38,216 nt of DNA from Parachlamydiales bacterium (lineage in GTDB: Bacteria; Chlamydiota; Chlamydiia; Chlamydiales; Parachlamydiaceae). The stretch lies in the NCBI GenBank assembly GCA_020051235.1, contig JAGVJG010000152.1, forward strand, positions 1 to 38,216, written 5' to 3'. The first letter of the stretch is position 1; every line of letters begins with the position of its first letter. The translations under genes and the position numbers were made by a program. Shown one piece after another: positions 1 to 38,216 of this stretch. The notes beneath the pieces were generated by a model. The model was not told the DNA's origin and searched no databases. It saw only the letters and a list, made by a program, of their open reading frames with translations.

Positions 1-183
1 GCCAAAATCGCGTATGCGAGCGATGGGCGTGCTTTAGGCACGTTCGAGCGAGAGCCCCGTTATGCGGTATACGCGCATTTGGGCACGTCAGAAATGGCCT
101 TGGGGAGCGGGGGCGGCAGCCCCGACAAGTTTATTGGTCGGAAAATGCGTCAGCATTTTTTGACAAATCTCGAGTAGAAATCT
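1..183 (-). repeat. GC-rich dispersed repeat, copy 1 (cut by the contig start)
   Basis: Read on the minus strand, this stretch matches 30904-31146 on the plus strand over most of its length. Shared blocks include the end sequence CTACTCGAGA, then TTGTCAAAAAATGCTGACGC, GTCGGGGCTGCCGCCCC, CCATTTCTGACGTGCCCAAA and GGGCTCTCGCTCGAA. The copies differ by substitutions and by indels that are not multiples of three, so the element is unlikely to be coding. The other copy continues about 55 bases beyond the point that corresponds to base 1, so this copy is truncated by the end of the contig. It is much more GC-rich than its surroundings. Confidence 0.85.
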
Positions 184-257
184 AATGAAACGCAGGACGG
201 TATTTAAAAGTTAATTTTTCTGATTTATTGAGGTTGTTCTATCTGATTAAGCTACCA

Positions 258-334
258 GCACTTTAGTGCAAATTGTTGCCCATTCGAACTTTTAAAGTTC
301 ATTTCTTTCAAGATTATCAAAACTTCATTATAAC
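258..334 (+). promoter_or_regulatory. Possible sdh promoter region with two short palindromes
   Basis: The 159 bases between the repeat and sdhC contain two perfect short inverted repeats: GCACTTTAGTGC (258-269) and GAACTTTTAAAGTTC (286-300). A -10-like TATAAC lies at 329-334, only eight bases before the sdhC ATG. If it is used, the transcript would be nearly leaderless. No clear Shine-Dalgarno sequence precedes the ATG. The palindromes could be operators; this is inference from symmetry only. Confidence 0.3.
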
Positions 335-342
335 ATAAGTTT

Positions 343-1236
343 ATGACTGATCAGACTCTACCAAAAGATTTCATCTGGCGCAGGCTGCACTCTTTGATGG
401 GTGTGTGGTTTGCTCTTTATTTAGCCTTCCATTTGTTGACCAACTCGCAAGCGGCATTGATGTTTGGCGAAGATGGAATTGGATTCGTAAAAGGTGTAAA
501 TGCCATTCACGAACTTCCGTTTTTAAATGTTATTGAGATAGCTTTTCTTGCTGTTCCAATTTTGATTCACACGATTTGGGGCATTCAATATCTCTTCACC
601 GCCAAATACAATTCTTTCGGTTATAACGGCAAAGATCCGTACTTACCTCAATATGGAAGAAATAGAGCGTATACTTGGCAGCGAATTACAGCCTGGATAT
701 TACTTGTAGGGGTTGCGGCTCACGTGGTTCATATGCGCTTTATTGAGTATCCTGCAGTAGCAAAAGAGGGATCGAAAAGCCAGTATGTGGTTCGTTTAGA
801 TGAAGATCCGGGTCTACATTCGCTGAAGGAGCGGTTGGGATATAAAATTTATACGTTTCAAAATGTCCAAGATTTTGAACAAAGTCATAATAAAGAAAGT
901 CCCTATGAGGAAAGTTTTGTAAAAGCCTTAAAAGAAAAACCGCTTAAACCCGGACAAATACTTGCTGTGGCGGATAATTTCGGAACGACTTCCTTATTAA
1001 TGGTGAGGGACACTTTTAAAAGCCCTCTCATGATCGCCTTGTATACGATTTTTGTTCTAACAGCCTGCTTCCATGCATTTAATGGATTGTGGTCTGCAAG
1101 TATTAAATGGGGAATCACATTGACTGCGCGTGCACAAAGAAACTGGTTGATCGTGTGCCAGGTGATAATGGCAGCCGTTGCTCTTCTTGGCCTTACAGCC
1201 ATATTTGGAACCTATTGGATTAATTTAAGGAATTGA
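343..1236 (+). CDS. sdhC: Succinate dehydrogenase cytochrome b subunit
   Basis: Membrane anchor of respiratory complex II (succinate:quinone oxidoreductase), which passes electrons from SdhB to the quinone pool. The 297-residue protein has five hydrophobic segments (about residues 17-38, 62-82, 113-130, 226-248 and 268-290). Conserved histidines such as those in LHSLMG, FHLL, HTIW and HVVHMRF are candidates for haem ligands. Length and segment count fit the B. subtilis type, a single large cytochrome b558, rather than the two small anchors SdhC/SdhD. It lies directly ahead of sdhA with one intervening base, forming an sdhCAB operon. A roughly 90-residue soluble loop (about 135-225) separates the third and fourth membrane segments. 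The ATG is the first in frame; no good Shine-Dalgarno sequence is seen. Confidence 0.9.
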   Translation: MTDQTLPKDFIWRRLHSLMGVWFALYLAFHLLTNSQAALMFGEDGIGFVKGVNAIHELPFLNVIEIAFLAVPILIHTIWGIQYLFTAKYNSFGYNGKDPYLPQYGRNRAYTWQRITAWILLVGVAAHVVHMRFIEYPAVAKEGSKSQYVVRLDEDPGLHSLKERLGYKIYTFQNVQDFEQSHNKESPYEESFVKALKEKPLKPGQILAVADNFGTTSLLMVRDTFKSPLMIALYTIFVLTACFHAFNGLWSASIKWGITLTARAQRNWLIVCQVIMAAVALLGLTAIFGTYWINLRN

Positions 1237-1237
1237 T

Positions 1238-3115
1238 ATGGCAAAAGAGAAAACAGCCATTGTTGTAGGTGGTGGATTAGCAGGCCTTGCGGCTGTAGTG
1301 CGACTTGCAGAGAATGGAGTAAAAGTTAAGTTAATCTCGGTTACCAAAGTAAAAAGATCTCATTCTGTTTGTGCGCAAGGGGGAATAAACGCGGCCATCA
1401 ATAACAAAGGTGAAAACGACTCACCCATCATCCATGCCTATGATACAATTAAGGGGGGCGATTTTCTCGGTGATCAACCGCCTATTCTTGAAATGTGTCT
1501 CGCAGGCCCTTCGATTATTTATATGATGGATCGATTCGGATGTCCTTTTAACCGAACTAAAGAAGGGAATCTCGACTTTAGACGATTTGGAGGCACTCTT
1601 TACAACCGAACCGCTTTTTGTGGCGCTTCAACCGGACAGCAGCTTCTTTATGCGTTAGATGAGCAAGTTAGACGGTATGAAGTGAAGGGGCTTGTAGAAA
1701 AATTTGAGCATCATGAGTTCATGCGTTTGATTACAGATTCTGAAGGACGGGCGCGCGGCATCGTGATGCAGGATCTATTCAATCTAAAACTGGAAACATT
1801 AATTGCAGATGCAGTGGTGATTGCCACAGGGGGCCTAGGCCTTCTGTTCAAAAAATCGACCAATTCAACCTTCTGTACGGGTGCAGCAAATGGAAGGCTT
1901 TTCAAACAAGGGATGCATTATGCAAATGGGGAGTTTATACAAATTCACCCGACTGCCATTCCTGGAGAAGATAAATTACGATTGATGTCTGAATCTGCGC
2001 GGGGCGAAGGCGGAAGAATTTGGGTATACGGAGACAGCTCGAAATCGATTATGGGCCCTGATGGCAAAACGGTTCAATGTGGAAAAACAGGTGAACCTTG
2101 GTATTTCCTTGAGGAACTTTATCCCGCTTTTGGAAATCTTGTGCCTAGAGACATTGGCGCAAGAGTGATCTTAAAGATATGTGAGCTCGGTTTGGGTGTT
2201 GATGGCGGAATGCAAGTTTATTTGGATGTTAGCCACCTATCGGAGGAGAAGAAGAAAAAATTAGAATCGATATTAGAAATCTACCAAAAGTTTACAGGCG
2301 ACGATCCAAGAAAAGTGCCAATGAAAATCTTTCCTGCTGTTCACTATTCGATGGGGGGAGCTTGGGTCGATTGGCCTGCGGTAGATGATCCGGATAGAGA
2401 AACTCGCTATCGCCAAATGACTAACATCCCGGGTTGTTTTAATGTGGGAGAATCCGATTTTGAATATCATGGGGCTAATAGATTAGGAGCTAATTCTCTT
2501 TTATCCTGCATTTATAGCGGACTTGTCGTTGGAAATGAAATTCCACGATACTTAGACCAAAACTTTCCTGAGACTAAATCAAGTGATGTTGATCTTGCTG
2601 TTAAGGCAGAAGAAGAGGAAAGGAAACAATTATTCAATCAACAAGGCGATGAAAACGTCTTCCGTTTGCATGATGAGTTATCCGACTGGCTAGTCAACAA
2701 TGTAACGGTAAAAAGAAATAATATCGATTTATCAAAAACTCTCGATAAGATTTACGAAATAGAAGCTCGATCAAAAAAAGCTCCGTTGCTCGACACAGGG
2801 TTATTTGCAAACCAAAGTTTAGTTTTTGCAAGACAGTTTCAACCGATGCTTGATCTTGCAAAAGTCATTACACGAGGCGCTCTTTTAAGAGATGAGTCGC
2901 GAGGCTCACACTTTAAAGAGGAGTTTCCGAAAAGAGACGATGAAAATTGGCTTAAGACAACCATTGCGAGCTATAATTCAAGCGGAGTTCCCGATTTTAA
3001 TTACAAACCTGTCGATACACGCCATTTAAAACCCGTTTTAAGGGACTATAGCCAAGCAAAAAAAGTAGTTCCTCATTTAGAAAATGTGCCCTCAAACATA
3101 AAACTCCCCTTATAG
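1238..3115 (+). CDS. sdhA: Succinate dehydrogenase flavoprotein subunit
   Basis: Catalytic subunit oxidising succinate to fumarate in the TCA cycle, peripheral on the inner face of the cytoplasmic membrane. The 625-residue protein starts with the FAD dinucleotide-binding motif VVGGGLAGLAAV (about residues 9-20). Next is the flavin region SVCAQGGINAA with its nearby histidine, then the substrate-binding segment HPTAIPGEDKLRLMSESARG with the catalytic arginine. The HGANRLGANSLLSC motif of the family follows, and a helical C-terminal domain. Length matches the B. subtilis/Bacteroidetes/chlamydial type. It follows sdhC by one base and precedes sdhB by nine; a GGAGTG sequence before sdhB serves as its ribosome site. 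No broken motif is seen. Confidence 0.95.
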   Translation: MAKEKTAIVVGGGLAGLAAVVRLAENGVKVKLISVTKVKRSHSVCAQGGINAAINNKGENDSPIIHAYDTIKGGDFLGDQPPILEMCLAGPSIIYMMDRFGCPFNRTKEGNLDFRRFGGTLYNRTAFCGASTGQQLLYALDEQVRRYEVKGLVEKFEHHEFMRLITDSEGRARGIVMQDLFNLKLETLIADAVVIATGGLGLLFKKSTNSTFCTGAANGRLFKQGMHYANGEFIQIHPTAIPGEDKLRLMSESARGEGGRIWVYGDSSKSIMGPDGKTVQCGKTGEPWYFLEELYPAFGNLVPRDIGARVILKICELGLGVDGGMQVYLDVSHLSEEKKKKLESILEIYQKFTGDDPRKVPMKIFPAVHYSMGGAWVDWPAVDDPDRETRYRQMTNIPGCFNVGESDFEYHGANRLGANSLLSCIYSGLVVGNEIPRYLDQNFPETKSSDVDLAVKAEEEERKQLFNQQGDENVFRLHDELSDWLVNNVTVKRNNIDLSKTLDKIYEIEARSKKAPLLDTGLFANQSLVFARQFQPMLDLAKVITRGALLRDESRGSHFKEEFPKRDDENWLKTTIASYNSSGVPDFNYKPVDTRHLKPVLRDYSQAKKVVPHLENVPSNIKLPL

Positions 3116-3124
3116 GAGTGTGAG

Positions 3125-3889
3125 ATGGAAAAGTTCATTTTAAAAATATGGCGCGGCTCTCCCGGAAAACAATATTGGGAGGAGTTTGAGCTTGAGCTTA
3201 AGCCCAGCTTGAATGTGACCGCCGCCCTAATGGAAATACGAAAAAATCCTGTAAACACAAAAGGTGAGAAAGTTACGCCCGTATCATTTGAAGCGGGATG
3301 TTTAGAGGAAGTTTGCGGCTCCTGCTCGATTCTAATTAATGGCTATCCAAGACAAGGTTGTACGGCCCTTATTAAAACAATAATTGAAGAGACAAAAAGT
3401 TCAACCATTACACTTGCTCCTTTTACAAAATTTCCTTTAGTAAGAGATTTGATCATTGATCGCTCTTCGATGTTTGAAAATTTAAAAAAAGTTCATGCCT
3501 GGGTTGAAGCGGACGGGAGTTTTATACAGGGTCCTGGACCCAAGATCTCTCCGAAAAAGCAAGAGGTCATGTATTCACTTTCTCAGTGCATGACTTGCGG
3601 CTGTTGCGTAGAAGCCTGTCCGCAGATGAATGACCATTCCGATTTTGTTGGCCCGCAAGTTATTGCTCAAGTGCGACTTTTTAACGCTCATCCTATAGGC
3701 GCAGAAGATAAAGAGGAGCGGATGCATGCAATGATGGAACCGGGCGGCATCAATGCTTGCGGCAATGCGCAAAATTGTGTTAAGGTTTGTCCGAAAAATA
3801 TCCCGCTGACCGATTCGATTGCTGCTGTGGGTCGAGATGCGACGATACAAGCATTTAAGGACTTACTAAGTTTTCCTGACCGTGACTAA
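3125..3889 (+). CDS. sdhB: Succinate dehydrogenase iron-sulfur subunit
   Basis: Electron-transfer subunit of complex II, linking the SdhA flavin to the SdhC haem and quinone site. The 254-residue protein shows the [2Fe-2S] ferredoxin motif CLEEVCGSCSILINGYPRQGC (about residues 60-80). It also has the two C-terminal cysteine clusters CMTCGCCVEACP and CGNAQNCVKVCP, which bind the [4Fe-4S] and [3Fe-4S] centres. All expected cysteines are present. The start is supported by a GGAGTG ribosome site just upstream. The stop codon lies inside the next gene, which overlaps by eight bases, so the glycosyltransferase downstream is probably on the same transcript. Confidence 0.95.
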   Translation: MEKFILKIWRGSPGKQYWEEFELELKPSLNVTAALMEIRKNPVNTKGEKVTPVSFEAGCLEEVCGSCSILINGYPRQGCTALIKTIIEETKSSTITLAPFTKFPLVRDLIIDRSSMFENLKKVHAWVEADGSFIQGPGPKISPKKQEVMYSLSQCMTCGCCVEACPQMNDHSDFVGPQVIAQVRLFNAHPIGAEDKEERMHAMMEPGGINACGNAQNCVKVCPKNIPLTDSIAAVGRDATIQAFKDLLSFPDRD

Positions 3890-5276
3890 ATTATTTTGGA
3901 TTGTTTTAGCCAAGACCCTGCTTTTAATAGCGTTTATCCTTTTTGGACCTCTCGGTTTAAGCCCCGATGAAGCTCAATACTGGACATGGAGCCAGCATCC
4001 TTCTTTAGGATATTATTCAAAACCTCCCGGCATCGCCTATCAAATCGGACTCACAACCTTATTTCTTGGAAATAATGAACTAGGGGTAAGGTTTGGATCT
4101 TTGATATTCGGCGCTTTGATGCCCTTCTTAATCTACTTATTAGCAAAACAAGTTTCTTTAAGTGATGAAGAAGCGTTTTGGTCAGGCGTCATTTGGTGTT
4201 TTATTCCCATCGGATTAATCGGATCACTACTTGCTATTACTGATGTTGGGATGATTTTCTTTTGGACGCTTGGGCTATATTACTTGCTTAAAGAGGGCGC
4301 TACACCAAAACTTGGGCTTATAATAGCTTGTGGAGCTCTTTTTAAATTTCCGATTTATTTCTTTTGGCTAGCTGCGCTTTTTTTAATTCCAATCGATAAA
4401 AAATGGATGAAAGCCCTTTTGATTTCCTTAGTGGGCCTTATTCCTTCACTCATTTGGAATATTCAAAATAATTTCGTAACTTTTAGGCACGTTTCTGCAA
4501 CCCTTCCTGGAGGTACCTCTGCTTTATTATCTCAGGGTAATCCTTTAGAGTTTATTGGAACTCAAATAGGCCTTTTATCTCCGATTTTATTTTTTATTTT
4601 TATGATCGGATTTATTCGCACACGGTGGGAAGAAACGCCGCGTCCCATTGTTTTTTTAGGTTTTATAACTATTTTTATTCTTGCAGTTGGAATTGTTACT
4701 TCCTTTTTCACCAAGGTGCAAGGAAACTGGATTATCTTTGCTTATCCTAGCGCAATACCCTTTTTAGTATGGGCCGCTACTCATCAATTCAGTAAAGGGG
4801 AAGATTGGCTTAGGATTGGGTTAGCGTTATCTCTTTTATTAATAATCGTCGCCTTATTTTTGCCTTATAAAATGAGTCCTTTTAAAGCCAATTTTTCAGG
4901 AAGACCCCTTACTAAAATTCTTGAAGAAGCAGGATATGATCCTGAAGAGCAGTATTTATTTTCCGACACCTATCAAACCACTGCTCTACTCTCTTTTTAT
5001 GCCCCGGGTCAAAAACAAGCCTTTTTCTTAAATATTCATGGCAATCGCCATAATCAATATTCTTTATGGCCGGGCGTTGAAACCACTTCTCTGGATAAAG
5101 AAGGGTATTTTGTCTCTCTTGAGAACAAAACCTCCACCGATCTTGCTAAGCTGTTAAAACCTTATTTTAACGCCGTTTTATCTAAGGGAACCTTTCCTCT
5201 CATAAATAAGCAAGTTCAAGTCCTTGAAACCTTTCAATATAATGGTAAAAAGCCCGATGAAGGCACTCGTTTCTAA
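3882..5276 (+). CDS. GT-C membrane glycosyltransferase, ArnT/PMT family
   Basis: Predicted polytopic glycosyltransferase that uses a lipid-linked sugar donor. The 464-residue protein starts GTG and overlaps sdhB by eight bases. About ten hydrophobic segments fill the first 330 residues; a soluble region of about 110 residues follows. The first periplasmic loop holds SPDEAQYWTWSQHPSLGYYS followed by KPPG, the acidic and YYxKPP motif typical of the ArnT/dolichyl-phosphate mannosyltransferase (GT39/GT83) superfamily; the Asp-Glu pair is the expected catalytic or metal-binding site. Acceptor and sugar cannot be told from sequence: lipid A, protein and other glycans are all possible. Position behind sdh suggests co-transcription without an obvious functional link. 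Confidence 0.75.
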   Translation: MTKLFWIVLAKTLLLIAFILFGPLGLSPDEAQYWTWSQHPSLGYYSKPPGIAYQIGLTTLFLGNNELGVRFGSLIFGALMPFLIYLLAKQVSLSDEEAFWSGVIWCFIPIGLIGSLLAITDVGMIFFWTLGLYYLLKEGATPKLGLIIACGALFKFPIYFFWLAALFLIPIDKKWMKALLISLVGLIPSLIWNIQNNFVTFRHVSATLPGGTSALLSQGNPLEFIGTQIGLLSPILFFIFMIGFIRTRWEETPRPIVFLGFITIFILAVGIVTSFFTKVQGNWIIFAYPSAIPFLVWAATHQFSKGEDWLRIGLALSLLLIIVALFLPYKMSPFKANFSGRPLTKILEEAGYDPEEQYLFSDTYQTTALLSFYAPGQKQAFFLNIHGNRHNQYSLWPGVETTSLDKEGYFVSLENKTSTDLAKLLKPYFNAVLSKGTFPLINKQVQVLETFQYNGKKPDEGTRF

Positions 5277-5296
5277 GTTCAAGAAATGATTAAGAA

Positions 5297-5321
5297 TAGG
5301 GTTTAAGGCCTAAATACCCTA
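5297..5321 (+). terminator. Short hairpin after the sdh/glycosyltransferase operon
   Basis: TAGGGT (5297-5302) pairs with ACCCTA (5316-5321), extended by TTA/TAA inside the stem. It lies 21 bases after the glycosyltransferase stop and before the small lipoprotein gene. No T-run follows, so it may be an attenuator or processing hairpin rather than an intrinsic terminator. Confidence 0.3.
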
Positions 5322-5347
5322 AAATAGTTCTGTAACAAGGAACTAAT

Positions 5348-5539
5348 ATGAAATACACATTATTATCACTTTTTCTTTTAACGAGCTGTGCAGCCGGTTC
5401 TGCGACTGCAGGATACGCATTAAAAGCTCAGTATGCTGACAATCTATCTGCTTGTGCCGAGCAACGCATTGTTGATCGCACCAAAGCTGAAATCATGTAT
5501 GAACTGAGAGCTCAAGAAAACGGCTATTACGCTAGATAA
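5348..5539 (+). CDS. Small predicted lipoprotein
   Basis: A 63-residue protein with a short N-terminal Lys-containing signal (MKYTLLSLFLLTSC) that ends in a lipobox-like LTSC, predicting signal peptidase II cleavage before Cys14 and lipid anchoring. The remaining 50 residues are small and polar, with an alanine/glycine-rich start followed by a helix-prone segment (SACAEQRIVDRTKAEIMYEL). A good ribosome site, AAGGA, lies seven bases before the ATG, and a strong hairpin follows the stop, so it appears to be a single-gene unit. I do not recognise a family; small entericidin-like or chlamydia-specific lipoproteins are comparable only in size. Confidence 0.65.
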   Translation: MKYTLLSLFLLTSCAAGSATAGYALKAQYADNLSACAEQRIVDRTKAEIMYELRAQENGYYAR

Positions 5540-5544
5540 TTAAT

Positions 5545-5570
5545 AAGGAAGAAGATAACCCTTCTTCCTT
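5545..5570 (+). terminator. Strong hairpin after the lipoprotein gene
   Basis: A perfect 10-bp stem, AAGGAAGAAG (5545-5554) with CTTCTTCCTT (5561-5570) and loop ATAACC, begins six bases after the lipoprotein stop codon. The flanks continue pyrimidine-rich and T-rich (CTTCTTATTA). It separates this gene from the operon that begins at 5644. Confidence 0.65.
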
Positions 5571-5643
5571 CTTCTTATTAAAGTTCAATTAATTTAATCC
5601 CTTACCATAATTAAATAAATTTTTTTAGTGTAGAATGGTGTTT

Positions 5644-6747
5644 ATGGTTAAACACTGTAAAAATTGTTTACTGATAGAAACATTTCCGAATGCTGATCTT
5701 AATTCGGATTCTATTTGTAGATTTTGCAGAGAATATGATGTAGATCAAAACAAAATCGAAGAACAACAAAGACAAATCTATGAAAAAGATCTTGAAACCA
5801 CCCTCAAAAATGTAAAATCCTCCAAAGGCTATCACGCCCTTGTGTGCCTCAGTGGTGGTAAAGACAGTACCTATTTGCTCTATAAACTCAAAGTTGAATA
5901 CGGACTAAATGTCCTCGCTTTTACTACCGATGTAAATCTTCCCGAGATAGCCTGGAAAAATATTAATAAAACGATTCAAACCCTTGGGGTGGATCACGAA
6001 ATATTTAGGCCTGGCCCGGAGTTTTACAACAAAATCTTTAGATATTTACTTAGCAATCAAGAAGAAAGGGGAGCGGTGTATTCCGTTTCTTATGTTTATG
6101 CTCCTCTTTTTGAAGGAGATGCTATTCGTCTCGCCATTCAAAAAAATATCCCATTAATATTTGCAGGTTATTCTCCGGGCCAACCGGAAGTAGAAAGAAT
6201 GCGCTACGAGTATTCTAAAGAACTAATAGAAAATACGGATTGGACTCCCCCAAAGATTAAAGAGAGTGGTTTTTTTACAGATGAAGAGTTAGATAAATTT
6301 TATAACCCTCTAAAAGAACAAATCAGAGGAAATTTTCCGCGATACATAGCTCCCTTTCATGCCTGGAAATATAATCAAGAAGAGATAATGAAAAAAGTGT
6401 ATGAACTTGGGTTAATTGAAAAGAAGGCTTATGCAAGCCCCATTTTAAGTAATTATCCCATCAATTGGTTATTGATGTACTCAGACTTAATAAATTTTGG
6501 TTATAACCCCTATCTCCCCGAATTTGCAAAATTAATTAGAGAGGGAAAAGCAAATCGATTCTATTGGAAAATTGCGCAACCTCTGGTTAATTTTATGATA
6601 AGACACAAAATTTTCTTAGGTAAAGAAGTTAAAAAACAGCAAGATATTTTAGGAATAAAAGATGAAGAGTTGAAGATCACCTGTGAAAAAGGCAGTTATG
6701 ATCCCATTGTTAATTCTTCAGTTACAGAGTATGCTAAGAGCAAATAA
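5644..6747 (+). CDS. PP-loop ATPase, N-acetyl sugar amidotransferase-like
   Basis: Member of the adenine-nucleotide alpha-hydrolase (PP-loop) superfamily, which adenylates a carbonyl oxygen so that it can be replaced by nitrogen or sulfur. The 367-residue protein begins with a zinc-ribbon-like pair of CxxC motifs (CKNC near residue 5 and CRFC near residue 26). The signature LSGGKDSTYLLYKL follows near residue 70, and a second conserved stretch is FAGYSPGQPE. This layout resembles WbpG/PseA-type sugar amidotransferases that make acetamidino sugars, but other substrates are possible. An in-frame ATG at 5635 would add three residues; a -10-like TAGAAT (5631-5636) overlaps it, so I prefer 5644. 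It leads a plus-strand set with an SDR enzyme and an aminotransferase. Confidence 0.65.
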   Translation: MVKHCKNCLLIETFPNADLNSDSICRFCREYDVDQNKIEEQQRQIYEKDLETTLKNVKSSKGYHALVCLSGGKDSTYLLYKLKVEYGLNVLAFTTDVNLPEIAWKNINKTIQTLGVDHEIFRPGPEFYNKIFRYLLSNQEERGAVYSVSYVYAPLFEGDAIRLAIQKNIPLIFAGYSPGQPEVERMRYEYSKELIENTDWTPPKIKESGFFTDEELDKFYNPLKEQIRGNFPRYIAPFHAWKYNQEEIMKKVYELGLIEKKAYASPILSNYPINWLLMYSDLINFGYNPYLPEFAKLIREGKANRFYWKIAQPLVNFMIRHKIFLGKEVKKQQDILGIKDEELKITCEKGSYDPIVNSSVTEYAKSK

Positions 6748-6779
6748 TTAATTTTAATATCAATTAATTGGATGAACTT

Positions 6780-7772
6780 ATGCCTTCAGTGATGATCATG
6801 GGAGCGAGTGGTTTTTTTGGTGGCCATATTGCTCGTAAATTTTTCAAAGAAGGATTTGTTGTACATCTAATTACAACAACTAATAGCAAGTTTTCCAATC
6901 TGAGTGATGTCCTAAATTCTCATCCTGATAAATTTAAAATACATTCCATTAAGGAACTTTCGGGCAATGATTTAGTAGGAATCGATTATTTTGTTCACAC
7001 AGGAATTCCCTATCCTCACTATACCATCAGTTGGAAAAAAGAATGGGAACATCAAAAGAACGAGCTCATTCGATTATTAGAAGTTTTGAAGATGAGTAAT
7101 GTGAAAAAATCCGTATTTGTTTCTGTAGCAGCTACCGTAGGCCATAAAAAAGAAGGCCATAAAAACGAAGATTCTCCTTATCAATCCCCTTCAAATGGAA
7201 CAGGGCTTGATATGAAAAATCAGGTTGAAAATATCATCTTTAGTTATTTTAAAAATGGGTTACCAGGAGTAGTGGTAAATCCTTGTCTGGCTTTTGGCGC
7301 TCATGATACTAAGCCTTCTTCCGGTAGATTTTTGCTAGTGTTATCAAAACTTCCTTTCTACGTATTTAAAGATCAGATTGTAAATATTGTTGATGTACAA
7401 AATGTGGCGGATTCAATTTATCAAGCCATACAAAAAGGAAATACAGGCTCTCGCTATTTAATTGGTTCAAAAAATGTATCTGTGGGTGAGCTTCAAGATA
7501 AAGTTTGCGAAATTGTGGGAAAAAGAAAACCCTTTTTTACAATGCCCAATCAATTAACAATTTTATATGCCTATTTTACTGAATGTTTGGGAAAAATACT
7601 CGGCCAGAAAAATCCCATTATCCCCGTCTTATCTCTTGATATTATTCGTTTCGGATCTAAGCCTGATTTTAATTTTGAAAAAATGAAAGACGAGCTAGGC
7701 GTAGTTCCTTCAGATCCTTATGTGGGTGTAAATCAAGCATTGGGGTGGTTTAAAGAAAAGAAAATGCTCTAA
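6780..7772 (+). CDS. NAD(P)-dependent epimerase/reductase, extended SDR family
   Basis: A 330-residue protein of the extended short-chain dehydrogenase/reductase superfamily, using NAD(P) to epimerise, dehydrate or reduce a sugar nucleotide or small-molecule ketone. The N-terminal Rossmann motif is GASGFFGGHIARKF (residues 8-21). Later come SVAATVGHKKEG, where a Ser/Thr and a Lys replace the usual well-spaced Ser-Tyr-Lys, and VVVNPCLAFGAHD with the NP motif of dihydroflavonol reductase/3-beta-HSD-like members. The usual YxxxK catalytic pair is not obvious, so activity is uncertain. A TTG at 6768 would add four residues, but the ATG at 6780 puts the Rossmann fold at the expected distance. The preceding gene ends 32 bases upstream. 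Confidence 0.6.
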   Translation: MPSVMIMGASGFFGGHIARKFFKEGFVVHLITTTNSKFSNLSDVLNSHPDKFKIHSIKELSGNDLVGIDYFVHTGIPYPHYTISWKKEWEHQKNELIRLLEVLKMSNVKKSVFVSVAATVGHKKEGHKNEDSPYQSPSNGTGLDMKNQVENIIFSYFKNGLPGVVVNPCLAFGAHDTKPSSGRFLLVLSKLPFYVFKDQIVNIVDVQNVADSIYQAIQKGNTGSRYLIGSKNVSVGELQDKVCEIVGKRKPFFTMPNQLTILYAYFTECLGKILGQKNPIIPVLSLDIIRFGSKPDFNFEKMKDELGVVPSDPYVGVNQALGWFKEKKML

Positions 7773-7788
7773 AAGCTATAATAAAGCT

Positions 7789-7803
7789 GGAGGCAGCGAA
7801 TTG
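7789..7803 (+). promoter_or_regulatory. Ribosome binding site that supports a TTG start
   Basis: GGAGG at 7789-7793 lies seven bases before the TTG at 7801-7803. No ATG with comparable spacing exists nearby in frame; the next in-frame Met is at about residue 17, inside the conserved fold. The site therefore decides for the TTG start of the aminotransferase gene. Confidence 0.7.
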
Positions 7804-8718
7804 GAATTTAAACTCCTTCCTTATTGCTTCTTTCATAATCGATTAATGCCTTACAACGAGGCAAAATTACCCCTAGCCATGCACAGTTTGCAATATGGCA
7901 CTACGTGTTTTACAGGCATAAGGGGATATTATCGCGATAAGGGACTTTTAATATTTCGATTAAAGGATCATTGGCAGAGACTCGTCAACAACGTCAAAAT
8001 TGCGGGCATTCCCTTCACCCTTGATTGGGATTTTTTTCAAGACACCATTACGGGCCTTATCAAGCTAAACAATCCCACCCATGACATTTACATTAGACCT
8101 TTCCTCTTTGCAGAAAATGAAGCCTTATCTCCTCGATTTGATGGGCTTGATTATCAACTAGCTGTCTATGTAATGGAAATGGGCGATTATTATGATACGA
8201 CTCGTGGGATGAAATTAATTACTTCCACCTGGAAGAAAAATTCAAATGCATCTATTCCTTCTAAAGCGAAGTTGGGGGGTGCTTATGTAAATGCGGCTTT
8301 GGCCACAACGGAGGCTCACCGCTTGGGTTGTGATGATGCGTTGATGATGAATGAATTAAATGAAGTAGTGGAAGCCTCGGTTGCAAATATTGCTATTGTA
8401 TATAAGGGCGAAGTGTTGATGCCAGATATAGGGGAAGAACAATTAGAGGGGATTACAAGAGACACGATTCTTTCATTTCTTCAAGAGGAAAAAATTCCTT
8501 TTCATTTTGGACCTATCGATCGTTCATTAGTCTATACCTGTGATGAGCTCTTACTACTTGGAACCGCTTCCCAGGTTATATTTACATATTCCGTTGATGG
8601 AAGACTAATTAATGCAGAGAATAAGCCAGGCAAAATTTGCCAAATTCTAAGAGATAAATTCAAAAAGTTGATCGATGAGGGAAAAAGCCCTTGGTTAACC
8701 CGTGTAGATTTGTTATAA
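7801..8718 (+). CDS. ilvE: Class IV aminotransferase, branched-chain (IlvE) type
   Basis: PLP-dependent transaminase of fold type IV, most likely moving the amino group between glutamate and branched-chain 2-oxo acids. The 305-residue protein shows YGTTCFTGIRGYYR (compare the YEGxRxY region of IlvE), then SKAKLGGAYVNAALATTEA around the PLP lysine. EVVEASVANIAIV (the E...NxF/I phosphate-contact region), LEGITRDTILSF and LLGTASQVIFTYSVDG complete the family pattern. 4-Amino-4-deoxychorismate lyase and D-amino-acid transaminase share this fold, so the substrate is inferred. The start is TTG with a good GGAGG. It ends 28 bases after the preceding SDR gene region begins a new ribosome site, and its stop codon overlaps the -10 box of the RNA gene that follows. 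Confidence 0.7.
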   Translation: MEFKLLPYCFFHNRLMPYNEAKLPLAMHSLQYGTTCFTGIRGYYRDKGLLIFRLKDHWQRLVNNVKIAGIPFTLDWDFFQDTITGLIKLNNPTHDIYIRPFLFAENEALSPRFDGLDYQLAVYVMEMGDYYDTTRGMKLITSTWKKNSNASIPSKAKLGGAYVNAALATTEAHRLGCDDALMMNELNEVVEASVANIAIVYKGEVLMPDIGEEQLEGITRDTILSFLQEEKIPFHFGPIDRSLVYTCDELLLLGTASQVIFTYSVDGRLINAENKPGKICQILRDKFKKLIDEGKSPWLTRVDLL

Positions 8719-8719
8719 T
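8691..8719 (+). promoter_or_regulatory. Sigma-70-type promoter for the 6S-like RNA
   Basis: TTGGTT (8691-8696), a 17-base spacer and a perfect TATAAT (8714-8719) lie across the 3' end of the aminotransferase gene, the -10 box overlapping its stop codon. A start near 8726 would place the first base just before the closing stem of the RNA. Confidence 0.6.
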
Positions 8720-8725
8720 TCATCT

Positions 8726-8880
8726 TTCTGTTCCAGTGGAATCCTAAGTTAATAGTCCTATCAACGTAAATTTTATTTTTAAGGGATTGCGAGGCTTTAT
8801 CTCTGTGGAGATTGAGATTAGCGAACCCACCTGAACAAACCTAGTTGTTTGGCGAACTTACACCCTGGAACGGTTTTTTT
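8726..8880 (+). ncRNA. ssrS: Structured RNA resembling 6S RNA
   Basis: About 155 bases with a single long interrupted hairpin. GTTCCAG (8730-8736) pairs with CTGGAAC (8865-8871). Inside a large bubble the fold continues with GGGATTGC pairing GCGAACCC (7 of 8), then CTTTATCTC pairing GAGATTGAG (8 of 9) around a TGTG loop. The 3' side of the bubble holds ACCTGAAC, a small AACAA/TTGTT hairpin and GAACTTACACC, reminiscent of the E. coli 6S RNA segment in the same place. Seven T residues (8874-8880) follow the closing stem. 6S RNA mimics an open promoter and sequesters housekeeping RNA polymerase. The 3' end overlaps the last 23 bases of the convergent gene. The identity as 6S rests on architecture, not on a model search. 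Confidence 0.5.
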
Positions 8881-9739
8881 CCTTTTCTACAGCTATCCTT
8901 TCCGATAAAGCATTAATCGTTTGATTTTCATAGAACAGATCTAAAGGTAATTTCGTTTGAGTGGCTTTTTCTAACTCATCAAGTAGATCAATTGCAATCA
9001 TCGAATCAATTCCATATTTTTGCATATCTTGTTCATCGGAAATCTGAGAAAAATCGATGTGTAGACGATCTTGAAGAATGTGATGGAGCATTTTTCTTAT
9101 TTCTTCTTTTTCCTTATTATTTTTGGTTACATGAGCAAGAGAATCTTCTCGAGGAGAGTAAAGTATTTCTGTAGAAGCATCATTTATAATATATTTTTCA
9201 TCGTCTAAATGACTTAAAAATGATTTAAACTTATTTCCTAATAGACCCATAGCTTGAGCAAAAGTTTTTTCATTTGTATCAGTTATAACCCAGGGCCATA
9301 AAAAAACTTCTGATAGGGGATAAAAACCTAAATAAAATTTTCTTAAATCAATAGGTGTGACAGGAACATAGGCATAGAAGCACTCAATATTGTTTCTTAA
9401 ACCTAACAGAGCAACTCCTTGTTGTAGTAAGAGTCCAGCCCCTGGAGTTAAGGACCAAAGCTCGCTGCCTTCAATCACTTTTTCTGGAGGTAGGTGAGAA
9501 AAATCAGGTTTATTATAAGAAGCCGGAAGCGTGGCTAGATCGTGTAGTACTACTCCTGCAATCATTTGGTTCGTGTCATCATATAAGGCCCACAAATCCC
9601 CGTAGGTTAAGTGAATTTCCCCCAATTTTGATTGAGGAATTTCTCTAAACCCCCCTCCTTTTCTAATTGAGCGCGAAAGGTGGAGATTCGAAATAAATAA
9701 GTCTCTTTCCTGAGGTTGAACGATCTTTTTAAGTTTCAT
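8858..9739 (-). CDS. Acyltransferase-like domain fused to an acyl carrier protein
   Basis: A 293-residue two-part protein. The C-terminal part (about 215-285) is an acyl carrier domain: KYGIDSMIAIDLLDELE holds the phosphopantetheine serine (Ser246) in the classic DS context, followed by PLDLFYENQTINALSERI. The N-terminal 200 residues are not firmly assigned; ELWSLTPGAGLLLQQGVALL and LRKFYLGFYPLSE recall the acetyl-CoA/acyl-binding and FYxxxGF segments of GNAT folds, the fold of FeeM-type N-acyl amino acid synthases. It overlaps the fatty acyl-AMP ligase gene by four bases (ATGA), so the ligase very likely loads this carrier, and the N-terminal domain may transfer the acyl group. It is the last gene of the long minus-strand operon. 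The carrier call is firm, the acyltransferase call is inference. Confidence 0.7.
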   Translation of the reverse strand: MKLKKIVQPQERDLFISNLHLSRSIRKGGGFREIPQSKLGEIHLTYGDLWALYDDTNQMIAGVVLHDLATLPASYNKPDFSHLPPEKVIEGSELWSLTPGAGLLLQQGVALLGLRNNIECFYAYVPVTPIDLRKFYLGFYPLSEVFLWPWVITDTNEKTFAQAMGLLGNKFKSFLSHLDDEKYIINDASTEILYSPREDSLAHVTKNNKEKEEIRKMLHHILQDRLHIDFSQISDEQDMQKYGIDSMIAIDLLDELEKATQTKLPLDLFYENQTINALSERIAVEKEKNRSRV

Positions 9740-11472
9740 ATCGTTTCAAGCTCCTTCTGTAAATAAAGAGCCTTAGTTGCAAGATGCCTAATTTTACCAC
9801 TGGTAGTTTTAAGAAGAGTTTTAGGCTTAATCAAAACGATGTCATGAGGAACAATTTGAAAGTGCTGAAGTATTGTTTGATTGATTAATTGCTTTAATTG
9901 ATTTTGATCAACGTTAACATCTTTTACTTCAGCAACAATTACAAAATCCTCTGAAAGGGATCCTTCAAGTTCAAATGCGGCTACACAGCCCTTTCTTATA
10001 TCCGGATGTGCCATTTCAACAATGACCTCAAAATCGTGAGCATAATAATTTTTACCGTTTATGATGATTAAATCTTTTATACGGCCGGTAATATAAAGTT
10101 CGTTTTTATATAAGAATCCCAAATCTCCTGTTCGAAGGTAAGTAATATCGTTAAATCGTATTAATGCTTTTTCTGTTTCTGAAGGCTCATTCCAATAACC
10201 CTTTGTCACACAATCATTAGAGATACAGATCTCTCCAATTTGCCCTTCTTCACATAACTGAAGAGTTTCGGGAACTAAAAATATGATCTTGCTGTCGGGG
10301 TGAAGCTCCCCATTGCTTACGATTTCTTTATAGGGAGCTTCATCTATTGCTTCTTTAAAGTACCCTTTTCTATAAGCATCAATATCTAGATGAAAAATGT
10401 GAGGGTGCTCATTGTTTTTTCGGCCAGAAACTAATAATGTGGCCTCAGCGAGCCCATAGACGGGAAAAAATTTAACTAAATCAAGTTTAAATCTTTCAGA
10501 GAATTTTTTTAGAGTATCTAATCTAATTACTTCTGCTCCGTTTAAGATCCATTTTAAAGAATGCAAATCTACGCTCTCAAGCTGTTCATCAGACACTTTT
10601 TTTAAAAGTAATTCAAACGAGAAATTGGGCGCAGAGAAACCTTCCGCTTTATAATTTGAGATTATTTGAAGGAATTTAAAAGGAGTTCTTAAAAAATCTA
10701 TGGGCGACATCATAATAGATGTCCCTTTGTAATAAATCGGATATAGAATGCAGCCAATTAAGCCCATATCATGATAAGGAGGAAGCCAGGTTGCACAAGT
10801 GATCTTAAAATCGTTCATATTTATGGCGTAGTTTATATGCTCGAATTGGGTGACTAAATTCTTCATCGAGATTTGAACGCCTTTACCGTGCGAAGTAGAT
10901 CCTGAGGTATATTGAAAAAAGACGGGCTCTTCCCAAGTTTCTTTTATCTCGAGAGGTTTAGAACTATCAGGTATTTTTTCGATGGGAACCCATCTATGAT
11001 CCAAATTACCGATTTCAATATCATGATGCACTTTATTTAACAGATGGTGAAGAGGTTTTGTGAATGAATATTTTTTTAAAATGTTAAGAAAACCTAAACG
11101 ATAAAATTTCTTAATTAGATCGTCCGTAGTTAATACTAAAGAGCAATTAGAATTTTCTAAAATTTTATTAAATCTATGGGCGGTTTCTTTGTTAAGAGGC
11201 GGCATAGTAGGCACCGCTATCATTCCTGAGAATAAACAAGCGTAAAAGGCGACAACGAATTCGATGCCCGGTGCAAAACATAGGACTATTCGATCCCCAA
11301 TTTTGCAATGTTCATTTAAATAATTAGAAATAGGAGCTATTTTTTGTATTAGCTCTTCATAGGTAAGTTGCTGCTTTAAATTGTCTGCCAAAAAGCCTAA
11401 TGCAAAGGCTTCGGGCTTACTTTGAGCCTGCGATAGTAATTCATATACTAAGCTTGATTTAATAAGTGGCAT
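9736..11472 (-). CDS. Fatty acyl-AMP ligase-like adenylate-forming enzyme
   Basis: ANL-superfamily enzyme, 578 residues, predicted to adenylate a fatty acid and pass it to an acyl carrier protein. Motifs in order: FFQYTSGSTSHGKG (P-loop, about 185-198), ATWLPPYHDMGLIG (227-240), ILNGAEVI, FFPVYGLAEATLL, YLRTGDLGFL, ITGRIKDLIIINGKNYYAHD, and the C-terminal KTTSGKIRH with the adenylation lysine at about 560. The PPYHDMGL and GKNYYAHDFE wording is characteristic of fatty acyl-AMP ligases rather than acyl-CoA ligases. All catalytic segments are intact. The next gene overlaps by four bases and carries an acyl carrier domain. A 61-base AT-rich gap separates it from the upstream ThiF gene, the largest gap in the operon. 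Confidence 0.85.
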   Translation of the reverse strand: MPLIKSSLVYELLSQAQSKPEAFALGFLADNLKQQLTYEELIQKIAPISNYLNEHCKIGDRIVLCFAPGIEFVVAFYACLFSGMIAVPTMPPLNKETAHRFNKILENSNCSLVLTTDDLIKKFYRLGFLNILKKYSFTKPLHHLLNKVHHDIEIGNLDHRWVPIEKIPDSSKPLEIKETWEEPVFFQYTSGSTSHGKGVQISMKNLVTQFEHINYAINMNDFKITCATWLPPYHDMGLIGCILYPIYYKGTSIMMSPIDFLRTPFKFLQIISNYKAEGFSAPNFSFELLLKKVSDEQLESVDLHSLKWILNGAEVIRLDTLKKFSERFKLDLVKFFPVYGLAEATLLVSGRKNNEHPHIFHLDIDAYRKGYFKEAIDEAPYKEIVSNGELHPDSKIIFLVPETLQLCEEGQIGEICISNDCVTKGYWNEPSETEKALIRFNDITYLRTGDLGFLYKNELYITGRIKDLIIINGKNYYAHDFEVIVEMAHPDIRKGCVAAFELEGSLSEDFVIVAEVKDVNVDQNQLKQLINQTILQHFQIVPHDIVLIKPKTLLKTTSGKIRHLATKALYLQKELETI

Positions 11473-11533
11473 ATTTATATTTAATTATAAAATATGTTCT
11501 AAATCAATAGGTAGTTATTTTAATTAATTAAAT

Positions 11534-12394
11534 TTAATTCTCAATTATTAAGTTTTTAATAATTTTGAAAGTTATAAAAGACAGAGGGTTCGAATTTCCC
11601 CAGGGCCTATAGCATTTTTTTTGTTTGTATGACCAAGCGTCATATTGAATAGACGTTGGAGCGAAAACCACAGGTCCGCGCTTACAGAGGATTTTAACTA
11701 CCTCTGTGCAAGCGACCCCTGCGCACAAAGTTACACCCACCGGAGTGCTTGGGACTTTTTTTAATTTAAAATTAACAAATGATTTATCAATTAAAGCTCC
11801 ACGATGCAAAAAGGAAGGGGCAAGTCCAACTAGAAATCTAATGCTTTGATCTTCTTCCGAATATCCATCTAATTTAAAATACTCTTCAAAACTCATTTTG
11901 TTCGGGTGAAAGTTTAAGAGGGAAGCGCTAAATCCAAGAGGAGCTACCGTAGTCGCATAAATCTTATTTTTATGACAGAGAGCAAAAATTTTTCTTCTTT
12001 CTTGCAGTGCCCAAAAATCCAATCCATCTAAATACAGATCAACGTCTTTAAGAAATTCATTTCTGTTTCCGTCATGAACACCTTCTGCAAAAGAAGTGAT
12101 TTCCATTTCCGGATTTATTTTTAAGGCCATTTCTTTGATGACGTTCGTTTTTTCTTTACCAAGAGTATCGAGATTGGCGCCAAATTGACGATTGAAATTT
12201 GCAAGTTCAAAGGTGTCATTATCAGCAATATGCAGTTTTCCTACCCCCATACGTGCAAGGATAAGCGCATATATGCCTCCTACCCCACCCGCTCCTGCAA
12301 TAGCCACCCTTTTATTACGAAGAATGTTTAATTCATTTGGAGTAAGCCACCCTAATGTACGACTAAAGGCCTCTTCATAATTGAAATTATCCAT
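11534..12394 (-). CDS. ThiF/MoeB/E1-like adenylyltransferase
   Basis: A 286-residue E1-like enzyme that would adenylate a carboxylate, classically the C-terminus of a ubiquitin-like or sulfur-carrier protein or, in biosynthetic clusters, a small acid. Seen: NKRVAIAGAGGVGGIYALIL (nucleotide-binding glycine loop, residues 34-40), ADNDTFELANFNRQF (the DxxxxNxxRQ segment), GKEKTNV, and a DGLDF segment. No CxxC zinc pair is evident. The ATG at 12394 lies within the end of the nitroreductase gene (8-base overlap) behind a GAGG sequence; an upstream TTG at 12412 is less likely. Mycobacterial Rv1355c-type proteins join a ThiF domain and a nitroreductase domain in one chain, so these two adjacent genes probably act together. 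Substrate is unknown. Confidence 0.75.
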   Translation of the reverse strand: MDNFNYEEAFSRTLGWLTPNELNILRNKRVAIAGAGGVGGIYALILARMGVGKLHIADNDTFELANFNRQFGANLDTLGKEKTNVIKEMALKINPEMEITSFAEGVHDGNRNEFLKDVDLYLDGLDFWALQERRKIFALCHKNKIYATTVAPLGFSASLLNFHPNKMSFEEYFKLDGYSEEDQSIRFLVGLAPSFLHRGALIDKSFVNFKLKKVPSTPVGVTLCAGVACTEVVKILCKRGPVVFAPTSIQYDAWSYKQKKCYRPWGNSNPLSFITFKIIKNLIIEN

Positions 12395-13403
12395 GATATT
12401 TAAGTTCCTCAAGCGTTAAGCGATCAGATCGGGCAGAAGGAGGTTTAGCAAATCCTACTCGTGATAGCATAGCCATCGTTACATGCTGAGGAAACAATTC
12501 ACGAAATTTTTTGTATAAATGATTTAAAAGTTTTTCTTTGGATTTATCGTAAGGATTAACTCCATCATGGGCATATCTTGAAAAAATAATAGGACCTGAC
12601 TCCATTTGGAGGGATACATTATTTTTTGTACATTCAAGCCAAAATCTCTGAAAATTTTCTCCTGCTTTAATAAAGTCTTCACGAGTTGTTAATTCACGGG
12701 GAGGCATTAAGGCGACATGAGCTCCGGTTCGAAGGGAAGGTAAAAAAAATCCAAAAAATGCGGAGATATACTTTCCTCCAAGACGATGAAAAACCCATTT
12801 TGTTAGAAAAGGAGATTTAAAAATTTGTCTCGCCATCCATAGGTTTAACGAATCAAGGCCCAAAGTTTCGTCAGCTAAACGATACTTGCTAGTTTTAGCA
12901 TTCCAATCAATAATGCCCTTTGTAGCTGGCTGTGCAAGCAAATCAAAAACAAACATTAACTTAGCTATTTTGGGTAAATAGTTTTCATCAAACCAAGCAA
13001 GAGTCCATCCATTATCTAAGTTTTTTCCCAGCTCTGATTTCAAATTTTCGGAGATTTTTTTGCGACTATAAGGAAATCGATTGGTAACTCTAGAATAGAT
13101 GTAGGGTTCAAGTTCATTTATGACGGGATTGTCATTAGGAATTAGGGTGAGGGTAAAATCGTTATTATTTTGTTCAATTTTTAAACTTCCATAGCGACTT
13201 GCGGCGATTCGGCAAGATTCAAGAAGGCACCCGACTGCAAACTGGCTGTAATTTCCTTTATAATCTTGAACGGTTTCTTTTGAGCAATCAAAAGTATGAA
13301 CGATAACGGTAGTAGGATTTAAAAATTCAAAGCGCCATGGTTGCGTGTTATCTCCACTTGGTGCCCATCTAGCGAGGTCCATAATCTTTTCAATGGGAGT
13401 CAT
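12387..13403 (-). CDS. Nitroreductase-like flavoprotein (Acg/Rv1355c-like)
   Basis: A 338-residue protein of the FMN-dependent nitroreductase superfamily. The N-terminal MDLARWAPSGDNTQPWRFEF (residues 8-27) is the usual FMN-binding R-(W/Y)-APS-xxN-xQPW signature. A second half follows with RTGAHVALMPP and RVGFAKPPSARSDRLTLEEL, where the family normally has its RxGxP...R flavin contacts. Length suits the double-module Acg-like subgroup. Oxidation or reduction of a bound intermediate is the expected chemistry. An excellent ribosome site AGGAG lies five bases before the ATG. The start overlaps the ABC ATPase gene by 14 bases and the end overlaps the ThiF gene by eight. Confidence 0.7.
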   Translation of the reverse strand: MTPIEKIMDLARWAPSGDNTQPWRFEFLNPTTVIVHTFDCSKETVQDYKGNYSQFAVGCLLESCRIAASRYGSLKIEQNNNDFTLTLIPNDNPVINELEPYIYSRVTNRFPYSRKKISENLKSELGKNLDNGWTLAWFDENYLPKIAKLMFVFDLLAQPATKGIIDWNAKTSKYRLADETLGLDSLNLWMARQIFKSPFLTKWVFHRLGGKYISAFFGFFLPSLRTGAHVALMPPRELTTREDFIKAGENFQRFWLECTKNNVSLQMESGPIIFSRYAHDGVNPYDKSKEKLLNHLYKKFRELFPQHVTMAMLSRVGFAKPPSARSDRLTLEELKYHG

Positions 13404-14082
13404 TTTTCTCCTTTAGATGACCTTCATCCAAATACAAGGCTCGAGAAGCAAAGTTTATAGCCCGATGATCATGTGTAATCATTAAAACAGATCGATTTTT
13501 TTCTTTTGAAAGATCTTGTAAGGTATGAAAAACCAACTTCGCATTTTCTAAATCAAGTACAGATGTCGGTTCATCGCAAAGTAAAATGGGAGGTTCATTC
13601 ATTAAAGCGCGAATAATGGCAATTCTTTGTTTTTCTCCGCCTGACAATTCGTAAGGGAAGCTTTTAGAGTGACTTTTGAGTTTGAATCTTTCAAGGTAAT
13701 AGTAAGCACGATCTTTTTCTTCTTGAGAAACTTTTTTTCCTTGAATTCCACACGGTAGAAGCAAATTTTCAATGATATTAAGAGCAGGCACAAGAGTTGA
13801 GTTTTGAAAAACAAAGCCGATATCGTGAAGCCGTTTTGTTGTTTGTTCGTCTTCTGTTAATCCTTTTACTTCTTGACCTTTTATGTAAACAGAGCCTTCT
13901 GATGGAGTAAGGATGAGTCCTAGAATCGATAAAAGTGTCGTTTTACCACTTCCTGAAGGGCCCATTATCATTACAGATTCGTTAGGCGCTATTGACAAAT
14001 TGATATTAAAAAGAACTCTTCTATTCTGTTGGCCATCGAAATAATCTTTACTGATATTTTCGGCGCGGATGATTTCATTCAT
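13390..14082 (-). CDS. ABC transporter ATP-binding protein, LolD/MacB/DevA type
   Basis: Cytoplasmic ATPase subunit, 230 residues, with Walker A GPSGSGKT, Q-loop FVFQNS, signature LSGGEKQR, Walker B ILLCDEP and H-loop MITHDH. This subfamily drives mechanotransmission exporters together with an FtsX-fold permease, here the gene at 16187-17320, rather than classical flippases. The ATG at 14082 lies inside the TolC gene end (ATGAATGA); a TTG nine bases upstream is the alternative. It sits between the TolC gene and the nitroreductase gene with overlaps on both sides. The exporter genes are ordered permease, membrane fusion protein, TolC, ATPase. Confidence 0.9.
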   Translation of the reverse strand: MNEIIRAENISKDYFDGQQNRRVLFNINLSIAPNESVMIMGPSGSGKTTLLSILGLILTPSEGSVYIKGQEVKGLTEDEQTTKRLHDIGFVFQNSTLVPALNIIENLLLPCGIQGKKVSQEEKDRAYYYLERFKLKSHSKSFPYELSGGEKQRIAIIRALMNEPPILLCDEPTSVLDLENAKLVFHTLQDLSKEKNRSVLMITHDHRAINFASRALYLDEGHLKEKNDSH

Positions 14083-15349
14083 TAATATCAATCCCAGAGA
14101 TTCTTCTTAAAGCGTAATAGCTTCTTAGTAAGTTGTAGGCTGATCTTTCATAAATATGTCTTGACCTTGCGTGTTCTAATGCGGAATCTCGATATTCCAA
14201 AGGCGTTACTTTACCGACTTTTAGCCTTTCTAAGGCTTGTGTGAGCGCAAGTTTACTTAAGTCTAAAGATTCTTCAGAGGATTGTAATATGGCAAGTGAT
14301 TCTCTAACTTCTTCAAGTTGATTTAAAGTATCACGCTGAAGATTACTCGCAATTCTCTCGTAATCAAATCGACTTGATCGTTCACGATAACGGGCTTGCC
14401 TAATCCGACTTTCTCTTCCAAAACTGTCAAATATATTCCACGTTAATTGAAAGCCCCCAAGCCAAGTGTATCTTTGTTTCGTAAATTTCGGGGCGCCGAT
14501 AAATTGTTGTTGATAGGAGGCCATCGAGCTTACGACTGGATAATATTCTGCCGTGTGTGAGTAAACAGTTTGCTTTCTAGAATTAACTTCAAAGGCCTGC
14601 CTTAACAAGTCTGGATTGTATGAAAGGGCAAGTTCTTGCCAATAGCAGTCACTTGCAAAAAAGGGATTTAGAAAACGACCTAGATCAATTTGCTTGTCGA
14701 TTGGTTCAATGTCTTCATTAGGATCGATGCCGATAAGGTTCTTTAAATTGTTCAGGGACTGTTTATAATCCTTTTGGGCGGTGTATAAAGAGGCTTTGCT
14801 ATTAGCTATCGACACTTTGCTTTGATTTACTTGATAAATGGCCGATTTTCCAGCTGCTGCTCTTCTCTCTTCTTGTTGAAGGCCTTCCGTTAATATCGAT
14901 ATATTTTCATTTTGAATGGCTATATCATCTAGATTCAAAACGGCAAGCCAATAAGTTGATCGCACTTGAAATAGAAGGTTATTTTTTAAATTTTCAACTT
15001 CATATTCCATCGCTTGATGGCTAAGTTTTCCCGCTCTAATTTGATGATAAAGCTCTTTAGAAAAGAGCATTTGATTAAATTGAAAGCCTGTTTGCCAAAA
15101 ATTATCTTGTGGGAGAATGCCTGGTAAAAGTGCAATTTTTTCTTCAGACTTTTGATAGGTGCCTACAAACTGAGCCTGAGGGAAATATTGTGACATAATT
15201 TCTTCCGCTCTTTCATACGAAACGTTTGCGAGCTCGATTAATGCGTTAAGTTCTTTATTATATTTTAGGGCAATGCATTCCGCTTCTTCTAAAGATATTT
15301 CTCGCGCGGTGAGCGTAAAGACAAAGAGCAGACTAATTAGGTTCCACAT
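14075..15349 (-). CDS. TolC-family outer membrane efflux protein
   Basis: A 424-residue outer-membrane channel protein predicted to form the trimeric exit duct for the adjacent ABC exporter. A signal peptide (MWNLISLLFVFTLTARE) precedes ISLEEAECIALKYNKEL, the usual first helix of TolC proteins. Two long helical repeats follow, the second ending in YRDSALEHARSRHIYERSAY and the typical LLRSYYALRRISG. The TolC repeat motif with DxFGRxSRIRQARY (compare N-DxGxRxxxxxQA) is present near residue 305. I chose the ATG at 15349 because it puts the signal peptide at the N-terminus; an ATG at 15409 adds 20 residues inside the upstream gene. It overlaps the HlyD gene by 17 bases. Confidence 0.85.
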   Translation of the reverse strand: MWNLISLLFVFTLTAREISLEEAECIALKYNKELNALIELANVSYERAEEIMSQYFPQAQFVGTYQKSEEKIALLPGILPQDNFWQTGFQFNQMLFSKELYHQIRAGKLSHQAMEYEVENLKNNLLFQVRSTYWLAVLNLDDIAIQNENISILTEGLQQEERRAAAGKSAIYQVNQSKVSIANSKASLYTAQKDYKQSLNNLKNLIGIDPNEDIEPIDKQIDLGRFLNPFFASDCYWQELALSYNPDLLRQAFEVNSRKQTVYSHTAEYYPVVSSMASYQQQFIGAPKFTKQRYTWLGGFQLTWNIFDSFGRESRIRQARYRERSSRFDYERIASNLQRDTLNQLEEVRESLAILQSSEESLDLSKLALTQALERLKVGKVTPLEYRDSALEHARSRHIYERSAYNLLRSYYALRRISGIDINE

Positions 15350-16190
15350 ACACCACCAGCTCGATCGGTAGATTTTCTTCGTTTGGTGTAAAGCTGATAA
15401 AGGCTTCAAGATATTTTATATCCACCATCACAGTAGGATCTTCAATTAGGAAATTGGGAGGTCCCATATAAAGACCTTTACGAATGAAGTCTCCTTCCCC
15501 AAGTTTCTTATTTGTATCGGCGTTAAAAATTGAATAACTGCCTGGTTTAATTCTATTGATCCAATAAGAATCGACTCTTAAGTTCACCCAAAGATCCTTT
15601 TTGCCTACAATGAACAAACGATCGCCCGGTTGAAAGGTTTGCCCTAGAAGTACATCCATTCGATATACACGACCGTCGAAAGGTGCCGTTAATAATAGTT
15701 GATCATATTCTACTTGAGATTGCGCTAAATTTTTTTTAGATACATTTAACTCTGCTTGCGAAAGTTCAAATTCCAGTTGTGATTGTTTAAATTCAAACTC
15801 ATCGATTACTTGTGTACTAATTAGTTTTGAATTTCTTTCGAAGCGATCTTTATTTATGGCAAGAGCCGCTTCTTTTGATTGAACCTCAGCTGTTAGAGAA
15901 TCTAAACGAGCTTTTTCTGTTTTTCGATCTAACTCAACAAGGGGCTCGCCTTCTTTAATAAAATCTCCTGCTACCACAAAAATTTTATCGACTCTTTTGG
16001 CAAGGGGAGGATTTACGTATACGGGCCTGTCGTAGGGTTCAATTAATCCATAGATTCTATAGGCAACGGTATTTACATCAGGGGGTTCAATAGGATTCGT
16101 GGTTGGAACAACGTTCAAAAGTGATTTAGTAATGTAAACCAAAGCTAAAGCTAGTACAACAATTCCAATAAGATAGAGAGGCTTTTTCAT
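15333..16190 (-). CDS. HlyD/DevB-type membrane fusion protein
   Basis: Periplasmic adaptor, 285 residues, joining an inner-membrane ABC exporter to a TolC channel. One N-terminal membrane segment (about 4-24) is followed by a biotinyl-lipoyl-like half motif (GLIEPYDRPVYVNPPLAKRV, then VAGDFIKEGEPLVELD). A short coiled-coil hairpin spans about 88-160 (KARLDSLTAEVQSKEAALAI onwards), and the second lipoyl half is LLLTAPFDGRVYRMDVLLGQ. The short length and the permease/ATPase neighbours fit the DevB/MacA-like branch. It overlaps the permease by four bases (ATGA). Confidence 0.85.
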   Translation of the reverse strand: MKKPLYLIGIVVLALALVYITKSLLNVVPTTNPIEPPDVNTVAYRIYGLIEPYDRPVYVNPPLAKRVDKIFVVAGDFIKEGEPLVELDRKTEKARLDSLTAEVQSKEAALAINKDRFERNSKLISTQVIDEFEFKQSQLEFELSQAELNVSKKNLAQSQVEYDQLLLTAPFDGRVYRMDVLLGQTFQPGDRLFIVGKKDLWVNLRVDSYWINRIKPGSYSIFNADTNKKLGEGDFIRKGLYMGPPNFLIEDPTVMVDIKYLEAFISFTPNEENLPIELVVYVEPN

Positions 16191-17320
16191 CTAAATACCG
16201 TAGCTGGATCGATTTTTAAAGCATGACGAACAGCAAAGATAGACCCCAATAAGCAAAGCAGGAGTGTTGATAAAAAGTGAACAGGACCAAACCAAATGGG
16301 AAGCGCTACGGGAACTCTTGTTTCTACAATTATGTTTAATGCAAAAGCCAGGAGTAAAAATCCAATAAATGAACCAATTAAAGCCATGATAAGTACTTGA
16401 TAAAAGATAATTATAAAAATATCTATCTTTCTCGCACCTAATGCTCTTAATATTGCGATATCTCGGTCGTAAGTAAGTATATTGTTATAAAGAGTTAAGG
16501 CAATGATGACGATTCCGATTAAAGCGGCTAGCGTCGTACTTAGATATAGACTTCCTCCCACTCCTGTACTAAATAGATAATAACTAGTACTCGATTCTGC
16601 AAGTTTCTCAGTATCAAAGACGGTCGCAAAAGGAAATAAGGCAATTATTTTGTTTTTTGCTACTTGCCGGTCTACGCCTTTTTTAAGTTTTACTAAAACA
16701 GCGTTACTAAAAAACTGGCTGTTACCTTGAATGCTATGGGCGTTATATTCGCTTCCAAAGACGACATCCCCTCTAAAAGTTCTAATGTGTTTTGTTATAC
16801 TTGTTAAGCGAAGCTTTTTATTCTGAATATCAATGTACTGATTAAGTTGAGGATTATATTTGTAATCTAGAGTTGAGTCATCGATTGTTGTTGCAAAAGG
16901 ATCAAGTAAATCAGAAGGCTTCCCATTGTAAAATACCCAAGGACCTCCTGTTAAGTACGGCATTTTTAGGCCAAACATAACAGACAATTCTCTTCGTCCC
17001 GATTTATCTTTCATTAAACCTGCTGCATTTACGAGAGGCCTCGCAAATAGAACTTCCTCAACTCCATTTGCTCGATCCACGTAATTCATAGGGAGATCGC
17101 CTGAATGATCAAGATTAACGGTATTCTTGGTGACCACCCAAAAATCTACGCCACTATGCCTAATGACGTTTTCAGTTATATCGATAACACCAAAAAGGGT
17201 AGCAATCTGAACTCCTACCAAAAATACGATGGCAATCACCCCAATGACGGAGCCGGTAGAAGCAGATATATTATGCATGAAGAGGCGAAGAGCGGCTCGT
17301 AATCTACTATCGTTGAACAT
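16187..17320 (-). CDS. ABC exporter permease, FtsX/MacB/DevC fold
   Basis: A 377-residue inner-membrane permease: one N-terminal membrane helix (ASTGSVIGVIAIVFLVGVQI, about 20-40), a roughly 200-residue periplasmic domain, then three membrane helices at the C-terminus, the topology of DevC and MacB-membrane domains. ILTYDRDIAILRALGARKID before the second helix pair is the conserved FtsX-type coupling segment. Together with the DevA-like ATPase and DevB-like adaptor it should form a tripartite pump; in cyanobacteria the DevBCA-TolC pump exports heterocyst glycolipids. The ATG at 17320 overlaps the aminotransferase stop by 14 bases; a longer reading from 17401 would run deep into that gene and is less likely. 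Confidence 0.85.
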   Translation of the reverse strand: MFNDSRLRAALRLFMHNISASTGSVIGVIAIVFLVGVQIATLFGVIDITENVIRHSGVDFWVVTKNTVNLDHSGDLPMNYVDRANGVEEVLFARPLVNAAGLMKDKSGRRELSVMFGLKMPYLTGGPWVFYNGKPSDLLDPFATTIDDSTLDYKYNPQLNQYIDIQNKKLRLTSITKHIRTFRGDVVFGSEYNAHSIQGNSQFFSNAVLVKLKKGVDRQVAKNKIIALFPFATVFDTEKLAESSTSYYLFSTGVGGSLYLSTTLAALIGIVIIALTLYNNILTYDRDIAILRALGARKIDIFIIIFYQVLIMALIGSFIGFLLLAFALNIIVETRVPVALPIWFGPVHFLSTLLLCLLGSIFAVRHALKIDPATVFR

Positions 17321-18374
17321 ATTCTTTGATAAGTGTAAGGCCTTTTTCAATTGACTCTTCACTTTCAACAAATGCAAACCGAACAAAACCCGGTTTTCCA
17401 AAGGCGACTCCAGGCACTAATGCGACCTGAACTTTATCAAGAAGATCTCTGCAGAATTCTAAATCGTCTTTTTGTTTTGCGCCGAGGGATTCAAGAGAAC
17501 AAAAATAATAGATAGCAGCTTCTGGAGGGGTTATCGATCCAAAAAGTTTTTCAAAGGTTTTGATGAAAATGGCTCTTCTCTTTGCTAAAATGTTTTTTAC
17601 ATAAGGCAAAATTTCATTACGATGCTTTAGCGCAGCAAGAGCGCCCCATTGGCTAATAATGGAAGTGGATGTGATTGTTTGTGATAAAAGGGGCCCACAC
17701 TCTTTTATTAACGCGGCGTCTGCAAATAAGAAACCGATGCGATATCCCGCCATAGCAAAATTCTTGGATAAACTTTGAACAATTAAATTCTTTTCTGAAA
17801 TAGGACACGATACATAAGGACGATCGGTGAAAATCAGATTGTTATAGACTTCGTCAGATATTATGTAGGCGTTATGTTTTTGAGACCAATTTGTTAGTAG
17901 ATCAATCGTTTGTCTGTCGTAGAGCTTTCCCGTAGGATTAACAGGGTTATTAAAAATAATAGCTCGAGCAGGAGGTAGATTTATTTCAAGATTGTCTACA
18001 AATATAACTTTTCCTCCAGCAAGTTCCACCAAAGAAGGGTAGGAGGGCCAATAAGGTTTAACGACAATCACCGTGTCGCCGGGTTTTAAAATCGCATTCA
18101 AAGCCGCAAATAAGGCAAATTTGCCACCAGGCGTTACTAATACATTTTCTGCCTCTGTTCCGACCCAATCCGCCGCTTCCTTCCTTAATTCTGTAATTCC
18201 GTAGGTCGGAGGATAAGGAGAATGAGGAGAAATTGACTTAAAGCTCTCAATTACAAGTGGATGATTCGCAATTGTCGGATCGCCTGCTGAAAAATCATAC
18301 ACCACTTTCCCTTCACGTCTAAGTGCATGCGCTTGGTTGCTAATGGCAATGGTGGGGGAAAGCTCGGTTTTCAT
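17307..18374 (-). CDS. Class I aminotransferase, aromatic/aspartate type
   Basis: PLP enzyme of fold type I, 355 residues. Conserved features: FSAGDPTI near the N-terminus, VTPGGKFALF (PLP phosphate region), FNNPVNPTG (145-149), SDEVYNNLIF (Asp174, Tyr177), QSLSKNFAMAGYRIG with the PLP lysine at 204, and FVRFAF with the substrate-carboxylate arginine. In this position, directly after a chorismate mutase-prephenate dehydrogenase gene with a four-base ATGA overlap, the likely reaction is 4-hydroxyphenylpyruvate to tyrosine, although aspartate is also a plausible substrate for this family. It overlaps the exporter permease gene at its 3' end, tying amino-acid supply to export in one transcript. 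Confidence 0.85.
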   Translation of the reverse strand: MKTELSPTIAISNQAHALRREGKVVYDFSAGDPTIANHPLVIESFKSISPHSPYPPTYGITELRKEAADWVGTEAENVLVTPGGKFALFAALNAILKPGDTVIVVKPYWPSYPSLVELAGGKVIFVDNLEINLPPARAIIFNNPVNPTGKLYDRQTIDLLTNWSQKHNAYIISDEVYNNLIFTDRPYVSCPISEKNLIVQSLSKNFAMAGYRIGFLFADAALIKECGPLLSQTITSTSIISQWGALAALKHRNEILPYVKNILAKRRAIFIKTFEKLFGSITPPEAAIYYFCSLESLGAKQKDDLEFCRDLLDKVQVALVPGVAFGKPGFVRFAFVESEESIEKGLTLIKEYVQR

Positions 18375-19297
18375 ATTACTTCTTTGTGAAGGATTTCAAT
18401 CCATTTCTCAAGTAATTTTACGATGGTATCGTGATTTAGTTTTTCAATTGCCCTGTGAAGTTCGGGATTATCTTTGGCAAGGCGCGTAAACGATTGAAAC
18501 CCAGGGCCTGCGAGTTTTAAATCGATTCCGCTTTCCGACTTTGCAAATTCGTAAAATAGACGAGATAAAATACCTGGAAGATGAGAAATCAATGCCGCTT
18601 CTCGGTCATGCTCTTCTTTATCGATAATAACGGGATTGGCTCCCAAAAACTCAATAAAGTGGCCAATTCGATCTAGAGTTTCCTGCTTATTCTTTGAGTG
18701 AGGAGTTATGGCCCATGGTGCATTTACAAAAAGGGTAGGAGAGCTATTTTCGTAGCCGGCGGTCTCTTTTCCTGCAAAAGGATGAGTGGCTACAAATTCA
18801 AGATTGTCGTGGGTGAGTTTTTCAAACGCTTCAGTGATATTTTGTTTTACAGATCCCACGTCCATAATGATTAAGGGAGATTTGGAATCGATGGTTTTTG
18901 CGATAGAAACAATGGTTTCTAGTGGAGTGGATACGATTAATAATTCAGGCTGATTGTTAGTGAGAGGAAACGGTAATGCTTTTGCTATTGATCCTCCGAT
19001 TAACCCAAGACCTATGATTTGTATACGTTTAAAGGGACAGTCGGGGTGCTGTTTTAAACGCTGCACTTTTTTAGATTCTGCAAAAATAGCGCGATAAACT
19101 TCCCTAAGCTCTTCTTGTATGATGGGATCTTTAGATTTAATTTTTTCAAGAATGTGTTTTTCGCGTGTTGGATCAAGGAGAGGAAGGTTTTTTTCTTTTT
19201 TTATGGCTGCAATTTTTTCTGATATTTTAAATCTTTTGGAAAGAAGCTCGATTATTTGTTTATCGATTGAGTCGATTTCATCTCTTAGCGGCTCCAT
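18371..19297 (-). CDS. tyrA: Chorismate mutase-prephenate dehydrogenase (shortened)
   Basis: Bifunctional T-protein, 308 residues against about 370 in E. coli. Residues 1-85 form an AroQ chorismate mutase with the active-site set Arg5, Arg22, Lys33, Asp42, Arg45 and Glu46, at exactly the spacing of the E. coli PheA mutase. The dehydrogenase follows: IIGLGLIGGSIAKAL (Rossmann loop), THPFAGKETAGYENS, and ISHLPGILSRLFYE with the conserved histidine. Between the glycine loop and LLIVSTP only about 11 residues occur where the family has 27-45, so the beta-2/beta-3 part of the NAD-binding fold is missing. The reading frame is otherwise uninterrupted. It overlaps the DAHP synthase gene by 20 bases and the aminotransferase by four. 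It converts chorismate via prephenate to 4-hydroxyphenylpyruvate if still active. Confidence 0.8.
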   Translation of the reverse strand: MEPLRDEIDSIDKQIIELLSKRFKISEKIAAIKKEKNLPLLDPTREKHILEKIKSKDPIIQEELREVYRAIFAESKKVQRLKQHPDCPFKRIQIIGLGLIGGSIAKALPFPLTNNQPELLIVSTPLETIVSIAKTIDSKSPLIIMDVGSVKQNITEAFEKLTHDNLEFVATHPFAGKETAGYENSSPTLFVNAPWAITPHSKNKQETLDRIGHFIEFLGANPVIIDKEEHDREAALISHLPGILSRLFYEFAKSESGIDLKLAGPGFQSFTRLAKDNPELHRAIEKLNHDTIVKLLEKWIEILHKEVI

Positions 19298-20087
19298 TTA
19301 AAGTAAGGCTCCCAAATAACCTATTAATTATCCCTTTGAACTGGGTAATGTCAAGCTGTTGCTTTTGATCGGTCTTAGCAAAGTTGACATGGGGGTGAAC
19401 TTCTATCATATAGCCATCGAAAGGATAATTTTCTGCTTCAATAATAGTGCGAAGTACATTGTCTGGCGATCCTCCCATGTGAGAAGGATCTATAATCATT
19501 GGGCAACCTAACTTTTCTTTTACTCGAAGAGCCATTTGAAAATTAGGTAGATTCCTAAATTTGAATGGGTTGGGATCGTGTCCTGGATTAAAACCTCTAT
19601 GGCATATTAAAATTCTTTCATGAGGAAATCCTGCTTTGATTATATGATCATATATTCCGAGCCAATGGGTTTCATCTTCCCAAATTTGATTTTTGAACAT
19701 TAAATAGAATTGATCGGAGGTCTCCGAAAGAATCCTTGCAATTTTGCTTTGTTCAAAGTGGTTTTGATTTCTAGCACCCATCCATACGAGGACCGGATGG
19801 TTAAAATCTTTAAAGTATTGAGCGAGTGCAATGGCATGTTCGGCGCACATTATTTCAGTGGCTGGAGAAAATCCTCGTTCTTCGGCTTCTTCAAGCAGCA
19901 ACGGTATGCCAAGAGTTCCGAGTCCATCCCATCCCGTTTGAGTGCGAGGTTTCCAAAGAGACGCACGAATAATATTAATGTTTAGAGGTAAAAGTTCAGA
20001 AGCAGCATCAATCAGTTGTTCTCTGGATTCGAGCGCACAAGGGCCGCCAATGATATATTTATTACTATAATTTCGAGGAAGATCCAT
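19278..20087 (-). CDS. aroF: 3-Deoxy-7-phosphoheptulonate (DAHP) synthase, KdsA-like type I-beta
   Basis: First enzyme of the shikimate pathway, joining phosphoenolpyruvate and erythrose 4-phosphate. The 269-residue protein has IIGGPCALES, RASLWKPRTQTGWDGLG (the KPRT motif that separates DAHP synthase from KDO8P synthase), TEIMCAEHAIAL, VWMGARNQNHF, MFKNQIWEDE, ICHRGF, and MIIDPSHMGGSPDNV with the metal-binding histidine. The wording matches the Bacteroidetes-like subfamily often found with chorismate mutase. No regulatory extension is present. GGAGG six bases before the ATG at 20087 decides this start over a GTG at 20102. It is the first gene of the packed minus-strand operon, 49 AT-rich bases after lplA, which could hold its promoter. 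Confidence 0.85.
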   Translation of the reverse strand: MDLPRNYSNKYIIGGPCALESREQLIDAASELLPLNINIIRASLWKPRTQTGWDGLGTLGIPLLLEEAEERGFSPATEIMCAEHAIALAQYFKDFNHPVLVWMGARNQNHFEQSKIARILSETSDQFYLMFKNQIWEDETHWLGIYDHIIKAGFPHERILICHRGFNPGHDPNPFKFRNLPNFQMALRVKEKLGCPMIIDPSHMGGSPDNVLRTIIEAENYPFDGYMIEVHPHVNFAKTDQKQQLDITQFKGIINRLFGSLTLNGAAKR

Positions 20088-20136
20088 AGGTTCCCTCCGC
20101 ACCAGATATATTAATTTATATTACTAATAATTTTAA

Positions 20137-20814
20137 TTAGTTTTCAATAAAAGAACTAATTCGACAATTTGATGTTAAATTAGTATTAATTTTGGAGTAA
20201 TTAATAATGTAGTTTGTTTCTAAGCGTTTTCTTAGCAACGAGAAGAAAAAAGAGGGGGTCTCAAAATGCCCTTTTAAAGAAATGATAAAATCTTCATGAG
20301 AACGATTTTTTCTATGTTGAGGTGTTCGGGGAGGGAATTTCAAACCTTTCATCGAGTCTAAATTATAGTCCCAAAGTAACGAAGTGTGATGAACAAATCG
20401 GTGTTTGGTGATGTATTGCGCATTTCCCCCCACTTTACGATCATTTATGCAGTAATCATTTTCCCTTCTTTGAAAGGCGGGAATGGTCGCTTGATAAAAA
20501 GGCTCTGCAAAGCGATGTAAAGAAGAAGGAGTTGCGGCTTCATTTAGAAGATCGTTAGGGCCGATAAAGGAAACAAAAAGGGTGTTTTCATCAATAACTA
20601 CCGCACCTCCTCCCGTATATCTTCTAATAACAGGTGAAGCCTCTTTTTGAAGCCATTCTTCTTTTTTAGCAGAGAGAGGAAGTACATAGGCAGAAGGGGA
20701 TTTGTAATTGAAAATACAAAAAAAATCTTCCTGCGTTCTTAACAGCCTTTCTTCAAGGTGAAGTTGTTCAAGTATGGGAACGTTTAACTCAATTAAGTTT
20801 AAGGTTCGCTGCAT
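20137..20814 (-). CDS. lplA: Lipoate-protein ligase A-like protein
   Basis: Attaches lipoate, or a related acyl group, to lysines of 2-oxoacid dehydrogenase E2 and GcvH proteins. The 225-residue protein shows the biotin/lipoate transferase fold motifs: RRYTGGGAVVIDENTLFVSF (the RRxSGGGAVxHD signature), NDRKVGGNAQYI with the catalytic lysine, and HHTSLLWDYNL. The short length without the C-terminal accessory domain is typical of chlamydial ligases, which salvage host lipoate. The ATG at 20814 overlaps mnmG by 16 bases; a TTG nine bases upstream is the alternative. It is probably co-transcribed with mnmG. Confidence 0.8.
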   Translation of the reverse strand: MQRTLNLIELNVPILEQLHLEERLLRTQEDFFCIFNYKSPSAYVLPLSAKKEEWLQKEASPVIRRYTGGGAVVIDENTLFVSFIGPNDLLNEAATPSSLHRFAEPFYQATIPAFQRRENDYCINDRKVGGNAQYITKHRFVHHTSLLWDYNLDSMKGLKFPPRTPQHRKNRSHEDFIISLKGHFETPSFFFSLLRKRLETNYIINYSKINTNLTSNCRISSFIEN

Positions 20815-22649
20815 GACGAGCAAGAATTTGCACGTTGAAGGGCGATCATTAAAACGGTGATGTCAGCGGGAGACACGCCAGGAATGCGTGAAGCTTGTCC
20901 GACAGTCGTTGGATTTGTTTTGCTAAACTTACACCGCGCCTCATTTCTTAAACCGACTAAACTGTTAAAATCAAAATCGCTCGGAATTTTGATTTTTTCT
21001 ATATGAGAAAAGCGAAGCACTTCAGCTTCTTCTCTATCCATATAGCCTTCATATTTAGCCATAAGCTCGATTTGTCGATTAGTATCAAATCCGTAATCGT
21101 TTAAAAGATCGGGGTATTCAGTCAGTAATTCGTTATAAGTTTTTTCGGGACGGCTTAAAAGTTGCCAGATGGAATGGCCTTTGCCGTTAATTTGTTTAAA
21201 ATGCTTTTTTAATCTTTCACTTTCAGTGTCGATCGCTTCTTGCTTTTGTTTTACAACGTTATGGCGAGAAGCATCCACCATGCCTAGAGTGTATGCATGA
21301 GCCGTAAGGCGTAGGTCGGCGTTACATTGACGAAGACGTAATCTTCTTTCCGCGCGGCTTGTGAACATGCGGTAAGGCTCGTCAACCCCTTTGGTGATTA
21401 AATCATCGGTCATTACACCGATATAGGCTTCTGCCCGATTTAAAACGAAGGGTGCTTTTTGTTGAACGTGAAGAGCGGCATTTAGCCCTGCCATAATTCC
21501 TTGTGCGGCGGCTTCTTCATAGCCCGTTGTGCCGTTTATTTGTCCCGCAAAGAAAAGGCCCTCAATGGTTTTAGAATGATAAGCAGGGGTGATTTGGCCT
21601 GAAATTAAGTAATCGTATTCAATGGCATATGCAGGGCGCATGATTTCGGCATTCTCTAGGCCAATAATGCTTTCAATGACCTTCTTTTGAACATCAAAGG
21701 GCATTGAGGAGGAAACACCGTTAACATAGATCTCAGCTGTTTTAAGGCCTTCGGGCTCTAAAAAGATTTGGTGGCGTTCTTTGTCGCTGAATCGAACGAT
21801 TTTATCTTCGATTGAAGGGCAGTAGCGGGGGCCGACGGATTGTATTCTTCCTGAATACATCGCCGATCGGTGGAGATTCTCTTGAATGATGAGTTTAGTC
21901 GCTTCTGTCGTATAAGTGATGTGACAAGGAACTTGGGGAAGTCTAGGACCGTTATCATCCACAAAAGAAAAACGCACGTCGTTTTCGCCGGGTTGCACTT
22001 CCGTTTTACTGAAATCAATAGAGCGAGCGTTAACACGTGGAGGAGTGCCTGTCTTAAGGCGGCCTAATTTAAGCCCAAATCTTTCAAGAGAGGCGGATAA
22101 GCCGACTGAAGGCTGATCTCCGGCTCTTCCGCCGGAATATTGAACTTCACCAATGTGTAAAAGGCCTCTCATGAAGGTGCCGGAAGAAAGAATCAGCGTC
22201 TTTGTGTTATAGCGAATACCTTCTTTGGTGATGACGCCCACAATACGATCATTTTCAACAATGATGTCTTCAATCGTACCCTGTTTAATTTCAAGATGGG
22301 GAATTTGTTCTAGCTGACGTTTCATTTCAAGCGCGTATTCGGCCTTATCGGCTTGCGCTCGAGGTGCGAATACAGCGGGACCGCGTGTGCGGTTTAACAT
22401 TCTAAATTGAATGGCGGTGCGATCAGTTACGATGCCCATAATACCGCCTAAGGCATCTATTTCACGAACCATATGCCCTTTACCAATCCCCCCGATGGCC
22501 GGATTGCAGCTCATCTTCCCGATCGTGTCGAGGTTCATGGTAAGAAGAAGTGTTTCCTGTCCCATGCGGGCAGCTGCGTGAGCTGCTTCGCAGCCGACAT
22601 GGCCGGCGCCCATTACAATAACATCATAGGACTTCGGATAACTCCACAT
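20799..22649 (-). CDS. mnmG: tRNA uridine-5-carboxymethylaminomethyl modification enzyme
   Basis: FAD-dependent enzyme that works with MnmE to install the cmnm5 group on wobble U34 of certain tRNAs. The 616-residue protein matches the usual full length (about 620-630). It shows YDVIVMGAGHVGCEAAHAAA (FAD-binding), KMSCNPAIGGIGKGHMVREI, LGRLKTGTPPRVNARSID, AGQINGTTGYEEAAAQGIMA, and the C-terminal GVSPADITVLMIAL used for MnmE/tRNA contact. All motifs look intact. The neighbour downstream is lplA with a 16-base overlap; upstream, ten bases away, is the small mS38-like gene. Confidence 0.95.
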   Translation of the reverse strand: MWSYPKSYDVIVMGAGHVGCEAAHAAARMGQETLLLTMNLDTIGKMSCNPAIGGIGKGHMVREIDALGGIMGIVTDRTAIQFRMLNRTRGPAVFAPRAQADKAEYALEMKRQLEQIPHLEIKQGTIEDIIVENDRIVGVITKEGIRYNTKTLILSSGTFMRGLLHIGEVQYSGGRAGDQPSVGLSASLERFGLKLGRLKTGTPPRVNARSIDFSKTEVQPGENDVRFSFVDDNGPRLPQVPCHITYTTEATKLIIQENLHRSAMYSGRIQSVGPRYCPSIEDKIVRFSDKERHQIFLEPEGLKTAEIYVNGVSSSMPFDVQKKVIESIIGLENAEIMRPAYAIEYDYLISGQITPAYHSKTIEGLFFAGQINGTTGYEEAAAQGIMAGLNAALHVQQKAPFVLNRAEAYIGVMTDDLITKGVDEPYRMFTSRAERRLRLRQCNADLRLTAHAYTLGMVDASRHNVVKQKQEAIDTESERLKKHFKQINGKGHSIWQLLSRPEKTYNELLTEYPDLLNDYGFDTNRQIELMAKYEGYMDREEAEVLRFSHIEKIKIPSDFDFNSLVGLRNEARCKFSKTNPTTVGQASRIPGVSPADITVLMIALQRANSCSSCSEP

Positions 22650-22658
22650 AAAAAGGGA

Positions 22659-22748
22659 CTATTTGGTTTTGTGACGATCTCTGCGGCTTCTTTTTTTACG
22701 CTTATGCTTTGCGATTTTGTAGCGCCGCTTCTTTTTTACAGAAGACAT
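22659..22748 (-). CDS. 29-residue basic protein, mS38/COX24 (AURKAIP1)-like
   Basis: A very short ORF of 29 residues beginning MSSVKKKRRYKIAKHKRKKR, with 18 Lys, Arg or His in total. The pattern (M-x-S-V-x-K-x-R-R-x-K-(I/M)-x-K-H-K-R-K-K-R) is the core of the COX24_C/AURKAIP1 family, the domain of mitoribosomal mS38. It corresponds to tiny bacterial ribosomal small-subunit proteins of the bS22 kind that sit at the intersubunit bridge near 16S helix 44. AGGAG lies eight bases before the ATG, and mnmG begins ten bases after its TAG, so the two are likely co-transcribed. It is easily missed by gene finders because of its length. Confidence 0.8.
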   Translation of the reverse strand: MSSVKKKRRYKIAKHKRKKRSRRDRHKTK

Positions 22749-22766
22749 TCGGGGCTCCTAAGTTTG

Positions 22767-22781
22767 ACCTGAGTCTCAGGT
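22767..22781. promoter_or_regulatory. Perfect 15-base palindrome upstream of the mS38-like gene
   Basis: ACCTGAGTCTCAGGT is a perfect inverted repeat around a central T. It lies 18 bases upstream of the mS38-like ATG and 17 bases downstream of the stop of the membrane protein gene. No T-run follows on either strand, so it is a short hairpin or an operator rather than a clear terminator. Confidence 0.35.
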
Positions 22782-22798
22782 TGATACGAAGATTTTAG

Positions 22799-23662
22799 CT
22801 AAACCGCTTGTAAATGCGCAACGTTATTATGCTTAGAAGGGTGTATTACATAAGAATTAACAAGAGAACCCAACGCAAATAAACCTTTAACTACTAATGG
22901 AATCGCCCCCATTGTGACCGCGCAAGCGACAGGTGATATGCCGTAAAGGGATAGGGCAACGAAGTCGTGACCGAGTTGAACAGGGGATGTCCATAGTGCC
23001 GAAAGGGCATAAAAGATGTGTTCGGCGATGCTGATAATTGCAGAGACAATAAAATATTTTGAAAGTTCGGGGTGGCTCGTTTCAGTGGCGAAACCGGCAA
23101 TTAAAAGTCCGGTGCTAACGCCTACCGCAGCGATTGATCCGGCTGCTGTAGTTAGAATATCGGTCGTTGTGAAACCAAGTTTTGCCCCTAAATTTGAAAA
23201 TCCTCTTAAAGTGTATTGAGTAAAGCCGCCCTGAAATGGGATAACCGTGATTCTAGGATTAGGGTTTTTGTAAAATAATTCGGCTGCGACTTTGTGACCG
23301 GTTTCGTGAATTACCGTACCAATTGTTCCAGAGGCTACAACTGAAAAAGAGCAAGGAGCAACCCAGTTTAGTGCCTTGATGATGTTTTTCTTTGCTTCTG
23401 TCGGATTATGTCTTTGACGGTAGGTAAGCTCGGCCATCCCGAGGCGAACAAGTACATTTATAGTTAAAACAATGGCAGTCGCCACAATCATAATATAAAC
23501 CATGCCGGGTAATACAAAGGCGGAAGTGATACCCACTATGGCTCCGAGAACGACAGCTTCTATCAATGTTTTTTTGGCGACCTGTTTAATTAGGTCGACT
23601 CTTTCTGAGTTAAAAAACGATCTATGAATAGGTGCAGATGAATCTATTGGTTTAACTTGCAT
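22799..23662 (-). CDS. Polytopic membrane protein with an HETGH metalloprotease-like motif
   Basis: A 287-residue protein with about six hydrophobic segments (about 34-52, 54-74, 105-118, 165-188, 200-222 and 245-270). TVIHETGHKVAAELF carries a HExxH zinc site at His119-Glu120-His123, inside or next to a membrane segment as in site-2 (M50-like) proteases. PRITVIPFQGGFTQY follows, like the G-rich beta segment after HExxH in DUF3267/M50 proteins. SPVQLGHDFVALS near residue 230 could provide the third metal ligand. I do not recognise a characterised family. It is a single gene, flanked by AT palindromes upstream and by the mS38-like/mnmG set downstream. Proteolytic activity is inference from the motif. 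Confidence 0.6.
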   Translation of the reverse strand: MQVKPIDSSAPIHRSFFNSERVDLIKQVAKKTLIEAVVLGAIVGITSAFVLPGMVYIMIVATAIVLTINVLVRLGMAELTYRQRHNPTEAKKNIIKALNWVAPCSFSVVASGTIGTVIHETGHKVAAELFYKNPNPRITVIPFQGGFTQYTLRGFSNLGAKLGFTTTDILTTAAGSIAAVGVSTGLLIAGFATETSHPELSKYFIVSAIISIAEHIFYALSALWTSPVQLGHDFVALSLYGISPVACAVTMGAIPLVVKGLFALGSLVNSYVIHPSKHNNVAHLQAV

Positions 23663-23670
23663 GCAAAAAT

Positions 23671-23710
23671 GATAATTTAATTATCAGTTAATTATCAATG
23701 TGTAATTAAC
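23671..23710. promoter_or_regulatory. AT-rich palindrome pair between two minus-strand genes
   Basis: GATAATTTAATTATC (23671-23685) is a perfect palindrome, and GTTAATTA (23687-23694) pairs with TAATTAAC (23703-23710). They occupy the 73-base gap between the glycosyltransferase stop and the membrane protein start. They could be a weak terminator for the exopolysaccharide operon or operator sites for the next gene. Confidence 0.35.
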
Positions 23711-23735
23711 TAATTTTATTTGAAACAAAAATAAA

Positions 23736-25148
23736 TTAATTTCTTGCTTGCTGAAGTTGTAAAAGAAAACTTTTACCTCGGCTTTCTAGCTCGGTGACAT
23801 AGGATAGGTCCACATCGAGTTTTTTGTTTTCGAGGACATTCAATAATTTTCTTAACAAGTCGTCGTAGTCCCGTTCATTGTTAAGGGATCCGAGAAAACT
23901 TAATGTAACCGTATCTCCATCCTGATGGATAGCTTGAAACAATTCATCGGTATTTAAATTGTCTAAAATGGAGGGCATGGTGGTGACATCAGGTAAAATA
24001 ATGTCATCCAATCGATTGAGTTTGAAAAAAGTTTTTAAAGAAGGTTTTAAGTGAATCGCAAAAATAGGTTTTTGATTTTGCCTAGCCTTTTTCCAAGTAT
24101 CATAAAGAAAGTAACACCCATAAAGATCGATGTGACGTGTTTTTTCAAAATCAATCACGATTATATCTTGTTCAAGGGCATCTTCAACAACCGGGTGCAT
24201 TTTATCCGATTCTGATTGGTCAAGTAGACAGGGAAGTTTTACAACGGTAATGCTGTTTTTGGGGGAAAGATAAAGATAGGGATATCTTTCGCAGTGATCA
24301 GGGCAATTAGGCTCATGAAGCCAGTTATACCGTAGTTTGTTAAAGTAAAAGACAAAGCTGAGGGGAATTGAGAGCCACAAAAATTTTAAGCCATCCATCA
24401 AATATCTTTTGAATAGACGTTTTGGTTCTTGGATAAGCCTCCAAATCCATTCAAAACCCGAACTTTGCATCCAATGAGGCGCGCGTTTTATCAGTCCCGT
24501 ATATCTTTCGAAGGCGCCGCCTATACCAATGACAACGGGAACTTTTAATTCTGTTTCAACTCGACTAAACCATAGCTCTTGTTTCGGTGATCCCAATTGT
24601 AAAAATAAAAGATCGGTTTGAGAGTTATTGATTTTATCTAAAATCAGATGATCTTTTTGAGGGGCAATTTGCAGCTCTTTGCCATTTAAATGAATATGAG
24701 GCGCTAGCTCTCCTGCAATCTTTAATAGGGGATTTTCCATTAAAAGTTTGCTCGAGCATTTTGTTAAAACGTTTACGTCTCCCCCTAATAGAAAGAGTGA
24801 CTTATGCATTTCAGAAACTGCTTCTGCGAGAATTGGAAATAAATCTTGCCCTGTAACGCGTTCCGGAAGCGGATTTCCAAGTAAACGACTCAGATACACG
24901 AGAGGCATGCCATCTGCGGTTGCTATTTTTGCTTTCCGTAAGACCTTAATAAATTCACGGTCTTTAATAGCCGTCCATCCAATCGCATTGGCGATGAAAT
25001 CTGTGTTTATAGTGGCAATGTAAGAAGGTTTATAGGAGTAGTCTTTAGTCAGTTCCATCGTACTATTTACGGTTTGTTGCCGATTAGTATGATCGATTGG
25101 AACACCTAATAACCAAATTCTTAAAGGCCTATTTTCTGCTTTAACCAT
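23736..25148 (-). CDS. GT26 (WecG/TagA/CpsF) glycosyltransferase fused to STAS-like domains
   Basis: A 470-residue fusion. Residues 10-255 are a GT26 glycosyltransferase, which adds a sugar to a polyprenyl-diphosphate-linked sugar: ATINTDFIANA, ATADGMPLVYLSRLLG, PERVTGQDL, and LQLGSPKQELW (184-193) are the family motifs. A hydrophobic stretch (255-271) follows. Residues 300-400 resemble a STAS (SpoIIAA-like) domain, with HIDLYGCYFLYD in place of the usual DSSG loop, so the phosphorylatable serine is missing. The last 65 residues look like a second, short STAS module with LESRGKSFLL (Ser456). It overlaps the upstream gene by 28 bases. The STAS parts suggest control by the kinase/phosphatase regulator at the head of this operon. 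Confidence 0.75.
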   Translation of the reverse strand: MVKAENRPLRIWLLGVPIDHTNRQQTVNSTMELTKDYSYKPSYIATINTDFIANAIGWTAIKDREFIKVLRKAKIATADGMPLVYLSRLLGNPLPERVTGQDLFPILAEAVSEMHKSLFLLGGDVNVLTKCSSKLLMENPLLKIAGELAPHIHLNGKELQIAPQKDHLILDKINNSQTDLLFLQLGSPKQELWFSRVETELKVPVVIGIGGAFERYTGLIKRAPHWMQSSGFEWIWRLIQEPKRLFKRYLMDGLKFLWLSIPLSFVFYFNKLRYNWLHEPNCPDHCERYPYLYLSPKNSITVVKLPCLLDQSESDKMHPVVEDALEQDIIVIDFEKTRHIDLYGCYFLYDTWKKARQNQKPIFAIHLKPSLKTFFKLNRLDDIILPDVTTMPSILDNLNTDELFQAIHQDGDTVTLSFLGSLNNERDYDDLLRKLLNVLENKKLDVDLSYVTELESRGKSFLLQLQQARN

Positions 25149-26494
25149 CTAAAAAAACACCTTACATCAAAAAGGAAATTTCTATGCACCGCATAATAAG
25201 CATCTGATGCGTATCTTTCATCTTCCGTTTCCCCTTTATCTAAGTCGGCAAGAGTTATAAGTCCTAGACGTGAAGTAAGATAAAGAGATCTCCAGTCGGG
25301 AGGCATTTCTTCAATTTGTTTTAAGTTTCTCGGAGAAGATCCAACAAAATGAATATTTCCTTTTACGACTTCATTCAAAATGGGAAGGTGGCGAAAAAAA
25401 CGATAAATTCCTGATCCTCGATATTGTTTCCATCTAATCATTTCAAATTTCCCTTGATAGGGAAGTAAGACGACATCGTCCTCTTCAAAATCGGGTTTCA
25501 AGAATAATTTTAAAGGTGAGAAGAGAATAATAAGAAAAAGAGCAAAAGCTTTTTCAAACAGACAATACAAAAAATTGTCTTTTTTTGACTCATGAAGCTC
25601 GCTAAGGATGAAATTGTCGGTAATTTTGATTTGAGTTTCATTTTTTAAATCCACTAAGAGGTTTCTGTCCACGTAGGCGTTTTCAATAGCTAGTGATTCT
25701 CCCACATAACTATTTTGAGCGATTACGCTTCCTTTAATTTTTGAGCCTTTGTCGATAAAACAATTGTCTTCGATTACGACTTGAGGGCCTATTACTGTTT
25801 TTTCGCTTAAATTAACGCTTTCACCAATAAAAGCGGGCCCCACAATCTTTGTGCCTGGATGAATAACTACGCCTCGTGAAATCCAAATATCGGGCTCTAC
25901 CATTCGGGCAGAAGTTGGAAATAAGGTATCTCCATGACCTTCATTTATGAGTTTAATATTTGTTTCTCTAAGTTCACTGAAATTTGACATTTTTATGAAC
26001 GGATCACACTTTTTTTTATCTCCTCTAAATAAAGAAGAGATATCCCAGAAATTTTCATCACCTTGTAAATTGCTGATTAATCCCGTTGGAATGGATCCCC
26101 ATCCACTCCAAGAGCCGTTTGCATAATCAAATAATTGTAGTTGATTTTTGGTGAATTCAAAATTTGGGAGTTCATCCCCACGACCAATGATTATACATTC
26201 TTCCGACCAGCCTTTAGCCGTTCCAGAAACAATGCTAAAAGGCCGATTTGGGTTTTGAACTAAATAAAAATCTATCTCTACTCCCCAACGTTCTCCTTCA
26301 AAAACGCGCTCTTCAATCATTTTAGGTAAATGGCATAAAAGCAATTCGATTTTTTTAACGCCTAACCTTGTTAAAGCATCAAATACATAAAAGAGACACG
26401 GCTTTCCAACGATATTTATTAACGGGGTAGGACGATAGTCATTGATGGGTTTGAGCGATTCGTTATATCCGGTGCAATCGATAATCGCTCGCAT
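25121..26494 (-). CDS. Nucleotidyltransferase-like/left-handed helix/sugar-transferase-like fusion
   Basis: A 457-residue three-part protein. Residues 1-190 have the layout of a sugar-nucleotide pyrophosphorylase (RPTPLINIVGKPCLFYVFDA at 21-40), but the GGxGTRL nucleotide loop is replaced by DCTGYNESL, so catalysis is doubtful. Residues 200-290 form hexapeptide repeats of a left-handed beta helix (for example VVIHPGTKIVGPAFIGESVN). Residues 310-457 resemble a polyprenyl-phosphate sugar-1-phosphate transferase: a membrane segment (317-333), YRFFRHLPILNEVVKGNIHF, VGSSPRN where the family has VGPRP, then SRLGLITLADLDKG. These motifs are also eroded. It begins one base after the intact sugar transferase gene, and could be a regulatory or scaffolding partner of it. 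Confidence 0.7.
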   Translation of the reverse strand: MRAIIDCTGYNESLKPINDYRPTPLINIVGKPCLFYVFDALTRLGVKKIELLLCHLPKMIEERVFEGERWGVEIDFYLVQNPNRPFSIVSGTAKGWSEECIIIGRGDELPNFEFTKNQLQLFDYANGSWSGWGSIPTGLISNLQGDENFWDISSLFRGDKKKCDPFIKMSNFSELRETNIKLINEGHGDTLFPTSARMVEPDIWISRGVVIHPGTKIVGPAFIGESVNLSEKTVIGPQVVIEDNCFIDKGSKIKGSVIAQNSYVGESLAIENAYVDRNLLVDLKNETQIKITDNFILSELHESKKDNFLYCLFEKAFALFLIILFSPLKLFLKPDFEEDDVVLLPYQGKFEMIRWKQYRGSGIYRFFRHLPILNEVVKGNIHFVGSSPRNLKQIEEMPPDWRSLYLTSRLGLITLADLDKGETEDERYASDAYYAVHRNFLFDVRCFFRWLKQKIGL

Positions 26495-26495
26495 T

Positions 26496-27212
26496 TCAAT
26501 AGGCCCCTTTGCCGAATATCACAGCCGGTATTGTCTTTAACAGGATAATTAAATCAAGCCAAACGCTTTGACTTTCAATGTAGGCAACATCAAGTCGTAC
26601 TTGATCGGGAAAGGCGATATCGGATCTGCCGCTAACTTGCCAAAGTCCCGTAATTCCGGGAGTAATATCGAGTTTTCTTCGATCCTCTAAACTATATAAC
26701 GCGACTTCATTGGGAAGGGGAGGACGCGGACCCACAAGAGACATGTCCCCTTTTAAAACAGTCCATAATTGAGGTAATTCATCGATACTTGATTTTCTTA
26801 AAAATCGACCTAATTTGGTGATTCTAGGATCGTTTTTCATTTTAAACCATTTACTGGTTTCCTGATCACTCTTCAAAGTTTGCTTTATTTTGTCTGCGTT
26901 AGGAACCATCGTTCTGAATTTGGGGAAATTAAACTCTTGTCCAAATTTGCCCACTCTCTTGGCGATATAAAATACCGGGCCTCCATCCATTTTTACTAAC
27001 AACATAACGATTAATAAAAGCGGAGACAAGGCTACTAAGAAGGCTAGTGAGACGCCAATATCTATAAATCGTTTTAAAAAATGAGCGCCTTTTACAACGA
27101 GTGCCCAAGCAAATTTTTTTCGTTTTAGTATCCAAGAAGATTGAGGAGAAGAGTAACGTTTCTCGAGCTCATGCATAAGCTCGAGTCGTTCTTTTTCCGG
27201 CAGGCGGCTCAT
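26496..27212 (-). CDS. Polyprenyl-phosphate sugar-1-phosphate transferase
   Basis: Monotopic membrane enzyme, 238 residues, that starts exopolysaccharide or O-antigen repeat units by moving a sugar phosphate onto undecaprenyl phosphate. Motifs in order: LKRFIDIGVSLAFLVALSPL (membrane hairpin), FPKFRTM, KLGRFLRKSSIDELPQL, LKGDMSLVGPRP and ITPGITGLWQVSGRSD, all intact and typical of WbaP/ExoY/EpsL proteins. A 45-residue N-terminal extension is charged. It overlaps the regulator gene by one base and is followed after one base by the eroded paralogue fusion, giving two sugar-transferase-like proteins side by side. Sugar specificity cannot be told from sequence. Confidence 0.9.
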   Translation of the reverse strand: MSRLPEKERLELMHELEKRYSSPQSSWILKRKKFAWALVVKGAHFLKRFIDIGVSLAFLVALSPLLLIVMLLVKMDGGPVFYIAKRVGKFGQEFNFPKFRTMVPNADKIKQTLKSDQETSKWFKMKNDPRITKLGRFLRKSSIDELPQLWTVLKGDMSLVGPRPPLPNEVALYSLEDRRKLDITPGITGLWQVSGRSDIAFPDQVRLDVAYIESQSVWLDLIILLKTIPAVIFGKGAY

Positions 27213-29236
27213 TATACTTTAGATGTCGATACCGACTTTAAAGCGTCTTGAGGGGTTGGGAAAATTTCAAAAATTTTGTGCATCGATACCAGCTCAAACA
27301 TAGAGCGAACCGGTTTCGTCATCGAGCATAGTTTCAAATCGCCTTTACTAGCATTTAACTTTCTAAGGACCGATAAAAAACAGCCTAGCCCAGATGAATC
27401 GATAAACTGAAGTTGATGCATATCGAAAATCACATGTTGCACATGAGTTTCATCAATAAGTCTTAAGACTTTTTCTTTAAAATCGGGCGCTTCTTTAGCA
27501 TCCAAGTTTTCTCCTTTCGGAGTGATGATCAAAACGTTATCGATTTGTGAGTGTGCAAAATCCATGGCATCCTCTTCCGTATAATAGGCTTTATAAAGGC
27601 GTAAATGGTTCCACCCCTTTTCTTGTCGCTTTGGAAGATACATCACTTCGTCCATTACTTGACGAACAATATACCAACCATAACCATCTTCCTTGTCTCC
27701 ATAAAAGCTCGGTTCGGAGAGCATTAACGGATCGAAGGTTATGCCACAATCGGATATTTCAACTTTAATCCCTTTTAAATCGTGCTCAGCCTGAATGATA
27801 ATCAGGCCCGAAGGGTTGGTCTTATATCCGTGTTTGACAATATTACAAAATATTTCATTGATCGCAAGTTTGAGATCTTGGCTAAGTCGTTCAGAATCAC
27901 CGGGCGCATCATGGCAGATTTTTTCTACATATTCTCGAACTGCCTGCAGTTGAGAGTAATCGGCAGAGAATTTAGTTTTGCCTCTTTCTCCGAGCTGAAT
28001 TGGAAGAAAATTTTTGATCTTAATTGCTATAAGTGTCAGGTCATCAGCAATTTGAAACTCTCCCTGGTATTGGCTTACCTCTTTTCTAATTAAATCGATT
28101 CTCTCATCTTTTTCAGCGACCTTTTCAAACAAATCTTTAAGTCGTTCAATCCCATAGATTTCGCCTTCTTTTGATTTTGTTTCAGTCACACCGTCTGAAC
28201 AAAATAAAAAGATATCCCCTTCTTCAAAACTCACCTCGTGTGCCTGAAATTCTTGTTCAGAAACGAATCCTAAAGGAAAATGGCTGCCGGGCAAAAAGGA
28301 GGCTTTTTGAGTGCCTGCATGATAATGTAGAGGATGAGTAAATCCTGCATTAATATAGGTAAGCGTTCTTTTCTTAAGATCGAATCGCCCGTATATCAAC
28401 GAAACAAAGTACTCAAGTTTAATAAGTTCTGTTGCAATGGCCTCATGCACTCGAGTCACTATTTGTTTTGTGCTTAAGACATCTTCATGCCAAAACGTTT
28501 CACGATCAAACTTTATTGCGTGGTGAGCAGGAACAGCAAAACGTACAAGCTGAGTTTTTACAGCGGTTCCGACTAAAGCAGCAGGAATGCCTTTGCCCAT
28601 TACATCGCCTACCACTACATCACATAAATGACTTAAGGGGCGGTAGAATTCGAAAAAGTCTCCGTCAATTTCGTCGCTGGGAATAGAGACAGCTTGAACG
28701 TCGACTCCCGGAATATCACTGGGTACATGTCCAAGAAGCAGGGTTTCATGAATTTTTGCCCCGAGCTCCAATTGCTGTTTTAAGCCCTTATGTGTTTGTG
28801 CGAGCTCTTTATGACTTTCTAAGATGAGCTCTTGCATGGCTTTCATCTCTTTTTCAAGCAAGAATCGTTCGGTACACATCCGTATTGTTTGTATTAATAC
28901 GTTTTCATCCCAAGGCTTCGAAAGAAAATGACTGACTTGCCCGATATTGATCGCTCTAACAGCGGTTTCTTGATCGGTGTTTGCGGTTAACAAAATTCGA
29001 ATCGCTTCAGGCCTAAGTTCCTTTGCCTCTTTTAAGACCTCGATCCCTTGCATATCGGGCATTCTCTGGTCGCATAGGATGATGTCAATCGGCTGATCAT
29101 TTAAAATTTCAAGCGCCTCATGTCCTGAAAGAGCAGTAAAAATGAGATATCCTTCGCGCTCCAAGGTCGCTTTTAAAGAAGCAAGGACTAATTTGTCGTC
29201 ATCAACAATTAAAATCGGCTCGAGAGGCGCTGACAT
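27212..29236 (-). CDS. REC-PP2C phosphatase-HATPase-STAS partner-switching regulator
   Basis: A 674-residue protein containing a complete partner-switching circuit. Residues 1-125: response-regulator receiver, LIVDDDKL with phospho-acceptor Asp56 in ILCDQRMPDMQG. About 130-165: coiled coil. 170-400: SpoIIE/RsbU-type PP2C phosphatase (EIDGDFFEFY, VVGDVMGKGIPAALV, LFCSDGVTE, IADDLTLIAI). 415-545: RsbW-like anti-sigma kinase ATPase (AINEIFCNIVKHGY, ISDCGITFDP, DGYGWYIVRQV). 565-670: STAS domain with DSSG at 613-616. Such modules tune an output by reversible serine phosphorylation. It is the first gene of the exopolysaccharide-type operon whose last gene also carries STAS-like domains. The cognate sensor kinase is not in the window. 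rpoN is divergent, 115 bases away. Confidence 0.85.
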   Translation of the reverse strand: MSAPLEPILIVDDDKLVLASLKATLEREGYLIFTALSGHEALEILNDQPIDIILCDQRMPDMQGIEVLKEAKELRPEAIRILLTANTDQETAVRAINIGQVSHFLSKPWDENVLIQTIRMCTERFLLEKEMKAMQELILESHKELAQTHKGLKQQLELGAKIHETLLLGHVPSDIPGVDVQAVSIPSDEIDGDFFEFYRPLSHLCDVVVGDVMGKGIPAALVGTAVKTQLVRFAVPAHHAIKFDRETFWHEDVLSTKQIVTRVHEAIATELIKLEYFVSLIYGRFDLKKRTLTYINAGFTHPLHYHAGTQKASFLPGSHFPLGFVSEQEFQAHEVSFEEGDIFLFCSDGVTETKSKEGEIYGIERLKDLFEKVAEKDERIDLIRKEVSQYQGEFQIADDLTLIAIKIKNFLPIQLGERGKTKFSADYSQLQAVREYVEKICHDAPGDSERLSQDLKLAINEIFCNIVKHGYKTNPSGLIIIQAEHDLKGIKVEISDCGITFDPLMLSEPSFYGDKEDGYGWYIVRQVMDEVMYLPKRQEKGWNHLRLYKAYYTEEDAMDFAHSQIDNVLIITPKGENLDAKEAPDFKEKVLRLIDETHVQHVIFDMHQLQFIDSSGLGCFLSVLRKLNASKGDLKLCSMTKPVRSMFELVSMHKIFEIFPTPQDALKSVSTSKV

Positions 29237-29351
29237 CTATCTATCTCATTATTAACTGATTAATTTGAAAATTCTTAAAAAATCTTATTAAGTCAGAATT
29301 TGGTAAAAAATTTTTATTGTCAATCAGCGTTAGCTATTTCACAATAAAGAT

Positions 29352-30782
29352 ATGAGCTATCCGCTTTCGCAAAATCCATCCCAGCGAAATGAATTAAATA
29401 TAAAGCAAACGCAAAGGCTCATGCTAACGCATGAAATGCAGGCCGCACTTCATCTTTTGCAAATGCCCATACTAGAATTATCTGAATTAATCGAGCATGA
29501 ATTGGAGGAAAACCCGGTACTTGATCTGATTGAAGATGATGGACCCGTCGATGAACAAATCGATGAGGATCATGAAATGGATTTTGAAAGAGATGACTTT
29601 GACGTGTTAAATGAAATTGACGATTCCTTCACCGATTTGATGACCGATTCACCCCAGAGCTCAAGAACTCAAGATGATGATAAGAAACAATCCTATATTG
29701 AGACTTTGACACCCGCACCCCATTCGTTGTTCGATCAATTAATGGAGGAAGCCCATGAAGTCTTTACGACTGAAAGAGAGTTTAAGATTGCCGAATTAAT
29801 AATTGGGAATTTAGAAGACAGCGGGCTTTTTACTTCATCCTTAGAAGATCTTGTTTCGCAAAGTGAATTTTCGAAAGAAGAGATTGATAAGGTTTTACAG
29901 GTGATTAAAACGTTTTACCCTCCCGGAATTGCGGCCTCAAGTACTCAAGAAGCCCTTCTCAGACAGTTGGAGGCTATAAATAAAAAAGGAACACTCGCTT
30001 ATAAAATTATTCAAAATCATTACGATGAGCTCGTTCATAACAAAATTGTTCTGCTAGAAAAAGAATTAAAAGTCAGCGCTCATCGAATCCAAGAAGTGAT
30101 TGAAAAAGAAATCAGGCCTCTAAATTTACATCCGGCAAGTTCAATATCCGATTCACCTACGCCCTATATTACACCCGATGTTGCCATCAGGGAAGTAGAC
30201 GGCCGTTTAGAAGTTTCTGTGAATAATGATCACATGCCTTCGTTAAAGCTAAACCGAAAATATTTAAAACTAATTGAGGAAACAGATCCTGAAACGAAAA
30301 AGTTTGTCCTAGATAAACTCAAGCAAGCCAAATGGTTTATGAGAACCCTTTTACAGCGCGGACAAACGCTTGAACGGATTGCAAAAACGCTCGTTCAAAA
30401 AAATCGGGAGTATTTTTTAGAACCCGAAGGAAAAATGATTCCTTTGACAATGAAGGCTGTTGCGGAAGAGCTTGAACTCCATGAATCAACCATTGCTCGC
30501 GCCGTGATGAACAAATACATCGATACGCCCAAAGGCCTTTTGCCCCTTCGTTACTTTTTCAACTCGACTTTTGAAACCTCTTCGGGAGAAACTCTATCTT
30601 CTCGTTCTGTTAAAGATCTCATCCAAGCCCTAATCGATAAAGAAGACAAAATGCATCCTCTATCCGACGAGAAAATCGCCGAAATTATCCAAAATAAGGG
30701 TATCACCTGCGCACGACGCACCGTCGCCAAGTTCCGCTCCTCCCTCAATATCGGCAACGCCCACCAACGCAAAAAATTCTAA
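29352..30782 (+). CDS. rpoN: RNA polymerase sigma-54 factor
   Basis: Alternative sigma factor that recognises -24/-12 promoters and needs an AAA+ activator. The 476-residue protein has the Gln/Leu-rich region I (QTQRLMLTHEMQAALHLLQM), an acidic region II (about 55-110), the core-binding domain, a helix-turn-helix (LELHESTIARAVMNKYIDTP) and a C-terminal RpoN box ARRTVAKFR (454-462) that contacts the -24 element; the last box residue is Phe-Arg where many factors have Tyr-Arg. Full length, no breaks. The gene is alone on the plus strand, divergent from the partner-switching regulator. A palindromic repeat begins 11 bases after its stop. No strong ribosome site precedes the ATG. Confidence 0.95.
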   Translation: MSYPLSQNPSQRNELNIKQTQRLMLTHEMQAALHLLQMPILELSELIEHELEENPVLDLIEDDGPVDEQIDEDHEMDFERDDFDVLNEIDDSFTDLMTDSPQSSRTQDDDKKQSYIETLTPAPHSLFDQLMEEAHEVFTTEREFKIAELIIGNLEDSGLFTSSLEDLVSQSEFSKEEIDKVLQVIKTFYPPGIAASSTQEALLRQLEAINKKGTLAYKIIQNHYDELVHNKIVLLEKELKVSAHRIQEVIEKEIRPLNLHPASSISDSPTPYITPDVAIREVDGRLEVSVNNDHMPSLKLNRKYLKLIEETDPETKKFVLDKLKQAKWFMRTLLQRGQTLERIAKTLVQKNREYFLEPEGKMIPLTMKAVAEELELHESTIARAVMNKYIDTPKGLLPLRYFFNSTFETSSGETLSSRSVKDLIQALIDKEDKMHPLSDEKIAEIIQNKGITCARRTVAKFRSSLNIGNAHQRKKF

Positions 30783-30792
30783 ACATTACAGA

Positions 30793-31260
30793 TTAACCCG
30801 TGCCCGTGCCCGCGTGCGTGCCCGTGCCCGATTCCCGCTAAACATCGGAAGTACCGCTAAAAAAAGAATGGTTAACTCTTAGTTATTGATTAAGAGCTCA
30901 TTTGATTTTTACTCGAGAGTTGTCAAAAAATGCTGACGCATTTTCCGACGAATGTTCTTGTCGGGGCTGCCGCCCCTGCACCCCGGCCATTTCTGACGTG
31001 CCCAAATCGCGTATATCGCCAAGGGCTCTCGCTCGAATGTGCTAAAGCACACCACAACGCTTGCATACGCAATTTTGGCTACGCCATAAATGGCTCGGGG
31101 CGTCGCTCCGCTCCGCTTTTTTTATGACGACTCTCGAGTAGAAATCTTGTGATCTCTGAATCGATGACTACGAGTTAACAATTTTTTAATTGTTAGCGGT
31201 ACTTCCGATGTTTGACGGGGATCGGGCACGGGCACGCACGCGGGCACGGGCACGGGTTAA
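30793..31260. repeat. Large GTGCCC-armed palindrome, copy 1, with a nested repeat
   Basis: The left arm 30793-30858 (starting TTAACCCGTGCCCGTGCCCG and ending ATCGGAAGTACCGCTA) returns as its reverse complement at 31194-31260 with few changes. Weaker inverted similarity continues inwards (GTTAACTC, TAGT, GATT, AGAG), so the two arms are about 110-135 bases each. Between them lies the GC-rich repeat 30904-31146. The arms sit between the converging 3' ends of rpoN and the PfkB kinase gene, with the stop codons 2-11 bases outside. A related palindrome is at 36486-36678. The stem would be very stable and could end transcription from both sides. Confidence 0.85.
30904..31146 (+). repeat. GC-rich dispersed repeat, copy 2, with terminal inverted repeats
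   Basis: Full copy of the element truncated at 1-183, in the opposite orientation. Its ends form an inverted repeat of about 26 bases: 30904-30930 (core TACTCGAGAGTTGTC) against 31117-31146 (core GACTCTCGAGTA). A TGCTGACGCATTTTCCGACG segment and a GGGGCTGCCGCCCC hairpin lie just inside the left end. The 65-codon open frame through it is broken in the other copy, so it is judged non-coding. Terminal inverted repeats, about 240 bases and no transposase suggest a miniature (MITE-like) element. Confidence 0.75.
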
Positions 31261-31262
31261 TG

Positions 31263-32270
31263 TTATTTCATTTGTTTGAGGATGCGGTTCCAGCATTCGT
31301 CGGGGATTTCGGCGCCGATAACTTGGATAACTTCGCCGCCGGTCAAATGCCCCCAGAGAACTGCTTTTTCAAGTGGAACGCCTGATAAATAGCCGTGGAT
31401 AAATCCGGCCGCAAAAAGATCGCCGGCACCGGTAGCATCCACTATTGAGATGGGAGAAGTGGGGATATGCACGGCTTTATTTTCATAAGCGAGGTAGGCC
31501 CCTTTTTCTCCGGCTGCAACGACAGCAATTTTGCAGATTTTGGCGAGCGCAATAGCTGCTTCTAGCTCATGTTCTTGAACCATTTCATAAGCTTCTTGTT
31601 CATTGCAAAAAACGATATCTACATATTTAGGAAGTAGATAATGAAGCGCGTCACGATGTTTTCTGATAATTTCAAAACTTGAGAGGTCAAATGAGATGCT
31701 GGCGCCTTGATCTTTTGCCATTTTCATCGCTCGTTCAACCATTTCAAGATCGTATAGAGCGTAACCTTCAAGATGAAGGTGTCTTATTTCATCAAATAAA
31801 CAAGGGTTAATATCATCGGCTTTAAGGTCGTTTGTTGCTCCTGGGAGACAGCGCATCGTGCGATCGCCGTCAGGAGTAATTAAGCTTAAAACCTGCATGG
31901 TGGGTTTATCGCTTAAGAGTAGATGAAAATCGACTTTATTATGAATGAGGGCTTTTGTGAAAACGAGGCCTAAATCATCATCACCAATCTTTGCGACAAA
32001 AGCTGTTTTATGATGAAGATGAGAAAGCCCGCGAATGGTGTTACAAGCACTGCCACCCGGATGTATTTCGATAGGGAATGAGCCTAAATCTTTTCTAAGT
32101 TGATTAAAGGAGCCAACATCTATCTGAGAGCTGCCTCCTTTTTCAATTTGATGTTCGACTAAAAAGGATTCAGGAACATGAACGAGTAAATCCGCGCACG
32201 CTCCACCTAAACTTAATACTTCAGCCGCGTACGCAAGTAGAAGCGGACACCAAATAAAAAAATAAAGCAT
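31263..32270 (-). CDS. PfkB-family carbohydrate/nucleoside kinase
   Basis: ATP-dependent sugar or adenosine kinase of the ribokinase fold, 335 residues. Motifs: LSLGGACADLLVHV (substrate region), HPGGSACNTIRGLSHL, VAKIGDDDLGLVF, VVAAGEKGAYL, and DATGAGDLFAAGFIHG (278-293) with catalytic Asp284. The pattern is closest to adenosine kinase-like PfkB proteins. The N-terminus is odd: MLYFFIWCPLLLAYAAE is strongly hydrophobic and signal-like, and no other ATG, GTG or TTG lies between it and the conserved fold. Either the mature kinase starts at an unusual codon or it carries a real leader. No Shine-Dalgarno sequence precedes the ATG. It lies just downstream of topA on the same strand. Confidence 0.85.
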   Translation of the reverse strand: MLYFFIWCPLLLAYAAEVLSLGGACADLLVHVPESFLVEHQIEKGGSSQIDVGSFNQLRKDLGSFPIEIHPGGSACNTIRGLSHLHHKTAFVAKIGDDDLGLVFTKALIHNKVDFHLLLSDKPTMQVLSLITPDGDRTMRCLPGATNDLKADDINPCLFDEIRHLHLEGYALYDLEMVERAMKMAKDQGASISFDLSSFEIIRKHRDALHYLLPKYVDIVFCNEQEAYEMVQEHELEAAIALAKICKIAVVAAGEKGAYLAYENKAVHIPTSPISIVDATGAGDLFAAGFIHGYLSGVPLEKAVLWGHLTGGEVIQVIGAEIPDECWNRILKQMK

Positions 32271-32318
32271 ATTTGGTGACTTAACTTAGGGGAGAAATCT
32301 TTTAAAATCAAATAATTA

Positions 32319-34925
32319 TTAGCTTAGATGTGACCCGAGTATTTTGGTAATCGAGAACATATCAATCGGCTCTTTAGATCCGAAAACCTTTGCCAATTTT
32401 TCATCCGGAACGATCTCTTTTTTGTTTTTAGGATTTTGGAGATTGTTCTGTTTAATATAATCCCAAAGTCCCGTAAATGCCTCTTTACGAGAAAGCTCGG
32501 TGGCATTTAATAGAGCTCCTAATTCAGCCGAGAGTTTTTTAGGAGGGGAAACTCTTTCTTTTTTGGGCTTGGCAGCCGCTTTTTCAGTTTTCGCTTTTTT
32601 AGCAGGTTTTTTTTCTTTGGTTTTCTTTTCTTTCGCGGGTTTCGCTTCTGCTGCTTTCTTTCCTTTTCCGAATTTCTTCGCTTTTTTTACGTAAGGCGTT
32701 CTTGGATGATTTTGATACTTTTCTTCTATCTGAGCCAAATCATTTACGATCACGTCGCATTCAGGATAGGTCGAGCAAGAGAAGAAAGTTTTGCCAAAGC
32801 GCGATTTTCTTGCGACGAGTTGACCGGGGCAGCCTACAGCAGGACAGTGAGGAAGGTCTTCTGCTTTAATGACGATTTCGCCTTTCTTAGGGATATTGAC
32901 AATGCCCTTACAATCAGGATAAGTCGTGCATCCTAAGAATGAGCCAAATTTGCCATGACGAAGTTTCATGTCAGAGCCGCATTTTGGGCATTTTTGTTCC
33001 CAATCAAAGTCGTCTGCATAAAGCGATTTGTCAAAATCCATCTCTTCAAGCGGAGCGGAAAAATCGCATTCCGGGTATTTCGAACAGCCGTAGAAATACT
33101 TATTCTTAAACCATACCTTTTGAAGATTGGATCCGCATTTGGGGCAAATGCGATCGGTCATGATTTTAGGAACAAAGGCTTCTTTTTCAGCTTGATCTAC
33201 AACGGGTCCAAATTCATTCCAGAAATTCTTTAAGAGCGCTCGCCAATCTTTATGTTGATCTGCAATGGCTTCGAGTTGGTTCTCCATTTCAGCGGTAAAA
33301 CCAATATTCATAATGAGCGCAAAATTAGCCTCTAATAAAGCGGCGATAACAAACCCAAGTTCAGTAGGCTTAAGACGTCCTTGCTCTTTAGTGGTATAGT
33401 CGCGGCTTTGAATTTTCGACATGATTGATGCGTATGTCGAGGGGCGACCAATTCCTTGCTTCTCGAGTTCTTTTACAAGCGATGCTTCCGTAAATCTAGG
33501 AGGGGGACGAGTAAAGGCTTGTTCTTTTATCGTATCGACGAGAACAAGGGGCATCCCTTCTTGTAATTCGGGTAATGCGCGCGATTCATCATCTTCATCT
33601 TTATCATCGACGCGTTCTTCGTAAGCGGCCAAAAATCCAGAAAACTTTAGTGTAGATCCGGTCGCTCTTAATAAGATGCCGTCGTTATTTTCCAAATCAG
33701 CGGATACGGTGTCATAGATCGCCGGATTCATTTGAGTCGCAATATAGCGTCTATAGATCAACTGATAGAGTTTAAACTGTTCAGGAGATAAATAAGGTTC
33801 AACTTTTTCTGGAGTATGTTCCGTGTTGGTCGGTCTAATCGCTTCGTGGGCGTCTTGAGCGCTTTTTTGAGTGGCAAACTGTTTGCCTTGAGCCGGTAGA
33901 TACTCATCTCCGTAGGTTTTTTTAACAAAACGGCGAGCTTCTTCAATCGATTGCGGATCAAGTCGTACCGAGTCGGTACGCATATAAGTGATCAAACCCT
34001 CAGTTCCATCATTGCCAAGATCAATACCTTCATACAAGGTTTGGGCAATACCCATGGTTCTAGAAGAAGAAAAACCATAATAGCGGGAAGCTTCCTGCTG
34101 TAAAGTCGAAGTGATAAACGGAGGAGGGGAGTAACGTTTCTTTTCTTTCTTTTCTACGCGCGATACTCGATAAGGTTCTTTTTCAACATTTTTAGAAACT
34201 TTTTCAGCTTCTTCTTGATTGGGGATGAGATAGACTTTTTTATCATCTATCGCTTCTTTTTCAACCTTAACGCCATCAACGGAATATAAATTGGCTCTAA
34301 AAACTTTATCGTCTGTTTTCGTATGAAATTGGGCGCCTAAATTCCAATATTCGACGGCTTTAAAGGCTTGGATTTCTTTTTCACGATCTACGACTAACTT
34401 TAAGGCAACGGATTGCACTCTTCCGGCCGATACAAATCCCTCTTTTCCTCGGTGAATACGTCTATTTAAGATGGGAGATATTTTATAGCCGACAATTCGA
34501 TCAAGAGAGCGTCTTGCTTGTTGAGCGTTAACAAGCGCATCGTCGATTTCTCTTGGTTCATTTAAAGCTTTTAATACGACGTCTTTGGTGTACGCATTAA
34601 AAGAGACTCGTTTGAATTTGGTTTTTGGCGGCAAAATTTTGCTGATGTGCCAAGCAATGGCTTCTCCTTCTCGGTCAGGGTCGGGGGAGAGGTAGACAAC
34701 ATCAACTTCTTTTGCGGCTCTCTGTAATTTTTTAATTACTTCTTCTTTACCCGGCATCGTGACATATGTCGGCTCGAAATTATTTTCGATATCGATTCCG
34801 AATTCTTTTTCGGGCAAATCACGAATATGGCCAATTGATGATTCAAAACTAAAGTTTGAACCTAAAAATTTTTTTAATGTTTTGATTTTCGCCGGAGACT
34901 CGACGATGATCAATGCTTTGGCCAT
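32319..34925 (-). CDS. topA: DNA topoisomerase I with C-terminal SWIB domain
   Basis: Type IA topoisomerase that relaxes negative supercoils, 868 residues. The Toprim domain starts ALIIVESPAKIKTLKKFLG; VYLSPDPDREGEAIAWH holds the metal-binding acidic residues; GLITYMRTDSVRL has the catalytic tyrosine. Three four-cysteine zinc fingers follow (about residues 575-725, beginning CPKCGSNLQK, CPKCGSDMKL and CPAVGCPGQL). A Lys/Ala-rich linker (about 735-790) then joins a SWIB/MDM2-like domain (about 790-868, LGALLNATELSRKEAFTGLW and KEIVPDEKLAKVFG). This TopA-SWIB fusion is characteristic of Chlamydiae and probably links topology to chromatin state in the developmental cycle. AAGG lies before the ATG. 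Confidence 0.95.
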   Translation of the reverse strand: MAKALIIVESPAKIKTLKKFLGSNFSFESSIGHIRDLPEKEFGIDIENNFEPTYVTMPGKEEVIKKLQRAAKEVDVVYLSPDPDREGEAIAWHISKILPPKTKFKRVSFNAYTKDVVLKALNEPREIDDALVNAQQARRSLDRIVGYKISPILNRRIHRGKEGFVSAGRVQSVALKLVVDREKEIQAFKAVEYWNLGAQFHTKTDDKVFRANLYSVDGVKVEKEAIDDKKVYLIPNQEEAEKVSKNVEKEPYRVSRVEKKEKKRYSPPPFITSTLQQEASRYYGFSSSRTMGIAQTLYEGIDLGNDGTEGLITYMRTDSVRLDPQSIEEARRFVKKTYGDEYLPAQGKQFATQKSAQDAHEAIRPTNTEHTPEKVEPYLSPEQFKLYQLIYRRYIATQMNPAIYDTVSADLENNDGILLRATGSTLKFSGFLAAYEERVDDKDEDDESRALPELQEGMPLVLVDTIKEQAFTRPPPRFTEASLVKELEKQGIGRPSTYASIMSKIQSRDYTTKEQGRLKPTELGFVIAALLEANFALIMNIGFTAEMENQLEAIADQHKDWRALLKNFWNEFGPVVDQAEKEAFVPKIMTDRICPKCGSNLQKVWFKNKYFYGCSKYPECDFSAPLEEMDFDKSLYADDFDWEQKCPKCGSDMKLRHGKFGSFLGCTTYPDCKGIVNIPKKGEIVIKAEDLPHCPAVGCPGQLVARKSRFGKTFFSCSTYPECDVIVNDLAQIEEKYQNHPRTPYVKKAKKFGKGKKAAEAKPAKEKKTKEKKPAKKAKTEKAAAKPKKERVSPPKKLSAELGALLNATELSRKEAFTGLWDYIKQNNLQNPKNKKEIVPDEKLAKVFGSKEPIDMFSITKILGSHLS

Positions 34926-35184
34926 GATACCTTTATTGGGTTTATATCTCTGATAATCAAATGTTTTTGAACTATCAGCCCTTTTTCATGAAAATAGGTT
35001 TTTTAGGGTTTTAAAGTAAAATCCAATCCTATTTTAGTTCGAAGAGGCCTAAAATCCAGAGATTTAATAGTATGCCTAGATCCTATTTAAGATTTATAGC
35101 AAAGGTAAGCTATTAATTTAAAGAAATTTACGATTTTCCCCAGGAAGCTCTCATATAATATATAGGGGGGTTCTTAAGGAAAGA
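34926..35184. other. Gene-free stretch upstream of topA
   Basis: About 260 AT-rich bases between the topA start and the terminator hairpin. No ORF longer than about 20 codons with a ribosome site is seen on either strand. Reading toward topA, a TATAAA-like sequence and an AAGG ribosome site precede the ATG, so this stretch probably holds the topA promoter. No repeat or RNA family was recognised. Confidence 0.5.
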
Positions 35185-35205
35185 CCACCGGGTAAGACCC
35201 GGTGG
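35176..35205 (-). terminator. Intrinsic terminator of the 57-residue gene
   Basis: On the minus strand a perfect 9-bp stem, CCACCGGGT / ACCCGGTGG (35185-35193 with 35197-35205, three-base loop), is followed by TCTTTCCTT. It lies 16 bases after the TAA of the small gene at 35221-35394. The GC-rich stem stands out against the AT-rich surroundings. Confidence 0.7.
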
Positions 35206-35220
35206 CCGATGGAATCTTGC

Positions 35221-35394
35221 TTAAAAAGAGATCGTAAAGCTGCCCGTAATCTTAATGGGCTCCCCTTGTTCGAAGGGGATTGTTTTCGATCCCTTTTTCA
35301 CGATCAGATTGAGTTCTGGTTCCTCGAAAGAAACATCAGACTCCCCCTGATCTAAGATAAGGGTAGACAGTTTCGTACTCACAGGTTTCTCCAT
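35221..35394 (-). CDS. 57-residue hypothetical protein
   Basis: A short ORF, below common length limits: ATG at 35394, TAA at 35221. The product begins MEKPVSTKLSTLILDQGESD and ends GEPIKITGSFTISF. It is mixed acidic and basic, with alternating hydrophobic residues that suggest beta strands, and has no signal peptide, cysteine or membrane segment. A perfect 11-bp hairpin touches the start codon on its upstream side, and a strong terminator follows the stop. No good Shine-Dalgarno sequence is present unless it is hidden in the hairpin. I do not recognise a family. The terminator and clean frame argue for a real gene; the missing ribosome site argues against. Confidence 0.5.
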   Translation of the reverse strand: MEKPVSTKLSTLILDQGESDVSFEEPELNLIVKKGSKTIPFEQGEPIKITGSFTISF

Positions 35395-35419
35395 CTGTTT
35401 CTTATCGAATAAGAAACAG
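35395..35419 (-). promoter_or_regulatory. Hairpin abutting the start of the 57-residue gene
   Basis: CTGTTTCTTAT and ATAAGAAACAG form a perfect 11-bp inverted repeat with a three-base loop, ending directly at the ATG. In RNA it would cover the translation start region, so it could control translation or be an operator in DNA. Confidence 0.45.
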
Positions 35420-35704
35420 TGTTCAGAGCCTAAAGCTATGAAACAGCCATGTCAAATTGCTACATTTTAACTAACGTTTAAACCAAGCAACTTGACCGGT
35501 TGCTAGCTTAAGGTTCCATTAGTTTCCTAATCCTCAACTTTCATAGATGAGGTTCACAGTTCAATTACTTTCATACCAAAAGTTGTGGCTATCGAGCTGC
35601 CTAAAAATCTTCACCTCCTCACGTGCTCAGGAATAAAATTCCCAAAAATACCACCATTATTGGCAAGGCATAAGCCTTAGAATGGACATAACAAAAATTT
35701 TAAC
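35420..35704 (-). other. Gene-free stretch with several small hairpins
   Basis: About 285 bases without a convincing ORF. On the minus strand it holds a perfect SD-type sequence, GAGGAGGTGA (35611-35620), with no ATG, GTG or TTG at a usable distance; an ATT follows and would encode 15 residues. Further hairpins lie between it and the 57-residue gene: CCTCA/TGAGG, ATTAG-GAAA-CTAAT with a GNRA loop, and GCAAC/GTTGC. The region may be a structured leader or an RNA gene. No known riboswitch, RNase P, tmRNA or SRP RNA signature was recognised. Confidence 0.35.
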
Positions 35705-36412
35705 TTATTGCAATTCTTTCTCTTGAAGGTAGCTAAGAAAAGAAACGTCGCCTAAATTCAGGGTGGCCATAAACGCATCAAACATAAGGGGAGTAACTCC
35801 AACCTTTGCCGACCCTTTTGACAAGCTAAGCCATTCTTTTTGAAGGGCTTGTTCGCTTTTCTTATCACCGAGCGATGCCGCTAGAGATTGCAGGCGATAC
35901 ATATTATATAAGTATAGGACGGGATACGCCTTATCGCCGCTTGACTCGATATCACTTTTCAATTTTTGAGCGCTCGAATAAGCCGTTTTAAAATCTTTTT
36001 GCGCGATTAATAAGGAAATATCGGTCGATCTTTTTGCAAAACTAGACTCTTCGATTCGTTTTAAGTTATCTTCGATCAAGGGTTTAGCTTCGTCAGGCTT
36101 GTCGAGAAGTAAAAAGGTTTGAGCAAGCACCCCTTCAACTTTTGTTTTCAAAAGCGGCTGCTTTATCATAAGTTCTTTAAGCTCAGTCGCTGACTTCTCG
36201 GCTAAATCGGCCTTCTTTAGCTTGGCTTCAGCATTATAGGCGCTAAAATAATCTTTTTCATTTTGAACAACCGATCCCGATAGGAATCGATAAAGCAGAA
36301 AGATGACTGCCAAAGCGGCCGCTATGCCGGATAAGATATTCCATTTATTTTCCATCGCCCAGTCGAGCCATGGGTTTTCGTCTTCGAGATACACATCTAC
36401 CTTCTTCGACAT
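35705..36412 (-). CDS. Single-pass membrane protein with TPR-like periplasmic domain
   Basis: A 235-residue protein with a 25-residue cytoplasmic start, one membrane helix (about 27-45, NILSGIAAALAVIFLLYRFL) and a helical C-terminal domain rich in Ala, Lys and Leu with tetratricopeptide-like spacing (for example LAQTFLLLDKPDEAKPLIED). The architecture resembles YfgM/AncA-type proteins that sit beside the Sec translocon, and Tol-Pal or secretion scaffolds of similar size, but sequence identity is not evident. The ATG at 36412 gives a clean start; a GTG nine bases upstream is the alternative. It lies downstream of uvrB on the same strand, with the palindromic repeat in between, so it may have its own promoter. 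Confidence 0.6.
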   Translation of the reverse strand: MSKKVDVYLEDENPWLDWAMENKWNILSGIAAALAVIFLLYRFLSGSVVQNEKDYFSAYNAEAKLKKADLAEKSATELKELMIKQPLLKTKVEGVLAQTFLLLDKPDEAKPLIEDNLKRIEESSFAKRSTDISLLIAQKDFKTAYSSAQKLKSDIESSGDKAYPVLYLYNMYRLQSLAASLGDKKSEQALQKEWLSLSKGSAKVGVTPLMFDAFMATLNLGDVSFLSYLQEKELQ

Positions 36413-36485
36413 AAGAACCACACAAAATTTTCAGCTAAGGATAGATTCAAAGGACAATATTTTAAACAGAAAACTTATAATAATT

Positions 36486-36678
36486 ACCGTGCCCGTGATG
36501 CTTGTCTTATCCGTGCCCGTGCCCGCGTGCGTGCCCGTGCCCGATTCCCGCAAAACATCGGAAGTACCGCTTTATTAATATTTGATCCAACGCATGCAGG
36601 TGGAGTCCAATGTTTAGCGGGAATCGGGCACGGGCACTTTACGCGGGCACGGGCACGGTTAAAGATGGGCACGGGTTA
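36486..36678. repeat. GTGCCC-armed palindrome, copy 2
   Basis: The left arm 36486-36570 contains CCGTGCCCGTGCCCGCGTGC and ends CATCGGAAGTACCGC; the right arm 36610-36678 carries the reverse complement (GGGAATCGGGCACGGGCAC and GCGGGCACGGGCACGG). The loop is about 40 bases. The left arm has an extra GTGCCC block and the right arm has lost the ATCGGAAGTACCGC tip. The TAA of uvrB lies within the right end. It occupies nearly all of the space between uvrB and the next gene. Sequence and position relative to a stop codon match the palindrome at 30793-31260. Confidence 0.85.
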
Positions 36679-38200
36679 TTCTTCGATCAACAACATATTC
36701 TGGTAGTGGCGCATTTGATCGCGGAATTGGGCGGCCTCTTCGAACTTCATGTCTTTCGCGGCGCGTCGCATCTCCGCCTGGAAGTAACGAATCTTCTTTT
36801 GAATCTCATCTTCGGAGACGAGGCGAGAGGATTTGGATCCCTTCTTCTTTTTACCGTCATCATCTTCGGCATGGAGAAGGGCGGCAATTTCTTTTTTAAT
36901 GGTTTTAGGTGTGATGCCGTGTTTTTCGTTATATGCAATCTGAACCGCGCGTCGATCGGCTGTAATCTTGAGGGTATTTTTAATACTTTGGGTAAGCGTA
37001 TCCGCATACATGATTACGCGGCCTTCGCTATTTCGAGCCGCTCTTCCGCAGGTTTGGATAAGGGAGGTTTCGGATCGGAGAAATCCTTGCTTATCGGCAT
37101 CAAGAATAGTTACGAGGGCAACTTCCGGTAAATCAAGCCCTTCTCGAAGAAGGTTAATTCCTACGAGCACGTCAAAATGGCCGGAACGTAGATCACGAAT
37201 GATTTGCATTCTTTCAATAGTGTCAATTTCAGAGTGGAGGTATTTTGCTTTAACGTTAAGCTCAGTCAGATATTTTGTTAAATCTTCCGAAAGGCGTTTT
37301 GTAAGCGTGGTTACAAGAACGCGATGACCTTTTGCCACCGCTTCACGAATCTCTTTTAAGCAATCATCTAATTGGTTTTTAGCAGGTCTTACTTCTATAA
37401 CGGGATCAAGAAGACCGGTAGGCCTGATCACTTGTTCGATCACTTCGCCTTCCGCTTCATTGATTTCCCATTTGTCAGGCGTCGCAGAAACGTAGACGAC
37501 CTGATTCATTAGTTTGTAGCTTTCTTCGAATTTTAGTGGACGGTTGTCATAGGCAGAGGGGAGTCTAAAGCCGAAATCGACAAGCGCCTGTTTTCTTGCG
37601 CGATCTCCATTATACATTGCATGAAGTTGAGGAACTGTTTGATGGGATTCGTCAACAATTAGCAGAAAGTCTTTTGGAAAATAATCGATTAAGCAAGGAG
37701 GGGGATCGCCGGGATTGCGTTGTGAAAAATGCCTCGAATAGTTTTCGATCCCTTTACAAAAACCTACTTCCTTAATCATTTCAAGGTCGTAGTTGGTTCG
37801 TTCCCAGATACGTTGTTTTTCGATAAAGCGTTCTTCTTTTTCATAGAATTCAACGCGAAGCTTTAGCTCTTCTTTAATTGTATCTATCGCCCTTTCACGC
37901 ACTTCTTCCGGTGTTACATAGTGAGATCCCGGATAGATCGTAATGCCTTCGATTCGTTTACGTGTTTTTCCGGTTAAGGGATCGATTTCTGAAATGCGTT
38001 CAATCTCATCTCCAAAAAGCTCTACGCGTATTCCCATGTCATCTTCATAAGCGGGGAAGATATCGATCGTGTCGCCGCGAACTCTAAACGTACCTCGATA
38101 AAAATCAAAATCGTTTCTCTTATATTGCATGCTGACAAGATGGAGTAAAAGCTCTTGCCGAACGATTTTTGAGCCGGTATTGAGAACGAGCTGCATCCCT
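36676..38200 (-). CDS. uvrB: Excinuclease ABC subunit B, 3' part
   Basis: Damage-recognition helicase of nucleotide excision repair. About 507 residues are present; the family is usually about 660-680, so roughly the first 160 residues, including the Walker A motif, lie off the contig. Seen: FRVRGDTIDIFPAYEDD, LLIVDESHQTVPQL (motif II), MNQVVYVSATPDKWE, VLVTTLTKRLSEDL, VLVGINLLREGLDLPEVALV (motif V), LIQTCGRAARNSEGRVIMYA (motif VI) and a C-terminal UVR motif (MKFEEAAQFRDQMR) that binds UvrC. The ATG at 38196 is internal, aligning with a Met inside the E. coli protein; it is not the real start. The frame stays open to the adapter at 38201. The stop codon lies in the palindromic repeat. Confidence 0.95.
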
Positions 38201-38216
38201 AGATCGGAAGAGCACA
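38201..38216 (+). other. Residual Illumina adapter sequence
   Basis: AGATCGGAAGAGCACA is identical to the first 16 bases of the Illumina TruSeq read-1 adapter. It terminates the window in the middle of uvrB, where the protein alignment should continue, so it is not genomic. Confidence 0.95.

Follow-up and report, generated by a model that had tools for sequence, protein, structure and literature searches.

The chemistry of TyzACB and TrzAS, two systems of Mycobacterium tuberculosis, has been characterised experimentally (PMC10404671, PMC12856293), with E. coli or Rhodococcus jostii RHA1 serving as expression host. In TyzACB (Rv2336-Rv2338c) the ThiF cyclase and the nitroreductase-type desaturase are encoded by separate adjoining genes, and the acyltransferase, TyzA, has a FeeM fold and uses acyl-CoA as donor. 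In TrzAS (Rv1355c-Rv1356c) and in OxzAB of Pseudoalteromonas rubra, a single protein combines the ThiF and flavin oxidase reactions that act on N-acylated aromatic amino acids. A third group is formed by the stieleriacine, thalassotalic acid and kyonggic acid clusters, which join NasY to ThiF and a nitroreductase. The combination of NAS, ThiF and nitroreductase has been linked to N-acyl dehydrotyrosines (PMC12479983), which are the products of the nearest characterised NasY-type cases. A synthase beside a ThiF-nitroreductase pair is typical of oxazolone / N-acyl-dehydrotyrosine clusters, and even in M. tuberculosis the physiological role of this pathway is still an open question (PMC12856293).

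The 38,216-nt stretch of DNA from an environmental chlamydia (Parachlamydiales) analysed here (the window) resembles TyzACB in having adjoining, separate ThiF and nitroreductase genes, an acyltransferase candidate alongside and tyrosine as the expected substrate. Where TyzACB has TyzA, it encodes a fatty acyl-AMP ligase (FAAL) together with a protein that joins an orphan domain to an ACP and, unlike TyzACB, it includes genes dedicated to tyrosine as well as an FtsX/HlyD/TolC exporter within the cluster. It would share the ThiF and flavin oxidase chemistry of TrzAS and OxzAB, but from separate genes. As in the NasY-type clusters, ThiF and nitroreductase stand beside a synthase, here a candidate; those clusters contain a FeeM-type synthase, whereas none can be recognised in the window, which has in addition genes for precursor supply and for loading by a FAAL. 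With FeeM (PF21926) it has in common acyl-ACP as likely donor and tyrosine as likely acceptor, although the window domain does not match FeeM in sequence and its carrier protein is fused in cis. Relative to the characterised clusters, four features would be new: loading by a FAAL of an ACP that is fused to the candidate acyltransferase, genes dedicated to tyrosine supply, an exporter within the cluster, and occurrence in Chlamydiota. The N-acyl-tyrosine lipid class is already known, for example from M. tuberculosis, and has apparently not been described before in chlamydiae.

Operon layout and genomic island

Eleven minus-strand genes lie in series at 8858-20102, and the ORF listing, with gene types assigned by Pfam/NCBIfam profiles, bore out the operon and the gene types proposed in the sequence-only reading, including its single gap of 61 nt (11473-11533, between the FAAL and ThiF genes). 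The other nine of the ten junctions overlap by 4 to 95 nt if every gene is given its longest possible start; those of 77 and 95 nt become smaller if TolC and FtsX begin at a later codon. The extent of the operon was refined: the DAHP synthase gene, previously started at 20087, may begin at a GTG at 20102 or at a later codon, and the operon belongs to a larger island. Catalytic motifs checked in the FAAL, ACP, ThiF and nitroreductase were intact. Promoter scanning gave 42 sites vs. 48 in shuffled sequences (no excess) and terminator scanning 19 vs. 14.5 (slight excess), and these scans were therefore not used as evidence.

The island (about 5277..20136) is an insertion of approximately 14.9 kb between a PMT glycosyltransferase gene and lplA-gidA, which are adjacent in relatives. 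Besides the operon it holds three plus-strand genes convergent with it, encoding a WbuX-like amidotransferase (5635-6747), an HpnA-like NAD epimerase (6768-7772) and an IlvE-type class IV aminotransferase (7801-8718). The island is absent at this site in relatives: in one (G004, L182) sdhCAB-PMT is followed by lplA-gidA across a gap of 1.5 kb, and in another (G001, L186) PMT and lplA are 0.46 kb apart. The GC content is 0.36-0.37 within the island vs. 0.412 on both flanks, and the site is a variable locus with different cargo in relatives.

ThiF-nitroreductase pair and candidate synthase

The ThiF-like ATP-dependent cyclase (11534..12412, minus strand; TyzB/OxzB-like) scored 365 bits against NF006077/PRK08223 (cut-off 266), is 48-54% identical to relatives from other genomes and keeps 79 of 91 near-invariant family residues. 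Its gene is overlapped by that of a flavin-dependent oxidase of the nitroreductase superfamily (12387..13403, minus strand; TyzC/TrzS-like desaturase), which matched PRK14851, a family of ThiF-nitroreductase fusions, with 80 bits and the Rv1355c (TrzS) and Acg families with 76 and 79 bits, the latter two below the full-length cut-offs; it keeps the conserved core motif and 53 of 80 near-invariant family residues. A scan of genome contigs returned 357 ThiF relatives. Among the best 80 of these, a nitroreductase is mostly fused or adjacent to ThiF, and FeeM/GNAT N-acyl amino acid synthases adjoin several; in Nitratidesulfovibrio pDVUL01 one protein fuses all three parts as FeeM-ThiF-nitroreductase. 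We assign the two window genes as a putative cyclase and desaturase, corresponding to the pair found in the oxazolone pathways of TyzB/TyzC, TrzS and OxzB and in producers of N-acyl-dehydrotyrosine. The TyzACB/TrzAS pathway had gone unnamed in the sequence-only reading.

Only two of 234 Chlamydiota genomes hold this ThiF family, which makes it unusual in this phylum, in agreement with the earlier expectation that such a pathway would be out of the ordinary in a chlamydia. The second genome is Parachlamydia sp. bin.582, in which a single 6.2-kb contig (L056) carries a nitroreductase-ThiF pair, an ACP-fused acyltransferase and the trio of DAHP synthase, chorismate mutase/TyrA and aminotransferase. 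The arrangement of trio and pair differs from that in the window, and the ACP-fused acyltransferase is of PlsC type, unlike the window's orphan domain-ACP; the two nitroreductases are sisters in the tree (SH-aLRT 100). Co-occurrence on this contig ties tyrosine supply to the ThiF/nitroreductase pathway. As ThiF is so rare in Chlamydiota and TyrA is present in few family members, co-location of trio and pair in both chlamydiae is unlikely to be due to chance. Scattering of homologues without a shared neighbourhood, named earlier as evidence against a joint pathway, applies only in part: no other genome searched has all eleven genes in this order, yet the ThiF-nitroreductase-tyrosine core is not scattered in this way.

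The FAAL (9736..11472, minus strand; AMP-binding 178 bits) was best matched by FAAL models (250-340 bits, below their narrow cut-offs), and its adenylation motifs YTSGST, YGLAE, YLRTGD, GRIKD and SGK are intact. It would load the ACP domain of a fusion protein (8858..9739, minus strand), our candidate N-acyl amino acid synthase, which consists of an orphan N-terminal domain (about residues 1-200) and a C-terminal ACP (about 205-290). The ACP is clear (PP-binding 48 bits vs. a cut-off of 20.8), with DSM at 245-247 and the phosphopantetheine serine, Ser246, at codon 9002-9004.

For the N-terminal domain, no relative was found in 233 other Chlamydiota, apart from one chance match containing stops, nor among plasmids, viral contigs, PHROGs, Pfam or PDB sequences. 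Searches of 24 ThiF-bearing genomes, of 143 genomes from the order to which a Legionella-titled bin belongs and of 398 Pseudomonadota, run without a positive control, also returned none. Against PF21926 (threshold 27 bits) there was no match at E up to 10, and aligning its profile with three families of neighbouring synthases gave a probability of <1%. An AlphaFold model made from the single sequence, without an alignment, was poor (pLDDT 38 in both runs); a Foldseek search with this model gave a GNAT protein as top match (E 0.39), with no match significant. The strand and helix order in this low-confidence model resembles that of GNAT, and the domain may possibly adopt a GNAT-like fold. Glutamates in a stretch reading 'IEGSELW' are candidate counterparts of Glu95 in FeeM. 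Because the domain is an orphan with neither a sequence relative nor a good model, the N-acylation step is one that we only infer.

Predicted tyrosine-supply genes and exporter

Upstream in the operon, all on the minus strand, are genes for a short-form type I DAHP synthase (19278..20102; DAHP_synth_1 82.6 bits, with DAHP synthase models best in NCBIfam), a chorismate mutase-prephenate dehydrogenase fusion (18371..19297; CM_2 76, PDH_N 76 and PDH_C 53 bits) and a class I aminotransferase (17307..18374; Aminotran_1_2 171.5 bits), which would convert 4-hydroxyphenylpyruvate to tyrosine. All domains of the tyrosine module are thereby present. In other Chlamydiota such a trio lies within aro operons with aroB, aroA, aroK and aroC: the short-type DAHP synthase occurs in canonical ones (G079 L138, G103 L141), and an aminotransferase homologue comes after TyrA in many. 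Homologues of the chorismate mutase-dehydrogenase protein in other Chlamydiota are fused or split. Neither aroC (chorismate synthase) nor aroB was found in this genome, the assembly of which is 88% complete. As aroC is present in 28 of 29 family relatives and aroB and aroC are operon neighbours there, a single assembly gap could explain why both are missing. The TyrA, aminotransferase and DAHP synthase trees were poorly resolved, and the trios of the window and bin.582 were not sisters throughout; we therefore do not claim that the cluster was transferred as a whole.

The exporter genes, also on the minus strand, encode an FtsX-fold ABC permease (16187..17401; FtsX 63 bits), a HlyD-type periplasmic adaptor (15333..16190; HlyD_D23/HlyD_3, RND_mfp 84 bits), a TolC-type outer membrane efflux protein (14075..15409; OEP 153.5 bits, two repeats) and an ABC ATPase of LolD/DevA/MacB type (13390..14091; ABC_tran 119 bits; LolD 207 and DevA 194 bits, both below cut-off). 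These are the components of DevBCA-TolC, the cyanobacterial glycolipid exporter, and of its MacAB/LolCDE relatives. Membership of DevBCA, as first proposed, was rejected, with scores below all curated cut-offs (DevA 194 vs. 296, DevB 46 vs. 129 and DevC 42 vs. 290 bits). Unlike DevBCA, the permease has homologues in islands with FeeM-ThiF-nitroreductase or ThiF-nitroreductase: it is 29% identical over 383 aa to a permease of the pDVUL01 island and homologous to one adjoining ThiF in Methylomonas lenta. Sets of FtsX, ATPase and HlyD homologues lie near ThiF in both, the M. lenta HlyD match being weak.

Proposed pathway and alternatives

We consider it probable that the operon serves to make and export an N-acyl-(dehydro)tyrosine or a tyrosine oxazolone (of 'tyrazolone' type), and that a member of the Parachlamydiaceae lineage acquired it as an island. 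Judging from their families, DAHP synthase, chorismate mutase-prephenate dehydrogenase and aminotransferase would increase tyrosine from the shikimate pathway, while the FAAL would turn a fatty acid into acyl-AMP and load the ACP domain. The fused N-terminal domain would then transfer the acyl chain carried by its own ACP onto tyrosine's amino group, as do free-standing FeeM, TyzA and OxzA; this is the weakest step. By homology to TyzC and TrzS the flavin oxidase would desaturate the 2,3-bond with O2, and by homology to TyzB and TrzS the ThiF-like enzyme would close the oxazolone ring with ATP. Linkage suggests that the FtsX/ATPase/HlyD/TolC machine carries the product over both membranes. Oxazolones are easily hydrolysed, and N-acyl-dehydrotyrosine may for that reason be the form released. 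They are also destroyed by acids and alcohols (PMC12856293). Several points count against this scheme: the N-terminal domain resembles neither FeeM nor anything else in sequence, the fused acyltransferase of bin.582 is of another type, aroC and aroB were not found, the full gene order was not seen elsewhere, the desaturation and cyclisation step requires O2, and the exporter could serve another substrate. The earlier proposal of an acylated, oxidised and exported tyrosine is largely supported: the pair matches TyzACB/TrzAS, and trio and pair recur in bin.582. For a FeeM-like nature of the N-terminal domain of the fusion there was no sequence match.

The operon could instead hold two modules that share only a transcript, the trio relieving auxotrophy and the FAAL, ACP fusion, nitroreductase, ThiF and exporter making an acyl-lipid from some amino acid other than tyrosine, be it tryptophan, phenylalanine or one that is not aromatic. 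TrzAS does use tryptophan (PMC12856293), the trio is an ordinary chlamydial aromatic module, and cargo at the locus varies among relatives. We nevertheless regard this as unlikely, given that the trio, rare in the family, recurs with the nitroreductase-ThiF pair in a different arrangement in bin.582, and that the trio-exporter overlap is a junction typical of translational coupling. Similarly improbable is a reading in which the orphan domain is no N-acyltransferase and passes the chain, for example, to a sugar, to an envelope lipid or to a hydroxyl group, with ThiF and nitroreductase using the product of another acyltransferase encoded in the genome. The sugar-related plus-strand neighbours (WbuX-like and HpnA-like) fit such a role, as does the lack of any sequence or significant fold match to an acyltransferase; yet the ACP fusion is the only candidate in the operon for the synthase that typically stands beside ThiF-nitroreductase, and its predicted strand/helix order resembles GNAT, as the top, non-significant, fold match is a GNAT protein. 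Mis-binning of the contig is strongly disfavoured and was rejected: the assembly does come from a fragmented bin (184 contigs, 2.5% contamination), but the flanks (sdhCAB-PMT; lplA-gidA, rpoN, rsbU, wecG) match the neighbourhood in family members such as G004, and the trio has chlamydial relatives.

If the tyrosine-lipid pathway is correct, an intracellular bacterium would possess an oxazolone / N-acyl-dehydrotyrosine route for which one operon encodes the amino-acid precursor, the loading of the acyl chain and the export; the purpose and secretion of the lipid would become directly testable, and the fusion would represent a candidate new acyltransferase family with its carrier protein in cis. 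The idea that two chlamydiae combined one shared core, tyrosine supply plus ThiF/flavin oxidase, with fused acyltransferases of different kinds (orphan domain-ACP here, PlsC-ACP in bin.582), and export a tyrosine lipid or oxazolone acting on a protist host or co-infecting bacteria, is plausible but tentative. A role of the product towards host or competing bacteria is conjecture, and the effect on the host cell suggested earlier is likewise speculation. As to the source of the island, a Legionella-titled MAG (L050) was considered and rejected, since the contig concerned is probably mis-binned, as its match to a contig from Methylococcaceae (L054) indicates.

The operon-like array and its ThiF-nitroreductase pair

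The source bin of the window comprises 2.32 Mb in 184 contigs and is 88% complete, the window being the entire contig C60. ORF listing gave eleven consecutive minus-strand ORFs running from 20102 to 8858, with nine of the ten junctions overlapping and a 61-nt gap at the remaining one. The row described in the sequence-only reading was thus borne out, each of its gene types being confirmed by Pfam and NCBIfam. All reading frames are intact; the fatty acyl-AMP ligase (FAAL) has its catalytic motifs and the ACP its phosphopantetheine serine. Judged from sequence, the block is an operon-like array and no chance alignment.

The window ThiF scored 365 bits against PRK08223 (curated cut-off 266), and both ThiF and the nitroreductase match PRK14851, a ThiF-nitroreductase fusion model; Rv1355c was matched in part. 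In the M. tuberculosis pathway, N-acylation of tyrosine by TyzA is followed by desaturation by TyzC, an O2-dependent member of the nitroreductase superfamily, and the ThiF homologue TyzB closes the desaturated product to an oxazolone in an ATP-dependent reaction (PMC10404671). TrzAS performs the same chemistry with tryptophan, Rv1355c being a ThiF-oxidase fusion (PMC12856293). A scan of bacterial genomes returned 357 relatives of the window ThiF; in the loci of the best-scoring 80 of these, a nitroreductase is mostly adjacent or fused to ThiF, and several carry FeeM-type synthases as neighbour genes. In DVUL_RS15680 (989 aa; L030, 11062-14028), from the Nitratidesulfovibrio plasmid pDVUL01, FeeM, ThiF and nitroreductase form one chain; this gene sits in an XrtA/PEP-CTERM island. 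Near-invariant residues are kept at 79 of 91 positions in the window ThiF and 53 of 80 in the nitroreductase. Given the family matches, the ThiF-nitroreductase linkage, the FeeM neighbours and the conserved residues, the pair is best read as enzymes predicted to cyclise and desaturate an N-acyl amino acid.

As a side observation, a contig listed under a Legionella MAG (L050) matches a Methylococcaceae contig (L054) in gene content and sequence, probably reflecting mis-binning in the public record.

Tyrosine supply and the acylation step

By sequence assignment, the DAHP synthase, chorismate mutase-prephenate dehydrogenase (TyrA) and aminotransferase make up a tyrosine-specific branch. By itself this trio is ordinary, since in other Chlamydiota it is part of aro operons, followed by aroB, aroA, aroK and aroC. 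A 6.2-kb contig of Parachlamydia sp. bin.582 (L056) also carries the trio, together with a nitroreductase and ThiF on one strand and a convergent acyltransferase-ACP fusion. Its nitroreductase is sister to that of the window with full SH-aLRT support; for ThiF, the grouping has lower support (91) and long branches. Of 234 Chlamydiota, only 2 have a ThiF of the window type, and few members of the family have TyrA; that the two are co-located in both genomes speaks for a functional link of the ThiF/oxidase pair with tyrosine supply. The gene arrangement differs between the two genomes, and the TyrA, aminotransferase and DAHP synthase trees do not show a common transfer. This leaves room for the trio and the pair being coincidental neighbours; it also lends more weight to the convergence of both genomes on one gene set.

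Searches of the window's 88%-complete bin found neither chorismate synthase nor 3-dehydroquinate synthase; the former is present in 28 of 29 family relatives. As the two genes are operon neighbours in relatives, a single gap could remove both, and the strain may be able to make chorismate.

For acylation, the operon encodes a FAAL and a fusion protein in which a 200-residue N-terminal domain precedes the ACP; a second FAAL gene, 37% identical to the first, lies on contig C4 of the same genome (L174, 775-2604). No relatives of the N-domain were found in the Chlamydiota, plasmids, viral contigs and ThiF-bearing genomes searched, in 398 sampled Pseudomonadota or in 143 genomes from the order to which the Legionella-titled bin belongs, and no sequence matches in Pfam, PHROGs or PDB sequences. 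An AlphaFold model made from the single sequence has a pLDDT of 38 and is unreliable. Structural elements are predicted in a GNAT-like order (hairpin, helix, strand, strand), and the best Foldseek match is likewise GNAT-like but not significant (E 0.39). From its position we infer a candidate N-acyl amino acid synthase: all characterised pathways of this type include one, and the operon holds no other candidate. In L056, a PlsC-type acyltransferase that carries an ACP-like domain in the same chain (1638-2936, minus strand; ACP part identified by the motif LDSLELIALL, not by a Pfam match) lies between the nitroreductase-ThiF pair and the trio. The same core is thus accompanied by an ACP on a PlsC-type acyltransferase there and behind an orphan domain in the window. 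No FAAL relative was found in the bin.582 genome at the threshold used.

Export and predicted product

By gene family, the FtsX permease, ATPase, HlyD and TolC make up a complete tripartite exporter. The ATPase, adaptor and permease score below the DevA/B/C cut-offs, so that DevBCA is a likeness, not a membership. A homologous FtsX-ATPase-HlyD set adjoins ThiF-nitroreductase in Methylomonas lenta and lies 8.5 kb from the FeeM-ThiF-nitroreductase gene in pDVUL01; these few cases support a role of the operon exporter in carrying the pathway product.

The proposal of an acylated, oxidised and exported tyrosine appears mostly right, with the N-acyltransferase assigned from position; homology of the ThiF/nitroreductase pair sharpens it to a predicted oxazolone / N-acyl-dehydrotyrosine pathway. 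Biosynthetic gene clusters are known in chlamydiae in general, the main text of that report making no mention of tyrosine or N-acyl products (PMC9666466), and no chlamydial cluster of this kind was found in the open-access literature. As far as these searches go, such a predicted pathway is first seen in Chlamydiota here, and the union in one operon of precursor supply, a predicted FAAL-loaded in-cis carrier protein and an exporter is new relative to characterised clusters.

Genomic island and its neighbours

In the window, sdhCAB-PMT (343-5276) and lplA-gidA (20137-22649) flank the operon. Since these sets adjoin in other members of the family, the window holds approximately 14.9 kb of extra DNA, with a GC of 0.36-0.37 vs. 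0.412 on either flank. The interval is 1.5 kb in G004, with one unrelated ATPase gene, the PMT-lplA distance is 0.46 kb in G001, and other relatives carry different cargo at this site. A mis-binned contig was rejected, as the conserved flanks place the operon in a real chlamydial genome.

Convergent with the operon, plus-strand island genes for a WbuX-like N-acetyl sugar amidotransferase, an HpnA-like NAD epimerase and an IlvE-like class IV aminotransferase (5635-8718) may serve in tailoring or be unrelated cargo. Just within the left border, a small plus-strand ORF (5348-5539) encodes a short protein that begins like a lipoprotein (MKYTLLSLFLLTSCAAG), and a terminator-like hairpin (5545-5570) lies 3′ of it. 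To the right, a minus-strand gene (22799-23662) encodes a 287-aa protein with a HExxH-like HETGH motif amid hydrophobic stretches and no Pfam match above cut-off, a possible membrane metalloprotease. A minus-strand block follows (23736-29236), with exopolysaccharide-type genes for a WecG-like glycosyltransferase whose C-terminal part is STAS-like, a nucleotidyltransferase and a WcaJ-like sugar transferase, next to one for a response-regulator/RsbU-like phosphatase with anti-sigma-like domains. Parts of this block are kept in relatives.
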